Source: Pseudorhodobacter sp. E13 (lineage in GTDB: Bacteria; Pseudomonadota; Alphaproteobacteria; Rhodobacterales; Rhodobacteraceae). Taken from it: DNA of 64,000 bases. Shown piece after piece: positions 1-64,000 of this stretch (position 1 is the first letter of the stretch; each line of letters opens with the position of its first letter). The translations under genes were made by a program, and so were the position numbers. The notes beneath the pieces were generated by a model that did not search any database, was not told the DNA's origin, and was given only the letters and a program-made list of their open reading frames with translations. The DNA is taken from NCBI RefSeq assembly GCF_003991405.1, contig NZ_RPEN01000157.1, positions 124,001-188,000 on the forward strand, read 5' to 3'.

Positions 1-163
1 GCGACTGATCCAAGGCGGCCAGCACGCCTGCGGCTTGCCCGCCGGCCTTTTGGTCCAGCGTGGTGGGGGTTTTGGCAAGCCGCACTTCGCCCGTGGCAGG
101 GTTGAGGATGACAAGATCGGTGAAGGTGCCGCCGACATCGGCGCCTGCGATGAGGTTTGTCAT
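1..163 (-). CDS. Hydantoinase/oxoprolinase A subunit, N-terminal fragment
   Basis: Partial gene: 54 codons are visible from an ATG at 163, and the rest lies beyond the left edge. Residues 7-18 (GADVGGTFTDLV) form the phosphate-binding loop typical of the Hydant_A N-terminal domain found in ATP-dependent N-methylhydantoinase, 5-oxoprolinase and acetophenone-carboxylase-like enzymes. Known members couple ATP hydrolysis to opening a cyclic amide or to carboxylation. It follows the ABC transporter genes on the same strand, with an intergenic repeat between. I infer that it opens a lactam ring made by the upstream hydroxylase and reductase. Whether a B subunit follows cannot be seen. Confidence 0.85.
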   Translation of the reverse strand, partial: MTNLIAGADVGGTFTDLVILNPATGEVRLAKTPTTLDQKAGGQAAGVLAALDQS

Positions 164-206
164 GGTTTTGGACCTTGCTGCATATGGGCAGGCCGGGGGA
201 GGCTGG

Positions 207-263
207 CTGCCTCCCCCGGACCCCCTCCGCGGATATTTGTGCCGAAAAGAAAGCGGGAGGGGG
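207..263 (-). repeat. Dispersed intergenic repeat, copy 1
   Basis: On the minus strand this reads GCTTTCTTTTCGGC, then ACAAATATCC, followed by a GC-rich tract of G runs. It is nearly the same as the copies at 34801 and 54630. It fills the gap between livF and the hydantoinase gene, where no ORF is credible. Confidence 0.6.
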
Positions 264-269
264 GCATTG

Positions 270-965
270 TCAGACCCCAACGTATTTTTGGAATTGCGGG
301 GTGGCGGAGCTGAGGTTTGTGTTTTGCAAGGTTTCGGCCACGGTGCCATGGGTGACGAAGGCGATGTGATCGGCCATGGAAAGCACGGCATCGACGCGTT
401 GTTCGACAAGGATTGTGGCGACGCCGGTGGATTTCAGGGTGAGCAGCGTGTCGCGGATGAGGGTGATCATGGAGGGTTGCAGCCCTTCGGTCGGTTCGTC
501 CAAGAGCAATACGCTGGGTTCAAGGCAGAGGGCGCGGGCGATGGCGAGCATTTGCTGTTCGCCCCCCGACAGGGTGGAGGCGCGTTGCGAGAGCCGTTCG
601 CGCAGGCGTGGGAACAGTGAGAGCACCGCATCGCGGGTTTTTGCGCCCTTTTGCCGGGTCATCAGCCCGATCTGAATATTCTGGGCGACGGTGAGTTCAC
701 CGAACAGGCGGCGGCCTTGGGGCACATAGCCGATGCCATGGCGTGGCACCTCATGCGCGGGCAGGCTGTGGAGCGGTTGGCCGTTCAATGTGATGCTGCC
801 TGCCGTGACGGGAACCTGCCCCATGATGGCGCGCAGCATGGTGGTTTTGCCTGCGCCGTTGCGGCCCATGACGCAGGTTACCTCGCCCGGTTTGGCGGTG
901 AGTGACAGGCCCCGCAGCACTTGCACATTGCCATAGGCGGCGTTGATGGCTGACAGGTCCAGCAT
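270..965 (-). CDS. livF: Branched-chain-type ABC transporter ATP-binding protein (LivF)
   Basis: Cytoplasmic ATPase of 231 residues that energises uptake with the adjacent LivG, LivH and LivM. Walker A GRNGAGKT is at residues 34-41, a LivF-like VPQGRRLF Q-loop at 81-88, signature LSGGE at 132-136 and Walker B VLLLDE at 152-157. An upstream in-frame ATG at 1049 would overlap livG by about 80 bases. The ATG at 965 sits 4 bases past the livG stop and begins the conserved MLDL start, so I chose it. Liv-type (HAAT) transporters carry amino acids, amides, urea and aromatic compounds, so the name does not fix the substrate. Confidence 0.9.
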   Translation of the reverse strand: MLDLSAINAAYGNVQVLRGLSLTAKPGEVTCVMGRNGAGKTTMLRAIMGQVPVTAGSITLNGQPLHSLPAHEVPRHGIGYVPQGRRLFGELTVAQNIQIGLMTRQKGAKTRDAVLSLFPRLRERLSQRASTLSGGEQQMLAIARALCLEPSVLLLDEPTEGLQPSMITLIRDTLLTLKSTGVATILVEQRVDAVLSMADHIAFVTHGTVAETLQNTNLSSATPQFQKYVGV

Positions 966-969
966 GGCC

Positions 970-1677
970 CTAACCCCCCAGATAGGCGGATTGCACCGCC
1001 GGGTTGGCCCGGATTTCGGCGGGGGTGCCGGTGGCAAGTGTTTCGCCAAAGTTCAGCACGGTGATCTGGTCGGCAAGGTCCATGACCACATCCATGTTAT
1101 GTTCGATCAGCAGCACGGTGGTTTTTGGCGTGACCGCGCGGATCAGGGTGTTGAAGGCGTCAATCTCGGCATTCGCGAGGCCTTGGGTCGGTTCATCAAG
1201 TATCAGGAGTTTCGGATCCATCGACAGGCCCATCGCGATTTCCAGCAGGCGTTGGTGGCCGTAGGCCAGAGTGCCTGCGATCTGGTCGGCCATCGGGTCC
1301 AGCCCGACGCGGGCAAGGGCGGCCATGGTATCGGCGCGCAGGGTGCGGCTGCCTTTGCGTTGGATCGCCAGTGCCACGTTATCAAACACCGGCAGATTGG
1401 CGTAGATTGAGGTGATCTGGAATGTATAGGCGATGCCGCGCGCGACCCGTTCATGTGCGGGAAGCTTGGTGATATCGGCCCCGTCAAAGGTGATCCGGCC
1501 TGCGCTGGGCGGGATGCGGCCTGACAGCAGGCTGACAAAGGTGGTCTTGCCTGCGCCATTGGGGCCGATCAGGGCGTGGATTTGCCCGGCCTGCAGGTCG
1601 AAATCCACAGCCTCCACCGCTTTGATACCGTCGTAATGTTTGCTGAGCCCGCGGGCAGACAGGATTATGGCAGCCAT
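970..1677 (-). CDS. livG: Branched-chain-type ABC transporter ATP-binding protein (LivG)
   Basis: Second ATPase of the importer, 235 residues. Walker A GPNGAGKT is at 38-45 and Walker B LLILDEP at 157-163. The signature is LAYGHQR (137-143) rather than LSGGQ, the usual degenerate form in LivG. It overlaps the end of livM by 13 bases, which indicates translational coupling, and livF follows after 4 bases. The length and the early IYANLPVFDNVALA segment are normal for LivG. Function follows the operon: uptake of the ligand of the Tat-exported binding protein encoded at 3567-4847. Confidence 0.9.
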   Translation of the reverse strand: MAAIILSARGLSKHYDGIKAVEAVDFDLQAGQIHALIGPNGAGKTTFVSLLSGRIPPSAGRITFDGADITKLPAHERVARGIAYTFQITSIYANLPVFDNVALAIQRKGSRTLRADTMAALARVGLDPMADQIAGTLAYGHQRLLEIAMGLSMDPKLLILDEPTQGLANAEIDAFNTLIRAVTPKTTVLLIEHNMDVVMDLADQITVLNFGETLATGTPAEIRANPAVQSAYLGG

Positions 1678-2600
1678 TTTGCCCCCCTGTCGCGCAGCCA
1701 GCCCAGAATGCCCTTGGGCGCAAACAGCACAAGCACCAGAAGCGCCGCCCCCACGACAAACAGATGCGCGGTTGTGACGCCCGAGGACAGATCAATCAGA
1801 TAGAACATCAAGAGCGCGCCCAGAAACGGGCCGAGCGTGGTGCCCGCGCCCCCCAGCAGCACATATAGCAGCGGCATGATGGAATATTGTATCGCGGCAA
1901 AGCTGGCCCCGACATAGCCAAACAGCACGCCATAGGCCGCCCCTGCCGCCCCTGCATAAAGCCCGGAGATGACCAGCGCTGTCAGCTTTACCTTGAACGG
2001 GTTATAGCCCAGCATGCGCGAGCGTTCCTCATTCTCGCGCATGGCGACCATGGCGCGACCAAGCCGCGAGCGGACGAGCGCAAGATTGGCCAGCAGGCCC
2101 AGGGCGAACAGGATGAGTGCCGCGAAATAGCGGGGCGTATCGCTTGACAGGTCCAGCGGGCCAAGGCTGCGGGCGGCGCGGGCGATGACAAAGCCTTCAT
2201 CGCCGCGCGTATAGCTGCCGAAATACAGAATGGTCAGATAGCCCGCTTGCGCGAACATCAGTGTGACGATCATGAAGCTGACGCCACCGGTGCGCAGGGC
2301 CAGAACGCCGGTGGCCGCTGCAATCGCACCTCCGGCCAGCAGGCCCAGCACAAGGGCAGGCGCTGCGGGCAGGCCCCACAGCTCTATTCCCAGCCCGGTG
2401 GCATAAAGGCCAGTGGCGAAGAACAGCGCGTGACCGAGCGAGAGCAGGCCAGTGTAGCCAAAGGCGATGTTATAGCCCATGGCGAAGACAGCCAGCACCA
2501 TGATCCGGGCGATATTGGTGTGGTGATAGGGGGGCAGGATGAATTGCGCGGCGAAAAGCAGCGCCAGAACCGCAAGATGAAGGGCGATGGCGCGCGTCAT
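1665..2600 (-). CDS. livM: Branched-chain-type ABC transporter permease (LivM)
   Basis: Inner-membrane permease of 311 residues with about eight to ten hydrophobic segments. The N-terminal phrase MVLAVFAMGYNIAFGYTGLLSLGHALFF (broken here: GYNIAFGYTGLLSLGH at about 42-57) is the LivM hallmark. The cytoplasmic loop NEERSRMLGYN near residue 190 is the ATPase-contacting region. It overlaps livH by 4 bases (ATGA) and livG by 13, so the four transporter genes are read as one unit. The protein forms the transmembrane channel with LivH. Confidence 0.9.
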   Translation of the reverse strand: MTRAIALHLAVLALLFAAQFILPPYHHTNIARIMVLAVFAMGYNIAFGYTGLLSLGHALFFATGLYATGLGIELWGLPAAPALVLGLLAGGAIAAATGVLALRTGGVSFMIVTLMFAQAGYLTILYFGSYTRGDEGFVIARAARSLGPLDLSSDTPRYFAALILFALGLLANLALVRSRLGRAMVAMRENEERSRMLGYNPFKVKLTALVISGLYAGAAGAAYGVLFGYVGASFAAIQYSIMPLLYVLLGGAGTTLGPFLGALLMFYLIDLSSGVTTAHLFVVGAALLVLVLFAPKGILGWLRDRGAKWLP

Positions 2601-3475
2601 GGTTTTGCCCCGAACAGGCCTTGCGGGCGAAACACCAGCACCATGGCCACCAGCAGGGTTGCCAATATCTTTGCCAGCGTTGGCGAAAAGAACACCGAGA
2701 TCACGCCATCCGACAGGCCGATGATCACGGCGGCCAGCAAGGTGCCGCGCAAGCTGCCCAATCCGCCGATGATCACCACGATAAAGGACAGCAGCAGCGG
2801 GTCATGCCCCATCAGGTAATGCGCCTGCTGGATCGGCACGATCAGCACCGCCGCAACCGCCGCCAGCCCCGCGCCCAGCGCGAAAACACCCGCATAAACC
2901 TTGTCGACATTGATGCCAAACGCCCGCGCGGTGTTGCGGTCAAGCTGCGTGGCCCGCATGATCAACCCGGCCCGTGTCCGCGTCATCAACAGCCAGACCG
3001 CCAGCAACAGCAGCATCGCCGCAAGGACAACCGCGATCTTATAGCCGGAATAGCCGAACCATGGCAGTTGCAGCCGCAGGTTGAACGGTGCCTCTACCGG
3101 GCGCGCGTCGGGGCCATAAAACGTCAGCGCGGCTTGCTGAAAGATATAAGACAGCCCGATGGTGGCAACGATTGTCGCCTCCGGGTCATAATTCAACCGC
3201 TTCAGGATCAGCGTATCCGAAAGCGCCGCAATGCCGCCCACGACCAACGGGCAAATGACCAAAGCCGCGGCAAAGGCAAGGGCAGGCGGGCCGGGCATGT
3301 AATGGGTGACAAACCACGCCACCACCGCGCCCAGCATGAAAAACTCGCCATGCGCCACATTCACCACGCGCATCACACCAAAGACCAGCGACAGCCCCAC
3401 CGCCGTCAGCGCCAGAACAGCCGCCATCACGGTGCCTTCCATCAGCGCCAGCAAAAGATAGGGGCCGAAATCCAT
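2597..3475 (-). CDS. livH: Branched-chain-type ABC transporter permease (LivH)
   Basis: Inner-membrane permease of 292 residues, the partner of LivM. Typical LivH features are the GLSLVFGVMRVVNVAHGEFFMLGA stretch (about 27-50, key residues N39, H42, G43, E44) and the loop TQLDRNTARAFGIN near 176-189, which contacts the ATPases. No strong Shine-Dalgarno sequence precedes the ATG. The gap to the upstream binding-protein gene holds a dispersed repeat. Expression may therefore be lower than that of the binding protein, as is common for such transporters. Confidence 0.9.
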   Translation of the reverse strand: MDFGPYLLLALMEGTVMAAVLALTAVGLSLVFGVMRVVNVAHGEFFMLGAVVAWFVTHYMPGPPALAFAAALVICPLVVGGIAALSDTLILKRLNYDPEATIVATIGLSYIFQQAALTFYGPDARPVEAPFNLRLQLPWFGYSGYKIAVVLAAMLLLLAVWLLMTRTRAGLIMRATQLDRNTARAFGINVDKVYAGVFALGAGLAAVAAVLIVPIQQAHYLMGHDPLLLSFIVVIIGGLGSLRGTLLAAVIIGLSDGVISVFFSPTLAKILATLLVAMVLVFRPQGLFGAKP

Positions 3476-3490
3476 TCAGTCGTGCCAGTC

Positions 3491-3560
3491 TTTCATCTTG
3501 GTCCAAATACCTCGGGGGTGAGCCGCATCGCGGCGAGGGGGCAGCGCCCCCTCCCTCCTT
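3491..3560 (+). repeat. Dispersed intergenic repeat, copy 2
   Basis: TTTCATCTTGG followed by CCAAATACCTC and a G-rich part ending in the hairpin GGGGGCAGCGCCCCC. It occupies the junction between the binding-protein gene and livH. On the transcribed minus strand the GC hairpin comes directly after the binding-protein stop codon. Confidence 0.65.
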
Positions 3561-3566
3561 GCCCCA

Positions 3567-4847
3567 TCAAAACGACATCGCGGTATAATCCACATCGCTT
3601 TCATACATCGTCTCGTCGATGGTGGTCTGATGCACCCGCACCAGCTTTCCGCCTTCCACCTTGGAGATGTTCTGACGCCCGAACACCTGATGCAGCTTGC
3701 CGTTAAAGATCTTGGACCCTTGCGGATGCGCTTGGCTTTCCGGCAGCTCGGTCATTGCCTCCAATGCCTCGATCAGCTTCTGGCGGTCGGCACTGCCCTG
3801 ATAGCCTGCCGCTTCCATCCCGGCCTTGATCAGGAACAGCGTTTCCCATGTTGAAAACATATGCGCATAGGTCGACACATCCTTGGCATCCGAAACCGAG
3901 GCGCCATTGTCATCCACGCCCACCGCCGCGCGGTAAAAGGTTTCATGCTCGGACGCGTCGGCTTGTTTCACCCGGCAATGGCCTTCCCAGAAATGGGTGC
4001 CTTCCAGAAATTCCAGGCCGGGGGCGGCGGTATCGACCGCCTCTAGGCTGTCGATGAAGCCAAAGATTTCGGGCCGCGCGCCGCTGCCGTAAAACTCGCC
4101 CAATTCCTTCACAAAGGTCAGCACAGCAGGGCCGACCATGACGTGATACAGAACCTCTGTGTCACGCGGGATTTGCGGCAGATAGCGGGTAAAGCTGGTT
4201 TCGGTCGGCGGCACGGCGATATGCTTGATCACCTCGCCGCCCTGCGCGGCAATCGCGGCGGTGAAAAAGTCACGGTGATCATGGCCAAAGGCATAATCGG
4301 GGAACACCATCGTTACCTTCTTGCCCAGATTATTGGCGACCCATGGCGCCATGGACGAAACCTGCGCCCGCACATCGGTAATGCCGGGCTGCATGGTCCA
4401 GCGGTTCAGCTTGCCACTGGCCACATGATACCCTTCAGAGCAAACCAGATAAGGCACTTTCAACTCTCCCGCGCGGGGGGCAGAGCCGATGACGACATGG
4501 CTGAACAGCGGCCCGAAGATCGCGTCACAACCTGCTTGCGAGGCCAGCTTTTCCACCACTTCCGCGCCGCGCTTCGGGTCGGTGCCATCATCCTCGAACA
4601 CCACTTCCACCGGGCGGCCATTGATGCCGCCTTGGTCGTTCAGCACTTTCAGCGCAGCTTGGGTGGTGCGTTCATACCAGCGGCCATAAGCAGCGCCGAT
4701 CCCTGTGCGGTGCAACTGAAACCCCAGCTTGATGGGCGCAGAAGATTGCGCCTGCACAAATCCGGGCAGTGCCAGGGCCGAAGCGGTGGCCGCCATCCCC
4801 TTCAGCAAGCTGCGGCGGGAGGGGGTGATTCCGATCAGTTTCGTCAT
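3567..4847 (-). CDS. ABC transporter substrate-binding protein, Tat-exported
   Basis: Periplasmic ligand-binding protein of 426 residues in the LivK/Peripla_BP_6 group. The start at 4847 gives a twin-arginine signal, SRRSLLKG, followed by a hydrophobic stretch and a cleavage-like VQAQ. An earlier in-frame ATG at 4919 would bury this signal. The mature part opens with IKLGFQLHRTGIGAAYG, as in amide- and urea-type HAAT binding proteins, and contains the lobe-hinge phrase LNDQGGINGRPVEVVFEDD. Tat export suggests folding before export. The gene precedes livHMGF and follows the unknown membrane protein gene on the same strand. The ligand is unknown, probably the heterocycle handled by the neighbouring enzymes or a relative of it. 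Confidence 0.88.
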   Translation of the reverse strand: MTKLIGITPSRRSLLKGMAATASALALPGFVQAQSSAPIKLGFQLHRTGIGAAYGRWYERTTQAALKVLNDQGGINGRPVEVVFEDDGTDPKRGAEVVEKLASQAGCDAIFGPLFSHVVIGSAPRAGELKVPYLVCSEGYHVASGKLNRWTMQPGITDVRAQVSSMAPWVANNLGKKVTMVFPDYAFGHDHRDFFTAAIAAQGGEVIKHIAVPPTETSFTRYLPQIPRDTEVLYHVMVGPAVLTFVKELGEFYGSGARPEIFGFIDSLEAVDTAAPGLEFLEGTHFWEGHCRVKQADASEHETFYRAAVGVDDNGASVSDAKDVSTYAHMFSTWETLFLIKAGMEAAGYQGSADRQKLIEALEAMTELPESQAHPQGSKIFNGKLHQVFGRQNISKVEGGKLVRVHQTTIDETMYESDVDYTAMSF

Positions 4848-4936
4848 GTCACAATCCTCTGTCTGTTGTGGCTGGCCTTTTTGTCGCTTTGGCCTTGGGC
4901 CAAGAATGAACCGATGCAAGCGGCTTGTCTATTGCT

Positions 4937-6325
4937 TTAGCCACCGGGCGAGGCCAGCAGCCAAAGCCCCAGCACCGTATAGGCCACCATCAGCGCCGTC
5001 AGGGGGAAATGCGCGCGGGCCTGCACCCCTTCGGGCGACAGCCGTAGCGCAAGGATCACCGCAAGGATATGTGCGCCAAGGATAAGGGTGAATTGCGTGT
5101 TCCACACCAGCGTCATGGCCCAGCGATCTGTCAAAAATCCCATCGACACATAAAACGGGGGCAGGCCCAGAAAATCATCACCGCGAAACAGCGGGTCATT
5201 CAGCGCGGCCAGCGTGTATTGCCCGGCGGTCAGCAGCGTCGTCAGGTAATGCGCGGCGTGATAGCCCGCCGAAATCGCCAGAAACGACAGCATGACGGGC
5301 ATAAGGTTGGGGCGTTTTTCAGAGGGCACAGCCCCGCCCGCAAAGGCGAGCACGGGGCGCGATTGCAGCAAGGGACCAAGGCGCAGCGCGGCCAGAATGG
5401 TTGTGGCCGTCAGCGCCCAAGTCACGAGCAAGCCAAGACTGTTCACCCCGATCACGGCAGAGCGCCCGGTAAACTCCAACGGGTTTTCCCCGATCAGGCC
5501 CATATACCAGAACGTCTCTCGCAGCCCGTCAAAGGTCAGCCCGGCCAGCGACAAGGTGACAAAGGCAATGGCCGAGGGCGACAGCGGCGGCATATGCAGC
5601 ACTTGCGTTCCCGGCCAGCCGTATTTCACGGTGGCGCGCGTGCTATCTCGTTCCAGCCAGAAGGGGGCGATTTTGGCCAGAAAGCCGAAATAGACGGTCA
5701 GAAACTCTCCCTGTTCCAGCCAATCCTCGCCTTCCAAGACGCCAAGGGCAAAGACCACGGCCCAATAACTCAGCGCGGCGGTGGCAAGGGTTTGCGGATC
5801 GTCAGGTGACATGGAGACGATGTAGAACCAGAAGAAGCCGAACAGGCCCAGCACGGCGGGCCAATGCCCAAGGCGGGCAAGGCCGATGCCGGTGCTGCGG
5901 CCCAGCAATTGCCGGGTCAGGCGGATCGGGGCTGTCCATGGGTTTACCGCGCGCCACAGGTTGCCAAAGATCATGCAACCCATCGGCAGGGCCACCCATA
6001 CCACGGTCCAGATGGTCAGTGTCAGCAAGTTGTGCATCGGGTCGCGCGCGCCGATAAAGCCGATCAGGACCAGTGCAAGGAACAAGACCCAAGCGGCATA
6101 GCTGCTGGCCATCACGGGGATCAGCACGCGGCGGCGCAGCAGCACCCGCGCCTCCATCCGGGGCAGCAGGTTGGGGCTTGCAGCCAACAGCCCGGTCACC
6201 GCCACGGTGGCCGCCGCCCCCGCCATGTAATAGCCGGTTGGCAGGGTCATGATGATGGAAGGGGGTAGCGCGCAGGCCAGTGCCGCCCCCGGCCAAAGCA
6301 GCGATATGGCCGCCGCGCGCCGCAT
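4937..6325 (-). CDS. Polytopic membrane protein of unknown function
   Basis: A 462-residue protein with a signal-like N-terminus (residues 1-18), then roughly ten hydrophobic segments. The ATG at 6325 shares one base with the TGA of the upstream PF06684-family gene (TGATG), so this start is favoured over the ATG at 6409. Noticeable conserved-looking patches are FGNLWRAVNPW, VLEGEDWLEQGEF and a His-rich GYHAAHYL in a late helix. I recognise no transporter or enzyme signature. Its place inside the cluster suggests a role in moving the substrate or product or in membrane redox, but this is only inference. Confidence 0.75.
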   Translation of the reverse strand: MRRAAAISLLWPGAALACALPPSIIMTLPTGYYMAGAAATVAVTGLLAASPNLLPRMEARVLLRRRVLIPVMASSYAAWVLFLALVLIGFIGARDPMHNLLTLTIWTVVWVALPMGCMIFGNLWRAVNPWTAPIRLTRQLLGRSTGIGLARLGHWPAVLGLFGFFWFYIVSMSPDDPQTLATAALSYWAVVFALGVLEGEDWLEQGEFLTVYFGFLAKIAPFWLERDSTRATVKYGWPGTQVLHMPPLSPSAIAFVTLSLAGLTFDGLRETFWYMGLIGENPLEFTGRSAVIGVNSLGLLVTWALTATTILAALRLGPLLQSRPVLAFAGGAVPSEKRPNLMPVMLSFLAISAGYHAAHYLTTLLTAGQYTLAALNDPLFRGDDFLGLPPFYVSMGFLTDRWAMTLVWNTQFTLILGAHILAVILALRLSPEGVQARAHFPLTALMVAYTVLGLWLLASPGG

Positions 6326-6906
6326 CAGCGCAGGCCGTCCTCGCCCTTTACATCGGCCAGTTCCAGCCCGCCCATGCGCGAATGTACCCGCGCGCCGCGG
6401 GCCATGCACAGGATGAAGGCAATCTCATCCTCGCGCGGGGCATCGGTGACGGATACGGTAAAGGCATCGAAATGGCCGCGCACATAGGCGGCGTTGATAT
6501 GACCCAGCGGCACGTCAAGGCTGGCACCCATGCTGGCCACTTTCATCGCGGATGGCACAATCGCGCGGCTGGTGCCAAGGCGTTCGCGCATGGCATAGCC
6601 GCCGGGCATGTGCCACAGCGCGCCGTGTTCCACCTCGCCCCGGCTGCCGACGATGGCGCCTTTGCCGTAACCGTCGATCCCGTCGCGCCCGCCCATGGCC
6701 GCGATCAGCCGGTCGGTCAGCATCAGCCCAAGGGGTTTGAGATCCTCCATCGCGGGTTGCAGATCGGGTTCATAGCGGCCCGCGAAAGGGTTGGTGACCA
6801 CGGCCACAATGGCGCCCCGGCTGCGTGGCACGTCCGCGCGCGGGCCGCCTTCGTGATGGGTTTCGTCCAGAATGATCTGAAGTTTGCGCAGGGTGAAATC
6901 AGGCAA
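6325..6906 (-). CDS. Amino acid synthesis family protein (PF06684-like)
   Basis: A 193-residue protein. I place the start at a TTG (6906) because AAGGAG lies 7 bases upstream and because family members begin a few residues before the E-T-H-x-E-G-G motif, here ETHHEGG at 15-21. The ATG at 6999 would overlap the upstream gene by 100 bases. Further recognisable parts are YGKGAIVG and GEVEHGA in the middle and AMKVASMGASLDVPLGH later. The family has no settled biochemical function, and its name is historical. It overlaps the UPF0280 gene by 8 bases and shares one base with the membrane-protein start, so these products are co-translated. Confidence 0.82.
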   Translation of the reverse strand: MPDFTLRKLQIILDETHHEGGPRADVPRSRGAIVAVVTNPFAGRYEPDLQPAMEDLKPLGLMLTDRLIAAMGGRDGIDGYGKGAIVGSRGEVEHGALWHMPGGYAMRERLGTSRAIVPSAMKVASMGASLDVPLGHINAAYVRGHFDAFTVSVTDAPREDEIAFILCMARGARVHSRMGGLELADVKGEDGLR

Positions 6907-7720
6907 AGGCAGGCTCCTTTTCAAGGCCGAGATAGCCAATGGTTCGGGATGCAGAGTGCAGGAAAAGCCCCGCCCCCGCAAGCAGGCCATGTGCCGCATA
7001 GGCCCGTGCGCAGGTCTCGCCCGCGGTCAGGGCCTGTGCCACCTCGGCTGGGGTCAGGGGGCCAAGGGCGGTGGTGACAAGGCGGTCACACAGGTCGCTG
7101 TCGGCTTGCAACTGGCGCGCGGGCTGGCGCGTGATCGCGGGATGGCCGGGCAGATCCACCGCATTGGCAATCATGGTGGCGGCGGCATCGGCCATGGCTG
7201 CCGTCCGGGCAAGCACGGTCACGGCATCGGCAATCCCGAAGGAAAAGCTGCGCCCGCCGCGCCCGGATGTGGCGATGCCGCCAATGCCCTCACCATGCCG
7301 CAGCACAACGCGCCCGCCGCCTGCCATGGCCGCCGTCAGGCTGTGGCCGGGGGCCAGATGCAGCGCGATATCGCCGCCATTGTTCACATAGGCCCGGTTC
7401 AGCGCGGTGCCGTGGCACATCGCGGCCAGCACTGCATCGGCCACCGCCCCCGCCACCGCTGCCATCGGTGTGATGAAATCGGGGCGAAACGGGGCGACCG
7501 CCGCCGCCATCGCCTGCGCAATCGGGTCGGTGAACGTCTGCGGGTGCGGGCTGCGCAACTGGGGCAGCTCTGCCGCCAGTCGTGCCAACAGCCCGTCAAA
7601 CCGGGCCTCTGCTTGGCGCATCGCCTGATCGGCATCCGCGCCTTCGGCCCAGACAATCAGGTCAATCGGCCCATGGTGCAAATGTATCCGCCCGCCGGAC
7701 AGCCGCGCCACCTGCATCAC
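6899..7720 (-). CDS. UPF0280 family protein (ApbE-superfamily-like)
   Basis: A 273-residue cytoplasmic protein. Features that match UPF0280 are the N-terminal GPIDLIVWAEG, the central TPMAAVAGAVADAVL (about 121-135), AYVNNGGDIALHL (about 146-158) and SGRGGRSFSFGIADAVTVLA. The G-G-D-I segment resembles the NGGGD flavin/ADP-binding region of ApbE flavin transferases, although true ApbE catalytic residues are not evident. Its biochemical role is unknown. The gene is tied to the PF06684 gene by an 8-base overlap and follows the reductase-like gene after a 76-base gap holding a repeat. Confidence 0.85.
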   Translation of the reverse strand: MMQVARLSGGRIHLHHGPIDLIVWAEGADADQAMRQAEARFDGLLARLAAELPQLRSPHPQTFTDPIAQAMAAAVAPFRPDFITPMAAVAGAVADAVLAAMCHGTALNRAYVNNGGDIALHLAPGHSLTAAMAGGGRVVLRHGEGIGGIATSGRGGRSFSFGIADAVTVLARTAAMADAAATMIANAVDLPGHPAITRQPARQLQADSDLCDRLVTTALGPLTPAEVAQALTAGETCARAYAAHGLLAGAGLFLHSASRTIGYLGLEKEPAFA

Positions 7721-7760
7721 GCGGCCCCTACTGCTGTGGGCCCAAAACCCCGGCCGCTGA

Positions 7761-7793
7761 TTTCATCTTGGCAAAAATACCTACAGTCCCCCG
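7761..7793 (+). repeat. Dispersed intergenic repeat, copy 3 (short)
   Basis: TTTCATCTTGGCAAAAATAC followed by a short C/G run. The first 22 bases match copy 6 near 52117 exactly. The GC-rich tail is reduced. It lies between the reductase-like gene and the UPF0280 gene. Confidence 0.6.
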
Positions 7794-7796
7794 GCC

Positions 7797-9236
7797 TCAT
7801 TTCAGCGGTGCCTTCTGAGGTATAAGCCGAACCCCTGTCGGGTATTCCCCACCCTGCGCTAGCATCTCGGGTAGGGATTTGATCGCCGCCGCATGCCCGC
7901 CCATGGCCAGATAGTCCGTGCGCGGCAAGGTGAATTCCAGCGGCGCCACCAGCGCGGGGGTGGGCACATAGCCAAAGGCCCCCGGCGGCAGTTTGGTGAC
8001 ATCGACCATGAAGGTGATGCCGCCACCCGGCCAGACATAACATTCCGCCCCGCCTGCGGTCAGCCGGGTGGTCCGGGCCTGCACCGACCGCGTCAGCCGC
8101 ACCGGGTTTTGCGTGACACCTGCTCGAAGAGAGCCACCCGCCCCGCCCATGAACAACACCGTGCAGAGCGAGGGTTCGCAGTTTTCATCAATCAGTTTGA
8201 CCGAAGGCAGCAGCGCCTCGGGGATCGGTTTGGGCTGCGGGGTCAGGGCATCATCCAGCTCGTAATAAGCGAATTCTTCGCCTGTGGTGGACACCATAAG
8301 CAGCCGCAAGCCCGCCCGTGCGCCTTTCTTGGGGTTCCAGGGGCCAAGGATATCCAGCGGGTCGCGGATCGTGGTGCCGCCCCAGCCAAGCCCCGGTTCG
8401 GACACGCGGAAATAGCGGCCGGGGGTAGAGCGGCGACCAAGGATCTTGATTCCGGTGTCTTCCCAGCCCAGCACTTTGCCGGCCTGATGTTCCGAGACAA
8501 CGCCAGTGATATGGTCATCGACCACGACCACCTCATCCACCAGCCCCCGCCATTGGTCGGCGAACATGCCGATGGTGGCAGAGCCGCAGCCCACCCGCAT
8601 CCGGTTTTCCGGGCGGCCATCGACGATTGGCGCGTGACCTGCCTGCACGGTGACGGTGCTGCCTTGGTCGATCGTCAGTTCCACCGCTTCGCCGTTGCAC
8701 AGGGCCAGAAGGGTGGCACAGGTGACGCGGCCTTCGGCTTTCTCGCCCCCGGTCAGGTGGTGCACCCCGCCGAGCGAGAGCATCTGGCTGCCATATTCGG
8801 CGGTGGTGACATGGCCGACCGCCTCACTGCCTGCGCGGACGGTGGCGCCTTCGGGGCCGAGAAAGCGGTCGGTGTCAATCTTCACCTTGACGCCGCAATA
8901 GGAAAAGATGGCCTCGGTGACGACAGTCACCATGTCCGCCCCGTCGATTTCAGAGGCGATGATGAAAGGGGCGGGTTTGTAATCGGGGTAGGTGGTGCCA
9001 GAGCCGATGCCGGTGACACGCGTGTCGCTGGGGAACGGCTCTGCCTGCCAGTCGCGGGCGGCGAAGAGGACAATGCGCCCGCCCTCGGTCAGGGTTTTCG
9101 AGAGCAGAACGACGGGATCGGTGCGGATGATGCGGCCTGCGTCATTGGCGTAGCGGTCGCAGGCCCCGGTTTGTCCCGGTGCGATATAGCACATCACCGG
9201 GCAGGCATCGCATCGGATTTTTTCGGGGGTGGTCAT
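7797..9236 (-). CDS. 6-hydroxynicotinate reductase-like iron-sulfur protein
   Basis: A 479-residue protein that resembles the ferredoxin-dependent 6-hydroxynicotinate reductase described from the anaerobic nicotinate pathway of Eubacterium barkeri. The N-terminus holds a cysteine cluster, C9, C12, C16 and C26 (CDACPVMC and GACDRY), suited to an Fe-S centre. More cysteines occur in the interior (FSYCGV, RVGCGSATIG, ENCEPSLC). Glycine-rich FMGGAGGSLRAG lies near residue 370. Homologues are expected to reduce a hydroxylated N-heteroaromatic ring. The gene lies between the molybdenum hydroxylase and the UPF0280/PF06684 pair, all leftward. The exact substrate is inferred only from this neighbourhood. 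Confidence 0.75.
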   Translation of the reverse strand: MTTPEKIRCDACPVMCYIAPGQTGACDRYANDAGRIIRTDPVVLLSKTLTEGGRIVLFAARDWQAEPFPSDTRVTGIGSGTTYPDYKPAPFIIASEIDGADMVTVVTEAIFSYCGVKVKIDTDRFLGPEGATVRAGSEAVGHVTTAEYGSQMLSLGGVHHLTGGEKAEGRVTCATLLALCNGEAVELTIDQGSTVTVQAGHAPIVDGRPENRMRVGCGSATIGMFADQWRGLVDEVVVVDDHITGVVSEHQAGKVLGWEDTGIKILGRRSTPGRYFRVSEPGLGWGGTTIRDPLDILGPWNPKKGARAGLRLLMVSTTGEEFAYYELDDALTPQPKPIPEALLPSVKLIDENCEPSLCTVLFMGGAGGSLRAGVTQNPVRLTRSVQARTTRLTAGGAECYVWPGGGITFMVDVTKLPPGAFGYVPTPALVAPLEFTLPRTDYLAMGGHAAAIKSLPEMLAQGGEYPTGVRLIPQKAPLK

Positions 9237-9263
9237 GGTGCGTGCGGGTCCGGTTGCGGGGAA

Positions 9264-9333
9264 GGGGGCATTCTGCCCCCTCGGCCTTTGGCCTCACCCC
9301 CTGAGGATATTTTTGAATAGATGAAAGCGGGGG
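9264..9333 (-). repeat. Dispersed intergenic repeat, copy 4
   Basis: On the minus strand it reads GCTTTCATCTATTC, then AAAAATATCCTC, followed by two GC hairpins, GGCCAAAGGCC and GGGGGCAGAATGCCCCC. It fills the gap between the molybdenum hydroxylase stop codon and the reductase-like gene. Confidence 0.6.
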
Positions 9334-12021
9334 TCATGTTTTGGCCTTTTCTATTGCGGCAAGGATGCGATGGGGCAGCGCGGGGAGGCGGGTGATTTCG
9401 GCCCCCGTGGCGTGGCGTATCGCGTTGAGAATGGCGGGGGCGGTGGGGATGAGGACGTGTTCGCCCAAGCCTTTGGCACCGTAAGGGCCGTGATCATCGG
9501 GAACCTCGATCAGCAGGCTTTCGATGTCCGGCACATCGCCTGTGGTGGGGATCAGATAGTCATGCAGGTTTTCGGTGCGTCCGGGGAGGTATTCTTCCAT
9601 CAGGGCAAGGCCGATGCCTTGGGCGATGCCGCCTTCGATCTGGCCGGTGGCGAGCAGGGGGTTGATTGTGCGGCCAAGGTCATGCGCGGCGGTGATCTTG
9701 ATCAGTTTAACGGTGCCGAGTGTGGCGTCGACATCCAGTTCCACCAGTTGCGCGCCAAAGCCGTAGACGGCGTAGGGCGTGCCTTGGCCGTTTTCATCGA
9801 GGCCGGTTGTGGGCGGGTCATAGGTTTCTTCGGCCATCAGGGCATAGCCATGCGGGTTGGCGGGCAGTGTGGCCAGTGACAGCGAGGCGGTTTGGGTGCC
9901 TTCGCTTGCGGTAAGTGTGCTGCCGGCAAGCGCCAGTTCTGCACCGTCGCCCATGTTCAGGCGGCGCAGGATATCGGCGCGCAGGGCGCTGCCTGCAGCT
10001 TGGGCGGCGCGGCCGGTGACATAGGTTTGACGGCTGGCCGAGGTTTTGCCGCCATCGGGGGTGAGGAAGGTATCGGGGCCAACAAGTTGGAACTGTGCCA
10101 AAGGCAGGCCCAGCGCATCGGCGGCGATTTGCGTGATGACGGTGTTGGCGCCTTGGCCGATATCGGTGGCCCCTTGGTGCAACATCAATGCCCCTTGTGG
10201 GGTCAGGCCCAGCCGTATGGTGGAAGGGTTGGGCAGGCCGGTATTGCCGCAGCCATACCAGCAGGAGGCGATGCCGACCCCGCGACCTGCTGTCCGTTGG
10301 GCCGTGGCAAGGGCGCGTTGCCAGTGCGGGCGCAGCGCGGTGAGGCATTCGGCAATGCCGGCGGCTTGCATCTGTTGCCCGGTGACGCTGGTTTGGCCGT
10401 TGCGCAGGGCGTTGAGGAGGCGAAATTCCAACCGGTCGATGCCTGCCTGATCGGCGAGCCTGTCATAGATGGTTTCCTGCCAGATCGCCGCCTGTGGCAC
10501 GCCAAAGCCACGAAACGCCCCTGAGATCGGGTTGTTGGTGTGGACGGCATGCGCTTCTGCCCGGTAATGCGGGGTGAAATAGGGGCCGGAGGCGTGGACC
10601 GGCACGCGGTTGGCAACGGTGGGGCCCCAGCTGGCATAGGCCCCGGTGTCGAAGATGCCATCAAACTCCAGCCCCGTGATCCGGCCTTCGGCGTCGCAGC
10701 CGATGCGGCCTGTCATCTGTGCTGGGTGGCGTTTGGTGGTGGAGGCCATGCTTTCAGCGCGGGTATAGGTCATGCGGCAGGGGCGGCCGGTTTTCAGCGT
10801 GACCAAGCCGATTAAGGGTTGCAAGGACACATCAAGTTTGGAGCCAAAACCGCCGCCCACCGCCGAAGGGATGATGCGCAGGCGGTCATGGGGCAGGCCG
10901 AGGACGGTGGCGGTTTCATCGCGGTCCATGATCGGGGCTTGGGTGCAGGCGCGGATGACAAGCACATCGCCATCCATCCATGCAGCCCCTGCTTCGGGTT
11001 CGATATAGGCATGTTCGACGAAGGCGGTTTCGATGCTGGCACTGGCGACATGGGCAGAGGTTGCAAGAGCTGTTGCCACATCGCCGCGCTGCACCCTGCC
11101 TTTGATCAGCGTGTTGCCGGGGCGGGTTTCGTGCAGTTGCGGGGCGCCCGTTGCCATCGCCTCGCGGGGGGAGGTGAGGGCGGGCAGCGGCTGCCATGTG
11201 ATCGGAAAGCTGGTCAGATCGGGTGGGTCGCTGCCGTCTTCATGGGCGACGAGGGCGACAGCCTCGCCGCGCAGGCGGGTCCGGGATTCGGCAAGGGCGG
11301 GTTGGTCGGCAAAGGGGGGAATGGCCCCAAAGCGGTTGAGGCCGGGGATATCGGCTGCGGTAAAGACCTGCGCGCCATGGGTCTTTGCCCAAGCGTCGGT
11401 ATCGCCAAAGGTGAAGCGGGCGGATGGATGGGGGGAGCGGATGGCCCGCACCACAAGCCCGCCGCCTTGCCACAGGTCCGCGCCAAAGATATCGCCTGCA
11501 ACCTTGGCCGCGCCATCCAGCCGGGGGGCGGCGGCACCCACGGCCTTGCCTGCCTTTGGGGCGGGGCTGTCGGGGGCGGGGTTGGTATCGCAGATCGCCT
11601 CGATGATCTTGGTATAGCCGGTGCAGCGGCAAAGCACCCCGCCCAGCGCCGCGCGGGCTTGCTGCGGCGTGGGTTGCGGGGTTTCGGCCAAGAGGGCAGA
11701 GGCCGCCATCAACATGCCGGGGGTGCAGATGCCGCATTGGGCCGCGCCGTGGCGGTGAAAGGCGGCGCGCAGGCGGGTGAGTGTGTCGGTCTGTGCCTCG
11801 ACCGTTTCGACGGATGTGCCTTGCACGCGGGCGGCGGGCATAAGGCAGGCGCAGACGGCGGCCCCATCCACCAGCACGGTGCAGGCCCCGCAATCGCCTG
11901 CATCACAACCGACCTTGGTGCCGCGCAGCCCCGCCTTTTCGCGCAAGAGGTCTGAGAGGCGCAGGCTGGGGGGTGCATCAAATTCGGCAGCTTGGCCGTT
12001 CAGCGAGAACCGGAGTTTCAT
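9334..12021 (-). CDS. Molybdenum hydroxylase, fused 2Fe-2S and molybdopterin-binding chain (xanthine dehydrogenase family)
   Basis: An 895-residue fusion. The N-terminus is a plant-type ferredoxin domain (C39, C44, C47, C59) followed by the second 2Fe-2S domain (C96, C99, C131, C133). From about residue 160 comes the aldehyde oxidase/xanthine dehydrogenase molybdopterin domain, ending with YGAKGLGEH, whose E854 occupies the place of the catalytic base. The family hydroxylates a carbon next to a ring nitrogen using water. The start overlaps the FAD-subunit gene by 4 bases. No signal peptide is seen, so it is cytoplasmic. Context suggests a nicotinate-like or related heterocycle rather than xanthine, since no purine-pathway genes are visible. 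Confidence 0.88.
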
Positions 12022-12860
12022 GTCAGCCCTTTGCAGGTTTGGGCGATGGCGCGGCGCAGCAATTCGGCGGCGGCGCTGTGGCGATAGGCGGCGGTGGCGC
12101 GCAGGTCATCCAAGGGGGAAAGGGCGCTTGCCACCTTGGCCGCATCAAGGGCGCTTGCGGCTTGGTCAAGCGGCAGGCCGATCAACGCGGCTTCGGCGGC
12201 GGGAAGGCGCTGGGCGGTGGCCGAACAGGCCCCGACGGCCAGCGCGGCACTGGTGATCTGGCCTTTTGCGGCGGTCAGGCGCACGGCCACCATGGCGATG
12301 GAAATCACCAGATAGGCCCGCGCACCGAGTTTCAGGAAATGCGAGGCCCCTTCCAAGCCGGGCTTTGGGATCAGGATTGCGGCCAGCACCTCGGCCCGGC
12401 GCAGGGCGGTTTTGCGCGGGCCGATCAGGAAGTCGGCCAGTGGCAGGCTGCGGCTGCCCGATGCGCTGATCAGTTCCACCTGCGCGTCCACGGCCAGCAA
12501 GGGCGGCACCCCATCGGCAGCGGGCGAGGCGTTGCAGAGATTGCCGCCAAGCGTGCCTGCGTTCTGGATTTGCCTGCCACCCACCTCGGCTGCGGCCTGT
12601 TGCAAGGCGCGTAGCGCGGGGGGCAGGGGCGCGCGGGCAATTTCGGCCCAAGTGGTGCAGGCCCCGATCCGCAAGCCGTGATCTGTTTGGGTGATGCCGC
12701 GCAGCGCCGGAATGGCCGTGAGGTCCATCACATCGCCCGAAAGCGTGGCGTTCTGGGTGGCGGGATAGATATCCGTGCCGCCTGCCAACAGCCGCCATGC
12801 GCCACCGCCCAGCTGCGCCAAGGCATCCTTCAAATCGCTGGGGCGGATGAAATCTGTCAT
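12018..12860 (-). CDS. Molybdenum hydroxylase FAD-binding subunit
   Basis: A 280-residue medium subunit that passes electrons from the 2Fe-2S centres to FAD. The FAD-binding loop [10 protein letters not shown] is at about 24-33, and the second signature, [19 protein letters not shown], lies near 110-128. The ATG at 12860 starts the conserved [14 protein letters not shown]. An upstream ATG at 12917 adds an unrelated lead and was not used. The gene is first in the leftward unit, so its promoter should lie between 12861 and 13121. It overlaps the next gene by ATGA. Confidence 0.88.
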
Positions 12861-13121
12861 CAGGTGTCTCGCGGTTTTGGTCGCCAAACAGGGCGCATGG
12901 GGGCTACGCTGCTTCACTGTGCTGTTGAAGGTTGCCGGCTGTCAACGCTGTTGCACCGCCTTGTGGCGCGCGCCGAAACCCTGCACCGGGCAGCGCGGAA
13001 AAAAGCGGCCCGGCTGCCCGCTCTGTCATCAGGGTTTCACAAAATCAGTTGCATGCTTGGGCAGAGCGATGCAACCTTGCGTCATAAGAACATACATAAT
13101 GAGATGTCCAGGGAGGGAATC
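12861..13121. promoter_or_regulatory. Divergent promoter region with inverted repeat
   Basis: A 261-base gap between the leftward heterocycle cluster and the rightward iron transporter, so it must hold two promoters. A perfect 7-base inverted repeat, GTTGCAT and ATGCAAC with 14 bases between (13048-13075), lies about 50 bases before the binding-protein start. A less GC-rich stretch at 13081-13105 follows it. AGGGAGG at 13110-13116 is a good ribosome-binding site for the ATG at 13122. I cannot assign -35/-10 boxes with confidence. Confidence 0.5.
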
Positions 13122-14150
13122 ATGCGTAACTACACACTCGCCGCGTCCGTATTGGCATTGGCCACGGGTCTGTCGGCCACCAGCGCGATGGCGGCTGGCA
13201 AGTTGAACCTCTATTGCTCGGCGCAGGAAGATTGGTGCCAGTTGATGGCGCGCAGCTTTGAAGAGGCGACGGGCATTGATGTGGATATGACCCGCAAATC
13301 CTCGGGTGAGACATTTGCCCAGATCAAGGCCGAAGAAGTGAACCCGAAGGGCGATGTGTGGTGGGGCGGCACCGGTGATCCCCATCTGCAAGCCGCCGAG
13401 GAGGACCTGACGGAACCCTATGTTTCCGCGATGCGCGACCAGTTGCACGACTGGGCGATCAAGCAGGCCACTTCGGCAGGTGACAAGACCATTGGCATTT
13501 ATTCCGGCGCGCTGGGCTTTGGCTATAACACCAAGCTTTTGGCCGATAACAACCTGCCCGCGCCTACCTGCTGGGAAGACCTGACCAAGCCGGAATTCAA
13601 GGGCCATGTGCAGATGGCAAACCCGAATTCGTCGGGCACCGCCTATACCACGCTGGCGACGATGGTGCAGTTGTTTGGCGAAGAAAAGGGCTTTGACTAC
13701 ATGAAGCGCCTGCATGCCAATATCAACCAATACACCAAATCCGGCTCTGCCCCGATCAAGGCAGCGGGCACGGGCGAAACCACCGTCGGCATTGTGTTCA
13801 TGCATGATTCAGTGGCGCAAACCGTTGCGGGCTTTCCGGTTGTGACCGTGGCGCCATGCGAAGGCACCGGCTATGAAATCGGGTCGATGTCGATCATCAA
13901 AGGCGCGCGCAACATGGATGAGGCCAAGCAGTTCTATGACTGGGCGCTGAGCGCCGAGGCGCAGAACCTTGCGTTGCAGGTCAACGCGTTTCAGGTGGCC
14001 TCGAACAAGGCTGCAACCTCGTCCGACAAGGCACCGAACATGGATCTGATCAAGCTGATCGACTATGATTTCAAGCTTTACGGTTCCTCGGATGAGCGCA
14101 AGCGCCTGCTGGAAAAGTGGGACAATGAAGTCTCTACGTTGCCGCAGTAA
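13122..14150 (+). CDS. ABC transporter substrate-binding protein, ferric-iron type
   Basis: A 342-residue periplasmic protein. The ATG at 13122 has AGGGAGG upstream and begins a Sec signal peptide (about 1-24, ending SAMAAG). The mature N-terminus KLNLYCSAQEDWCQ and the segment YSGALGFGYNTKLL fit the FbpA/AfuA-like extracellular binding protein group 1. Longer readings starting at 12678 run through the intergenic region and are not credible. It is the first of three rightward genes with a permease and an ATPase. Iron(III) is the usual ligand, but phosphonate and polyamine binding proteins look similar, so the ligand is not certain. Confidence 0.82.
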   Translation: MRNYTLAASVLALATGLSATSAMAAGKLNLYCSAQEDWCQLMARSFEEATGIDVDMTRKSSGETFAQIKAEEVNPKGDVWWGGTGDPHLQAAEEDLTEPYVSAMRDQLHDWAIKQATSAGDKTIGIYSGALGFGYNTKLLADNNLPAPTCWEDLTKPEFKGHVQMANPNSSGTAYTTLATMVQLFGEEKGFDYMKRLHANINQYTKSGSAPIKAAGTGETTVGIVFMHDSVAQTVAGFPVVTVAPCEGTGYEIGSMSIIKGARNMDEAKQFYDWALSAEAQNLALQVNAFQVASNKAATSSDKAPNMDLIKLIDYDFKLYGSSDERKRLLEKWDNEVSTLPQ

Positions 14151-14155
14151 GCCCT

Positions 14156-16366
14156 GTGCGCATTGCCACAAGTGAAAGCACCCGCCACCCGGTTTTGATG
14201 TTCTGGATCATTGCCGGGTGGGTCGGGTATGTCCTCCTCCCCTGGTATGGGGTGGAGGATTTTTACACCTTTGAATGGCTGTTTGACGGCTATCCCCTGC
14301 ATTCCGACTATGCCCCTGCGGCGGCGCTCATTGCGCAGGGAAAAAAGCTGTGGCTGGCCCCGATGCTGCTGGCGTTGCTGGCACCTTTGGTCGTGATGCG
14401 CAGGCGCAAGACGGACCCGCTTTATGGCAAGGTGCTGATAATCGCGGGCGGCTTTGGCTTTGCGTGGATGATCGCGCAAGGCTTGGGCATTGGGTTGCGC
14501 GGCTATAACTATGCCTGGATGACGGCGCTGTTCGGTGAATTGGGCGACCGGCAGTTCGGCATGGGTTACGGCGCGCTGATCGTGGCCTCGTCTTTTCTGT
14601 TTCTGTTCACCCAAGGCATCGCGGCGCGCGGTGCGGTGAATGGCGATGTGTTTGTGACGGCGGCGATTGGCGGTGTGATCGCGGTTGTGTCGATCTTTGT
14701 ATTTTTCCCCATCGTCAAGATGCTGGGTGCAGCCTTTGTGTCGGATGATGGCGGCTATTCGATTATCGAGTTTTTCGGCAAATTCGTGGATCGGCGCATC
14801 TGGGGCCTTGGGTGCTTTAGCGGCACAAGCTGCGGTGCGGCGTGGAATTCGCTGTTCCTTGCTGTGCTGGTCGGAGTGCTGACAACGGTTCTGGGGCTGA
14901 TTTTCGCGCTGGTGCTGACCCGCTCCGGCTTTCGGTTCAAGCAAAGCCTGCGGGCGTTGACGGTGCTGCCCATCATCACCCCGCCTTTCGTGATCGGGCT
15001 TGCGCTGATCTTGCTGTTCGGGCTGTCGGGCACCGTGACGCAATGGGTGGCCGAGGTGTTCGGCATGCAGCCGACGCGCTGGCTTTATGGGCTGCCGGGG
15101 GTTCTGATTGCGCAGGTTCTGGCCTTTACCCCGATTGCCTTTCTGGTGCTGATCGGTGTGGTCGAAGGCGTTTCCCCCAGCATGGAGGAAGCCGCGCAAA
15201 CCCTGCGGGCGAACCGTTGGCAGACCTTTCGCACCGTGTCCTTGCCCCTGATGCGGCCCGGTCTGGCAAATGCGTTCCTGCTGGGCTTCATCGAAAGCAT
15301 GGCCGATTTCGGCAACCCCTTGGTGCTGGGTGGCAATTTCGATGTGCTGAGCACCGAGATTTTCTTTGCCATTGTCGGCGCGCAATATGACCAAAGCCGT
15401 GCGGCCATTCTGGCGATGATCCTGCTGGGGTTCACGCTGGGTGCGTTTTATTTGCAGCGGTTCTGGCTGGGCAAGAAAAGCTATACCACGGTGACGGGCA
15501 AAGGCGATGCGGGGGTGCATCCGCAGATGCCGCTGGGCTTGGCGCTGCCGGTCTATGTGATCGCGGGGCTGTGGGGGCTGTTTACGATCGCGGTCTATGT
15601 CTACATCGTTTACGGGTCTTTCGTGCAGCTTTGGGGCGTGGATAACAGCCTGACGCTGACGCATTACAAAACCGCCTTCGCGCTGAGTTGGGGCGACAAT
15701 GGCTTGCGCTGGACCGGGTCGGCCTGGGATAGTTTCTGGACGACGATCATGATCGCCACCATCGCGGCACCGTTTACGGCGGCGGTGGGGCTGATTACCG
15801 CTTATCTGCTGACGCGGCAGAATTTCGCGGGCAAAAAGTCGTTCGAGTTTGGCACCATGCTGTCCTTTGCCATTCCCGGCACCGTGATCGGGGTCGCCTA
15901 TATTCTGGCTTTCAACGTCCCCCCGATTGAGATTACGGGCACCGGTATCATTCTGGTGGTCAGCTTTGTGTTCCGCAACATGCCGGTGGGCGTGCGTGCA
16001 GGCATCGCGTCCATGAGCCAGCTGGACAAATCGCTGGATGAATCGTCGCTGACCCTGGGGGCGAATTCTTGGCAGACCTTCCGGCTGGTCATCCTGCCCT
16101 TGCTGCGGCCTGCCATTCTGGCGGCGCTGGTTTACAGCTTCGTGCGGGCGATGACGGCGATTTCGGCGGTGATCTTCCTTGTGTCGGCGCGCTATGACAT
16201 GGCGACCAGCTATATCATCGGGCGGGTGGAAAACAACGATTACGGTCTGGCGATTGCCTATTCGACGGCGCTGATTTTCGTGATGCTGTTTGCGGTTGGG
16301 ATGCTGCAACTGGCGGTTGGCCGCACGAAAATCGGGCGGCGCAGTTCACATTCTGGGGGGCATTAA
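14156..16366 (+). CDS. ABC transporter permease with two fused membrane domains, ferric-iron type
   Basis: A 736-residue inner-membrane protein from a GTG start 5 bases after the binding-protein stop. It has two binding-protein-dependent transport domains. Their EAA-type loops are EEAAQTLRANRWQTFRTV (near residue 343) and DESSLTLGANSWQTFRLV (near 625), each followed by a conserved LPLxRP. This duplicated layout is that of FbpB/AfuB permeases, and the N-terminal extra membrane segments are typical of the alphaproteobacterial version. An internal ATG at 14198 is a possible start but lacks a ribosome-binding site. Confidence 0.85.
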   Translation: MRIATSESTRHPVLMFWIIAGWVGYVLLPWYGVEDFYTFEWLFDGYPLHSDYAPAAALIAQGKKLWLAPMLLALLAPLVVMRRRKTDPLYGKVLIIAGGFGFAWMIAQGLGIGLRGYNYAWMTALFGELGDRQFGMGYGALIVASSFLFLFTQGIAARGAVNGDVFVTAAIGGVIAVVSIFVFFPIVKMLGAAFVSDDGGYSIIEFFGKFVDRRIWGLGCFSGTSCGAAWNSLFLAVLVGVLTTVLGLIFALVLTRSGFRFKQSLRALTVLPIITPPFVIGLALILLFGLSGTVTQWVAEVFGMQPTRWLYGLPGVLIAQVLAFTPIAFLVLIGVVEGVSPSMEEAAQTLRANRWQTFRTVSLPLMRPGLANAFLLGFIESMADFGNPLVLGGNFDVLSTEIFFAIVGAQYDQSRAAILAMILLGFTLGAFYLQRFWLGKKSYTTVTGKGDAGVHPQMPLGLALPVYVIAGLWGLFTIAVYVYIVYGSFVQLWGVDNSLTLTHYKTAFALSWGDNGLRWTGSAWDSFWTTIMIATIAAPFTAAVGLITAYLLTRQNFAGKKSFEFGTMLSFAIPGTVIGVAYILAFNVPPIEITGTGIILVVSFVFRNMPVGVRAGIASMSQLDKSLDESSLTLGANSWQTFRLVILPLLRPAILAALVYSFVRAMTAISAVIFLVSARYDMATSYIIGRVENNDYGLAIAYSTALIFVMLFAVGMLQLAVGRTKIGRRSSHSGGH

Positions 16367-16367
16367 C

Positions 16368-17435
16368 ATGGTCAAGATCAACGCCAAGGCGGCCTCGGTC
16401 AGTTTTCGCAATGTCACGAAGGTTTACGGCCGCGATGTCGTGGCGGTGGATAACATTGATCTGGAGGTGGCAGCCGGGTCGCTGGTGACGTTGCTGGGGC
16501 CTTCGGGCTGCGGCAAGACCACGACCCTGCGGATGATTGCCGGGCTGGAGATGGCCAGCAAAGGCCAGATTTTCATCGGCGACAAGGATGTGACGACTCT
16601 GCCCGCGACGGATCGCGATGTGTCGATGGTGTTCCAGTCCTATGCCCTGTTTCCGCATATGACGGTGATGGAAAACGTCAGCTATGGGTTGAAGTTTTCT
16701 GGTTTTGACAAGGCCGAGACGAAGGACAGGGCCATTGCGGGTTTGGGGCTGGTCGGGCTGGAAGGCTATGGCAACCGCCTGCCAAGCGAGCTTTCGGGTG
16801 GGCAGCAGCAACGCGTGGCCGTGGCCCGCGCGCTGGTGCTGGAGCCGCAGGTGTTGCTGTTCGATGAGCCGCTGTCGAACCTTGATGCCAAGCTGCGCCG
16901 CCAAGTGCGCGAGGAAATCCGCGAGATTCAGCAAAACCTTGGCCTGACCGTGGTTTATGTGACCCATGATCAGGAAGAGGCTTTGGCCGTTTCGGATGAG
17001 ATTGTGGTGATGCGCAATGCGGGCATCGCCCAAAAGGGCACGCCGCGCGATCTGTATGAAGCCCCGGCGGATGCCTTTGTCGCGGATTTCATCGGTGAGG
17101 CGAATTTGATCCCTTGTGAGATTCTGAGCGTTTCGGGCGATATGGCCGAAATCGGAATCGGGTCTTTCCGGCATAAGCTGGCCGCGCGCGGGTTGCAGCC
17201 GGGCAAGGCGCGGGTTGCGGTGCGGCCCAGCCGGGTGCGGATTGATGCCGAAGGGCAAGGCATGCCCGCGCGGATTGCCAAGGCGACCTATGTCGGCAGC
17301 CGGATGGAATATACAGTCGAGGCGGCGTTTGGCAGCCTGTTCGCGGTGCTGGATGATGTGACCCAACCGCTAAGCATCGGTGATGAGGTCAAGCTGTCCT
17401 TTGCGGCCTCTGGTCCGGTGCTGGTGCCCGGTTAA
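16368..17435 (+). CDS. ABC transporter ATP-binding protein, ferric-iron/polyamine type
   Basis: A 355-residue ATPase with Walker A GPSGCGKT at 44-51, signature LSGGQQQRVAVARAL, Walker [17 protein letters not shown], then a C-terminal TOBE-like domain after about residue 240. The ATG at 16368 is preceded by a GGGGGG ribosome-binding site and lies one base after the permease stop. It powers the two-domain permease encoded just upstream. It ends 6 bases from the convergent stop of the next gene. Confidence 0.88.
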   Translation: MVKINAKAASVSFRNVTKVYGRDVVAVDNIDLEVAAGSLVTLLGPSGCGKTTTLRMIAGLEMASKGQIFIGDKDVTTLPATDRDVSMVFQSYALFPHMTVMENVSYGLKFSGFDKAETKDRAIAGLGLVGLEGYGNRLPSELSGGQQQRVAVARALVLEPQVLLFDEPLSNLDAKLRRQVREEIREIQQNLGLTVVYVTHDQEEALAVSDEIVVMRNAGIAQKGTPRDLYEAPADAFVADFIGEANLIPCEILSVSGDMAEIGIGSFRHKLAARGLQPGKARVAVRPSRVRIDAEGQGMPARIAKATYVGSRMEYTVEAAFGSLFAVLDDVTQPLSIGDEVKLSFAASGPVLVPG

Positions 17436-17441
17436 CCCGCG

Positions 17442-18557
17442 CTACAGCCCTTTGCCACAGCCATCGGCCAGCGCCTGTTGGGCCAGTTGGCGCGGGTAAT
17501 CATTGCCGATCACGGTTGATTGGGTCGCAATGCTGCGCAGTTCGGCCACTGTTTCCGGGGTGATGCTGGCGCGAAAACCGGGGGCGCAGACCAGTTCTAT
17601 CGCGTAGCGGGTGGGGAAAAAGCCACCGCTGCGCAAGGCGGGCAAGGCGCGTTCCGGCTGATAGGGAAAGCGCTGCGCCAGAACCGCCTGCACGTCGGGA
17701 TCATAGGCCGGACCGATACCCCAGCCCTGTGCATAGACCAGTGCCTGAAGGCTGCCGGGGGGAAGGCCCGCGATTGTCGCTTCGCCCATGGGTTGGCCAA
17801 AGCGCAGATCGTTGGTTTTCTGCGGCAAGAGACCCGCCAGCACGGGCAACCAATGCAAACCCCAAAGGGCCGGAAACACCGGACGGTCCAGCCGAAAAGC
17901 GGTTAGTGTGGTGGACTGCGATGGGCTGGTCGCGATGATCTGGCCATAGGTCTGGCCCGGAAAGCCGGGGATAGGGGCGCTGTGATAGGCCAGCGTGACG
18001 CCGGGCGCCGTGGGCGCGGCGGCGCGCAGGCAGATGCCTTGCGCGATCAGATAGGCGACAAGCGGGTCTGGCAGCGTATTATCGGCGGATTGATAAAAAT
18101 CGCAATCAGGGGCGTGTTGCCAATCAAGGTGCTGCGCGCCCTCTGGCCCAAGCAAGGCAAGGCTGTGGCCCTGCACCGCAAGCTCTGCCCCCAGCGAAAA
18201 ATCACAAAGCGGGCTGTCGTATTCGCGGCCCGCACATTCGCTGAACTGCGCGCGCCCGGTGTCCGGGTTCAGGGTGCCGGTTTCCAGCGCGAGTCTGGCC
18301 TCCGGCGGCAGCATCAGGACGGGTGCCGCGGGCAAGGTGGTGACCCATTTGGCCAGCATCCGGTCGCGCGTATATTCCACCGCCATGGGCAGCATCCAGA
18401 CCACAGCCAAGGCCGCCCAGATCACCAGCCAAAAGGGGCGGCGGCGGTTTTGCCACAGCTTCCACAGCAGCAGCCCCGGCACCCCCAGCACAAGCGCCCA
18501 ATACAGCACCTGCATCAGCCCTTGCAGCAAGGCCATGATTGCGTAAATCAACCCCAT
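17442..18557 (-). CDS. Membrane-anchored protein of unknown function
   Basis: A 371-residue protein with two N-terminal membrane helices (about 5-30 and 40-62) and a long, probably periplasmic, remainder. I chose the ATG at 18557 because AGGAAG lies about 9 bases upstream. A longer start at 18599 is possible. Cysteines at CAGREYDSPLC and later single cysteines could form disulfides. No family was recognised. It is convergent with the iron-transporter ATPase gene and sits alone before the RTX gene. Codon use is like that of its neighbours. Confidence 0.7.
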   Translation of the reverse strand: MGLIYAIMALLQGLMQVLYWALVLGVPGLLLWKLWQNRRRPFWLVIWAALAVVWMLPMAVEYTRDRMLAKWVTTLPAAPVLMLPPEARLALETGTLNPDTGRAQFSECAGREYDSPLCDFSLGAELAVQGHSLALLGPEGAQHLDWQHAPDCDFYQSADNTLPDPLVAYLIAQGICLRAAAPTAPGVTLAYHSAPIPGFPGQTYGQIIATSPSQSTTLTAFRLDRPVFPALWGLHWLPVLAGLLPQKTNDLRFGQPMGEATIAGLPPGSLQALVYAQGWGIGPAYDPDVQAVLAQRFPYQPERALPALRSGGFFPTRYAIELVCAPGFRASITPETVAELRSIATQSTVIGNDYPRQLAQQALADGCGKGL

Positions 18558-18622
18558 GCCGCGCCCTTCCTGCCAATCATTCAGGGCAACCCTGCCCAAT
18601 CAGGCGGCAAAAGGAAAGCGGT

Positions 18623-20857
18623 TCAGGCGGCACGGCGCTGCGGGAGTGACAACAGGGCTGCGGCCTCATACCCGCGCAGGGATGGGCGTGCGCTGTCACT
18701 TGGTGCAGGCAAAAGGCCGGGGAAAAGCGCGTCCAGCTCTGCCTCTACCCCCGGGTCGTCTGCAAAGGCGCCGTGCTGATAGCTTTCGGTCGCAATGCCT
18801 TCGGCAAAGATGATCTCATGCCGGTCCAGCAGCAGGTGGTAATAGGTGACACGGTCGCAAGGGGCGCGGGTGATGGTGCAATCATTCACCAGCGCGCGGG
18901 CCGAGATCAGCACCTCGGACTCTCCAAACAGCAGCTCGGCCCGCCAATCCGCGATCAGCATCCGATGCGCGGGAGAGGTGGAAAAGGCGCGATGATTGCC
19001 CAAAGCGCCGGCGTGAAAGCGGATCGGGGCAAAGCGGCCATCGCCGGGAACAGACCGGGTCAGAACCGCGCGCAAGGGTTGCAAGCCATGGTCCAGCGTG
19101 CGGATCAGGGTGCCTGCGGTCAGGCTTTCGATCAGCGCGGGGCCATCTGCGGTTTCAATCTGCGTGCCAGCGGTAAAGCAGGCGACGTTGATGTTATCGG
19201 TGGTCAGATCTGTGCGGGTGATCCCTGTCAGTATGATCGACCCGCCCAGCGCCGTGTTATCGGAATAATCCCCGACCGACTGATTCAGGATACCATCATC
19301 CGAGAAGTCGTCGCGCAATTCGTTCAGGTTGGTGTAGAAGGCCGACAGATCAAGGAAATCGTTGTTGGTCTGGTCGCCATCAAGAATACCACCAGAGTTT
19401 CCGAGGTTCAGATCACTGATCGTCAGGTTGCTGCCGATGGTATAGATAAACCGGTCATTTCCCGCGCCGCCTGTCAGGGTGTTGTTCCCCGCGCCGCCGT
19501 TCAGCGTGTCATTTCCCGCGCCCCCGAACAGGCTGTCATTGCCCGCGTCGCCGTTCAGGCTGTCATTGCCATCGTCACCGTAAAGCGTGTCATTGCCCAG
19601 ACCGCCAAGCAATGTGTCATCGCCCAGCCCGCCGAACAGGCTGTCATTGCCATCGTCGCCGCTCAGGCTGTCAGCGCCATCGCCGCCATAAAGCGTATCG
19701 GCCCCGGTGCCGCCGAACAGGCTGTCGCTGCCCAGGCCGCCGAAAAGCTGGTCGGCATCGGCCCCGCCATAAAGCGCATCATTGCCATCATCGCCGTTCA
19801 GCGTATCCAGACCTGCGCCGCCATAAAGCGTGTCATTGTCGGCATCGCCGCGCAGGCTGTCATTGCCATCATCGCCGTAAAGCGTGTCGGCACCCGCGCC
19901 ACCATTCAGGGTATCATTGCCCGCACCGCCATAAAGCAGATCGGTGCCGTCATCGCCGTTCAGGCTGTCGCTGCTATCATCACCGTAAAGCGTGTCATTG
20001 CCTGTGCCACCGAACAGGGTGTCATTCCCGGTGCCACCGTAAAGCAGATCGTTATCGGCACCACCGAGCAGCGAGTCATTGCCGCCATCGCCATAGATCG
20101 TATCATTGCCCGCGCCGCCATCCAGCACGTCATTGCCTTCGACCCCCATCGCGGTGCCGGTGACCGAATAGCTTGGCCCCGGCGGCAGCCCCAGCATGGG
20201 TGAGGTGAGCAGGTTTTGCGTGGCCCCGCCCGTATCCGGCCCGTTGATGGTGGCGGCCAGCGTATCGGCCCCCAGATTTTCCCAATAGCGGATCTGGATC
20301 GTATAGGTCTGGCCCGGTGCCAAAACCACATCGCCCCAGCGGGTCGTCGTGCTTTGGTGAAAATCGTTGTTCAGGTAGTTCAGCGTCCCGCCTGTCTGGT
20401 TGCTGAAATTCAGCGGCACGCCGGCGGAGTTGAAGATCTGCACGGTGGAGCCATCATCGGAGGAGGTTGTCAGCCGATAGGTGCCACCCGTGGTGACGTT
20501 CAGGGTAGAGGTATAGACCACCCCGAAATCTTCGGGGTTTGTGCTTGCCGCCACACCGCGCATCGTATTGGTGATGCCGCCTTCGTCAAAATCGGTGACA
20601 TAGCCGGAACCGGTGCGGGTAGCGGTGGTAAAGGCCGCAGGGGTGAAGGCCTGACCATTGGCCGATGAAAAGTTGTAGTTGAAGGTTTCATAATGCCACG
20701 CGCCTTGCACCGCGCCATCGCCGCGCAGGAAATCATTGCCCGCCAAGCCGTTGATGGTGTCATTGCCCAAGCCACCCGTCAGCGTATCCGTGCCAGACGA
20801 GGCCGTGATCGTCTGATTGGTCTGCGCCCCTGGGTTGGTGTTTGTATTCGTGACCAT
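18623..20857 (-). CDS. Secreted RTX repeat protein with PA14-like and Hint domains
   Basis: A 744-residue protein without a Sec signal, as expected for type I secretion. Residues 22-50 hold a short Ca-binding repeat pair. About 50-210 look like a PA14-like carbohydrate-binding domain ([36 protein letters not shown]). About 236-470 form roughly 26 GGxGxDxLx nonapeptides. From C560 comes a Hedgehog/intein-type Hint domain ([21 protein letters not shown]). This RTX-plus-Hint layout is common in Rhodobacterales surface proteins. The Hint part may process or anchor the chain, but its catalysis is unproven. No transporter genes are adjacent. Confidence 0.85.
19448..20152 (-). repeat. Tandem 27-bp repeat encoding RTX nonapeptides
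   Basis: About 26 imperfect 27-base units inside the RTX gene, each coding for a glycine- and aspartate-rich Ca-binding nonapeptide. Phrases such as GGCGGTGCCGATAC and ACAATGACAGCCTG recur. Unit number could vary between strains by slippage or recombination. Confidence 0.8.
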
Positions 20858-21056
20858 CCGTTAACCGTTCAAGAATCGGGCGCAATCTGCGCGCGAGAGT
20901 GGCTTTGTTTCTGAACGAGCCACGCGGCGCCATTTAGATAACTTTGTGGCAAATTGGCGGTATCCCTCGCGGTCTGCCGCGCCGCGCTTTCTTTTTGCGG
21001 CGGGGCTGTTAACGATAGCGGCACGCCGATTGGGGCAGGAAACAAAAGGGGGGCTT

Positions 21057-21392
21057 ATGTTTATCCGATGCGCTTTTTTCAAAGGGCAGATCAAGCCGGG
21101 GATGGAGGCGGCCTTCCATGCCCATTGGCAAGAGCATGTGTTGCCGCATTGGCAGGCCTTTCCGCATCTGCTGGAACTGCGGGTGATGCGCGATGTGGAA
21201 AGCGATGATGACGACAGCCGCTTTCCGCTGGTCATGGCGATGACATTCGCGGAACGGGCGCATATCGCCGAAGCGTTGGCATCCGATACGCGCTGGGCCA
21301 GCAAGGCGGCCTCAAAGCCGTTGATTGATATGCTGGACGGCCATGTCATCCACACGGTTTTTGCGGCGGATCACTTCGATCCCATCGGGTGA
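21057..21392 (+). CDS. EthD/Dabb-like small ferredoxin-fold protein
   Basis: A 111-residue protein. The ATG at 21057 follows AAAAGGGGGGC, a good ribosome-binding site, and starts the FIRCAFFKGQIKPGMEAAFHAHW strand-helix unit (key residues F8, K9, H18, W20 as written from the start). The layout resembles the dimeric alpha+beta barrel EthD/stress-response family, whose members often help in ring or polyketide chemistry or have no known role. It is the only gene between the RTX gene and the FMN riboswitch. Function remains open. Confidence 0.6.
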   Translation: MFIRCAFFKGQIKPGMEAAFHAHWQEHVLPHWQAFPHLLELRVMRDVESDDDDSRFPLVMAMTFAERAHIAEALASDTRWASKAASKPLIDMLDGHVIHTVFAADHFDPIG

Positions 21393-21430
21393 CGGGTTGC
21401 CATTGCAATTGCGATGGTTTTAGGTGGGCG

Positions 21431-21566
21431 CGTTCTCGGGGCGGGGTGCAATTCCCCACCGGCGGTGATAGCCCGCGAGCGCCTTGCGTTTCGGTTGAAG
21501 CGCTTGGGTCAGCAGACCCGGTGTAATTCCGGGGCCGACGGTATAGTCCGGATGGAAGGGACAACG
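21431..21566 (+). promoter_or_regulatory. FMN riboswitch (RFN element)
   Basis: The conserved RFN blocks occur in order: TTCTCGGGGCGGGGTGCAAT, CCCCACCGGCGGTGAT, AGCCCGCGAGCG, then GTCAGCAGACCCGGTG, CCGGGGCCGACGGTATAGTC and CGGATGGAAGGGACAACG. This forms the six-stem FMN aptamer, which turns off expression when FMN is abundant. It ends about 60 bases before ribH2 and so controls that gene. The downstream sequence has no obvious U-tract terminator, so control may act at translation through the AAGGGAAGG site. Confidence 0.95.
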
Positions 21567-21570
21567 GTTC

Positions 21571-21586
21571 GGGCAGTTAACTGCCC
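21571..21586 (+). promoter_or_regulatory. Palindrome in the riboswitch expression platform
   Basis: GGGCAGTTAACTGCCC is a perfect 16-base palindrome directly after the aptamer. A GC-rich GGCCGCGCCTTGGGGGCC follows. These can fold into alternative hairpins between the aptamer and the ribH2 ribosome-binding site. Confidence 0.5.
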
Positions 21587-21628
21587 CGGCCGCGCCTTGG
21601 GGGCCTGACATGTAAAGGGAAGGTTCCT

Positions 21629-22150
21629 ATGACTAAAAAACTGACAATCGCCTTTATCAAGGCACGCTGGCACGCCGGGATCGTCGATCAGGCGCTGGTG
21701 GGCTTTGTCGAGGAAATGAAAGCCATCGGGCTGGATGCCCATGTGGTGACCTATGACGTGCCCGGCGCGTTCGAGATGCCGCTTCTGGCGCAGAAACTGG
21801 CAGGCACCGGCAAGTTTGACGCCATTGTCGCAGCAGCACTTGTGGTGGATGGTGGCATCTACCGGCATGATTTCGTGGCCGCCGCCGTGGTGAACGGCTT
21901 GATGGAGGCGCAGATGAAAACCGGGGTGCCGGTGTTCTCGGTCAGCCTGACGCCGCACCACTTCCAGCCGACGAATGAGCATGTGAATTTCTTTGCGCAG
22001 CATTTCCTGAAAAAAGGTGCAGAGGCCGCGCAGGCGGTTCTGGGCGTGGTGGGGATTGATGTGAATGCCCCGTTGCAAGTGCCAGCAAAGCCTGCCGCAG
22101 CGGAGCCCGCCGCAGCAGAGAAAACCGAGCCGAAGAAAAAGGCGAAGTAA
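21629..22150 (+). CDS. ribH2: 6,7-dimethyl-8-ribityllumazine synthase, RibH2 type
   Basis: A 173-residue enzyme that joins 5-amino-6-ribitylamino-uracil and dihydroxybutanone phosphate to form lumazine, the step before riboflavin. PGAFE is at 45-49, GGIYRHDFVA has the probable general-base H80, and SLTPHHFQPTNEHVNFF is the RibH2 version of the substrate loop (known from Brucella and rhizobia) in place of the usual LTTEN. RibH2 enzymes form decamers. Residues 150-173 are an Ala/Glu/Lys-rich tail absent from most homologues. The FMN riboswitch lies immediately upstream. The convergent next gene is 4 bases away. Confidence 0.93.
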   Translation: MTKKLTIAFIKARWHAGIVDQALVGFVEEMKAIGLDAHVVTYDVPGAFEMPLLAQKLAGTGKFDAIVAAALVVDGGIYRHDFVAAAVVNGLMEAQMKTGVPVFSVSLTPHHFQPTNEHVNFFAQHFLKKGAEAAQAVLGVVGIDVNAPLQVPAKPAAAEPAAAEKTEPKKKAK

Positions 22151-22154
22151 CCCC

Positions 22155-22952
22155 TTAGGACGTGTAGGATTTGTTCGCCAGATCCTGCACTTCGTCAAAC
22201 AATTCAGCGGTGGCCACGACGACGCGGCCGCCGTTTTTTATCATCTCATCAGCGTCCTGGCGTTCCACCTTGCCGCCTGCCTCGGCGATCATCAATTGAC
22301 CGGCAAGGCAATCCCAAGCGTTCATGTGTTCTTCGACATAGCCCAGAAGCTTGCCTTGCGCGACATAAGCCAAGCTGAGCGCGCCAGAGCCGTTGCGCCA
22401 GAACACGCCCCCTGCGCGTGTAATCAGGTCAATCAAGGTGATGACATTGCCAGAGGCGCGGGTGCGCCCCGAAAAGCCCACGCCCAGCGAGCCGTTGGTC
22501 AGCGGGCGGCCTTGAAGCACCCGGATCGGCTTGTCGTTGCAAAAGGCACCTGCGCCGCGCATGGCGTGGTTACATTCATCATGCACGGCGTCGTGGATGA
22601 CGCCCACCACGGTTTGCGCATTTTGCACGATGGCAATGGCCACGCACCATTGCGGGATGCCGTGAATGAAATTGGTGGTGCCATCAATGGGGTCGATGAC
22701 CCAAGTAAAGCCCGAGGTGCCGCGCGTGGGGGCGTCTTCCTCGCCCACAATCGCGTCTTCGGGGAAAGCCGCAGCGATGGCAGCGCGCACAAGGGTTTCG
22801 ACGTTCTTATCCGCCTCGGAGACGAAATCCTGATGCGATTTGGATTCGATGGTCAGGGTGTCGAAGCTGTTGAAATAGCGCAGGCCCAGCGCCCCAGCCT
22901 CGCGCGCGATAGTTTGCGCCGCAGCATAGCGTTTTGCGATCTCGTCAGCCAT
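22155..22952 (-). CDS. Inositol monophosphatase family phosphatase
   Basis: A 265-residue Mg-dependent phosphatase. Metal-site motifs are VGEED with E71/E72, DPIDGTTNF at 87-95 with D87 and D90, and AWDCLAGQLMIAEAGG near 215-230. The ATG at 22952 has a GGGGGG site upstream and removes a 23-residue unlikely lead. Substrates in this family include myo-inositol phosphates, histidinol phosphate and PAP. The Trp-containing PQWCVAI part and length fit SuhB-like enzymes, but the substrate cannot be fixed. It stands convergent to ribH2 and upstream of nothing obviously linked. Confidence 0.85.
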   Translation of the reverse strand: MADEIAKRYAAAQTIAREAGALGLRYFNSFDTLTIESKSHQDFVSEADKNVETLVRAAIAAAFPEDAIVGEEDAPTRGTSGFTWVIDPIDGTTNFIHGIPQWCVAIAIVQNAQTVVGVIHDAVHDECNHAMRGAGAFCNDKPIRVLQGRPLTNGSLGVGFSGRTRASGNVITLIDLITRAGGVFWRNGSGALSLAYVAQGKLLGYVEEHMNAWDCLAGQLMIAEAGGKVERQDADEMIKNGGRVVVATAELFDEVQDLANKSYTS

Positions 22953-23054
22953 GGAACCCCCCCGATGCAGCCGCGAATTTTCGTTGAAAATTCTTGTTGC
23001 GCCGAGTGTTGCAGGTTTCAAAGCGACCGCAAGGGGGGAGCAGGGTTTTCGCGG

Positions 23055-23993
23055 CTATTCAAACTCCATTTCCGCAAAAACCACGCCTGCGTTCTTGGTG
23101 GCGAGTTCCTCAAACGTGTCCAGATGGGCATAGGGCGATTGATCGACATAAAACGCCCCGGCAAGGTCGCCGCCTGCATCAAGATGTTCACCGACCTTTC
23201 CGCGCAAATAGACAAGGTAATCGCGGGTATAGCGGGTGACTTGCGCAAAATTGGTCGGGTGGCCGTGGCCGGGAATGATATAGGTCGGTGACAGTTCGGT
23301 CAGCGGGCCTTCCCATGTTTCGATCCAGCAGCTTGTGCAGGTGCCTTCAAAGATCGGGGGCATGCGTTCGTGAAAGGCGATGTCGCCCGCAATCATCAGC
23401 CCTTGATCGGGTAGCCAGACCTGCGTGTCACCGGGGCTATGGGCGGGGCCAAGGTGCAGCACCTCGATCCGAAAATCGCCCATCGTGATCTCGCGCTTGT
23501 CGGTGAAGGTTTCGGTGGGGCCCATCGGGTCGGTGCCTTCGGCGTTTTCGCGGGCATAGGCCTTGAGCGCGATAAGCCCTTGGCCAGAGCTGTGTTCAAA
23601 CTCTGCGGCGGCATCCTCATGTGCCAGCACGGGCACGCCTTGTTCGATCCAGTAATTGTTGCCCAGCATGGCATGGCCTTGGCCGTTTTCATTGATCACC
23701 AGTTTCACCGGTTGGTCTGTGACGATCTTGATCTCATCATGCAGGGCGCGTGCCAGCAGATAGGACGCGCCGGAATTCACCACGACAACGCCGTCACCCG
23801 TGACGATGAAGGACAGGTTGTTGTTATGGCCCGCGTTTTCATAGGTCGGCGGCGCGGTGGCCCCGATAGCGGAAAACACATGCGGAATCACCTCCACCGG
23901 TTTGGAATACAGCACCGACTGCGGGTATTGGTCGGGGATATCCTCGGAGGCAAAGGCCGGGGTGGCGAGGAGCAGGAGGGCGAGCGCGCGCAT
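23055..23993 (-). CDS. soxH: SoxH, metallo-beta-lactamase-fold protein
   Basis: A 312-residue exported protein (signal about 1-15, ending FAS) and the last gene of the sox unit. It has the MBL fold outline: LGPAHSPGDTQVW, AGDIAFHERMPP and PGHGHPTNF supply metal-ligand-like H, D and H residues. The usual HxHxDH box is replaced by NENGQGHAMLGNNYW, which keeps only the last histidine. Its role in sulfur oxidation is unknown, and in P. pantotrophus the soxFGH genes were reported as accessory. It begins 4 bases after soxG. Confidence 0.88.
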   Translation of the reverse strand: MRALALLLLATPAFASEDIPDQYPQSVLYSKPVEVIPHVFSAIGATAPPTYENAGHNNNLSFIVTGDGVVVVNSGASYLLARALHDEIKIVTDQPVKLVINENGQGHAMLGNNYWIEQGVPVLAHEDAAAEFEHSSGQGLIALKAYARENAEGTDPMGPTETFTDKREITMGDFRIEVLHLGPAHSPGDTQVWLPDQGLMIAGDIAFHERMPPIFEGTCTSCWIETWEGPLTELSPTYIIPGHGHPTNFAQVTRYTRDYLVYLRGKVGEHLDAGGDLAGAFYVDQSPYAHLDTFEELATKNAGVVFAEMEFE

Positions 23994-23996
23994 GGG

Positions 23997-24887
23997 TTAT
24001 CCTTCGACGTAGCTGTAGCTGTCGCCTTGGCGGGTGACGTTGCCAAGCCCACCGCCGGGCAGGTGAAAGCCCGAGACGGCAAGCCCGTCAGCGGTGATCT
24101 GGTCCAGCAGGCTGATGCGGGTGGCGGCGGCCATATCGGGATCCTGATCGGATGGTGAGGCAAAGCCGGGCTGTTCGAAGGCCACGAAATTGTTGGAAAT
24201 GGCATCGCCCAGCACCATCACCTTGCCGCCGACGATAAAGGACATGTGGCCGGGGGTGTGGCCTGCGGACAGGCGGGCGATGACGCCGGGAACGGGTTCT
24301 TCGCCATCGTTGAAGAACTGTAGCTGTTCGGCCAGAATATCAAGGCGACGCGCCGCCCCCGCCGCGAATGTGGTGCGGGCCTGACCAATGGTGTTGACGG
24401 TTTCCGGATTGGTCCAATAGTCAAATTCTGCCTGCCCGATCAGATATTCGGCATTGGCGAATTTCGGTTCGTCAAAATCATCCAGCAGGCCCCAAAGGTG
24501 GTCGGGGTGGGCATGGGTAAAGATGACATGGGTGATATCGTCATGGGTAAGGTTTGCTGCCTCCAGCGCCGCATCCAGCTTACCGGCCGAGGGCATGAAA
24601 TCAGGGCCAGCGCCGACATCAAACAGCACGTTGCGGGTGCCATCCTGATACAGGGTCAGATTGCAGGGCGGGGTGTAGCTGTCGGCGGCGAGGTTGTATT
24701 TCTGGCGCATCGCGGCGGCGGCGTCGGCATCCATCGCCGCCAGCACGAAATCACCCGGCAGGGTCAGGTTGCCATCTGACAGGGTGATCAGTTTGCCATC
24801 ACCCAAGGCCAGCTCACTGGCGGCAAAACCTGCGCGGGGCAGGGTGAGGGCTGCGGCGGAAAGGGCCAGAAAGTCACGTCTTTTCAT
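23997..24887 (-). CDS. soxG: SoxG, metallo-beta-lactamase-fold protein
   Basis: A 296-residue periplasmic protein with a Tat-type signal, KRRDFLAL, from the ATG at 24887. An ATG at 24935 overlaps intergenic sequence and was not used. It retains the full metal-binding box THAHPDH (H125, H127, D129, H130), so unlike SoxH it should bind two metals, probably zinc. SGHTPGHM and GDAISNNF supply further ligands. Its sulfur substrate, perhaps a thiol or persulfide ester, is unknown. It lies between soxF and soxH. Confidence 0.88.
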   Translation of the reverse strand: MKRRDFLALSAAALTLPRAGFAASELALGDGKLITLSDGNLTLPGDFVLAAMDADAAAAMRQKYNLAADSYTPPCNLTLYQDGTRNVLFDVGAGPDFMPSAGKLDAALEAANLTHDDITHVIFTHAHPDHLWGLLDDFDEPKFANAEYLIGQAEFDYWTNPETVNTIGQARTTFAAGAARRLDILAEQLQFFNDGEEPVPGVIARLSAGHTPGHMSFIVGGKVMVLGDAISNNFVAFEQPGFASPSDQDPDMAAATRISLLDQITADGLAVSGFHLPGGGLGNVTRQGDSYSYVEG

Positions 24888-24938
24888 AGTTTTATCCTTT
24901 GGAAGGATGGGCCGCCTGAACGCGGCCCATCGCAACGG

Positions 24939-26195
24939 TCAACCGAACATATCGGTCGTGATGCCGGTATACCAACCGATGCTTTCTTCATAAGTTGCCT
25001 TGCGCAGGGCGGCATCTTCGCCCGTCTGGCTGATGAAGCTTTCGACCGAGGCGATCTTTTCCGGGGTCGGTTCATAGCTGGCACCGACCTTCACGCCATC
25101 ATCCGCCGCAATCAGTGACCAGCAGGTGTTGGAATATTTCGCCGGGAACACCTTGGAGCCTGTCAGCGCGCCGCGAATGTGATTGGCGGCAACCTTGGCT
25201 TGGCTATTGGCCGAGAAGCCCGATTTCGGCATGTCGCCCTGATCGGTGGAATCGCCCAGAACATAGACGTTCTCGTCAAGTTTCGACAACATGCTGTCGG
25301 GATGCACCGGGGCCCAGTTGCCTTCGGTGACACCCGCAAGGCTGGCGATATTGCCTGCGCGCTGGCCGGGGATGACGTTGCACATGTCTACCTTTTCAGC
25401 CTCGCCATCGACCACGACTTCCATCGTATCGGGGCGCACCTCAATTGCGTTGCCGCCCATATCGGGGCCGATGCGGGTGATCATGCCCGAGTAATGCTTG
25501 TTCCAGCCTTCTTCGAACAGACCCTGTTTGGAGAATTTGTCCTTCGGGTCCAACAGCAGGATTTTCGCGGTCGGGTTATTGGCCTTCAGGTGGCTGGCAA
25601 CCATTGAAATCCGCTCATACGGGCCGGGGGGGCAGCGGTAGGGGTTGGGCGGGGCAACCATGGCAAAGGTGCCGCCTGCGGGCATCGCGGCCAGTTGCGC
25701 CATCAATAGCTGGGTCTGGCTGCCGCCCTTATAGGCATGCGGCATGGCGTTTTGCGATTCAACCGACCAGCCGGGAACCGAGCCTTCGACAAAATCGATG
25801 CCGGGCGACAGGACCAGCTTGTCATAGCCAAGGCTGGACCCAGAGGCGAGCGTGACGGTCTTGGCATCACGGTCCACGCCCACGGCATAATCATGCACCA
25901 CGTTGATGCCATAGTCAGCCGCCAGCTTGCCATAGGTGTGACCAAGGCTTTCAAAGGTGCGGAACCCGCCGAGGTAGAGGTTTGAGAAGAAACAGGTGTA
26001 ATAGGTGCGCGCCGGTTCGATCAGCACGACATCCATCTCGCCTTTGCTATCTTTCGCCAGATAGCGGGCAACGGTTGCGCCGCCTGCGCCCCCACCCACC
26101 ACGACAACGCGCGGTTTGGCAGATTGTGCCATGACCATGGGGGCGGCGAGTGTTGCTGTCAGCGAGCCTAGGAAAAGTCTTCTGTTCAGTGTCAT
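24939..26195 (-). CDS. soxF: SoxF, FAD-dependent sulfide dehydrogenase flavoprotein
   Basis: A 418-residue periplasmic flavoprotein related to flavocytochrome c sulfide dehydrogenase FccB. It starts with a Tat-like NRRLFLG signal and then a dinucleotide fold, VVVVGGGAGGATVA. Cysteines in YYTCFFSN and YSNTCWSLI match the redox-active disulfide positions of the FccB family. It oxidises sulfide in vitro in Paracoccus. Its electron acceptor is probably the diheme cytochrome SoxE encoded 21 bases upstream. Confidence 0.92.
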   Translation of the reverse strand: MTLNRRLFLGSLTATLAAPMVMAQSAKPRVVVVGGGAGGATVARYLAKDSKGEMDVVLIEPARTYYTCFFSNLYLGGFRTFESLGHTYGKLAADYGINVVHDYAVGVDRDAKTVTLASGSSLGYDKLVLSPGIDFVEGSVPGWSVESQNAMPHAYKGGSQTQLLMAQLAAMPAGGTFAMVAPPNPYRCPPGPYERISMVASHLKANNPTAKILLLDPKDKFSKQGLFEEGWNKHYSGMITRIGPDMGGNAIEVRPDTMEVVVDGEAEKVDMCNVIPGQRAGNIASLAGVTEGNWAPVHPDSMLSKLDENVYVLGDSTDQGDMPKSGFSANSQAKVAANHIRGALTGSKVFPAKYSNTCWSLIAADDGVKVGASYEPTPEKIASVESFISQTGEDAALRKATYEESIGWYTGITTDMFG

Positions 26196-26216
26196 CTTGT
26201 CTTCCTCCCTTTATGA

Positions 26217-26930
26217 TTAGTCTTCGATCGTCGCGTAATAGGCAGCCAGCGCCGCTATCTCCTCATTCGACAGGCGGCCTGCCATCATCTGCATCACAGG
26301 ATGGGGCCGGAGTTTCACCTTATAGGCATGCAAGGCCGCGACAAAATCTTCTTCGGGCCAATTGGTGATAGAGGGGATGCCATCGGCGCTGCCATCTTTT
26401 TGGTGGCAGGTGGTGCATTCGGCCGACAGGTATTCGCCATATTCCGGGTCGCCTTCCAGTGCGAGGATTTCGGGCGCAAGGTCGGGCACGGTGCGGATGG
26501 CGGTGGGTTGCGCTTCGGGAATGTTTTGCGGGCTGTCGGAATAGTCACGCAGAAAGGCCATCAGATCATGGCGTTGCGTAGGGTCAGTAAGGCCGCGATA
26601 GTTCATGCGGGTGCCGGATACCAGCGCCTTGGGGTTTTCGATATAGGCGTCCAGACGTTCGATCGTCCAGTCCAGCCCGTCCGCGCCCATCCGCGCCATG
26701 GATTTGGAATATTTGAAACCGTCCATGCTGCCCGCACGGCGGCCATAAATGCCGTTCAGGCTGGGTCCGATGCGGTTTTTGGCATCGGGGCCGACCATAT
26801 GGCATTGCTTGCACTCTTTTCCGAAAATATCCGCGCCTTTCGCGGCATCGCCCAAGGTTTCCGCAGCACCCGGGCCGACAAGCCCAGGTGCTGTAAGGAG
26901 AAGGGCGAGGAGGAAACGCCCGCTCCCCAT
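26217..26930 (-). CDS. soxE: SoxE, diheme cytochrome c
   Basis: A 237-residue periplasmic cytochrome. The ATG at 26930 begins a Sec signal (1-23) one base past the soxD stop. A longer reading into soxD was rejected. Two heme c sites occur, C40/C43/H44 (KECKQCH) and C172/C175/H176 (AECTTCH). It resembles the FccA cytochrome partner and should accept electrons from SoxF. The order soxCDEF on one strand with near-zero spacing fits one transcript. Confidence 0.92.
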   Translation of the reverse strand: MGSGRFLLALLLTAPGLVGPGAAETLGDAAKGADIFGKECKQCHMVGPDAKNRIGPSLNGIYGRRAGSMDGFKYSKSMARMGADGLDWTIERLDAYIENPKALVSGTRMNYRGLTDPTQRHDLMAFLRDYSDSPQNIPEAQPTAIRTVPDLAPEILALEGDPEYGEYLSAECTTCHQKDGSADGIPSITNWPEEDFVAALHAYKVKLRPHPVMQMMAGRLSNEEIAALAAYYATIED

Positions 26931-26931
26931 G

Positions 26932-28056
26932 TTATTGCCCGAAGGTTGCAAGATAGGCGATGACGGCGTCACGCTCTTCGACTTTGCGCAGCCCGGCAAA
27001 GGACATCTTGGTCTTTGCGATGACCGATTTCGGCTTTTCAAGGAAAGCATGCAGGGTTGCATCATCCCAGATCATGCCATTCGCGCCCGCTTCGGCCATA
27101 TCGGCAGAGTATTTGAAGCCGTCAACCGCGCCGATGGCATTGCCCACGACGCCGTTAAGGATAGGGCCGGTGCTGTTTTTGGCACCGTCACCAACCTTAT
27201 GGCAGGCGGCGCATTTCTTGAACACCTTTTCGCCTGCGGCGACCAGTTCCGGGTCAGCGGCGGCCACTTCGACAGCGGGTGCTGCTTCGGGGGCGGCCTC
27301 TTCGGCTTTCTTCTCAGGCTCGGCAGCGGGTGCGGCAGTGGGTTCTGCGGCTGGTTCGGCGGCAGGCTCTGCTGCGGGCGCGGCGGCACCCCCTTCGACA
27401 GCGGCGCCGGGCGGCGGGCCTTCGCCATCGGTCGGATCACCGGGGGTCACATCCAGCACGCTGGCGTGCATGGTGATCTTTACCTCATCCTTGCAGTTTT
27501 CCATGCAGGCAGCTTGCGAAAACTGCGGGTATTCGGTGGTTTCCCGGTCATCGACAAAGAACCCGCCTGCGTTCGGCAATTCGAACGAAGCAAGGTTTTC
27601 ATTCGACAGAACGAAGTCATCCTCGATCAGGTTGTTGGAATAGAGGATATAGGCGACGATGGCGTAAACCTCATCGGGTTCCAGCGTCTGCGCCGCGCCG
27701 AAGGGCATGGAGCGGTTGACGTAATCCCATACCGTTGACAGATGCGGCCAATAGCTGCCCACGGTTTTCAGCGGGTCGTCGCGGTTCAGCGTGTTCATGC
27801 CGCCCGCAAGCTTGGGCCAGTTGTCGATGCCTTCGGCAAAATCGCCATGGCAGGCGGCGCATTTTTCGGCAAAGACTTCCTCACCGACGATGGCGTCACC
27901 AGAGCCTTCGGGCAGGCCAAGGCCATCGGGGCGCACATCTTTGTCCCATGCGGCGATTTCTTCGGGCAAGGCGGGACGGCCAAGGCCGAAATCGCCCGCG
28001 ATTGCGGGGGTTGCCAGCAGCGTTGCCGCAAAGGCCAGATTAAGAAACTTCGACAT
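26932..28056 (-). CDS. soxD: SoxD, diheme cytochrome c subunit of sulfane dehydrogenase
   Basis: A 374-residue subunit of the SoxCD sulfane dehydrogenase, which oxidises the SoxY-bound sulfane sulfur by six electrons. It has a Sec signal (1-20), a first heme site C66/C69/H70 (KCAACH) and a second C282/C285/H286. The two domains are joined by an Ala/Glu/Pro-rich linker at about 216-265 with repeats of AAEP. The soxC end and soxD start overlap by 17 bases. Presence of SoxCD predicts full oxidation of thiosulfate to sulfate without stored sulfur globules. Confidence 0.93.
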   Translation of the reverse strand: MSKFLNLAFAATLLATPAIAGDFGLGRPALPEEIAAWDKDVRPDGLGLPEGSGDAIVGEEVFAEKCAACHGDFAEGIDNWPKLAGGMNTLNRDDPLKTVGSYWPHLSTVWDYVNRSMPFGAAQTLEPDEVYAIVAYILYSNNLIEDDFVLSNENLASFELPNAGGFFVDDRETTEYPQFSQAACMENCKDEVKITMHASVLDVTPGDPTDGEGPPPGAAVEGGAAAPAAEPAAEPAAEPTAAPAAEPEKKAEEAAPEAAPAVEVAAADPELVAAGEKVFKKCAACHKVGDGAKNSTGPILNGVVGNAIGAVDGFKYSADMAEAGANGMIWDDATLHAFLEKPKSVIAKTKMSFAGLRKVEERDAVIAYLATFGQ

Positions 28057-29305
28057 TTTCAGCCTCCCCGTTTGGTTTGACCCACCAGGTTTGGATACAG
28101 TTGTTATGATAGACCGAATTCACGCCGCGCACTTCGCGCAGTTGTGCCTTGGTCGGTTGAACATAGCCGGTGCTGTCGGTCACGCGCGATTGCAGCAGCA
28201 TTTCTTCGCCCTGCCAGTTGTGATCGAAGTAGAACCGGGTCAGCGCCATTGGCTGGCCGGGGGCGGCAAGCCGCGCCTGTTTCCACGTTTTGCCACCGTC
28301 CAGCGACACATCTACGCCCGTCACGGCACCGCGGCCTGACCATGCCAAGCCGGTGATGACCAAGGGGCCGTGACCATGGGTGATCGGCACTTGCGGGCTG
28401 GGCGAGGTGACGACGGATTTCGCATCCATCACCCAAGTCCATTTGCGGCTGGTGCCATCTTCCATCGTGTCGGTGTATTTGGAGGTTTCCTCGCGGCTTT
28501 CCACCGGCGCGTCGGTCACTTCCATGCGGCGCAGCCACTTGACCCAGAGGTTGCCTTCCCAGCCCGGCACGACCAGACGCACCGGATAGCCATGTTCCAT
28601 GCGCAGCGCTTCGCCATTGGCCTTGAAAGCGATCATGCAATCGTCCAGCGCCTTTTCCATCGGGATGGAACGCCCGTTGGACGAGGCATCGGCCCCTTCG
28701 ACAAACAGCCAGGTGCCTTCGGGCTTGATACCCGCTTCGTCCAGCAAGGTGCGCAGGGTGACGCCGGTATATTCCATGTTGTGAATCATACCATGGGTGA
28801 ACTGCGAGCCGTTAAGCTGCGCGCCGGCCCATTCCATCCCTGTGTTGGCGGCACATTCCAGAAAGAAGGTGCGGGTGACGCGGGGAAAGCGTTCTAGATC
28901 GGCATAGGTAAAGACCAGCGGCGTATCAACCAACCCGTTGATCATCAGGCGGTAATCTTCCTTTGCCAGCTCAATCGCGCCGGAATGGTGACGCTCAAAC
29001 GCGCAGCCTTGCGGGGTGATCGTGCCATCTAGCGCGTGAATCGGCGTGAAGTTGATGGAGGAGATCACATCCGCCGTCAGCCACGATACGTTGCGGCGCA
29101 CCACATCGGATTCAAAGCGGATCGGCAGGCCGTAGGGGGTGGCATCGACGCCCTCGCCCAGACCCGAGGCCCATTCCTGCACCTCGGTGATCAGCGGATC
29201 AGGGGTTTGCGCACTTGCGGCATTGGCGACAAGGGCGGTGCCTGTCGCGGCAGAGGCGGCCAGAAAGCCGCGCCGGGTTGTGCCTGATTTGGGTTCGTTT
29301 GACAT
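28040..29305 (-). CDS. soxC: SoxC, molybdenum subunit of sulfane dehydrogenase
   Basis: A 421-residue sulfite-oxidase-family protein with a Tat signal, TTRRGFLA. Molybdopterin is ligated by the cysteine of FFLECAANTGMEW (C151). The C-terminal Mo-co dimerisation domain contains ITGLAWSGRGAVTGVDVSLDGG. It partners SoxD, whose gene overlaps its 3' end. It acts in the periplasm on the cysteine-S-sulfane of SoxY. The Tat signal fits cofactor loading before export. Confidence 0.94.
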   Translation of the reverse strand: MSNEPKSGTTRRGFLAASAATGTALVANAASAQTPDPLITEVQEWASGLGEGVDATPYGLPIRFESDVVRRNVSWLTADVISSINFTPIHALDGTITPQGCAFERHHSGAIELAKEDYRLMINGLVDTPLVFTYADLERFPRVTRTFFLECAANTGMEWAGAQLNGSQFTHGMIHNMEYTGVTLRTLLDEAGIKPEGTWLFVEGADASSNGRSIPMEKALDDCMIAFKANGEALRMEHGYPVRLVVPGWEGNLWVKWLRRMEVTDAPVESREETSKYTDTMEDGTSRKWTWVMDAKSVVTSPSPQVPITHGHGPLVITGLAWSGRGAVTGVDVSLDGGKTWKQARLAAPGQPMALTRFYFDHNWQGEEMLLQSRVTDSTGYVQPTKAQLREVRGVNSVYHNNCIQTWWVKPNGEAENVEVS

Positions 29306-29337
29306 GACGAAACCTTTCTAAAGCGGTTGTTGATGGG

Positions 29338-31029
29338 TCAGGCCCCGGTCACTTTGACCGAGGTATTGGGGTCTAGTTTAATCGTGCCGATCTTGCGGAT
29401 ATGGCTTTCGACCACGTCCCAGATGGGCGGGCCTTCGGTGCCTTCATTGACCGATGCCCAGCCCGCAACGACATAGTTGCGCGCGGGGTCAATCGCCTCG
29501 CCGGTTTTCAGCAGGGTCATTTCGGAAATGCGCTTACCCATGGGTTGGCCCACGTCAATCGCAAAGCCCATGCCACCCACGCGCACCATATCACCGCCTT
29601 GCTGGTAATAGGGGTCGGGGTTGAACAGGTTATCGGCCACGTCTTCGAGAATGACATTCAGGAATTCGCCTGTCATTTCCGTGCGATAGCAGTTCGGGTA
29701 GGTCATGGAGGTGGCGTTGTAGATATCTTCGCGGGTGATGTTTTCCCCCGGCATCACAGAGGCCCCCCAGCGCACGCCGGGCGACATGACAATCTCGGCG
29801 TCACGTTCCGACAGCATGGCGTCGCAGATCAGATCATCCCATGTGCCGTTGAAGTTGCCGCGCCGATACAGCAGGCTTTCGGTTTTGCCGACAACCTCTT
29901 CCAACTGCTCCTTGAAGGGCGCACGCTCGGCGTCGATCAGCGCGGCCATTTCGGCATCGGGGGTGATGACATCGGCAAAGATCGGGATCAGCTTGTGGCG
30001 GAAGCCCATCATCTTGCCATCGCGCACATCCAGATCGACGCGGCTGACATATTTGCCGTGGGAGCCAGAGGCGATCAGGATGGTTTCGCCGACCAGAACC
30101 GGCTCGGGGATGGCGTCATGGGTGTGGCCCGTCAGGATCACGTCGATGCCCGACACGCGAGAGGCCATCTTGCGATCCACGTCAAAGCCGTTGTGCGACA
30201 ACACGACCACAAGGTCCGCCCCTTCGGCGCGCACCTCATCCACCATTTCCTGCATGCGTTCATCGCGGATACCAAAGGAGTATTCGGGGAACATCCAGCC
30301 GGGGTTGGCGATGGGCATATAGGGGAAGGCTTGGCCGATCACGGCGATTTTCGCGCCACCGCGTTCGAACCATGTATAGGGGTCAAAGGCGGGTTCATCC
30401 CATTCGGCGTCAAAGATGTTCTGGCCAAGGAAGGGGAAGGGCAAGCCTTCGACGATTTCCTTGACGCGTTCGGTGCCCAGCGTCCATTCCCAATGCGAGG
30501 TCATCGCCTCGACGCCCAGCTTGTTCATGACGTTCACCACGTCCTGTCCCTTGGTCAGAAGCGAGGTCATGGAGCCGTGCCAGGTATCGCCGCCATCCAG
30601 CAAGATCGCCTCGGGGCGTTCGGCGCGGATGGATTTGACGACGGTGGCCACGCGGTCCATCCCGCCCATTTTGCCATAGGTTTTGCCCAGCGCGACAAAA
30701 TCCTCATAGGTCAGGGCATAGGCTTCGGGGCTGCCGGGTTGCAGGTTGAACTGCTTGATGAAATCCATCCCGGTGATATGGGGCGGCACGCCTTTCACCT
30801 CGCCCACGCCGATATTGATTTCCGGCTCGCGGAACCAGATCGGCTTTAGCTGGGCGTGGATGTCGGTGATGTGGATCAGGGTGACATTGCCGAAAGCATC
30901 AAACTGCAAAAGCTGATCCTGAGTCAGGGCCTGCTGCGCTGCAAGGCGTGACCAGTTGCCAACGCCAGAGGCACCGTAAAGCGCCGATGCGGCCACCGAG
31001 GCCTGTAAAAACTCGCGCCGCGAGATCAT
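29338..31029 (-). CDS. soxB: SoxB, dimanganese thiosulfohydrolase
   Basis: A 563-residue periplasmic enzyme that hydrolyses the terminal sulfone from SoxY-bound thiosulfonate, giving sulfate. It has a Tat signal (SRREFLQ), the calcineurin-like metal motif ITDIHAQ (D56, H58), LLDGGDTWHGS, SHNGFDVD and LTGHTHD, and the 5'-nucleotidase-type C-terminal domain. Length is normal. It is separated from soxA by 128 bases that hold a strong hairpin, so it may be expressed at a lower level than soxXYZA. Confidence 0.95.
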   Translation of the reverse strand: MISRREFLQASVAASALYGASGVGNWSRLAAQQALTQDQLLQFDAFGNVTLIHITDIHAQLKPIWFREPEINIGVGEVKGVPPHITGMDFIKQFNLQPGSPEAYALTYEDFVALGKTYGKMGGMDRVATVVKSIRAERPEAILLDGGDTWHGSMTSLLTKGQDVVNVMNKLGVEAMTSHWEWTLGTERVKEIVEGLPFPFLGQNIFDAEWDEPAFDPYTWFERGGAKIAVIGQAFPYMPIANPGWMFPEYSFGIRDERMQEMVDEVRAEGADLVVVLSHNGFDVDRKMASRVSGIDVILTGHTHDAIPEPVLVGETILIASGSHGKYVSRVDLDVRDGKMMGFRHKLIPIFADVITPDAEMAALIDAERAPFKEQLEEVVGKTESLLYRRGNFNGTWDDLICDAMLSERDAEIVMSPGVRWGASVMPGENITREDIYNATSMTYPNCYRTEMTGEFLNVILEDVADNLFNPDPYYQQGGDMVRVGGMGFAIDVGQPMGKRISEMTLLKTGEAIDPARNYVVAGWASVNEGTEGPPIWDVVESHIRKIGTIKLDPNTSVKVTGA

Positions 31030-31122
31030 GCTGTGATCCTTTCCTTGCAGACAAACCTTTCCCGTGCGCCCAAACAGGGCGGGAGAGCAGATGCCAGATT
31101 TTCTAAATTTCCAAACGAATAG

Positions 31123-31151
31123 GCGGGTGCCCGAGCGTGCCGGGCACCCGC
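31123..31151 (-). promoter_or_regulatory. Strong hairpin between soxA and soxB
   Basis: Perfect 11-base arms GCGGGTGCCCG and CGGGCACCCGC surround a 7-base loop. No U-tract follows on the minus strand, so it is more likely an mRNA processing or attenuation hairpin than an intrinsic terminator. Confidence 0.65.
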
Positions 31152-31157
31152 TATTGG

Positions 31158-32018
31158 TTAGTGGCGCACCGATACGCCTTCAACCGCCAGACCATTGCCG
31201 CGCGCAGCGACATACAGTTCCAGCGCGTTGAATTCATCCGAACCCGCCGCAAAGGTTTCGGCGCGGGTATCCCGCACGCAACCGACAAAGCGGCTTTGCG
31301 GCGAGACAAGGCCTGCGTCCTTCAGGCGATACACCGGAAAGCCGTTGATATGGCCTTGGGACAAATGGTCCGAGCGGATGTAGTTGCCATAGTTATCCTC
31401 ATGGCAGCTTGCGCAGGACAGTTCCAACTGGCCGTAACGGGTATAGTAGATTTCTTTACCTTTTTCGTAGAACGGCGCTGCCGCCCCATCAATGGCAACA
31501 TTCACCAACTCGCCGCGCGACTGGAACGAGATCAGCGCGAGCATATCGGTCATCTCGCTGCCGCGCAGGTTCAACGCTTCTGCCCCCATGCGGGTCGTGC
31601 GGCAGTCGTTGACATAGGCCTCGATGTTCATGACCTTGCCGGTCTTTTCATCGACGCGCGGTGTCACGGCGCGCAGGCCCTTCATGCTTTCCGGGCCTTC
31701 GTGGCAAGAGGCGCAGGATTTGCCTTCGGTGCCCTGCACGGCGTTCCACGCATCAAGCCCACGATCCACAAAGATCATGCCGGGATTGTCGAAATCGTCC
31801 ATCTGCATGGCGCGGGTTTCGGTATCGCGGAACGCCCAGCCCGAGATCAACTCGGTCAAGGCGCCGTCGAGATGCGCCGGGGCCGGCGCACGAATGGTGA
31901 TTTCAGTGCCGTCGATGACAAGCGCATCATCGACCGGCTCTGCCATGGCCGCGCCGGTAAAGGCGAAGCCAAGAATTGCGGTTGCGGCCAGTGCCGTCTT
32001 GATTGTCCGCTGCGTCAT
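31158..32018 (-). CDS. soxA: SoxA, diheme cytochrome c subunit of SoxXA
   Basis: A 286-residue periplasmic protein with a Sec signal (1-26). Two CxxCH sites, C102/C105/H106 and C202/C205/H206, place it in the diheme class. C139 (NDCRTTRMG) is the expected axial ligand of the first heme. C247 (FVGCVRD) is the catalytic cysteine that carries a persulfide in structurally studied SoxA. With SoxX it joins thiosulfate to the C-terminal cysteine of SoxY. It follows soxZ by 31 bases. Confidence 0.95.
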   Translation of the reverse strand: MTQRTIKTALAATAILGFAFTGAAMAEPVDDALVIDGTEITIRAPAPAHLDGALTELISGWAFRDTETRAMQMDDFDNPGMIFVDRGLDAWNAVQGTEGKSCASCHEGPESMKGLRAVTPRVDEKTGKVMNIEAYVNDCRTTRMGAEALNLRGSEMTDMLALISFQSRGELVNVAIDGAAAPFYEKGKEIYYTRYGQLELSCASCHEDNYGNYIRSDHLSQGHINGFPVYRLKDAGLVSPQSRFVGCVRDTRAETFAAGSDEFNALELYVAARGNGLAVEGVSVRH

Positions 32019-32049
32019 ACTGTTTCCTCCCTATATGCTGCTGCGGCGA

Positions 32050-32379
32050 TCAAGCGATTTCGATCGGCTTGCTGTCCTCATAGACAGAGCCATCGTCATC
32101 ATACCATGTGAACTTGAACTCGCCTGCTTCGCCGACAACCGCCTCAAATTCGATATAGGGGTTGGTAGAGATCGCAGGCTCCAGCTTCACGTCGATGACG
32201 TTCTTGCCGTTGAAATCGCAGGTGAAGCGGTTGATGATCGAACGCGGGATCACGTTGCCGTCTTTGTCCTTGCGCTGGCCGGATTCCATCGGGTGGCTGA
32301 TCAGCGTTTTCAGCACGACAGCCTCACCAGCCTTGGCTGATTTCGGCACTTTCACGCGGGGTTTTACATCGTTTGCCAT
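32050..32379 (-). CDS. soxZ: SoxZ, sulfur carrier partner
   Basis: A 109-residue immunoglobulin-like protein without a signal peptide, which is normal because it is exported as a complex with Tat-targeted SoxY. It has the typical PRVKVPKSAKAGE start, TLISHPMESGQRKDKDG and FKFTWYDDDGSVYE end. It stabilises and presents the SoxY arm to the Sox enzymes. The gene lies 17 bases after soxY. Confidence 0.95.
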   Translation of the reverse strand: MANDVKPRVKVPKSAKAGEAVVLKTLISHPMESGQRKDKDGNVIPRSIINRFTCDFNGKNVIDVKLEPAISTNPYIEFEAVVGEAGEFKFTWYDDDGSVYEDSKPIEIA

Positions 32380-32396
32380 GTGTTTTTCTCCCTAAA

Positions 32397-32816
32397 TCAG
32401 CCGCCGCAGCCGCCGATGGTGACCTTAACTTCCGAAGACGTGCGCACGAAGCTGCCATCTGCCAGTTTGGCGATTGCAATCACGTCTTGCGTCTTGGACA
32501 GGCGAATCCGGGTAGAGGCCATATGCGCCCCGGCCAGTTCGCCGAAGGTAAAGGTCGCAACCGCGGGGGTCGGGTTGCCAGCCGCAAGCACCATGATCGC
32601 AGAGGCGCCGGGCGCATCTACGGAAACCGGAACGGTGTTGCCGTTTTCGGCGATTTCAGGGGCGGTCAGCGTAACGCCAGCGCCATCGGTGACAGCCGCA
32701 CCGCCGGTAAAGGCCGCAACAGCCTCTTCTACACTTGCCAATGCGGGCAGCGGGATCGCAGCGGCAGCCACGCTTCCCAGTGCAAGCACAAGCGCTTCTC
32801 TTCTTGAAAGGATCAT
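32397..32816 (-). CDS. soxY: SoxY, covalent sulfur carrier
   Basis: A 139-residue protein with a Tat signal (LSRREALV) and the invariant C-terminal swinging arm GGCGG. C137 in that arm carries the sulfur intermediates through the SoxXA, SoxB and SoxCD reactions. Length and arm position match the family. Gene order soxXYZA is intact. Confidence 0.96.
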   Translation of the reverse strand: MILSRREALVLALGSVAAAAIPLPALASVEEAVAAFTGGAAVTDGAGVTLTAPEIAENGNTVPVSVDAPGASAIMVLAAGNPTPAVATFTFGELAGAHMASTRIRLSKTQDVIAIAKLADGSFVRTSSEVKVTIGGCGG

Positions 32817-32869
32817 CTCATCACTCCTCAGTCGCGTCCGGGCCTTGTGCCGGACAGGGGTGTCACGGT

Positions 32870-33343
32870 TTATTCTTTGAACGTCATCAGATAGGCGACG
32901 ACGTCTTCGATCTGCTGCGCGGTCAGAATCGGCGGCAGCGGCTCAGTGCCTGCTTTGCCGGTATAGGCATCGCCGGGGCGGATATAGCCGGATGTTTTGT
33001 AGAACGAGGGCATAACGGTGCCGTCGAATGTCATTTTGGCATTCGCGACGATGCCGCGAAGCTGGGCCTCGCTCCAGCGGTCGGCCGCACCGTCAAGCGC
33101 CGGGCCAACCGTTCCGGGGAACGGAATGTCCTTGCTGATTTCGGCCGCATGGCACGCCACGCAATTGCCCAGACCAGCCGTCGCAAAAACCTTCTTGCCC
33201 TCTTCCGGGTTGCCCGGTGTTCCGCTCAGTGATTGTTCAACTGCACCTTCCGTGTATGCCACGGTTTCCGGCGCAACTTCTGCCATGGCAACACCCGCGC
33301 TGAACGCAGAAATCGCCATGCCAAGCATAAATTGGCGCTTCAT
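32870..33343 (-). CDS. soxX: SoxX, monoheme cytochrome c subunit of SoxXA
   Basis: A 157-residue periplasmic cytochrome. The ATG at 33343 has an AGGGAGG site upstream and starts a Sec signal (1-21). The heme site is C61/C64/H65 (NCVACH), with a likely methionine ligand in MPSFYKTSGY. It accepts the electrons released when SoxA loads thiosulfate on SoxY. It is the first gene after the soxW-soxX operator region. The longer frame upstream to 33451 runs through that operator and was rejected. Confidence 0.94.
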   Translation of the reverse strand: MKRQFMLGMAISAFSAGVAMAEVAPETVAYTEGAVEQSLSGTPGNPEEGKKVFATAGLGNCVACHAAEISKDIPFPGTVGPALDGAADRWSEAQLRGIVANAKMTFDGTVMPSFYKTSGYIRPGDAYTGKAGTEPLPPILTAQQIEDVVAYLMTFKE

Positions 33344-33396
33344 TCGAAGACCTCCCTGTTTCCTCCGAATCCGAGGATAGACCAAGCATCCCATGG

Positions 33397-33427
33397 TATG
33401 CAATAATGATATTTCAATTATTGCATA
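33397..33427. promoter_or_regulatory. Inverted repeat between soxW and soxX, candidate SoxR site
   Basis: Perfect 11-base arms TATGCAATAAT and ATTATTGCATA with 9 bases between, in an AT-rich spot of an otherwise GC-rich region and about 54 bases before the soxX start codon. In P. pantotrophus SoxR binds the soxW-soxX intergenic DNA, so this is a good operator candidate. Confidence 0.65.
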
Positions 33428-33478
33428 TCTTCTTGGTGTTACCGCAATCATGCGGCCAGAGAGCAGGTCAATGCGCCA

Positions 33479-34039
33479 TCACCCTTGATCGGCCATGGTC
33501 CGCGCGAGGTATTTCTGGAAGTGTTCGCCGCTCAGGTATTCCTTGTCCTTGATCCAGGTCAACAAGGCCGCGGTCGTGCCTTTGCCAAAGGCGCCGGGCA
33601 TAGAGACGATGGCGGCTTGCTGCGCGGTCTGGCCCTCGGCCACCTCTTCAGGGAAGAACATCATTGTCGGGGTGAAAACAACGCCCCAGCGCTGGGCCAT
33701 TTCCTTTTCCGGCAGGGTGGTGCCGTCAAAATCTGTCACCTCGACATCGCCAAACAGGTTCATCTGCACGACAAAGTAATTCTCGGAAATCAGGGCTTCG
33801 ATCTTGGGGTCGGGAAACACTTCTTCATGCATCTTGGTGCAATAAATGCAGCCGCGCTGCTCCCAGATCACCAACAGCCGCTTGCCGGTCGCATTGGCCT
33901 CGGCCAGATCCTCGGACAAATCCTTGAACGTGTCGCGCAGCCATGCTGGCTTGTGCAAACCGTCATCGCCCAGATCTGCCGCCGAAACCGGCAGGGCAAG
34001 GGCAAAAACCATGGCCAATAAGGTGAAAAGACGCGTCAT
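33479..34039 (-). CDS. soxW: SoxW, periplasmic thioredoxin
   Basis: A 186-residue exported thioredoxin-fold protein (signal 1-20) with active site C64-I-Y-C67 and the cis-proline loop VVFTPTMMFF. It is thought to take electrons from membrane protein SoxV and keep the Sox carrier or enzymes reduced. It starts 12 bases after soxV with GGGAGG as the ribosome-binding site. The CIYC centre matches that of SoxS. Confidence 0.93.
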   Translation of the reverse strand: MTRLFTLLAMVFALALPVSAADLGDDGLHKPAWLRDTFKDLSEDLAEANATGKRLLVIWEQRGCIYCTKMHEEVFPDPKIEALISENYFVVQMNLFGDVEVTDFDGTTLPEKEMAQRWGVVFTPTMMFFPEEVAEGQTAQQAAIVSMPGAFGKGTTAALLTWIKDKEYLSGEHFQKYLARTMADQG

Positions 34040-34051
34040 AAGGGCCTCCCG

Positions 34052-34789
34052 TTATCTGAGTGTGCCGGACCAGTCGAAGTTCCGGATCATGAAATCTGCA
34101 ATGTAATTGACCGAATTCGTCGCGATCAGAACCGCAAACAGAATCAACATCGCGCCCATTACCTTTTCCACATGGCCAAGGTATTTGCGGTTGCGCCCGA
34201 CCCAAGCCAGAAACGGCTTGGCAAACAGCGCGGCGATGACGAAAGGCAGGGTCATGGCCAGCCCATAAACCAACAGCAAGCTGCCACCTTGCCACAAATC
34301 GCCCATACCACTGGCCACCATCAAGATCGCCGCCAATGCGGGCCCCACACAGGGCGTCCAGCCAAACCCAAAGGCCAGCCCCATGACATAGGCCCCGATC
34401 AGGCTGGTCGGCTCTGTCTTTGCGTCAAGCCGCGCTTCGCGATATAAAAACGGCACCTTGATGATCCCAAGGAAATGTAGGCCAAACACCAGCAAGATCG
34501 CCGCCGCAACATAGGAAAGCTGGTCCTTCCACTGAATGAATGCCTGCCCCAACGCCGTTGCCCCAAGGCCCAGCATGACAAAGATGCTGGTCACTCCCAG
34601 AGCAAAGGCAATGGCAGACCCGACCAGCCTGCGCTGTGCCCCCGGTGCAATCGCCCCGTCACCGCGCAATTCCTGCATCGAAATCCCCGCCATATAAGAC
34701 AGGTAAAACGGCACCATTGGCAAAATGCAGGGCGACAGAAAACTCAACAGCCCCGCCAAGGCCGCGCCGCCATAACTGATCTCAAACAT
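34052..34789 (-). CDS. soxV: SoxV, CcdA-type membrane thiol transporter
   Basis: A 245-residue inner-membrane protein with six hydrophobic segments. The redox cysteines are C21 in LSPCILP and C147 in WTPCVGP, the CcdA/DsbD pattern. It moves reducing power from cytoplasmic thioredoxin to SoxW. The start at 34789 gives the family N-terminus MFEISYGGA. The ORF upstream of it reads through a dispersed repeat. It is divergent from soxS. Confidence 0.93.
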   Translation of the reverse strand: MFEISYGGAALAGLLSFLSPCILPMVPFYLSYMAGISMQELRGDGAIAPGAQRRLVGSAIAFALGVTSIFVMLGLGATALGQAFIQWKDQLSYVAAAILLVFGLHFLGIIKVPFLYREARLDAKTEPTSLIGAYVMGLAFGFGWTPCVGPALAAILMVASGMGDLWQGGSLLLVYGLAMTLPFVIAALFAKPFLAWVGRNRKYLGHVEKVMGAMLILFAVLIATNSVNYIADFMIRNFDWSGTLR

Positions 34790-34800
34790 TGCCAGACACC

Positions 34801-34862
34801 GCCTTCTTTCTTTTCGGCCCAAATATCCCACGGGGGGTCCGGGGGGTGTGAAACCCCCCGGC
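34801..34862 (+). repeat. Dispersed intergenic repeat, copy 5
   Basis: CTTTCTTTTCGGCCCAAATA, then TCCC and two G/C-rich hairpin halves (GGGGGG and CCCCCC). It sits just upstream of soxV in the soxV-soxS intergenic region and is nearly identical over its first 25 bases to the copy at 54630. Confidence 0.65.
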
Positions 34863-34905
34863 TTTGGCCAAAATCCCGGCCATGCGGGGGCTTGCGCCAA
34901 CATCG

Positions 34906-34925
34906 ATTCATATTACAATGTGAAT
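34906..34925. promoter_or_regulatory. Inverted repeat between soxV and soxS, candidate SoxR site
   Basis: ATTCATATT and AATGTGAAT with 2 bases between: nine-base arms with one mismatch. This is the layout of ArsR-family operators such as those of BigR-like sulfur sensors. It lies 22 bases before soxS and is followed by ATATATTTTA. SoxR is known to bind the soxS-soxV region in P. pantotrophus. Confidence 0.7.
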
Positions 34926-34947
34926 ATATTTTAGTGGGTCGTCAATC

Positions 34948-35343
34948 ATGCGCAGCGCTGCCAAAGCTTTCTTCTTCGCCTTTCGGGTCGCGCTGCTGGC
35001 GCTGCTGTTGCCTGCGGTCGCGCCACATGCCGCAAGCGCACAGGAGTGGACGCTTTATATGGTGGAACAGCCCGGATGCATCTATTGCGCCCGCTGGGAT
35101 GAGGAGGTGGGCGATGCCTACCACCTGACTGCCGAAGGCAAAGCAGCCCCCTTGGCGCGGGTGGACCTGCGCGCGCCCTTGCCCGAAGGCGTGACTTTTG
35201 CCCGCAAGGCGGTGTTCACCCCGACCTTCGTGCTGGTGCGGGACGGGCAGGAAATCGACCGGATCGAAGGCTACCCCGGCGAAGATTTCTTTTACGGCCT
35301 CTTGGGGGTGATGCTGAAAAACGCAGGTGCGACGGTAGACTAA
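34948..35343 (+). CDS. soxS: SoxS, periplasmic thioredoxin
   Basis: A 131-residue exported thioredoxin-like protein (signal about 1-31, ending ASAQ) with active site C44-I-Y-C47 and cis-Pro loop VFTPTFVLV. In P. pantotrophus SoxS is needed for full sox induction and for reactivating the SoxYZ carrier. It is first in the rightward soxSRT group, just after the ArsR-type operator. Confidence 0.9.
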   Translation: MRSAAKAFFFAFRVALLALLLPAVAPHAASAQEWTLYMVEQPGCIYCARWDEEVGDAYHLTAEGKAAPLARVDLRAPLPEGVTFARKAVFTPTFVLVRDGQEIDRIEGYPGEDFFYGLLGVMLKNAGATVD

Positions 35344-35443
35344 CCTGCCCCTTTGAAAACTTTTTGTGGCGCTTTCGCTTTTCGTGCCATAGTCGCCACA
35401 GGCAAAGATGCCGCACAAGACCGGGGAAGGAGTGGGGGCGCAG

Positions 35444-35800
35444 ATGCCTGACACAGCCAGACCAACAACAGAGATCATCAGCGGCGCAACCTGCGCCTCG
35501 ATTCCGCCTGAGCAGATGATGCAAAACGCGTTTGAGGCGGCCAATTTCCTCAAGGCGCTCGCGCATGAGGGGCGGTTGATGATCTTATGTCACCTGTCCT
35601 CTGGCCCCAAAAGCGTGACGGAGTTGGAGAACCTGCTGTCCTCGCGGCAGGCGGCGGTCAGCCAGCAACTCGCCCGCCTGCGGCTGGAGGGGCTGGTTTC
35701 GGCGCAGCGGGATGGCAAGGCGATCTTCTATTCGCTGCAAGACCCCAAGGTCGTCCGGGCCGTTGCCTTGGTCTATGACATGTTCTGCAACCCAAGCTGA
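35444..35800 (+). CDS. soxR: SoxR, ArsR-family sulfur-responsive repressor
   Basis: A 118-residue winged-helix repressor. The start at 35444 has AAGGAG 11 bases upstream. An ATG at 35408 would add 12 residues and lacks a site. The recognition helix is SRQAAVSQQLARLRLEGLV. C49 (MILCHL) and C115 (DMFCNPS) match the two thiols that form a persulfide-linked bridge in related BigR/SqrR sensors, while C17 is extra. It is expected to repress soxS and the soxV and soxX operons until sulfane sulfur modifies the cysteines. Confidence 0.92.
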   Translation: MPDTARPTTEIISGATCASIPPEQMMQNAFEAANFLKALAHEGRLMILCHLSSGPKSVTELENLLSSRQAAVSQQLARLRLEGLVSAQRDGKAIFYSLQDPKVVRAVALVYDMFCNPS

Positions 35801-35821
35801 AATCACCAAAGGGGGCGAAGA

Positions 35822-36868
35822 GTGGACAGCATACCATATGGCGCGATTGCGGCTTTGGCGGGGCTGGTTGCGGGGCTGGTCCTTGGACTTGCGGCGCGGT
35901 TGGGCGATTTTTGCACCTTGGGCGCATTGGAATCCGCGCTTTACGGTAATGATCAGCGGCGCTTGCGGCTGTGGGGTGTGGTGCTGGGCGTGGCGATTTT
36001 TGGCACCTTCCTTGGCGATGCGCTGGGCCTGATTGATGTTTCGGCCAGCTTTTACCATCAGATCGCGTGGAACCCGCTTGCCTCGATCTTTGGCGGATTG
36101 CTGTTCGGTTATGGCATGGCGATGGCTGGAAACTGCGGTTTCGGGGCCTTGGTGCGCTTTGGCGGCGGTGATTTGCGGTCTTTGGTCGTGGTGGTTGTGA
36201 TGGGCATTTTTGCCTTTGTCGCTTTGTCCGGCCCGCTTGCCCCGCTGCGCGCGACCTTGTTTCCGCAGCAAGACGCCAGTGGCCCGCAAGGCATCGCCTA
36301 TGATCTGGGCGGGTTGATTGGGGCCTCACCTTTGGCGATTGCGGCAGTTCTGGCGGCTTTGCTGCTGGGCTGGGCGCTGGCCCATGCGCCTTTGCGCGCC
36401 CGGCCCCGGCAGGTGGCTTGGGGCATTGCGGCCGGGGTTGCGGTGGTCTGGTCTTTTGCCGCCACCAGTTGGATCGCCGCCGACAGCTTGGGCGAAGTGC
36501 AGGTCGAAGGCTTGTCCTTTACCGCGCCGCTGGGCCGCACGCTGATCTGGTTGATGACCTCTACCGCCGGGGGAATTTCCTTTTCGGTGGGTTCTGTCTG
36601 CGGAGTGTTGATCGGGGCCTTGGCGGGGTCCATTTGGCGCGGGCTGTTCCGCTGGGAGGCCTGCGAAGACCCGCGCGAATTGGGGCGGCAGGTGTCTGGC
36701 GCTGCGATGATGGGCGTGGGCGGCGTGATCGCGCTTGGCTGTTCGGTGGGGCAAGGCGTATCGGCCTTTGCCACGCTTGCCTGGTCCGGCCCAGTCACTT
36801 TGGCGGCGATTGCGGTTGGCGCGGCCTTTGGGTTGCGGCAATTGATCGGCGGTTTTCAACCTGACTAG
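35822..36868 (+). CDS. soxT: SoxT, YeeE/YedE-family sulfur-compound transporter
   Basis: A 348-residue membrane protein from a GTG start with GGGGGCGAAGA upstream. It contains two YeeE/YedE-type repeats, GDFCTLGALE, GYGMAMAGNCGFGALVRFGGG, SVGSVCGVLIGAL and ALGCSVGQGVSAFATLAW. Conserved cysteines in GNCGFG and GCSVGQG are typical of TsuA-like thiosulfate importers. It probably brings thiosulfate or sulfane sulfur into the cytoplasm, which could deliver the signal to SoxR. It follows soxR by 21 bases and ends convergent to the LysR gene. Confidence 0.88.
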   Translation: MDSIPYGAIAALAGLVAGLVLGLAARLGDFCTLGALESALYGNDQRRLRLWGVVLGVAIFGTFLGDALGLIDVSASFYHQIAWNPLASIFGGLLFGYGMAMAGNCGFGALVRFGGGDLRSLVVVVVMGIFAFVALSGPLAPLRATLFPQQDASGPQGIAYDLGGLIGASPLAIAAVLAALLLGWALAHAPLRARPRQVAWGIAAGVAVVWSFAATSWIAADSLGEVQVEGLSFTAPLGRTLIWLMTSTAGGISFSVGSVCGVLIGALAGSIWRGLFRWEACEDPRELGRQVSGAAMMGVGGVIALGCSVGQGVSAFATLAWSGPVTLAAIAVGAAFGLRQLIGGFQPD

Positions 36869-36892
36869 GGCGTTTCGCTGTCATGCCGCGCC

Positions 36893-37795
36893 TCAAGCCT
36901 GCTCAAACCCGCGCAGGCTGTCGCGGAAAAGCTCCATGAATTCCAGCGTGATCATCGACGGGTGTTTATGCACGGGCCGCACCAGTGACAACCTGTGCGG
37001 GATCGCAGGGGCAAAAGGCCGATAGGCCAACCCGCGCGCACGATAGCCCGCAGCATCCAGTTCCGAGATGATGGACACCCCGACCCGCCGCGCCACCAAT
37101 TCGCAAGCGGCGGTAAACTGGCGCGCTTCGACCACGGGTTTGATTTCGACCCCGGCGGCCAGAAACGCCTCGTTCAACTCGCGGAAAAAGGCGCTGTCAC
37201 GGCGGGTATGGATCAGCCGTTCCTCGGCCAGATCGGCGGGGGTGATGGTTTTCTTGGCCGAAAGCGGATGGTCGGCGGGAAAGACACAGACCGACCGGAT
37301 CAGCACGGTTTCACTGTCCACCGCCGGGTGGCCTTCGAACCCGTCGGTGATACCGCAGTCATATTGCTCTCCGATGATCCATTCCAGAATACGTTCGGGG
37401 CGGTCGGGTTCGATTGTCACCGTCACGCCGGGGCGTTCGGCCAGAAAGCGGGCGATGATGTCGGGCAGGTGGCTGGTGGCAAAGCCGGGCAAGCAGGCCA
37501 CGCGCAGATGCCCTGCCTTGCGGGTGGTGATATTGCGGCTGGTGTCGTGCAACTGGTTCATCATTTCCAGCATGCGGCGAATATCGGGCAGCAGGAATCG
37601 CGCCTCTTGCGTGGGCACAAGGCGGCCTTCGCGGCGGTCGAACAGTTGAAAGCCCATTTCCTCGGACAGGTCCGAGATCAGCCGGCTGACCGCAGGTTGC
37701 GAGATGCCAAGATCGGACGCGGCGCGGGTCATCGACCCGTGTTCCGCCACGGTATTCAGCGCTTCGAGTTGCCGGAGTTGAAAGCGTGCGTGCAT
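36893..37795 (-). CDS. LysR-family transcriptional regulator
   Basis: A 300-residue regulator with an N-terminal winged helix-turn-helix (GSMTRAASDLGISQPAVSRLI, key residues A25, S32, A35, S37, R38) and a C-terminal periplasmic-binding-like effector domain. It is divergent from ugpB with a 196-base shared region, so it probably controls the ugp genes and itself. The effector is unknown. Confidence 0.85.
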   Translation of the reverse strand: MHARFQLRQLEALNTVAEHGSMTRAASDLGISQPAVSRLISDLSEEMGFQLFDRREGRLVPTQEARFLLPDIRRMLEMMNQLHDTSRNITTRKAGHLRVACLPGFATSHLPDIIARFLAERPGVTVTIEPDRPERILEWIIGEQYDCGITDGFEGHPAVDSETVLIRSVCVFPADHPLSAKKTITPADLAEERLIHTRRDSAFFRELNEAFLAAGVEIKPVVEARQFTAACELVARRVGVSIISELDAAGYRARGLAYRPFAPAIPHRLSLVRPVHKHPSMITLEFMELFRDSLRGFEQA

Positions 37796-37991
37796 CTTTG
37801 GCCTGATTTGACTGGGGCGCTGCTATTTTCATAATATTATGTTATGACGATGTAAAAAGAAATACTGTTGTCTTATAACTTTCATAGAGTATCGTTAGCG
37901 AGTTGGAGGAGCGATACGGCGCAAAGGCGGTGTCGTCTTTTTGTTCAATCGGCCTGTCTGTTCGGGCCGCCATCCACGTTGGGAGGATACA
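37796..37991. promoter_or_regulatory. LysR-ugpB divergent promoter region with palindrome
   Basis: CATAATATTATG (37830-37841) is a perfect 12-base palindrome in an AT-rich stretch next to the LysR start, a plausible LysR-type site. A second pair, GTATCG and CGATAC, lies at about 37889-37916. GGGAGGA at 37981-37987 is the ribosome-binding site for ugpB. Confidence 0.5.
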
Positions 37992-39305
37992 ATGAAGAAG
38001 TTTGCAATCGGCGCAATGATCGCCGGAACCACGATGTTGTCGCCGCTGGTCGCCAGCGCGCAGACCGAGATTCAATTCTGGCATGCCTTCACCGGCCGTC
38101 TGGGAGAGCTGGTGGACGCGCAGGTCGTGGCCTTTAACGGCGGGCAGTCGGACTACAAGGTCGTTGCCAGCCACAAGGGCAACTATTCTGAAACCCTGAA
38201 TGCCGGGATTGCTGCGTTCCGCGCGGGTGAACAGCCTGATATTCTGATGGTGTTCGAAGTGGGCACCGCCACGATGATGGGGGCCAAAGGTGCTGTGAAG
38301 CCGGTGTTTCAGGTGATGGCCGATGCGGGTGCCAGTTTTGACCAAGACGCCTATATCGGCGCGGTAAAGGGCTATTACACCGATACCGATGGCCAGATGC
38401 TGTCGCTGCCGTTCAACTCCTCTACGCCGGTGCTGTGGGTGAACCGCGATGCGCTGACCGCTGCCGGGATTGATGCCGATGTCGACCTGTCGACATGGGA
38501 TAAAATCGGCCCGGTGCTGGATCAGTTGAAAGCGGCAGGCAGCACTTGCCCGCTGACGACGGCTTGGCAGAGCTGGATTCATCTGGAAAACCTGTCAGCC
38601 TATCACAACGTGCCCTTTGCCACCAAAGACAACGGCTTTGCCGGGCTGGATGCGGAACTGGCCTTCAACAGCCCGCTTCAGGTCAAGCATGTGCAGACCA
38701 TGGGTGACTGGGCCAAGGATGGCAAATTCATCTATGCCGGGCGTCGCAACGAAGGCGGTGCAAACTTCCGCGCCGGTGAATGCGCGCTGTTCACCGAAAG
38801 CTCGGCTGGCTATGCAGGTATCAAGGCCGAAGCAAAATTCGCCTTTGACGTGCGCCCCTTGCCCTATTGGGAAGGGGTGGAAGGTGCGCCTTTGAACACG
38901 ATCATCGGCGGGGCCTCGCTTTGGGTGATGGAAGGCAAGGATGAGGCGAATTACAAAGGTGTTGCCGAATTCCTGAACTATCTGTCCTCGACCCCGGTGC
39001 AGGCGCAATGGCATCAGGATACCGGCTATCTGCCGATCACCGCAGCGGCAGGCGATGCCACCCGCGAGGCTGGTTTCTATGAGGCCAATCCAGGCACCGA
39101 TATCGCTGTGATCCAGATGACGACGAACACGCCCACCGCCAATTCCAAGGGCATCCGTCTGGGCAACTTCGACCAGATCCGCACGATCATCGACGAAGAG
39201 CTGGAAGGTGTCTGGTCCGGTGGCAAAGACGCGCAAACAGCGTTGGACAGTGCTGTGACCCGTGGCAACGAATTGCTGCGCCGGTTTGAGGCTGCAAGCC
39301 GCTAA
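37992..39305 (+). CDS. ugpB: Glycerol-3-phosphate-type ABC transporter binding protein (UgpB)
   Basis: A 437-residue periplasmic protein. The ATG at 37992 has GGGAGGA upstream and begins a Sec signal (1-22, ASAQ). The mature start TEIQFWHAFTGRLGELVD, the segment SLPFNSSTPVLWVNRDAL and the later WHQDTGYLPIT are typical of UgpB. It binds sn-glycerol-3-phosphate or glycerophosphodiesters in known systems. A strong hairpin lies between it and ugpA, as often seen where the binding protein is made in excess. Confidence 0.88.
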   Translation: MKKFAIGAMIAGTTMLSPLVASAQTEIQFWHAFTGRLGELVDAQVVAFNGGQSDYKVVASHKGNYSETLNAGIAAFRAGEQPDILMVFEVGTATMMGAKGAVKPVFQVMADAGASFDQDAYIGAVKGYYTDTDGQMLSLPFNSSTPVLWVNRDALTAAGIDADVDLSTWDKIGPVLDQLKAAGSTCPLTTAWQSWIHLENLSAYHNVPFATKDNGFAGLDAELAFNSPLQVKHVQTMGDWAKDGKFIYAGRRNEGGANFRAGECALFTESSAGYAGIKAEAKFAFDVRPLPYWEGVEGAPLNTIIGGASLWVMEGKDEANYKGVAEFLNYLSSTPVQAQWHQDTGYLPITAAAGDATREAGFYEANPGTDIAVIQMTTNTPTANSKGIRLGNFDQIRTIIDEELEGVWSGGKDAQTALDSAVTRGNELLRRFEAASR

Positions 39306-39314
39306 ACCAGAGTG

Positions 39315-39344
39315 TCAGGCGGGGGGGGGTGCGCCCCCGCCTGA
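39315..39344 (+). promoter_or_regulatory. Strong hairpin between ugpB and ugpA
   Basis: Eleven-base arms TCAGGCGGGGG and CCCCCGCCTGA with an 8-base loop. No U-tract follows. It probably protects the ugpB mRNA end or reduces read-through to ugpA. The next bases (TGTATTTGCAGGGGGG) resemble a decayed, inverted copy of the dispersed intergenic repeat. Confidence 0.65.
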
Positions 39345-39366
39345 TGTATTTGCAGGGGGGGGATGA

Positions 39367-40248
39367 ATGGAAAAGCGCGTGACGTTCAAGGGCTGGAAGC
39401 TGCCCTTGCTGTTGATTTTGCCGCAGGTTTTTGTGTCGGCGGTGTTTTTCTTTTACCCGGCGGTGCAGGCGATCTGGCAGTCGATGTTCATCCCCGACCC
39501 CTTCGGCCTGTCGACCCGGTTTGTGGGCCTTGGGAATTTTGAATACCTGTTTTCCAACAGCCATTATCGCGCGTCTTTTGTGACGACTGCGGTGTTTTCG
39601 CTTCTGGTCACGCTGTGTTCCATGGTGCCTGCACTGTTTCTGGCCGTGCTGGCCGATCGCTTGGTCAAAGGCGCCGGAACCTACCGCACCTTGCTGATCT
39701 GGCCCTATGCCATTGCGCCGGCTGTGGCGGGGGTGCTCTGGCTGTTCATGTTCAACACGCGCATCGGCATTGTGTCATGGTATCTGGGCAAGCTGGGCTA
39801 TGACTGGAACCATGTGCTGAATGGGGCCGAGGCGATGGGGCTTGTCGTCGTTGCCTCTAGCTGGGGGCGCATCAGCTATAACTTTTTGTTCTTTTTCGCG
39901 GCCCTGCAAGCCGTCCCGAAATCGGTGATCGAGGCGGCGGCGATTGATGGCGCGCGATTCTGGCGGCGGTTCTTTACCATCGTCTTGCCGCTGATCTCGC
40001 CTACTACGTTTTTCCTGCTGGTGGTCAATGTGGTCTATGCCTTCTTTGAAACCTTCGGCGTTATTCACACCATCACCGGGGGTGGGCCGCAGCAAAGCAC
40101 CACGATCCTTGTGTATAAGGTGTTTTCCGATGGGTTCGTGGGGCAGGATCTTGGCTCCTCTGCCGCGCAATCGGTGATTTTGCTGGTGGTTGTCGGTGCG
40201 CTGACGGTGGTGCAATTCAAGTTTCTGGAAAAGAGGGTGCATTACTGA
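39367..40248 (+). CDS. ugpA: Glycerol-3-phosphate-type ABC transporter permease (UgpA)
   Basis: A 293-residue inner-membrane permease with six hydrophobic segments and the EAA loop EAAAIDGARFWRRFFTIVLPLISPT near residue 190-215 (key E, A, G and LP). The N-terminal KRVTFKGWKLPLLLILPQ and FIPDPFG segments match UgpA. It pairs with UgpE, whose ATG overlaps its stop by one base (TGATG). Confidence 0.9.
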   Translation: MEKRVTFKGWKLPLLLILPQVFVSAVFFFYPAVQAIWQSMFIPDPFGLSTRFVGLGNFEYLFSNSHYRASFVTTAVFSLLVTLCSMVPALFLAVLADRLVKGAGTYRTLLIWPYAIAPAVAGVLWLFMFNTRIGIVSWYLGKLGYDWNHVLNGAEAMGLVVVASSWGRISYNFLFFFAALQAVPKSVIEAAAIDGARFWRRFFTIVLPLISPTTFFLLVVNVVYAFFETFGVIHTITGGGPQQSTTILVYKVFSDGFVGQDLGSSAAQSVILLVVVGALTVVQFKFLEKRVHY

Positions 40249-41117
40249 TGGCGCTTTTTTCACAAGACGAACCCACGGGCATGGTGGAACGGCGCGGCGC
40301 GGGGCTGTGGCTGACGCATGTGCTGATGATCTGCGGCGTGCTGGTCGTGTTCTTCCCGATCTGGCTGGCCTTTGTTGCCTCTACGGTGACGCAGGCCGAT
40401 ATTGTCAGCCCGCCTTTGCCACTGATCCCCGGCGGGCATTTCTGGGATAATTACAGCCGCGCGCTGTTTTCCGGCGTCAATGTTCCGGTGGGCACAATGC
40501 TGGTCAACAGCCTGATCATGGCGATTGGCATCGCGGTCGGCAAAATCGTGATTTCGCTGCTGTCGGCCTTTGCGATTGTGTATTTCCGCTTTCCGGGGCG
40601 GAACCTGTTTTTCTGGCTGATCTTTCTGACACTGATGCTGCCGGTAGAGGTGCGGATTGTGCCGACCTATGAGGTGGTGGCCAGTTTCGGGATGCTGAAC
40701 AGCTATTCCGGGCTGATCTTTCCGCTGATCGCCAGCGCCACGGCCACCTTCCTGTTCCGCCAGTTCTATCTGACCGTGCCGGATGAATTGGCCGAGGCAG
40801 CGCGCGTCGATGGTGCCAGCCCAATGCGGTTTTTCTGGGATATCATCTTGCCGATGAGCCGCACCAATATCGCGGCGCTGTTCGTGATCTTGTTCATCTA
40901 TGGCTGGAACCAGTATCTCTGGCCGCTGCTGGTCACAACCGACCCCGAAATGAACACCATCGTCATGGGCATCAAGCAGATGTTCCCCAGCGGCGATGAT
41001 CTGGCCGATTGGCCGGTCATCATGGCAACGTCGATCCTTGCGATGGTGCCCCCGATTTTCGTGGTGGTGTCGATGCAGAAACTTTTCATTCGTGGGCTAG
41101 TGGACAGCGAGAAATAA
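40248..41117 (+). CDS. ugpE: Glycerol-3-phosphate-type ABC transporter permease (UgpE)
   Basis: A 289-residue inner-membrane permease with six hydrophobic segments. The EAA loop is [20 protein letters not shown] near 178-197, followed by [12 protein letters not shown]. Start TGATG overlap with ugpA shows translational coupling. The phrase [23 protein letters not shown] is characteristic of UgpE. The ATPase gene follows one base after its stop. Confidence 0.9.
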
Positions 41118-41118
41118 G

Positions 41119-42174
41119 ATGGCAACGGTAGAACTTGACCATGTGAAAAAGCGCTTTGGGAAAACCGAAGTGATCCAAGGCGTCAGCGTCGATATCGCGG
41201 ATGGCGAGTTTATCGTGATCGTCGGGCCGTCGGGCTGTGGCAAATCCACCTTGCTGCGGATGGTGGCGGGGCTGGAAACCATTTCCGAAGGCGAGGTTCG
41301 GATTGGCGGTGTGCGTGCCAATGACAAGGAACCGATGGAGCGGGACATCGCGATGGTGTTCCAGAATTACGCGCTGTATCCGCATATGTCGGTGGCGCAA
41401 AACATGGGCTACGGGTTGAAGATCGCGGGTCTGCCCAAGGCCGAGATTGACCGCAAAGTGCGCGAGGCGGCAGAGCTGTTGCAGCTTTCGGCGTTGCTGG
41501 ATCGGCGGCCAAAGCAGCTTTCGGGCGGGCAGCGGCAGCGGGTGGCGATGGGCCGCGCGATTGTGCGCGAACCGGCGGTGTTTTTGTTTGATGAGCCGCT
41601 GTCGAACCTTGATGCCAAGCTGCGGGTGCAGATGCGGCTGGAAATCAAGGAATTGCAGGCCAAGCTGGGTATCACCGCGCTTTATGTCACGCATGATCAG
41701 GTAGAGGCGATGACAATGGCCGACCGCATGATCGTGATGAATGGCGGCGTGGCTGAACAGATCGGCACACCTCTTGATGTCTATGAGCGCCCGCAAACCC
41801 TGTTCGCCGCGCAATTCATCGGCAGCCCCTCGATGAACATACTGGAGGCCGAGGCGCGCGCGGGCCGGGTGACGCTTGTCGCCGGGGGCGCGTCCTTTGA
41901 TGTTCCGGCGGGGGTAGGCGGGCCGGTGAAGCTTGGGTTGCGGCCCGAGCATGTGACCCCCGATGCCAATGGCCCCCTGTCGCTGGAGGTGCATCTGGCC
42001 GAACCCTTGGGCGCGAATACTTTGCTGCATGGCAAGATCGCGGGGACGGGCGTTGATTTCACCGCCAGCCTTGCGGGTGTGCACCGGGTCGGCGCGCGGG
42101 GAGAGGTGATGCGCCTGACGGCCAGCCCGGAAAACCTGCATCTGTTTGACGCAAAAGGCCAGCGGATCGGCTAG
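41119..42174 (+). CDS. ugpC: Glycerol-3-phosphate-type ABC transporter ATP-binding protein (UgpC)
   Basis: A 351-residue ATPase of the MalK/UgpC group: Walker [10 protein letters not shown] at 36-44, signature [14 protein letters not shown] near 134-147, Walker [18 protein letters not shown]-loop [15 protein letters not shown], then a TOBE/OB regulatory domain. It energises UgpAE. Its stop overlaps that of the convergent flavoprotein gene within CTAG. No ugpQ-like phosphodiesterase gene is nearby. Confidence 0.9.
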
Positions 42175-43322
42175 GTCTTTGCGGCGGCGCGCCCGGCCCA
42201 AAGCCCGGTCGCAAGGCAGGCGGTCAGCAGATAGCCGCCTGTCGGGGCCTCCCAATCCAGCATTTCGCCGCAGGCAAAGACGCGGGGGAAGGCGCGCAAT
42301 TCCAAGCCTTCGGTCAGGCCCGCCTGTGCAATGCCGCCCGCGGTTGAGATCGCCTCATCCATCGGGCGCGGCCCTGCCAGCGGCACCGGCAGCGCCTTGA
42401 GCAGCGGGGCCAGATCATCGGGCAAGGGGCGGCCCCATTCCTGCACCAAGGCCACCGCCACCGCCGACAGCCCCAGTTTGCGCAGTTTCGCCGCCACCGT
42501 ATCACCGCGCCGTGCCTTGGCCAGCCGCGCGGTGATCGCCTCAACGCTTTGGTCTGGCAACAGGTCCAGCCGCAGCGTGGCCCCATTGCGCAAGGCGCGG
42601 CTGATCGCATAAATTCCGCCGCCTTCCAGCCCTTTGGACGAGACGATGAATTCCCCCCGCTCGCGCACGCCGGTGGACAGGCATAGCGCCGCCCCTTTCA
42701 CCGGTTGCCCGAAATGCCGCGCCATATGGGCCGACCAGTCAATGACAAAGCCCATATTTGCGGGTTGAAACGGGCTGATTTGCACGCCGCGCGCCGCCAG
42801 CCACGGCACCCAAGCGGCATCAGACCCCAGCCGCGCCCAGCTTGCCCCGCCCAGCGCCAGCACCGTCACCGCCGGGCGCAGCGCTTGCCGCCCCGCAGGG
42901 GTTTCAAAGGCAAAGGCATCGCCATCGAACCCGTCCCAGCACCAGCGGGTGCGCAGTTCCACCCCGTTTGCCCCCAGCCGCGAAAGCCATGCGCGCAACA
43001 AGGGGGAGGCCTTCATCGCGACCGGAAACACCCGGCCCGATGATCCGGTAAACACCGCTTGCCCCAAATCGCGGCACCAATCTTGCACGGCCTGCGGGCC
43101 GAATTCGGCCAGCATCGGGGCCAGCCACGCCTGTTCGGGGTAGGCGGCGGCGAAATCCGGGCCGGCGTGGGTGATGTTCAGCCCCGACTTCCCCGCCATC
43201 AGAAACTTGCGCGCGGGGCTTGGCTTGGCCTCTACCACCAGCACCTGCCGCCCGGCAGCGGCCAAGGCTTCGGCCGCCATCAGCCCTGCCGGGCCTGCGC
43301 CAATGACCAAAGCATCGGTCAC
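42171..43322 (-). CDS. HI0933/TIGR03862-family flavoprotein
   Basis: A 383-residue FAD protein. The N-terminal Rossmann motif [15 protein letters not shown] (5-19) and [14 protein letters not shown] (about 39-52) are diagnostic of the HI0933/BaiN-like family of uncharacterised NAD(P)/FAD-dependent oxidoreductases. The C-terminal [26 protein letters not shown] supplies the second flavin-contact motif. The start overlaps the MscS-channel gene end by ATGA, so it is translationally coupled. The reaction is unknown. Confidence 0.85.
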
Positions 43323-44635
43323 AGCTTTGGCACCGCGCCTTTGAATTCCACCACGCGATGCGGATAGGGAATTTCGATGCCGTTCGCCTTCAACGCGTTC
43401 CAGATCGCGAACAGCACCTGGCTTTGATATTTGTTCTTGCCGTCATCAATGCCCGACACCCAGTATTCGATGGCAAAATCAATGCCGCTGTCGCCAAAAC
43501 CGCGCAGCTCGCAATCCGGGCCCTCGGGCGCGCGCAGAACGAAAGGCAGCGCCTCTACCGCTTCGGTGATGATCGCGGGAACGCGGTTGATATCGGTGTC
43601 ATAACTCACTGAAAACGCGGCCTCATAGCGGTTGGCAGAGCCTTGGTCGGAATAGTTCACCACCCGCGTCGTGATGAAATGATCGTTCGGCACCACGATC
43701 CACTTGCCGTCAAAGGTTTCCAGAATACAGGCGCGCGCGGTCATCTTGACGATGGTGCCGGTTTCCCCGCCATCCAGTTCGACATAATCGCCCACGGTGG
43801 TTTGGCCTTCGACCAGCAAGATCACGCCCGATACGAAGTTCGCCGCGATCTGTTGCAGGCCAAGCCCGATGCCGACACCCAAGGCGCCGCCCAGAACGGC
43901 AATTGCCGTCAGGTCGATGCCCATGATCGACATCAGCAGCAGGAACGCCGCACCAAAGATCGTGATTTCGGCGGCCTTGACGGCCAGTTGCCGGGTCGCG
44001 GGGCGCAGTTCCTTTTGCTTTTGGATATATTCGCTGCTTTGACGGTTTGACCAACCGCCCAGCCAGAACAGCAAGCTGCCCGCGATAAGCCCTCGGATCA
44101 GCGACAGCAGCGAAAACCGGATATTGCCCAGTTCGATCATCGTCTCGCTAAGCCGCAGCATCAACGGGTCCAGCGCGCCCAGCGTGTAAAGCGCCGCCAC
44201 CGGAATCAACACATAGCGCCCCAGCAAGCGCAAGAACGGGTCGGTCAGCGCCTCGCGCACCAGCGCGCGCACGGCGATGAACAAAAACACGCGCTTGCCA
44301 AAAGCGATCACCGCGCCAGATCCGAACAGAGAGCGGGTAAACTCCTCTCCCACAGCGGTCAGCGCATAGGCGACAAGGGGCATCAGCAAGGGCATCAGCT
44401 TCAGCGCGAACAGCCGCGCCTGCGGGATAAGACCTTCGGCCCCTTCTGGTGGTGTCAGCAGGTTAACGATCAACGGGCGCAGCCGCCGGGTCAGGAAAAT
44501 CGCCAGAACGAAAGCGGTTGCCAAAAGCGCAAACTGCGACCATGCGGCAGGGCTTACCAGCCATTGCATTGCCGTATCGGTCACGGGTTTGATCATCTGC
44601 AAAAACGATTGCACAAATGCTGGCATCTGTTCCAT
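43319..44635 (-). CDS. MscS-family mechanosensitive ion channel
   Basis: A 438-residue inner-membrane protein. Four to five helices precede the pore-lining segment, LGGALGVGIGLGLQQIAANFVSG, the glycine-rich TM3 of MscS (written here by its key repeating G residues at about 255-277). The beta domain follows with VEGQTTVGDYVELDGGETGTI and PNDHFITTRVVNYS. It should open on membrane tension to release solutes. It is first in a leftward pair with the flavoprotein gene. Confidence 0.88.
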   Translation of the reverse strand: MEQMPAFVQSFLQMIKPVTDTAMQWLVSPAAWSQFALLATAFVLAIFLTRRLRPLIVNLLTPPEGAEGLIPQARLFALKLMPLLMPLVAYALTAVGEEFTRSLFGSGAVIAFGKRVFLFIAVRALVREALTDPFLRLLGRYVLIPVAALYTLGALDPLMLRLSETMIELGNIRFSLLSLIRGLIAGSLLFWLGGWSNRQSSEYIQKQKELRPATRQLAVKAAEITIFGAAFLLLMSIMGIDLTAIAVLGGALGVGIGLGLQQIAANFVSGVILLVEGQTTVGDYVELDGGETGTIVKMTARACILETFDGKWIVVPNDHFITTRVVNYSDQGSANRYEAAFSVSYDTDINRVPAIITEAVEALPFVLRAPEGPDCELRGFGDSGIDFAIEYWVSGIDDGKNKYQSQVLFAIWNALKANGIEIPYPHRVVEFKGAVPKL

Positions 44636-44646
44636 GGAAATCTAGG

Positions 44647-44705
44647 CCCTTGTCCCTGTGGGGGTTTGCGCTTTCTTTGGCAAGAAACCCTAACCGAGAC
44701 AAGGG
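44647..44705. repeat. Nested inverted repeats in the mscS/HNH divergent region
   Basis: Outer arms CCCTTGTC (44647-44654) and GACAAGGG (44698-44705), inner arms GGGTTT (44662-44667) and AAACCC (44685-44690). Together they could form an extended cruciform or an mRNA hairpin upstream of both genes. Confidence 0.5.
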
Positions 44706-44720
44706 AAACCACAAAGCGCC

Positions 44721-45029
44721 ATGCCAATCCCTGACCCAGATATCCCGATCTGTGCGCTTTGTGGGCGGCCTATCCCGCCGGATGTGCCGCAAAGCCTGCA
44801 TCACCTGATCCCGCGCGCCAAGGGTGGCAAAAAGGGGCCCGTGGTTTTGCTGCATCACATTTGCCACAAGGAAATCCATGCCAGCCTGACGGAAACGGAA
44901 TTGGCGCGGCGGTTCAACACCATCGCGGCCTTGCAGCAGCATCCGCGTCTGGCCAAGTTCATCGACTGGGTCGCCAAACGGCCACCGGGGTTCCTGTCGC
45001 GTAGTCCGGGCAAGGCGCGCCCGCGATAA
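44721..45029 (+). CDS. Small HNH-endonuclease-like protein
   Basis: A 102-residue protein with an HNH-type zinc and metal layout: CALC (12-15), LHHLIPRAKGG, LLHHICHKEIH. It is all domain with a short basic tail ending ARPR. Members include restriction-like nucleases, recombination proteins and many uncharacterised housekeeping proteins. No methylase or phage gene is near, so a defence role is not indicated. It stands alone between divergent mscS and the racemase-like gene. Confidence 0.75.
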   Translation: MPIPDPDIPICALCGRPIPPDVPQSLHHLIPRAKGGKKGPVVLLHHICHKEIHASLTETELARRFNTIAALQQHPRLAKFIDWVAKRPPGFLSRSPGKARPR

Positions 45030-45086
45030 GGCTTGCCAAAGCGGCGCGCAGCTTCACAAATGGATAGGCACAAAGGGGGGCAGATC

Positions 45087-46115
45087 ATGCGCAGCCGCAC
45101 GACCATCCAGATCATCGGCTGCCATGCCGAAGGCGAAGTTGGCGATGTGATCATCGGCGGTGTGGCCCCGCCTCCCGGTGATACGCTCTGGGCGCAGTCG
45201 CGCTGGATTGCCGCCGATCAAACCCTGCGCAATTTCGTGCTGAATGAACCGCGCGGCGGCGTGTTCCGCCATGTCAATCTGTTGGTGCCAGCCAAAGACC
45301 CGCGCGCCGCCTTTGGCTGGATCATCATGGAGCCTGTGCATACGCCGCCCATGTCCGGCTCCAACGCCATTTGCGTGGCGACGGTGTTGCTTGATACGGG
45401 TCTGGTGCCGATGACCGAACCCGAAACCCGCTTTTACCTGGAGGCGCCGGGCGGGTTGATCGCCGTGACCGCGCAATGCCAAGACGGCAAGGCGAAATCC
45501 ATCCGCGTCACCAACCTGCCCAGCTTTGCGCAACGGCTGGATGCCCCGCTGGAGCTTGCGGGCCATGGCACGTTGCGGGTTGATACGGCCTTTGGTGGCG
45601 ACAGTTTCGTGCTGGTAGATGCTGCCAGCCTTGGTTTTTCCCTGCGCCCTGATGAAGCGCGCGATCTGGCCGAAATTGGCATGAAGTTGACCCAAGCGGC
45701 CACCGAACAACTGGGCTTTTCCCATCCCACCAATCCCGATTGGGCGCATGTCTCCTTTTGCCAGTTCACCGCGCCGATCACCGTGGAAAACGGTATCAAG
45801 ACCGGGCGCAATACCGTCGCGATAGAACCGGGAAAGCTGGACCGCTCCCCCACTGGCACCGGCTGTTCGGCGCGCATGGCGGTGCTGCATGCGCGCGGCG
45901 ACATGCGGGTGGGAGAGGCGTTTGTGGGCCTGTCCATCCTTGGCAGCCGTTTTGATTGCCGGATTGAAAGCACCACCACCCTCGGCAGCACACCTGCCAT
46001 CATCCCCAGCATCCAAGGCCGCGCATGGATCACCGACAGCCGCCAGTTGCTGCTGGACCCCGAGGACCCATGGCCCCAAGGCTACCGTTTGGCCGACACC
46101 TGGCTAGTTCTGTGA
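45087..46115 (+). CDS. Proline racemase superfamily enzyme, probably trans-3-hydroxyproline dehydratase-like
   Basis: A 342-residue protein. The ATG at 45087 follows a GGGGGG site. The two catalytic positions of the superfamily are Ser90 (PPMSGSN, normally MCGHG) and Thr256 (DRSPTGTG, normally DRSPCGTG). Racemases and epimerases need an acid/base at both places, while trans-3-hydroxy-L-proline dehydratases carry Thr at the second. The Thr therefore points to dehydration rather than epimerisation. The Ser/Thr pair is less usual. No delta-1-pyrroline-2-carboxylate reductase or hydroxyproline transporter is adjacent. Confidence 0.8.
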
Positions 46116-46172
46116 AGGCTGGGTTTTATCTGGTTATATATATCCAAAAAAACGGCAAGGCCGGGTGGGCCC

Positions 46173-46610
46173 TTACCCAAGCGGACGCGCTGCGATTTCC
46201 GCCAGCAAGGCATCGTGATGCGCGGCCAGCATCGCCTGATATCCCGCCAGCCGCGCGGGCGTGAAATGCCCGGCCTCTGCCAAAAGGTTCAGGGTGCCCA
46301 CCACCTCACCTTTGCGCAGAATGGGCAGGTTTGCGCAGGATCGGCAGCCTAGTGCCACGATCTGCGCATGGTCGGGGAACAGGTCTTTGAACCCGCTGTC
46401 GTGATTGGCCACAAAAGCCTCACCCCGCCCGATGACTTGCTGCGACCACGCGTCATCGGACAAGGGTTTCGTGCCCGATACCGGATAGGCCACCGGGTCC
46501 GAGCTATAGGCACGGCGCACCTGTGCATGGCCCGGATCATGCAGGGTGACGGTGAACAGCTTGATGCCAGCGCTTTTGGCCGCATCGCATAAATCATCAT
46601 AAACGTTCAT
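46173..46610 (-). CDS. GAF-domain protein
   Basis: A 145-residue protein made of a single GAF domain: RRAYSSDPVAYPVSG at the start, WSQQVIGRGEAFVAN, GCRSCANLPIL and GEVVGTLNLLAEAGHF. Stand-alone GAF proteins act as ligand or redox sensors or as methionine-sulfoxide reductases. The cysteine pair in GCRSC (two residues apart) hints at redox chemistry, but the fRMsr cysteine set is not clearly complete. The ATG overlaps the stop of the truncated GST frame by ATGA. Confidence 0.75.
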   Translation of the reverse strand: MNVYDDLCDAAKSAGIKLFTVTLHDPGHAQVRRAYSSDPVAYPVSGTKPLSDDAWSQQVIGRGEAFVANHDSGFKDLFPDHAQIVALGCRSCANLPILRKGEVVGTLNLLAEAGHFTPARLAGYQAMLAAHHDALLAEIAARPLG

Positions 46611-46789
46611 CGCGCCATCGCCCTTTGACAGGCGGGTTTTGCGCGCACCAGCTCGGGACATGCATTCCGCGCCACCACCTCATCCGACTGGGGTGGGGCG
46701 GCGATAGGTTCGAAGGGAACGCCCAGTTCCTCCACCCTCCAGATCGCCCGCGCGGCGCGGGTTTTGACGGTTCCGATCAGCTTATACAT
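46607..46789 (-). pseudogene. Truncated glutathione S-transferase N-terminal fragment
   Basis: A 60-residue frame. Residues 1-40 (YKLIGTVKTRAARAIW, VEELGVPFEPI, PPQSDEV) match the start of a GST thioredoxin-fold domain up to the third strand. After NACPEL the expected P-x-G-K-V-P loop is missing and a short unrelated tail follows. The C-terminal helical domain is absent. It overlaps the HPP-CBS gene by 8 bases and the GAF gene by 4, so it is still placed for translation. A functional short protein cannot be excluded. Confidence 0.6.
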
Positions 46790-47975
46790 CGTTACCCTCT
46801 GCTTCTGTCTGCTCAGCGTGATGGCTTTGATGCGCCTTGGCAAGGGCTGCGATCAGATCAGCGCGGCTGACGATGCCAACCAGCCGGCCATCGTCCAGCA
46901 CGGGAACCGCCTGTTGCGCGCCTTCGGCCAACAGGTCGATCAGCACGCCCAACGGGGTGACTTCGCTGACGGTGCCAACCATGGGTTCCATCACATCGGC
47001 GGCAACAGGTTCCACCACATCACGGCTGGCGCGCAGCAAACGGTTCAGAACGCCGCTGTCGGCTTTGGCATCGGGGTTATGCAAGGTGCGCACCAGATCA
47101 GATTCCGACACCAACCCCTGAAACACGCCATCAAAGCCAACCACGGGCAAGGTGCGCACCTTGTGCTGCCGAAACAGCGCCGCGATCTGGCTGACGGGCA
47201 TGCGCGGATAGGCCGTCACCACATCGCGCGACATGATCTGCGCGGTTTCCACGCCATCGAACAGATGTTCTGCTGCCTGTTTATGTGCGGCATCAATCAG
47301 CCGGGCAAGGTCGGCCGCGCCGATGTTGGCGTCCAGACCCAGACGCTGCAAAAGCGCCGTCAACTCCTTGCTGTCAATCGCCGGGCTAAGACTGGCCTCA
47401 CCCACATGGCGGGGTGCATGGTCTTCGGGCTGGCGAAAGGGATAGACGCGCCCGGTGACGCGATTGAACAGAACTGCAACCAGCAGCAAAAGGCTGGTAT
47501 CCAGCAAGACCGGGCTGAAGGCATAGGAAAAGCCAACCTCGCGCACGGAATCGGCGGTCAGCACCGCGCCAAGGGCGACACCTGCGGCGGGAGGATGTGT
47601 GGCGCGCAGCAGCATCATCACGATCATCGCCAAAGTCACCGACAGGCCAAGCGCCAGCCAAGGTTCTGTCACCGTCATGACCACGGAAACCCCGACCAGC
47701 GCCGATGCGGTGTTGCCCACAAGGGCGGACCAAGGTTGCGCCAAGGGGCTGCTCGGCACCGCAAAGGCCAGCATCGCGGTGGCCCCCAAAGGGGCGATCA
47801 GCAGCAAGGTCGGGTCTGGTCCTTCGGCTGTGACGGGCGCCATGGTCAAGCGGACCAGAAAAGTGCAAAGCGTCAGGCCAATGCCAGCCCCAATGCAGGC
47901 CCGCAGCATTTCGCGCAGGGGCGGGTGGCCGACGGCAGGGCTCATGGCTCGGACGAAGCGCCGCCACCCAGTCAT
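46782..47975 (-). CDS. HPP-family membrane protein with two CBS domains
   Basis: A 397-residue protein. Residues 1-180 hold an HPP domain with about four to five helices, including GHPPLREMLRACIGAG, LIAPLGATAMLAFAVPSSPLAQP and LLRATHPPAAGVALGA (the HPP motif). Residues from about 250 hold two CBS domains (IMSRDVVTAYPRMPVSQIAALF and VMEPMVGTVSEVTPLG), which usually bind adenine nucleotides. A related plant and cyanobacterial HPP protein moves nitrite. The start at 47975 overlaps the holA stop by ATGA. Confidence 0.85.
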   Translation of the reverse strand: MTGWRRFVRAMSPAVGHPPLREMLRACIGAGIGLTLCTFLVRLTMAPVTAEGPDPTLLLIAPLGATAMLAFAVPSSPLAQPWSALVGNTASALVGVSVVMTVTEPWLALGLSVTLAMIVMMLLRATHPPAAGVALGAVLTADSVREVGFSYAFSPVLLDTSLLLLVAVLFNRVTGRVYPFRQPEDHAPRHVGEASLSPAIDSKELTALLQRLGLDANIGAADLARLIDAAHKQAAEHLFDGVETAQIMSRDVVTAYPRMPVSQIAALFRQHKVRTLPVVGFDGVFQGLVSESDLVRTLHNPDAKADSGVLNRLLRASRDVVEPVAADVMEPMVGTVSEVTPLGVLIDLLAEGAQQAVPVLDDGRLVGIVSRADLIAALAKAHQSHHAEQTEAEGNDV

Positions 47976-48985
47976 TTTGGGGCCATCGCCAAGCGGATCA
48001 AGGCGCGCTCCATCACCGCCATGGCTGGCGCGCGGCTGGCTGATCGCAGCGTGAGGTCGGTTTCCAGCAATTCCCCCAAAGCCCATTCCAGCATTGGCAC
48101 CCGCCAGCTTTGCAACTGCCGCAGCATCCGTTCGCGGCGCGGGCCAAAGACGCGCATCCGCACCATGCCATTCGCCGCCCCACCTGTATCGGTGGCCGCC
48201 CCATGCAGCGCCCTGAAATGCCGCAGGGCCCCGATACATAGCGTGACCGGGGTCACGCCTTGCCCTTCCAGCCGCCGCATCAAGGCGCCGATTTGCTGCT
48301 GGTCGCGTTCGGCAACGGCATGGATCACATCATCCACCTCGGCCTCTATCGTGCCCGGGGCGCAGGCCGCCACATCGGCAGAGCTGAGCGGCGCGGTGAC
48401 CCCCCAGTGATATAGCGCAATCTTTTCCAGCGTTTGCCGGAAATCGCCGGGGTCCAGCGCGCGGGCCAGCACGCCCAGATCGGTCATCGCCTCGGGCGAA
48501 ATGGCCGCCAGCCCCGCGCGTTTCAGCTCTGCCTCGATTTCCTCGCGGCTGGGCGGCTCGTCATACAGCCCAATGCAGACCGCCGAGCCGGACTCGTCAA
48601 ACACCTTCTTGAGCGGCGATTTCGCCGTCAGGTTGCCTGCCGTCACCACGATCACCGCATCGCCGGGACGCCATTCGCGCAACGCATCCGCAAGTGTCTC
48701 GGACAGGCCATCGGTGGCTTCTTCGACAAATACCACGCGCGGGCCGGGGAAAAACCCCTGGCTGCGCAATGCATCCGACAGCGCCGCACCATCCTTGCGC
48801 AGATCGGCGGCGGGCAGGCGTGTCAGCCGCATTTCGGCCTCTCCCTGCGGACCAACCAGTGCAAGGATCGCTTCTTGCCGTTTCAGCGCCACGCGCATGG
48901 CATCGGCCCCGAAAATCAGCAGCCCTGCCTTGTTCGGGTCAGGGGCCGCGCAATATTTGGCCGCTTGCTGCCCCTTCAGGTTCAT
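47972..48985 (-). CDS. holA: DNA polymerase III delta subunit
   Basis: A 337-residue clamp-loader subunit. The N-terminal [11 protein letters not shown] and LLIFGADAMRVALKRQ (about 22-37) and the central FFPGPRVVFVEEATDGL correspond to the delta-subunit ATPase-like domain without a Walker A motif. ERDQQQIGALMRRLEGQGVTPV matches the conserved LLxxGExPxxIL region. The start at 48985 overlaps lptE by ATGA, a gene order (leuS-lptE-holA) common in alphaproteobacteria. Confidence 0.9.
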   Translation of the reverse strand: MNLKGQQAAKYCAAPDPNKAGLLIFGADAMRVALKRQEAILALVGPQGEAEMRLTRLPAADLRKDGAALSDALRSQGFFPGPRVVFVEEATDGLSETLADALREWRPGDAVIVVTAGNLTAKSPLKKVFDESGSAVCIGLYDEPPSREEIEAELKRAGLAAISPEAMTDLGVLARALDPGDFRQTLEKIALYHWGVTAPLSSADVAACAPGTIEAEVDDVIHAVAERDQQQIGALMRRLEGQGVTPVTLCIGALRHFRALHGAATDTGGAANGMVRMRVFGPRRERMLRQLQSWRVPMLEWALGELLETDLTLRSASRAPAMAVMERALIRLAMAPK

Positions 48986-49497
48986 GGGGCCGCCGCTGCG
49001 GGGGCTGCCTCCGCCCATTGGCCAGAGGTCGCCAGAAGCTGGCTGATGATCTGATCGGCGATGATCCGCATCAAACGATACGCGGCATCTTCCTGCGCGG
49101 CCAAACCGGCCACCGTGGACCCGGTTGCGGAATAAGAGGTGAAATTGGTCGAGACGCCGCCGGTCAGCCGGGTGCCTGTGATGACATCGCTCAGCTCCCA
49201 AGTGACCTTGCCAGTCAGGTTATAACGGGTAATCGCGTTATCGGTGGTCACGGCAACCCCGATCGGGTTCAGTTCAATCGTATAGGTCAGCGCATATTTC
49301 GGGATATCGGACGGGCCCAGCCGCTCTTCGATCCGTTCCACCAGATCGAAGGCAGGCTTGTCGCGCGGTTCGGCGGCCAGAACGGTGTTCTGCAACGCCA
49401 AACCGCTGCCCCCCGGCGCATAGGCGGGCGTGAAACCACAGGCCACAAGCGCAAGCGACGCAAGCGAGGCGAAAAAAATCCGTCTAGATAACCACAT
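48982..49497 (-). CDS. lptE: LPS assembly lipoprotein LptE
   Basis: A 171-residue outer-membrane lipoprotein. The signal ends in the lipobox LVAC (C20), and the mature part begins GFTPAYAPG, the LptE hallmark. LptE plugs the LptD barrel and helps insert lipopolysaccharide. The gene overlaps the end of leuS by 14 bases and the start of holA by 4. It ends in an Ala/Pro tail. Confidence 0.88.
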
Positions 49498-52036
49498 TTA
49501 CAATACGCCCCGGCACCACGATCAATTTCTTTACCGGCTGACCGGCAAGGAACTTCACCACAGCATCATCCGCCAGAACAATCTTTTCAACCTCGGATGC
49601 AGGCATATCGGCAGGAACAGTGATTTCTCCGCGCCGTTTGCCATTGATCTGCACCGGCAGGGTGATGGAATCGAGCACCAGCATCGCAGGGTCGGCTTTT
49701 GGCCAGGCGGCTTGGGCGACCAAACCCGCCCCGCCTTGCATCGCCCAGATCTCTTCGGCGAGGTGAGGGACCATCGGGCTCATCAATTGGGCGAGGTTGC
49801 GCATCGCCTCTACCATCGCCGCCTTGCCCGCTCTGGATTTGGACAGGGTGTTGGTGAATTCATACAACTTCGCGATGGCCTTGTTGAAGGCAAAGTTTTC
49901 GATGCCGCGCGTCACATCTTCAATCGCGCGATGCATGGCGCGCAGCAGGTCCTGATCGCCTTCGCCGTCCGCATCGGGCATCTGGGCGATCCGCTCGCTC
50001 AGCGCCCAGACGCGGCCAAGGAATTTGGCCGTGGCTTCGGCACCGCTGGCTGTCCATTCCACGTCCCGCTCGGGCGGGCTGTCGGACATGACGAACCAGC
50101 GCGCGGTATCCGCCCCGAAAGTGGCGATGATATTCATCGGGTCCACGACGTTTTTCTTGGACTTCGACATCTTGATGATCGGCCCAACCTCCACCGGGGT
50201 GCCATCGCGCAAGGCCGCACCGGTTTCGGATTTCACCACATCTTCGGGCAATTGCCAGACCGGGCGGCCATCGGCCCCCTTGGTGGCATAGGTTTCATGC
50301 GTCACCATGCCTTGGGTGAACAGCGCGTTGAACGGTTCAATCGCCTTGGCAGGCAGATGGCCGGTTTTCTGCATCGCCCGCGCAAAGAAGCGCGAATAGA
50401 GCAGGTGCAAAATCGCGTGTTCAATGCCGCCGATATATTGGTCGACGTTCATCCAATAGGCCGCATCATCCGCATTTGTCGGCGTGGGCGCGTGGGGCGA
50501 GGTAAAGCGCGCATAATACCACGAACTGTCAACAAACGTGTCCATCGTATCGGTTTCGCGCCGCGCCGCCGCGCCGCATTTCGGGCAGGTGCAACTGCGC
50601 CATGTCGGATGACGGTCCAGCGGGTTGCCGGGGATGTCAAAGGTCACATCATAGGGCAATTCGATCGGCAGGTTTTCCTTGGCCTCCGGCACCACACCGC
50701 AAGCCTCGCAGTGGATGACCGGGATCGGGCAGCCCCAATAGCGCTGGCGCGAAACGCCCCAATCGCGCAGGCGGAAATTGGTGACGCCATGGCCCACGCC
50801 CTTGGACTCGCAAAACGCAATCGCTTCATCCACGGCATCGGCCCCGGTTTGCACCTCATCGCCTGCAAAACCGCGGATATAGCGAACCTTCTCCGATTTC
50901 AGCGGCACGAAAGCCTCGGTCAGCTTTGCTTCCTCGGCCCCTTCGGCGACGAAAACCGGCGGGATCGGCAAACCGTATTTGGTGGCAAAGTCAAAATCGC
51001 GCTGGTCATGCGCCGGGCAGCCGAAAATCGCGCCGGTGCCATAGTCCATCAATACGAAATTGGCGATGTAAACCGGCAGCTCCCACGCGGTATCGAACGG
51101 GTGGCGCACGCGCACGCCGGTATCAAACCCGCGCTTCTCGGCCTTTTCCAAGGCCTCCTCGCTGGTGCCGATCTTGCGGCACTCGGCCACAAAAGCGGCA
51201 ACCTCGGGGTCATGCCGCTCCAGATGCTTGGCCAGCGGATGATCGGGGCTGATCGCGGCAAAGGACGCTCCCAAGAGCGTATCGGGCCGCGTGGTATACA
51301 CCTCAACCCGGTCAAACCCGTCTGGTGCACCCACGGTGGAAAACGCAAATTGCAAACCGCGCGACTTGCCGATCCAGTTGGCCTGCATCAGACGCACCTT
51401 CTCGGGCCAGTCCTTCAACCCGTCCAGCGCCTCCAGCAATTCGCCCGAATAGTCGGAAATCTTGAAGAACCACTGCGTCAACTCGCGCCGTTCCACCACG
51501 GCCCCCGACCGCCAGCCCTTGCCGTCGATCACCTGCTCATTGGCCAGCACGGTCATATCCACCGGGTCCCAGTTCACCACCGCATTCTTGCGGTAAACCA
51601 AGCCCTTTTCCATCATGTCGATGAACATCGCCTGCTGCTGGCCGTAATACTCCGGGTCACAGGTGGCAAACTCGCGGCTCCAGTCGATCGACAGACCCAA
51701 GGGCTTCATCTGCCCGCGCATGTCTGCGATATTGCCATAGGTCCAGTCCTTGGGGTGGCCGCCCCGCTCCATCGCGGCGTTCTCGGCGGGCATCCCAAAG
51801 GCATCCCACCCCATCGGATGCAACACCGCATGGCCACAAGACGCCTTATACCGCGCCACCACATCACCCATGGTATAGTTGCGCACATGACCCATATGAA
51901 TGCGCCCCGACGGATAGGGGAACATCTCCAGCACATAATACTTCGGCTTGGCCGCATCCCGCTTGGCGGTAAACACACCGGCCTTGTCCCAGGCGGCCTG
52001 CCAACGGGCTTCAATCTCAGAGGGGGTATAGGGCAT
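49484..52036 (-). CDS. leuS: Leucyl-tRNA synthetase
   Basis: An 850-residue class I synthetase that charges tRNA-Leu. The HIGH motif is HMGH in [14 protein letters not shown] (near 38-51), and KMSKS occurs in [13 protein letters not shown] near 620. A CP1 editing domain and a zinc-type CTCPKCG segment are present, with an anticodon-binding and C-terminal domain of normal length. It leads the leftward leuS-lptE-holA-HPP group. Confidence 0.96.
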
Positions 52037-52116
52037 GGCAGCGGGCCTTTTCGCGCAAATTCAACGGATGCGCGCAGTTAACCCACATGCCCCCAGAACG
52101 TCCAGAGTGTCCGCCG

Positions 52117-52168
52117 TTTCATCTTGGCAAAAATACCTCGGGAGCGCGAGGGCTGGCCCTCGCTTGCC
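52117..52168 (+). repeat. Dispersed intergenic repeat, copy 6
   Basis: TTTCATCTTGGCAAAAATAC followed by CTCGGGAGCGCGAGGGCTGGCCCTCGC, whose GAGGGC and GCCCTC form a hairpin. It sits between the DUF3576 lipoprotein gene and leuS. Confidence 0.65.
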
Positions 52169-52717
52169 TTACAGCTTGCTGTCGCGAATCCGCAACTGCC
52201 GCGCCCGTGTCAGGATGGCGTCTTCCACCGCGCGCTGGGTGTCACGGCTCACCGCGCCACCGCCCCGCGTCTGCAACGACAGCTTCAACGACCGCGCATC
52301 CAGCGCCGGGTCCTGAATATACACAGTCGCGCGATAGGCACGGCCACCGCCCGGCGGGGTGCCATAGCCGGTGACGATCACACCGGTAAACGGGTCCACC
52401 GTCTGCACGGGCAGGAAGTTCAGAATATCCAGCGTCGCGTTCCAGATATACTTGTTCACCTCAACCGTGGTGTTCGGATCATCCGAATTGGTGAACAGAT
52501 CCCACAGCGTGCCATTGTCTTCGCGCGGCTTCGATGCCTCAAGCGCCGCGCGCTGGGCATCGGCAGCTTGCTTGCTGCGCAATGTCGCCTCGGACGGCAC
52601 CGTATTGCGGTTGCGCGATCCAAAAAGCCCTGAATCCCCGCTTGCGATACCGCTACATGACGCGACCAAGGCTACTGTCACACCCATCACGGTGGCACGA
52701 AGAAGATAACGGCTCAT
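52169..52717 (-). CDS. DUF3576-family lipoprotein
   Basis: A 182-residue exported protein with lipobox VASC (C21). The segment NKYIWNATLDILNFLPVQTVDPFTGVIVTGYG (key N-x-Y-x-W, LDFL-like and DPFGG-like positions at about 88-119) and the end AVEDAILTRARQLRIRD match the alphaproteobacterial DUF3576 family. It is probably anchored in the outer membrane, and its role is unknown. Its position next to leuS and lptE suggests an envelope function. Confidence 0.85.
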   Translation of the reverse strand: MSRYLLRATVMGVTVALVASCSGIASGDSGLFGSRNRNTVPSEATLRSKQAADAQRAALEASKPREDNGTLWDLFTNSDDPNTTVEVNKYIWNATLDILNFLPVQTVDPFTGVIVTGYGTPPGGGRAYRATVYIQDPALDARSLKLSLQTRGGGAVSRDTQRAVEDAILTRARQLRIRDSKL

Positions 52718-53148
52718 ACGGGGCTCCCGGCTTTCAACAACGTTTGTCTAACTTAGCGCCCCCTTTGGAACAAGGGCTTTCAATACCCTACCTATATGCC
52801 AGCAAGGATTCGCGCGTAAACCCATCCTGAACGACCGCAGCCAGAGCAGCAGCAGAATCGCGGCGATTCAGACAACCTGCCGCGCGGCGATGGCCAGATG
52901 GTCCGTGCTGCCTGCCTTCGGCGCGCAGGCCCGAAACCCTGTGAAACCCCGTGTTCCGGCACCTTTACAGCTAAAAACGCCCCGGCGGGTCACTCTACTG
53001 TGGCTTTGACGCACCACAAAACACGTTCTTCCTATTCCGGACGCCGTGATCGTTGCAATCAAGGCAGGAAGGGTTGATTAGAAGTGCATACCCAGTTCGG
53101 ATTTCCCTGAATTGGGCAGCACCTTTGAAAAAAACACGAGGGAAAACG
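52718..53148. other. 431-base region without a gene, contains porin promoter
   Basis: No credible ORF. The small frames here lack ribosome-binding sites and family features. The last 150 bases are less GC-rich and should contain the porin promoter and a long leader, and GAGGGAAAACG precedes the porin ATG. I see no tRNA or clear small-RNA terminator. Confidence 0.5.
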
Positions 53149-54099
53149 ATGAAAAAGATTCTTATTGCTACGACCGCGCTCGTTGCAACCGCTGGCGTTG
53201 CTGCCGCTGAAGTTGCAGTTTCGGGCAACGGCCGTATGGGTGTCGTATATGACGGCGCTGACCTGAACTTCTCCAGCCGTATCCGCGTTGTGTTCACCCT
53301 GTCCGGTGAAACCGATGGCGGCCTGCAGTTCGGCGGTTCGTTCCGCGCTGACAACGCAACTGGCGCTGCTACCGGCAATGCTGGCAACGTGTATATCTCC
53401 GGCGCATTCGGCAAGCTCGCAATGGGCGACGTTGTTGGCGCTGCTGAAGAAGTTATCGGCGATCTGCCGGAAATCGGCTTCCAGGACGTTGCAAACAACG
53501 ACGTTTCCTACCTGACCGGTGACAATGGCGGTTCCGTTTCGGGCACGAACGCTCTGTACACCTACTCCGCTGGCGCTCTGTCCTTCGCTCTGTCGATGAA
53601 CGACGGTAAGCAAGCTGCAGTGCCTGCTGGTTTCGCACTGAACACCACCACTGGTGTGATCGCTCCGGTTGCTGCAGTTGGCGTTGACACTGCAAACGAA
53701 GTCGCTGTTGGTGTGAAGTATTCCATGGACGCTTACAGCGTTGCCTTGGCTCACGAAGTTTCTAAGCCCGTTGTTGGCGGTGCTCGCAAGCACACCATCA
53801 TCGGCGCAACCGGCACCTTCGCGGACACCACCGTAATGGCATTCTACGGTGCTATGTCCGGTGGCACATTGCCGAAGCAAAAGCAGTATGGCATCGGTGT
53901 GACCTCGAAGTTTGACGCAATCACCGTCAAGGGCTTCGTTCGCAACGACAAGACCACTGGCCTCAAAGCTGTGACCTCCTGGGGTCTGGGCGGCGAATAC
54001 TCGCTGGGCGGCGGTGCATCCGTTGCTGGCGGTCTGGCCGACAACAACGTCCCCGGCTCCAAAGTCAAAGCTGACTTCGGCCTGAAGTTCACGTTCTAA
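53149..54099 (+). CDS. Outer-membrane porin
   Basis: A 316-residue Rhodobacter-type porin with a signal peptide (1-20, VAAAEV), then EVAVSGNGRMGVVYDG, the start of the beta barrel, and a C-terminal FGLKFTF ending in phenylalanine as needed for barrel assembly. It makes a trimeric diffusion channel. The frame is rich in GCT, GTT and GGT codons, unlike its neighbours, as expected for a very highly expressed gene. A strong terminator follows 23 bases after the stop. Confidence 0.92.
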   Translation: MKKILIATTALVATAGVAAAEVAVSGNGRMGVVYDGADLNFSSRIRVVFTLSGETDGGLQFGGSFRADNATGAATGNAGNVYISGAFGKLAMGDVVGAAEEVIGDLPEIGFQDVANNDVSYLTGDNGGSVSGTNALYTYSAGALSFALSMNDGKQAAVPAGFALNTTTGVIAPVAAVGVDTANEVAVGVKYSMDAYSVALAHEVSKPVVGGARKHTIIGATGTFADTTVMAFYGAMSGGTLPKQKQYGIGVTSKFDAITVKGFVRNDKTTGLKAVTSWGLGGEYSLGGGASVAGGLADNNVPGSKVKADFGLKFTF

Positions 54100-54122
54100 T
54101 CCAACCGGATTGGTTCTTGGGG

Positions 54123-54156
54123 AAAGAGCGGGCCTTGCGCCCGCTCTTTTCTTTTC
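54123..54156 (+). terminator. Intrinsic terminator after the porin gene
   Basis: Arms AAAGAGCGGGC and GCCCGCTCTTT with a 5-base loop, followed by TCTTTTCT. A clear Rho-independent terminator for the porin transcript. Confidence 0.9.
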
Positions 54157-54260
54157 TGCCGCCTGCAAGGCACCCCGCGCCGATGTGATGGCCCTGCGCT
54201 TGCCAAACAGCGCCGCCTCTGGCACGCTTTCGCCATTGCCACAGCCGAAAAAGGCCACCC

Positions 54261-54623
54261 ATGCCCCGCGTGAACCCGCTTTTGCCTGTTCTCACCGCCG
54301 CCGCACTTTGCGCCTCTGCCCCGCTCGCCTCCGCCGAGGTGGTGTTTTCCGGCGAGGCAAAGATGGGCCTTGTGTTTGATGGCGAGGATCTGAAAGCGGT
54401 CGCAGGCACACGGATCACCGCCCATGCCTATGGCGTCACAGATGGCGGCCTTGAATATGGCATCGTGCTGGATATGGATCAGGTCAACACCAAAACCTTC
54501 AACCGCACCCGCCCGCGCAGTTCCGTCTATATCCAAAGCGGCAACCACAGCCTGCGTATCGGCAATGGCGTAGATAATGCCATCCGCAGCACCATCGGCA
54601 CCCTGCCCAAGGTGGAATTCTAA
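54261..54623 (+). pseudogene. Truncated porin paralogue
   Basis: A 120-residue frame with a signal peptide (1-25, ASAEV) and the N-terminal part of a porin: EVVFSGEAKMGLVFDGEDL parallels the EVAVSGNGRMGVVYDGADL of the preceding gene. It stops after TLPKVEF, exactly where the full porin continues GDLPEIGFQDV, so about 200 residues are missing. Codon use is that of ordinary genes here rather than of the porin. It is either a gene remnant or a small exported protein. The terminal Phe is curious but may be chance. Confidence 0.65.
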
Positions 54624-54629
54624 AACCTC

Positions 54630-54672
54630 CCGCTTTCTTTTCGGCCCAAATATCCCCGCCGGAGGCACCGCC
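54630..54672 (+). repeat. Dispersed intergenic repeat, copy 7
   Basis: CGCTTTCTTTTCGGCCCAAA followed by TATCCCCGCCGGAGG. The first part matches copy 5 at 34801. It lies between the truncated porin and yggS. Confidence 0.6.
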
Positions 54673-54706
54673 CTTTCCTTTTGCGCAGCATCGGCCTAAT
54701 TTCCCG

Positions 54707-55384
54707 ATGACCGATCAAAAAGGCTTGCCCATGTCCCTGTCCGCCATCCAATCTCGTCTGCTGACTGCCTGTCAGGCCGCCGGGCGCGACCCGGCCACGT
54801 TGACCCTGATCGCGGTGTCCAAAGTGCAGCCGCTGGACCGCGTGCGCGCAGTGCTGGACGAAGGGCATCGGGTGTTCGGCGAAAACTATGTGCAGGAAGC
54901 CGCTGGCAAATGGCCCGACCTGCGGGCGGAGTTTGGTCCGGTGCAGGTGCATATGATCGGGCCGTTGCAAACCAACAAGGCCAAGCTGGCGGTGGACTTG
55001 TTTGATGCGATCCACACGCTCGACCGTCCGTCCCTTGCCACCAAACTGGCCAATCTGGCACAGGCGCGCGGCGGCAGCCCCGATCTGTTCATCCAGATCA
55101 ACACCGGCGAAGAGCCGCAGAAAGCCGGGGTTCTGCCCGGCGATGCCGATGCCTTCATCGCCGAGGCGCGGCGGCTTGATCTGCCCGTCAAGGGCCTGAT
55201 GTGCATCCCCCCCGAAGATGAACCCAGCCCCCCGCATTTCGCGGCCCTCGCCGCCATAGCCGCCCGTAACGGGTTGGCCGGGCTGTCCATGGGCATGAGC
55301 AGCGATTTTGAGGCTGCCATCGCGGCCGGGGCCACGCATATCCGCGTCGGCTCGGCCATTTTCGGCGCGCGCACTTATGCTTGA
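54707..55384 (+). CDS. yggS: YggS-family pyridoxal-phosphate homeostasis protein
   Basis: A 225-residue single-domain PLP-binding protein. The PLP lysine lies in LIAVSKVQPLD (about 34-44), the family signature FGENYVQEA follows, then HMIGPLQTNKAK, MSSDFEAAIAAGATHIRVGSAIFG. It buffers intracellular PLP and affects amino-acid pools, with no known catalytic turnover. It starts at 54707 (MTDQKG). A second ATG at 54731 is possible. The next gene overlaps its end by 8 bases. Confidence 0.93.
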   Translation: MTDQKGLPMSLSAIQSRLLTACQAAGRDPATLTLIAVSKVQPLDRVRAVLDEGHRVFGENYVQEAAGKWPDLRAEFGPVQVHMIGPLQTNKAKLAVDLFDAIHTLDRPSLATKLANLAQARGGSPDLFIQINTGEEPQKAGVLPGDADAFIAEARRLDLPVKGLMCIPPEDEPSPPHFAALAAIAARNGLAGLSMGMSSDFEAAIAAGATHIRVGSAIFGARTYA

Positions 55385-56036
55385 ACGCGCGGCGCTTTTG
55401 CTGGTGCTGGCTGCCAGCCCTGCCGCGGCGGAACAATCCTACACGGTGTTTCTGGGCGGGCATCAGCTTGGCACCCTGCGCTATGACCCCGGCGCGACAA
55501 CCGAGCTGCGCAGCACCTTTGATGGCACCCCTTTGGGCGTGTTCGACGGCGGCTATGCGGGGCGCAGCCGCCAGACCGGCGGTCAAGCCGCGCGCTATGA
55601 AGGCAAAAGCAGCGCCAAGCGCAAAAGCCGCGCGGTAGAGATTGCGACAGATCGCGCGGGGCAAGTGGTGGAGGTGACGATCACCCCCGAAAGAGACCGC
55701 ACCGCCTTGTCAAACGTGGCAGAGGTGCCAAAGGGTGTGCTGAACCCGGTGGCGGGGTTCGGTCGCCTTGTGTCGGGTAGCACCTGCCCAGAGGCGTTCA
55801 AGCTGTATGATGGCCGCCGGGTGATCGCGGTCAGCCCCGGTAAATCCAGCATCGACGGGACTGTCACGACCTGCTGGATGGACTACCGCGTCATCCTTGG
55901 CCCCGGCCACCTGTCGCCGCTGTATATCAAATCCATCGACATCAAGATGGTGTTTGACAGCAGCAAAGCCAAAACTGGCCCACAGGAATTCACGCTGCGC
56001 TCTGGCGTGTTTGAGGTGGCGTTCCGGCGCGATTAA
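55377..56036 (+). CDS. Exported protein, DUF3108-like
   Basis: A 219-residue protein with a Sec signal (1-19, PAAAEQ). The mature part, YTVFLGGHQLGTLRYD, followed by several beta-strand-like stretches, resembles DUF3108 periplasmic proteins, which are thought to bind lipid or cell-wall material. A cysteine pair (GSTCPEAF and TTCWMDY) could form a disulfide. The match is by shape, so the family call is tentative. The stop overlaps the convergent transpeptidase gene by 4 bases. Confidence 0.65.
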   Translation: MLERAALLLVLAASPAAAEQSYTVFLGGHQLGTLRYDPGATTELRSTFDGTPLGVFDGGYAGRSRQTGGQAARYEGKSSAKRKSRAVEIATDRAGQVVEVTITPERDRTALSNVAEVPKGVLNPVAGFGRLVSGSTCPEAFKLYDGRRVIAVSPGKSSIDGTVTTCWMDYRVILGPGHLSPLYIKSIDIKMVFDSSKAKTGPQEFTLRSGVFEVAFRRD

Positions 56037-56533
56037 CGTGAAACGATCAGCCGCGCCCCAAGTGAAATGCGCGCGGCGATCCACAGCAGGTCGTGGCGCG
56101 CAAAGGCCACGCAGCCTGCCGTCGGATAAGCCACCCGCCGCCATGTGTGCAGAAAAATCGCTGATCCTTTGCCCGGCACTGCACCCGGCCAGTTCCAATC
56201 GGTGATCATCACCAGATCATACAGCGGATCGGCGCGGCGCATCTGCTCATGGCTGAACGGGTGCGGCCTGCGGACCAAGTGGTTATAGGCCGGGTCCGCC
56301 ACATCATCGGACCACAGATCGCCCAGCCGGATCGGCTGCGCCCAGCCGGGCAGGGATGCGCCGCGCAAACGGTCGGGGCGGTAATACATGCCCATGATGC
56401 GATGCACGCCCACAGGTGTCGCCCCATCGCCTTCGCGCTTGTCCGCGCGTATCCCACCGCGCCCGATGGTGCAGGCAAAGCGGCGGCCCGCAAACAGCAC
56501 GCCTGTCGGGGTCAGCCGCAGATCGCCCGTCAT
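56033..56533 (-). CDS. L,D-transpeptidase (YkuD-like)
   Basis: A 166-residue catalytic domain. The active-site block is [18 protein letters not shown], with catalytic Cys about residue 142 and the upstream His about 130. This PTxGCV form belongs to the L,D-transpeptidase relatives that crosslink peptidoglycan or attach lipoproteins. No signal peptide is visible, so export may need another route or a different start. The start overlaps ribA by ATGA. Confidence 0.8.
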
Positions 56534-57612
56534 AGCAGATGCCCCGATTTCGCGGCCTTGGTCGCCAGATACGCGGCATTCTGGTCGGTTTTGCCCACCC
56601 GCAGCGGCACGCGTTCGGCCACGCGGATGCCCATCGCCTCCATCATGGCGAGTTTGGCAGGGTTATTGGTCAGCAGGCGCACAGCGGAAAATCCCAATTC
56701 CCGCAGGATGGAAGCGCCAAGGCGAAAATCACGCTCATCATCCTCAAAGCCAAGGCGATGGTTGGCCTCTACCGTGTCAAAGCCTTGATCTTGCAGGGAA
56801 TAGGCGCGCATCTTATTGGCAAGCCCAATCCCGCGCCCCTCTTGGTTGAGGTAGAGCAGGATGCCTGCACCTTCGGCCCCCATCTGGGTCAGGGCGGCAT
56901 GCAGTTGCGGGCCGCAATCACATTTCAGGCTGCCCAGCACATCCCCGGTAAAACAAGCGGAGTGCAGCCGGGCCAGAACCGGGGCGGCGCGGTCGGGGCG
57001 ACCCACCTCTATCGCGTAATGCTCTGGCCCGCCGTCTTCGGGGCGCAATACATGCACGCGGCCCGCGCCTGCGGCGGCCATCGGCAAACGTGCCGCGCTG
57101 ACAGGATGCAGCGGAGAGCTGCGCGTCAGCTCTGGCATAATCGCGGCAAGGGGCAGGCGGGTCAGCGCCTCGGCCCCCGGCAGATCCGGGGGCACCGCAA
57201 CCGCGACAATGGCGGGCAGCAGCGGCGCAGATTTCGCCAGCAGAATCGCCGCGCGGTGCAGATCGGCGTGGCCATCGCGCAGGCTGCGCAAAGGGCCTTT
57301 CATCGGAAAGCGCAGATCATCCGCGGGGTCCGCCAGCGCGCGCAACCAATCCATTCCGGTGTCAGGCGGCACGACGATGCGCACCAGATCGCCATCATAG
57401 GCCGGGGTTTTCAGGGTTTCCGCCCGCCGCGCCGTCAGCGCCAGTTCCAGCGGGCCAAGCGCCTGCATCTCCTCCAGCCGCGTTTGCCCCAGCGATTCCA
57501 CCGCAACGACCAGCAAGGCCCGCGTGCCATCCTGCACCAGAACCGGCACGCCCATCCGCAAATCGCCCCGCGCGCGGGTCAATTGTTCAACGATCGAAAG
57601 GCCGAGCACCAT
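56530..57612 (-). CDS. ribA: GTP cyclohydrolase II with N-terminal extension
   Basis: A 360-residue protein, first committed step of riboflavin synthesis. The GCHII domain is at about 185-360 with zinc cysteines C220, C231 and C233 ([18 protein letters not shown]) and the [15 protein letters not shown] catalytic loop. Residues 1-175 occupy the place of DHBP synthase in RibBA but lack the acidic DDEDRENEGD-type site, so this domain is probably not a synthase. The ATG at 57612 is preferred over one at 57678. It is not under a visible riboswitch, unlike ribH2. Confidence 0.9.
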
Positions 57613-57679
57613 GTTTGCGTCCTTGTTCTGCGCCTTTGATGTAACCGCAGCCGCAGGAAATTGAAACATACCGCCCAAA

Positions 57680-57699
57680 TCTCACACGACCCCGTGAGA
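57680..57699. promoter_or_regulatory. Inverted repeat in the ribA/response-regulator promoter region
   Basis: TCTCAC and GTGAGA with 8 bases between, in the divergent region 57613-57769. AAGAAGGAG at 57753-57761 is the ribosome-binding site of the response regulator. Confidence 0.4.
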
Positions 57700-57769
57700 A
57701 GTTTGCAGCATATCTTGCCGAAACGGTGTTGCAGGCGCATCTCAAACACAAGCAAGAAGGAGCACGACA

Positions 57770-58456
57770 ATGGCATCATTGCGCAAAATTCTGTTGGTGG
57801 ACGACGACGACGACCTGCGCGAGGCGCTGAGCGAGCAGTTGGTCATGACCGAAGACTTCGATGTGTTCGAGGCCGGGAACGGTGCGGATGGAATGGAACG
57901 GGCGAAAGCCGATCTGTATGATCTGGTGATCCTTGATGTCGGCCTGCCCGATACCGATGGCCGAGAGCTGTGCCGCCGGATGCGGAAAGTGGGTGTGAAA
58001 AGCCCGATCCTGATGTTGACCGGCCATGACACGGATGCCGATACCATTCTGGGGCTGGACGCAGGCGCGAATGATTACATCACCAAGCCGTTCAAATTCC
58101 CGGTGCTTCTGGCCCGTATCCGCGCGCAATTGCGCCAGCATGAACAGTCGGAAGATGCGGTGTTCCAGCTTGGGCCATATACGTTCAAGCCCGCGCAGAA
58201 ACTGCTGCTGGATGAGAAGGACAAGAAAATCCGTCTGACCGAGAAAGAGACGAATATTCTGAAATTCCTCTATCGGGCATCTTCCAGCGTGGTGGCGCGG
58301 GATGTGCTGCTGCATGAGGTTTGGGGCTATAACGCCGGGGTCACGACCCACACGTTAGAGACACATATCTACCGGTTGCGCCAGAAGATTGAGCCTGATC
58401 CCTCGAACGCGCGCTTGCTGGTGACAGAGTCGGGCGGCTATCGACTTGTTGCCTGA
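57770..58456 (+). CDS. OmpR-family response regulator
   Basis: A 228-residue two-component regulator. Receiver domain: acidic pocket D11-D13, phosphorylated D56 (LVILDVGLP), T84 and K106 (ITKPFKFP). C-terminal winged helix from about 130, with LTEKETNILKFLYRASSSVVARDVLL and THTLETHIYRLRQKIE. The sequence pattern resembles CenR, an envelope regulator in alphaproteobacteria including Rhodobacter, but I am not certain. No histidine kinase is adjacent, as is also the case for cenR. Confidence 0.85.
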   Translation: MASLRKILLVDDDDDLREALSEQLVMTEDFDVFEAGNGADGMERAKADLYDLVILDVGLPDTDGRELCRRMRKVGVKSPILMLTGHDTDADTILGLDAGANDYITKPFKFPVLLARIRAQLRQHEQSEDAVFQLGPYTFKPAQKLLLDEKDKKIRLTEKETNILKFLYRASSSVVARDVLLHEVWGYNAGVTTHTLETHIYRLRQKIEPDPSNARLLVTESGGYRLVA

Positions 58457-58579
58457 CTGCCATACTACGGCAGAATCTCAATCTTGGCGCAGCAGATTCG
58501 GCTTTTCTGACGTATAGTGGTTGTATTGGTTCCCCTTGTCGCGTCGGGGTTATGGCGCGGCATCCTCCCTGTTGGACCT

Positions 58580-58608
58580 GGCCGGGCATACGCGCCCGGC
58601 CTTTTTTT
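58580..58608 (+). terminator. Intrinsic terminator downstream of the response regulator
   Basis: GGCCGGGC and GCCCGGCC with a 6-base loop followed by seven T. A strong rightward Rho-independent terminator about 125 bases after the response-regulator stop. Confidence 0.92.
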
Positions 58609-58617
58609 GTCTTGGTG

Positions 58618-60051
58618 TCAGGGGTTTGCCTTGTTCAACGCGGCAATGGCCGCCGATGACCCCATGGACCAAAGGGTTTCAGCCGCACGCGTCAGCGGGG
58701 GCTGCATGCGGTCTGCCAGATCGGCGGGAAACACCTCTCGCAAGGCCAAAAGGGCCGCTGCCTTGGCGGCGGGTGTGGGGGCAGCGGCCAAAACGGCCTG
58801 CATTTTTGTGGCCAGCGGGTCACGCACATCTATCGGTTTGCCGGCCTCATCGGTGCCACTGACATAGCGCATCCATGCCGCCACGGCGAGGAACAGGCCG
58901 GGTGCTGCGCGCCCCGCGTCAAGGTTTTCGCGCAGGGTGCCAAGGATACGCTGCGGCAGTTTCTGGCTGCCATCCATCGCGATTTGCCATGTGCGGTGCC
59001 GGATATTCGGGTTGGCATAGCGATCAAACAAGGCATCGGCATAGGCGCTTAGGCTGACATTGGGCGGGGCTGTCACGGCGGGCATGATTTCGGCCCAAAG
59101 ACGGCGGACATAGGCGGCGAAGACCGGGTCCGCCACCGTGTCGGCGATGGTTTCATGCCCCGCCAGGTAGCCGGTATAGGCCAGCGCCGAATGGGTGCCG
59201 TTCAGCATGCGCAGTTTCATATGTTCATGCGCGGTGACATTGGCAACCAGTTCCACCCCGGCGGCGGCCAGATCGGGGCGTGCGCCATTCACAAAATCAT
59301 CCTCTACCGCCCATTGCGCAAAGGCTTCGTGCATCACCGGGGCGGCATCGGGGCGGCCTGTCATGTCTGCCACGCGGGCGATATCGGCGGGCGTCGTGGC
59401 AGGGGTAATCCGGTCCACCATGGTAGAGGGAAAACGCCCCTGTGCCGCGATCCAATCGGCCAGACCTGCATCCAGCAAGCGCGCCAGCTCCAGCACCAGC
59501 CCGCGCAGCAGCTTGCCGTTCTCCGGCAGGTTGTCACAGGTCAGCACCGTAAAGGGTGGCAGCCCCGCCGCGCGGCGCATCTGCAAGGCACGCACCAGAA
59601 AACCGGGGGCCGAGACGGGCAGCGCATGGGCCAGATCATGCTGGATATCCGGATGGTCGCGGTTCAGCGTCCCCGTCGCCGGGTTGTGGCAATAGCCCTT
59701 TTCGGTGACGGTCAGGCTGACAATCTTGACCTTTGGGTCGGTCATCGCGGCCAGAACCGCCGCCGGGTCTTCGGGGGCGACCAGCACATCGTTCAGCACT
59801 GTGATCCAGCGCGGCACCGCCCCCGCCGCTGTCAGCGCAACCGAGGTATAGCCCCAATCCTGCCCACGCAACGCATCGCGCGTATCGGGACTGCGCAGCG
59901 ATACCCCCACAATCCCCCAATCCCCGCCCGAGGCCGCCATCGCATCAGCGATGTAAATGCAGCCAAAGGCGCGAAAGAACGCGCCAAGCCCCAGATGCAC
60001 GATGCCAGTGGCCGGCTTGGCGGGGTGATCAGCGGGCAAGCCAGCCTCCAT
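58618..60051 (-). CDS. uxuB: Mannitol dehydrogenase family, D-mannonate (fructuronate) oxidoreductase
   Basis: A 477-residue NAD-dependent polyol dehydrogenase: N-terminal Rossmann part (GIVHLGLGAFFRAF at about 16-29), VTEKGYCHNP, TCDNLPENGKLLRGL, VDRITP and the catalytic KLRMLNGTHSALAYTG. The neighbours uxaC, kduI and kduD identify the substrate as fructuronate, giving mannonate in hexuronate breakdown. It overlaps kduD by 23 bases and is last in the unit. Confidence 0.88.
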   Translation of the reverse strand: MEAGLPADHPAKPATGIVHLGLGAFFRAFGCIYIADAMAASGGDWGIVGVSLRSPDTRDALRGQDWGYTSVALTAAGAVPRWITVLNDVLVAPEDPAAVLAAMTDPKVKIVSLTVTEKGYCHNPATGTLNRDHPDIQHDLAHALPVSAPGFLVRALQMRRAAGLPPFTVLTCDNLPENGKLLRGLVLELARLLDAGLADWIAAQGRFPSTMVDRITPATTPADIARVADMTGRPDAAPVMHEAFAQWAVEDDFVNGARPDLAAAGVELVANVTAHEHMKLRMLNGTHSALAYTGYLAGHETIADTVADPVFAAYVRRLWAEIMPAVTAPPNVSLSAYADALFDRYANPNIRHRTWQIAMDGSQKLPQRILGTLRENLDAGRAAPGLFLAVAAWMRYVSGTDEAGKPIDVRDPLATKMQAVLAAAPTPAAKAAALLALREVFPADLADRMQPPLTRAAETLWSMGSSAAIAALNKANP

Positions 60052-60772
60052 CCACGTTCAGAACTGCGCCATGCACATATTTCGCCGCAGGGGTGCAGAG
60101 ATAAACCGCTGCCCCCGCGATATCTTCGGCTTGGCCCCAACGCCCTGCCGGTATCCGTTCCAATATCGCGCGGTTGCGGTCGGCATCGGCGCGCAGGGCT
60201 TCGGTGTTGTTCGTCTCGATATAGCCGGGGGCCACGGCGTTGACGTTGATGCCTTTGGCCGCCCATTCATTCGCCAGCAGCTTGGTCAGCCCCACGACCC
60301 CATGTTTGGACGCGGTATAAGACGGCACGCGGATGCCGCCCTGAAACGACAGCAAGGACGCGATATTGACCACCGCCCCTTGCCCGCCCCGCGCAAAGGC
60401 CGCCTTGGCAAAGGCCTGCGTGGTAAAGAACAGCGCCTTGAGGTTTACGTCCATCACCGCATCCCAATCGGACTCGGTAAACTCTACCGCATCGGCGCGG
60501 CGAATGATGCCTGCGTTGTTGACCAGTATGTCGATCCCGGCCCCGTCGAACAGCCCTTGCCCCGCCATCGGGTCCGCGAAATCCACCAGGACAGAGGAGG
60601 CCGTGCCACCCGCGCCCGTAATCCGCGCAACCGTGTCATCACAGGCGCGGCGCCCTGCGCACAGCACCTCTGCCCCGGCTTGGGCCAGCCCGATGGCAAT
60701 GGCCTGCCCGATGCCGGTATTGGCCCCCGTCACCAAAGCGCGGCGACCGTTCAGGGAAAAGGCCGCGTTCAC
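60029..60772 (-). CDS. kduD: 2-dehydro-3-deoxy-D-gluconate 5-dehydrogenase (KduD), SDR
   Basis: A 247-residue short-chain dehydrogenase. Cofactor motif TGANTGIG (15-22), NNAG near 85, catalytic Ser in NIASLLSF and YTASK in the YxxxK position. The phrase SYTASKHGVVGLTKLLANEWA and GYIETNNTEALRAD are typical of KduD. It reduces 2,5-diketo-3-deoxygluconate to KDG. It overlaps kduI by ATGA and uxuB by 23 bases. Confidence 0.9.
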   Translation of the reverse strand: MNAAFSLNGRRALVTGANTGIGQAIAIGLAQAGAEVLCAGRRACDDTVARITGAGGTASSVLVDFADPMAGQGLFDGAGIDILVNNAGIIRRADAVEFTESDWDAVMDVNLKALFFTTQAFAKAAFARGGQGAVVNIASLLSFQGGIRVPSYTASKHGVVGLTKLLANEWAAKGINVNAVAPGYIETNNTEALRADADRNRAILERIPAGRWGQAEDIAGAAVYLCTPAAKYVHGAVLNVDGGWLAR

Positions 60773-61593
60773 CGCAAATCCTCCATCGCGATCATGTCCA
60801 TATCGGTGAAATCGACGTTATCGCCCGCCATCGCCCAGCAGAAGGTATAAGACGCAGTGCCCGCCCCCGAATGCACCGACCACGGCGGGGAAAGAACCGC
60901 CTCTTCATTCGCCATCACGATATGGCGGGTTTGCGATGGTTCGCCCATCAGGTGGAACACACGCTGGTTTTCTGGCAGTTCGAAGTAAAGATACGCCTCC
61001 ATCCGGCGGTCATGGATATGCGCAGGCATGGTGTTCCAGACAGAGCCGGGCGCGAATTGGGTGTAGCCCATCAGAAGTTGGCAGCTTTGGCACACATCAG
61101 GGTGCAGGAATTGGATGATGACCCGTTCATTCGCAGTTTCGCGCGCGCCCAATTCCACACGGCGGGCATCGGCCAGTTTGATCAACCGGGTCGGATAGGT
61201 TTGATGCGCCGGGGCTGACAGAACGTAATACCGGCCCTTGCCTTCAAAGGTCACAGGTCCGGCACCTTTGCCGATATACAGCACTTCGCCGTTTTCCAAC
61301 CTGTGGCTGGTGCCGCCCACGCTGACGTTGCCTGCCTCGCCAATGTTCAGCACGCCCATCTCGCGGCGATCAAGGATAGAGGCGGTTCCGGTTTCGGCCA
61401 CTTTGTCCAGCGTCAGCTTGCCACCCGCAGGCACGGCAGACCCAAGGATCAACCGGTCATAATGGCTGTAAACCAGATTGATCTCTCCTTCTGCGAACAG
61501 GCCGCCGACATGGAAATGGTCGCGCAATTGCTCGGTGTCCAGCGTGCGGGCGGTGGCGGGATCAATGGCGTAACGGGTCTGGGTTTTCAGCAT
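60769..61593 (-). CDS. kduI: 5-dehydro-4-deoxy-D-glucuronate isomerase (KduI)
   Basis: A 274-residue cupin enzyme. The ATG at 61593 begins the family N-terminus LKTQTRYAIDP. Metal ligands lie in the block MPAHIHDRRMEAYLYFELPE (key H, H, E), with the later HSGAGTASYTFCWAMAGDN. It converts 5-keto-4-deoxyuronate from pectin oligomers to 2,5-diketo-3-deoxygluconate, the substrate of KduD. The ORF upstream of 61593 is a shadow of uxaC. Confidence 0.93.
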   Translation of the reverse strand: MLKTQTRYAIDPATARTLDTEQLRDHFHVGGLFAEGEINLVYSHYDRLILGSAVPAGGKLTLDKVAETGTASILDRREMGVLNIGEAGNVSVGGTSHRLENGEVLYIGKGAGPVTFEGKGRYYVLSAPAHQTYPTRLIKLADARRVELGARETANERVIIQFLHPDVCQSCQLLMGYTQFAPGSVWNTMPAHIHDRRMEAYLYFELPENQRVFHLMGEPSQTRHIVMANEEAVLSPPWSVHSGAGTASYTFCWAMAGDNVDFTDMDMIAMEDLR

Positions 61594-61678
61594 GTGTCTG
61601 GTCTTTCTTTTTGAAGTGGGTCGCGCTTGCGCGCGGAAGGTCAGGCGCCGCTGCGCCGGTGTGTCGCGTGGGCTGGGG

Positions 61679-63085
61679 TCACAGCCGATAGGCTTGTTTC
61701 GCCAGCCGGTAGGCAAGATCGGTCGCGACCTCATGCGCCTCCTCCTCCTCCAGCCGCCCGGTGGCGACCAGCGTGGCAAGAAAAGAGCAATCGGCGCGGC
61801 GGGCCACATCGTGACGCGCAGGAATAGAGCAGAAGGCGCGGGTATCATCGTTGAAGCCCACGGTATTGTAAAAGCCCGCCGTCTCGGTCGCCATTTCGCG
61901 AAAGCGCATCATGCCTTCATAGCTGTCATGGAACCACCACGGCGGCCCAAGCCGCAACGCCGGATAGACCCCCGCCAAGGGGGCCAGTTCGCGCGCATAG
62001 GTGGTTTCGTCCAGCGTGAACAGAATGATCGTCAGATCAGGCCGCCCGCCCACCGCATTCAGCAAGGGGCGCAAGGCGCTGACGTAATCGGTGCGGGTGG
62101 GGATGTCATAGCCCTTGTCGCGGCCAAACCGCACCATGATATCCGCCGAATGGTTGCGGAAAGAGCCGGGATGGATTTGCAGCACCAAGCCGTCATCAAG
62201 GCTCATCCTCGCCATTTCCGTCAGCATATGGCCACGGAACCGGTCGGCATCTTCGGGGCTGCACTGTCCGCGCAGGGCCTTGTCAAACAGGGCTGCTGCC
62301 ACATCGGGGGCAAGGTCTTCGGTGCGGGCGGTCGGGTGGCCGTGATCGGATGACGTGGCGCCAAAGCTTTTGAAAAAGGCGCGGCGGTTGCGATGGGCGG
62401 CCAGATAGCCGGCCCAAGTGGTCGCATCCTCGCCCGTCATTTCGCCCAGCCGCTCGACATTCTGGGCAAAGCCGGCAAACTCCGGGTCCACCACCGCATC
62501 GGGGCGGTAAGCGGTGACAACCTTGCCCGTCCAGCCGCTGTCGCGGATCATCTTGTGCCAGCGCAGATCGTCGATCGCGCTTTCAGTGGTGGAAATCGCC
62601 TCGATCCTGAAGCGTTCAAACAATGCGCGGGGGCGGAAGGCATCTTGGGTCAGGCACGCGGCGATCTGGTCATAAATCGCATCTGCATTCGCGGCGCACA
62701 GCCGTTCCGTGATGCCAAACACATCCTGAAACGCGTGATCCACCCAGAGCCGCGACGGGGTGCCGCGAAACAGGTGGTAATTCTGCGCAAACAGCCGCCA
62801 TATCTTGCGCGGGTCTTGCTCGGTCGGGCCGCCGTCACTGCGTGGCACGCCCAGCCGTTCCAGCGGGATGCCTTGGGAATGCAGCATCCGAAAGACATAG
62901 TGATCGGGGGTGACGAAAAGCTGTGCCGGATCAGGGAAGGCAGCGTTTTCGGCGAACCAGCGCGGGTCGGTATGGCCATGCGGGCTGATGATCGGCAGGT
63001 CGCGCACGCCGTCATACAGCCGCCGCGCGAGGCTGCGCAGCGTGGCATCCACCGGAAACAACCGATTTTCATCCAGCAGGCTCAC
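61679..63085 (-). CDS. uxaC: Glucuronate/galacturonate isomerase
   Basis: A 468-residue TIM-barrel isomerase acting on D-glucuronate and D-galacturonate. PIISPHGHTDPRWFAEN (about 31-47) carries the metal-binding HxH. HPGSFRNHSADIMVRFGRDKGYDIP and EYxGM-type WWFHDSYEGMMRF follow. I prefer the GTG at 63085 because GGGGGGAG lies just upstream. An ATG at 63112 would add 9 residues and lacks a site. It is first in the leftward uxaC-kduI-kduD-uxuB unit. Confidence 0.93.
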   Translation of the reverse strand: MSLLDENRLFPVDATLRSLARRLYDGVRDLPIISPHGHTDPRWFAENAAFPDPAQLFVTPDHYVFRMLHSQGIPLERLGVPRSDGGPTEQDPRKIWRLFAQNYHLFRGTPSRLWVDHAFQDVFGITERLCAANADAIYDQIAACLTQDAFRPRALFERFRIEAISTTESAIDDLRWHKMIRDSGWTGKVVTAYRPDAVVDPEFAGFAQNVERLGEMTGEDATTWAGYLAAHRNRRAFFKSFGATSSDHGHPTARTEDLAPDVAAALFDKALRGQCSPEDADRFRGHMLTEMARMSLDDGLVLQIHPGSFRNHSADIMVRFGRDKGYDIPTRTDYVSALRPLLNAVGGRPDLTIILFTLDETTYARELAPLAGVYPALRLGPPWWFHDSYEGMMRFREMATETAGFYNTVGFNDDTRAFCSIPARHDVARRADCSFLATLVATGRLEEEEAHEVATDLAYRLAKQAYRL

Positions 63086-63174
63086 GGCACTCCCCCCTTT
63101 TAACCCATCCAACGGCAGACCGATTGTCGTGCTGGCTTGGCAAGTAATAACCTAGTATACGACTTTTACCGAGT

Positions 63175-63192
63175 CAACTGGTATCCCAGTTG
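63175..63192. promoter_or_regulatory. Candidate operator of the GntR-type hexuronate regulator
   Basis: CAACTGG and CCAGTTG with TATC between form an 18-base near-palindrome in the divergent uxaC/regulator gap. A related GTATAC core lies at 63155-63160. FadR-subfamily regulators such as ExuR and UxuR bind similar TGGTATACCA-like sites. Confidence 0.6.
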
Positions 63193-63247
63193 TGCTGACG
63201 GGGCTTTGCTGTATTCTGATGATCGTTGCGCCACGGGGGGCCGCCCA

Positions 63248-63973
63248 TTGACCACATCTTACAACCAGCCGAATGCCAGCTTGCCGGGGCAGACCATGGG
63301 GCTTGCGCCACAGCGCACCATCGCAGATCAGGTGTTTGACAGGTTGCAGCAGCAAATCCTGACGTTGGACCTGCCACCCAACAGCCGCATATCCGAGACG
63401 GAGATTGCCAGACAAATGGGCGTTTCGCGCCAACCTGTGCGAGAGGCGTTCAAACGGCTTGCGCGGCTGGGCTTCTTGTGGATACGCCCGCAAAGCGGCA
63501 CCACGGTCAGCCTGATTTCCGAGGCGGCGGTGCTGCGCGCCCGTTTCATCCGCACCGCGCTGGAACAGCATACCTGCCGCACCGCATGCGCCATGGCAGG
63601 CGGGGCCGGGCTGGCGCGTCTGGCCGAATTGATCGAGGCGCAAAAGGCGGCGGTTGCCGCGCAGAACCGCGATCTGTTTCACGCTTTGGATGATGCCTTC
63701 CACCGCGAGATTTGCGTGTTGGCGGGGGCCGGATATGTCTGGGATCTGATCAACGAAAGCAAGGCGCATATGGACCGTATCCGCATGCTCTCGCTAAGCG
63801 CCTCGTCGCAGCAGCTTGCATTGAAAGAGCATATCCAGATCTTTGACGCGATCACCCAAGCCGATGCCGAAGCCGCAGCAGCGGCGATGAACAGGCATTT
63901 GTCGCGTATCCTTGTGCTGATTGAGGAGATAAAATCCGTCAATCACGGTTGGTTCACTGATCTTGCGCCCTAG
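63248..63973 (+). CDS. GntR-family (FadR subfamily) regulator of hexuronate genes
   Basis: About 241 residues from a TTG at 63248, chosen because GGGGGG lies 7 bases upstream. An ATG at 63296 is the alternative. Helix-turn-helix: RISETEIARQMGVSRQPVREAFKRL, key S, R and P residues. The C-terminal FCD domain has metal-type residues in DDAFHREI and the HLSRI near the end. It is divergent from uxaC and so probably represses the hexuronate unit until a uronate intermediate binds. Confidence 0.85.
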   Translation: MTTSYNQPNASLPGQTMGLAPQRTIADQVFDRLQQQILTLDLPPNSRISETEIARQMGVSRQPVREAFKRLARLGFLWIRPQSGTTVSLISEAAVLRARFIRTALEQHTCRTACAMAGGAGLARLAELIEAQKAAVAAQNRDLFHALDDAFHREICVLAGAGYVWDLINESKAHMDRIRMLSLSASSQQLALKEHIQIFDAITQADAEAAAAAMNRHLSRILVLIEEIKSVNHGWFTDLAP

Positions 63974-64000
63974 CGGCGCAGCCGGGTCAGCGCATAGATC
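63970..64000 (-). CDS. Possible C-terminal end of a leftward gene
   Basis: A minus-strand frame entering from the right edge reads IYALTRLRR and stops at TAG (63972-63970), overlapping the regulator stop inside CTAG. The same CTAG convergent overlap occurs between ugpC and the flavoprotein gene. Only nine residues are visible, so this is weak. Confidence 0.3.
   Translation of the reverse strand, partial: IYALTRLRR

Follow-up and report, generated by a model that had tools for sequence, protein, structure and literature searches.

The leftward operon that opens the 64,000-nucleotide stretch of Pseudorhodobacter sp. E13 DNA analyzed here (hereafter, the window) probably serves the aerobic use of nicotinate by the reductive route through 1,4,5,6-tetrahydro-6-oxonicotinate (THON), with an ATP-dependent lactamase, HyuAB, in the place of enamidase. 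According to this reading, which draws on sequence comparisons, a Liv-type importer would take up a pyridine carboxylate, the molybdenum hydroxylase XdhF/XdhLS would convert it to 6-hydroxynicotinate, and the Fe-S protein Hnr, with UPF0280 as its maturase, would reduce the latter to THON. HyuAB would expend ATP to activate and hydrolyze the lactam, yielding aminomethylene-glutarate and, from it, formylglutarate and ammonia. We infer the substrate and every one of these reactions, as well as the roles of UPF0280, of the PF06684 protein and of a membrane protein encoded in the same operon.

Gene content and conservation of the operon

Gene calls and family searches agreed in full with the gene order, strand and families given in the first-pass annotation. 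The operon comprises twelve leftward (minus-strand) genes within the window, the last of which, encoding HyuA, is truncated by the window start, and the gene for HyuB just beyond it. The hydroxylase, a putative nicotinate 6-hydroxylase of the XDH family by Pfam, is encoded by XdhF (12018..12860; PF00941, 6.6e-42; PF03450, 8.8e-17), its FAD subunit, the start of which was set by homology with a 276-aa Fuscovulum protein, and by XdhLS (9334..12021; PF00111, PF01799, PF02738 and PF20256), its fused 2Fe-2S and molybdopterin subunit. There follow the Hnr-like 6-hydroxynicotinate reductase (7797..9236), with an N-terminal CxxCxxxCx(9)C motif of invariant cysteines; UPF0280 (6899..7720; NF003322, 332 bits for a cut-off of 290), an ApbE-like protein and proposed flavin transferase for Hnr; and a PF06684 (AA_synth, DUF1185) protein (6325..6906; 1.6e-65), matched to 3byq and 2qtp by both sequence and predicted fold. 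A multi-pass membrane protein (4937..6325) returned no Pfam or NCBIfam match; it travels with the Liv genes, its homologues adjoining SBP-Liv genes in relatives. The importer consists of a Tat-type periplasmic binding protein (3567..4847; Peripla_BP_6, PF13458, 3.8e-50), whose twin-arginine start, TPSRRSLLKG, was read directly from the sequence, LivH-type (2597..3475) and LivM-type (1665..2600) permeases, both PF02653, and LivG-type (970..1677; PF00005, PF12399) and LivF-type (270..965; PF00005) ATPases. Positions 1..163 encode the 5′ end of HyuA, the ATP-binding subunit of the proposed lactamase; the remainder of this 677-aa protein (18130-20000 of locus L002) and, after it, HyuB (16422-18137 of the same locus) lie beyond the window.

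The Hnr-like protein had no Pfam or NCBIfam match at 0.001. It is 59.6-79.3% identical to the products of 26 plasmid-borne genes, most annotated ones of which are named 6-hydroxynicotinate reductase, and it is through the annotation of these orthologues that gene 7797..9236 is identified as a 6-hydroxynicotinate reductase orthologue. The predicted structure of Hnr was poor (pLDDT 66), with a best E value of only 0.47 in Foldseek, and a phmmer search of Hnr against the PDB gave a best E value of 0.87. For XdhLS, the E. barkeri nicotinate dehydrogenase subunits (3hrd) were among 58 PDB matches; the top matches were aldehyde oxidoreductases, which counts against the nicotinate reading.

In a sample of 385 genomes evenly drawn from the class Alphaproteobacteria, Hnr was present in 68 (69 matches minus one of 34 aa). 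All 11 Hnr-bearing genomes of a phylum-wide sample of 160 came from the same class, and a single case was encountered outside it, on a Comamonadaceae plasmid (L125) of the enamidase type. UPF0280 lay directly downstream of Hnr in 78 of the 80 named loci, the exceptions being one contig end and one real miss (L119); an XdhLS homologue (at least 45% identity) was found near Hnr in 78/80, and PF06684 in 71/80, adjacent to Hnr in most. The gene order is thus conserved far beyond chance. The co-occurrence check proposed in the first-pass annotation was strongly positive, UPF0280 being found in the same 68/385 genomes as Hnr, each with one opener. This neighborhood comparison took in seven of the 26 plasmid matches; three genomes with a 34-aa Hnr match (G389) or with matches that were partial or carried stops (G016, G022) were left out of the HyuB, enamidase and PF06684 counts.

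Alternation of HyuB and enamidase

Among the 68 Hnr genomes of the class, 39 carried an orthologue of HyuB and 29 an orthologue of enamidase; none had both and none had neither. With 12 relatives added, the pattern extended to 80/80 Hnr genomes (46 HyuB, 34 enamidase). The orthologue limits (at least 64% identity for HyuB and 67% for enamidase) were chosen after the results had been seen; exclusivity is nevertheless independent of them, since no HyuB relative in the 34 enamidase genomes exceeds 46% identity and no enamidase relative in the 46 HyuB genomes exceeds 39%. The restriction of HyuB orthologues to Hnr genomes, in contrast, does depend on the limit, for nine of the 317 Hnr-negative genomes harbor relatives of 56-62% identity, indicating that close kin of HyuAB do other things. 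Enamidase was found without Hnr in one genome (G106). The amidohydrolase neighboring Hnr matches the solved enamidase 2vun (1.8e-105). Within flanks of roughly 9 kb on each side of Hnr in the 67 class loci, 21/38 HyuB and 15/29 enamidase genes were recovered; exclusivity holds despite the many distant openers. Neither opener fell inside the flanks in 31/67 class loci and 49/80 named loci, a finding that we count against the favored explanation. On the best Hnr tree (75 rows; of the 80, G011, G012 and G017 had no locus and G052 and G255 were partial), the opener types interleave, with at least eight changes. Shuffled labels required 23.7 changes against the eight observed, and opener type is thus largely inherited. 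Only three swaps fell on strongly supported branches, a number with which a sign test cannot reach significance (p 0.25).

The first-pass annotation had remarked on the lack of enamidase, and indeed enamidase has no relative with an E value of 1e-40 or lower in the genome from which the window derives, a distinctive feature; HyuAB is present instead. The best NCBIfam matches of HyuA and HyuB are the alpha (458 bits) and beta (302 bits) subunits of caprolactamase, far under the equivalog cut-offs of 1000, and HyuAB is therefore not caprolactamase. Its fold and site residues nonetheless place it in the family of ATP-dependent lactamases that includes caprolactamase, oxoprolinase and hydantoinase. 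Both ATP-site aspartates of HyuA are invariant in 54-57 relatives, as is the His-x2-Asp-x21-His motif of HyuB in 35; HyuAB shares these aspartates and the His/Asp/His ligands, with the same spacing, with the CapAB enzyme described in PMC8453981. The residue of HyuB at equal spacing to the fourth CapB ligand, Asp41, is Tyr54, and this ligand could not be placed. Unlike that of CapAB, the substrate proposed for HyuAB would be a six-membered unsaturated lactam carboxylate. In view of its resemblance to ATP-dependent caprolactamase, HyuAB most likely replaces enamidase, which would not simply be missing from this genome, and would open the reduced lactam with ATP.

An unlikely alternative reading of the alternation is that Hnr and UPF0280 are common to two pathways and that the opener differs because the lactam differs, HyuAB handling a similar N-heterocycle such as another pyridine or hydroxypyridine carboxylate. 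In keeping with it, opener type correlates with a second PF06684 paralogue, found at 15/15 enamidase loci versus 1/21 HyuAB loci of the class set, and HyuAB-type families are versatile, according to PMC8453981. Against it stand the interleaving of opener types on the Hnr tree and the distribution of the hydroxylases. That of the window occurs with either opener (17 HyuAB and 14 enamidase loci of 67 in the class), and so does the NicAB-type nicotinate dehydrogenase that takes its place beside Hnr in some loci, with two HyuAB cases and one enamidase case among seven plasmid loci and one case, of the enamidase type, in the class loci (HyuAB type, L124 and L128; enamidase type, L125 and L135); each hydroxylase occurring with both openers points to one common substrate. 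The window's own genome yielded only partial matches of 30-40% to NicAB.

It is highly improbable that PF06684 is the ring opener, or an enamine hydrolase, and that HyuAB does something else. A Bacillus chorismate mutase-like fold is also found in RidA-type enamine hydrolases. PF06684 adjoins the Hnr genes in most loci and has this fold according to PMC2954203. Yet it is dispensable precisely where enamidase is absent: all 34 enamidase genomes possess it, and the nine of 80 Hnr genomes devoid of it are all of the HyuB type, on which grounds its candidacy as an essential opener was rejected. Moreover, its good structural model (pLDDT 85.9) retrieved only known DUF1185 structures from Foldseek at E 0.001. 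PF06684 is thus usual but dispensable for the route, and the succession of steps put forward by the first-pass annotation, leading from import through hydroxylation and reduction to an opening of the lactam driven by ATP, is favored here with this amendment. The Pfam label "amino acid synthesis" rests, according to PMC2954203, on the fold and on neighboring branched-chain transport genes; to judge from the Liv-type genes beside Hnr, it may well mislead where these members are concerned.

UPF0280 and the possible flavinylation of Hnr

UPF0280 was found in exactly the 68 Hnr genomes of the class sample and, six weak matches aside, was absent from the other 317. Methanogens also have UPF0280. Comparison with ApbE by hhalign (94.4%, E 9.4e-8) and shared NxGGD, ATSG and AD-x-x-AT motifs mark it as a probable remote homologue of this flavin transferase that may flavinylate Hnr. 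D178 and T182 of the AD-x-x-AT motif, which align with the ApbE motif and presumably bind Mg, were present in 146/146 relatives. Unlike ApbE, UPF0280 lacks a signal peptide or lipobox, and most members fall below or outside the Pfam model: of 24 UPF0280 proteins, 10 matched PF02424 with E values no higher than 10, the lowest being 7e-4, and the one encoded in the window was not among them. The target motif is also imperfect, a scan for D-x-x-[ST]-G-A-[ST] finding none in Hnr or in eight other operon proteins, which led us to reject an exact ApbE target in Hnr. Hnr has instead a conserved D-x-x-T-G-V-x-[ST] (D241, T244, S/T248). A conserved G-S-A-T stretch was discarded as flavin site, T221 being replaced by Ala in 3/18 rows.

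We tentatively propose, at somewhat less than even confidence, that UPF0280 acts in the cytoplasm as an ApbE-type flavin transferase for which Hnr is the dedicated target, with the flavin at or near D241-T244-S/T248, and that HyuAB, as a THON lactamase dependent on ATP, has repeatedly displaced enamidase. It is also possible, if short of probable, that UPF0280, instead of maturing Hnr, hydrolyzes FAD or forms a subunit of the reductase, co-occurrence then reflecting an enzyme complex. Some ApbE proteins hydrolyze FAD, as reported in PMC4767422 and PMC12052999. UPF0280 accompanies Hnr as strictly as a subunit would, and the lack of an exact target motif in Hnr is in line with this alternative. 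In Alhapel's 2006 work, on the other hand, the E. barkeri Hnr was reportedly active with just one type of polypeptide, to which a flavin was covalently bound, and this speaks against the alternative.

Relation to known nicotinate systems

The first-pass annotation took the pathway to be undescribed, a view that we reject because an Hnr cluster of Azorhizobium and Bradyrhizobiaceae has been published for the reductive nicotinate route, as PMC3511419 records. There, the first three steps were assigned to the cluster by BLAST with that of E. barkeri, the third enzyme being enamidase, and a related cluster was tied to a strain growing on nicotinate and 6-hydroxynicotinate. The clusters of A. caulinodans, Bradyrhizobium and strain SG-6C share with the window Hnr, a hydroxylase, an ABC transporter, two conserved unknown proteins and an aerobic, proposed THON route; the window differs in having HyuAB and no enamidase. 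Hydroxylation, reduction by Hnr and subsequent lactam opening would also be common to the window and to Eubacterium barkeri, whose later steps through 2-methyleneglutarate are not visible in the window. The E. barkeri fermentation of Alhapel's study is reportedly anaerobic and ferredoxin-linked, with a four-subunit hydroxylase and enamidase.

The overall route is thus known, and what is new is the comparative part, namely the alternation of enamidase and HyuB and the pairing of UPF0280 with Hnr. The former would be a clear-cut example of one metabolic slot filled by either of two enzymes that are not related, one hydrolytic and one paid for with ATP; through the latter, UPF0280 gains a specific proposed function and a partner. 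If true, the reading of UPF0280 and HyuAB proposed here would give functions to families without one. An operon with a vague annotation that is common among Alphaproteobacteria (68/385 sampled genomes) becomes a concrete pathway with testable enzymes.

A conserved neighbourhood around the putative reductase

All twelve leftward genes claimed by the first-pass annotation were found on the minus strand of the window (12860 down to 1), closely spaced or overlapping, and a thirteenth, encoding HyuB, adjoins hyuA beyond the window edge (the contig is 313 kb long). The binding protein of the importer carries a twin-arginine motif at its N-terminal start, and the molybdenum hydroxylase (XdhF/XdhLS) retains both of its 2Fe-2S motifs as well as, close to the C-terminus, a GLGE motif. 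The 6-hydroxynicotinate reductase-like protein (Hnr) had no match among Pfam or NCBIfam models; its plasmid-borne orthologues are mostly annotated as 6-hydroxynicotinate reductase, and some adjoin nicA/nicB. Divergent to the operon, genes for a PF13343 solute-binding protein and for a permease in which PF00528 matches two stretches (12678-16366, plus strand) probably encode an iron-type importer. Elsewhere on the plus strand lie an FMN riboswitch (RF00050, 107 bits; 21428-21569) upstream of a 173-residue ORF (21629-22150), and the small RNA SorX (RF02784, 70 bits; 58532-58607), described in Rfam as a singlet-oxygen response RNA.

In the query's closest relatives (the best 80 of 480 confirmed loci, with flanks of at most 10 kb), Hnr was accompanied by XdhLS at 45% identity or more in 78/80, by the ApbE-like UPF0280 protein in 78/80 and by PF06684 in 71/80, and the nearby ring opener was HyuAB in 31, enamidase in none and neither in 49. 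Some Hnr clusters also enclose a Rieske-type ring dioxygenase gene (locus L123, 19537-20607, and other class loci).

UPF0280 and a possible flavin site

A co-occurrence search proposed by the first-pass annotation returned strong UPF0280 matches in 68/385 class genomes, the identical 68 that encode Hnr. Six weak matches (5e-7 to 7e-4) fell in Hnr-negative genomes, and those of two methanogen controls were below cut-off. UPF0280 lay directly downstream of Hnr in 64/67 class loci, the contig being too short in the other three. The sole real miss among the best 80 of 480 loci was L119 (2689-5639), where Hnr is followed by convergent transporter genes and UPF0280 is absent within the 5.7-kb contig.

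UPF0280, in which D178 and T182 are invariant across 146 relatives, appears to be a remote homologue of ApbE, and Hnr of E. barkeri reportedly carries covalently bound flavin, a finding ascribed to Alhapel in 2006. Across 152 sequences, Hnr contains the stretch D241-x-x-T244-G-V-x-[S/T] (G in 146/152; S in 123, T in 29). It nearly matches the flavinylation motif D-x-x-[S/T]-G-A-[S/T] given in PMC12052999, with the hydroxyl residue shifted one place later, a likeness that is suggestive only.

Two mutually exclusive putative ring openers

The amidohydrolase of many Hnr clusters matches the enamidase structure 2vun at 1.8e-105 and is, on this homology, a predicted enamidase. Whole-genome searches of 80 Hnr genomes recovered an enamidase orthologue in 34 (67-87% identity to the query) and a HyuB orthologue in 46 (64-100%), with no genome holding both or neither; the evenly drawn class sample alone divided its 68 Hnr genomes into 29 and 39 (count rechecked). 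Near Hnr, the 67 class loci comprised 21 with HyuAB, 15 with enamidase, 31 with neither and none with both, and the seven plasmid loci 5 with HyuAB, 2 with enamidase and none with both. Among the 317 Hnr-negative class genomes, HyuB at 64% identity or more was found in none, relatives of 56-62% in nine, and enamidase in one (G106:C8:32012-33163, 76%), which lacks UPF0280 as well and may reflect loss or an assembly gap.

On a 75-row Hnr tree the opener type switches at least 8 times, three of these on strongly supported branches, compared with 23.7 changes for shuffled labels; the types are therefore clustered yet swapped. The paired sign test on the strongly supported branches had three pairs only, too few for significance. 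Opener type varies even within the window's own genus: genome G008 has the enamidase type, whereas the HyuAB type is found in G000 and G002-G006. The best NCBIfam models for HyuA and HyuB were caprolactamase subunits, with scores below cut-off; HyuB His112, Asp115 and His137 are kept in all 35 relatives compared, and HyuA Asp9 and Asp287 in every one of 54 to 57.

The window-type hydroxylase occurred in the class loci with HyuAB (17), with enamidase (14) and with neither opener nearby (27). In L124, L125, L128 and L135 it is replaced by NicAB-type genes, again with both openers represented. Because both hydroxylase types occur with both openers, this swapping argues for, but does not prove, nicotinate as the common substrate.

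PF06684 and the published route

PF06684 was present in 71/80 Hnr genomes; every one of the nine lacking it belongs to the HyuB type, an association with a Fisher p of 0.0086 when kinship is ignored. Its amino-acid label derives from its fold and neighbouring branched-chain transport genes (PMC2954203). In four genomes a second enamidase-like gene (38-43% identity) sits away from Hnr, 76-110 bp from a PF06684 gene (G324:C1:1039468-1041253, G234:C1:100028-101812, G402:C2:602390-604129 and G405:C1:344089-345836). This gene pair is recurrent, so the family tends to accompany cyclic-amide hydrolases.

In the open-licence literature, no paper among the matches listed names hydantoinase together with enamidase, none names UPF0280 and one names tetrahydro-6-oxonicotinate, which is weak evidence of absence; a fungal transcriptome study (PMC6346535) names both oxoprolinase and 6-hydroxynicotin-. 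The pathway had been called undescribed, a view that must be given up because PMC3511419 already reports such a cluster: strain SG-6C grows on nicotinate and 6-hydroxynicotinate, its homologue of E. barkeri Hnr is 42% identical, and the cluster, covering the first three steps, is conserved in A. caulinodans as well as in other members of the Bradyrhizobiaceae and includes genes for a putative ABC transporter and for two proteins of unknown function. What the data establish are the genes, their order, their co-occurrence and the exclusivity of the two openers. The operon would represent a new variant of a known route, with nicotinate as its putative substrate and a predicted chemistry.
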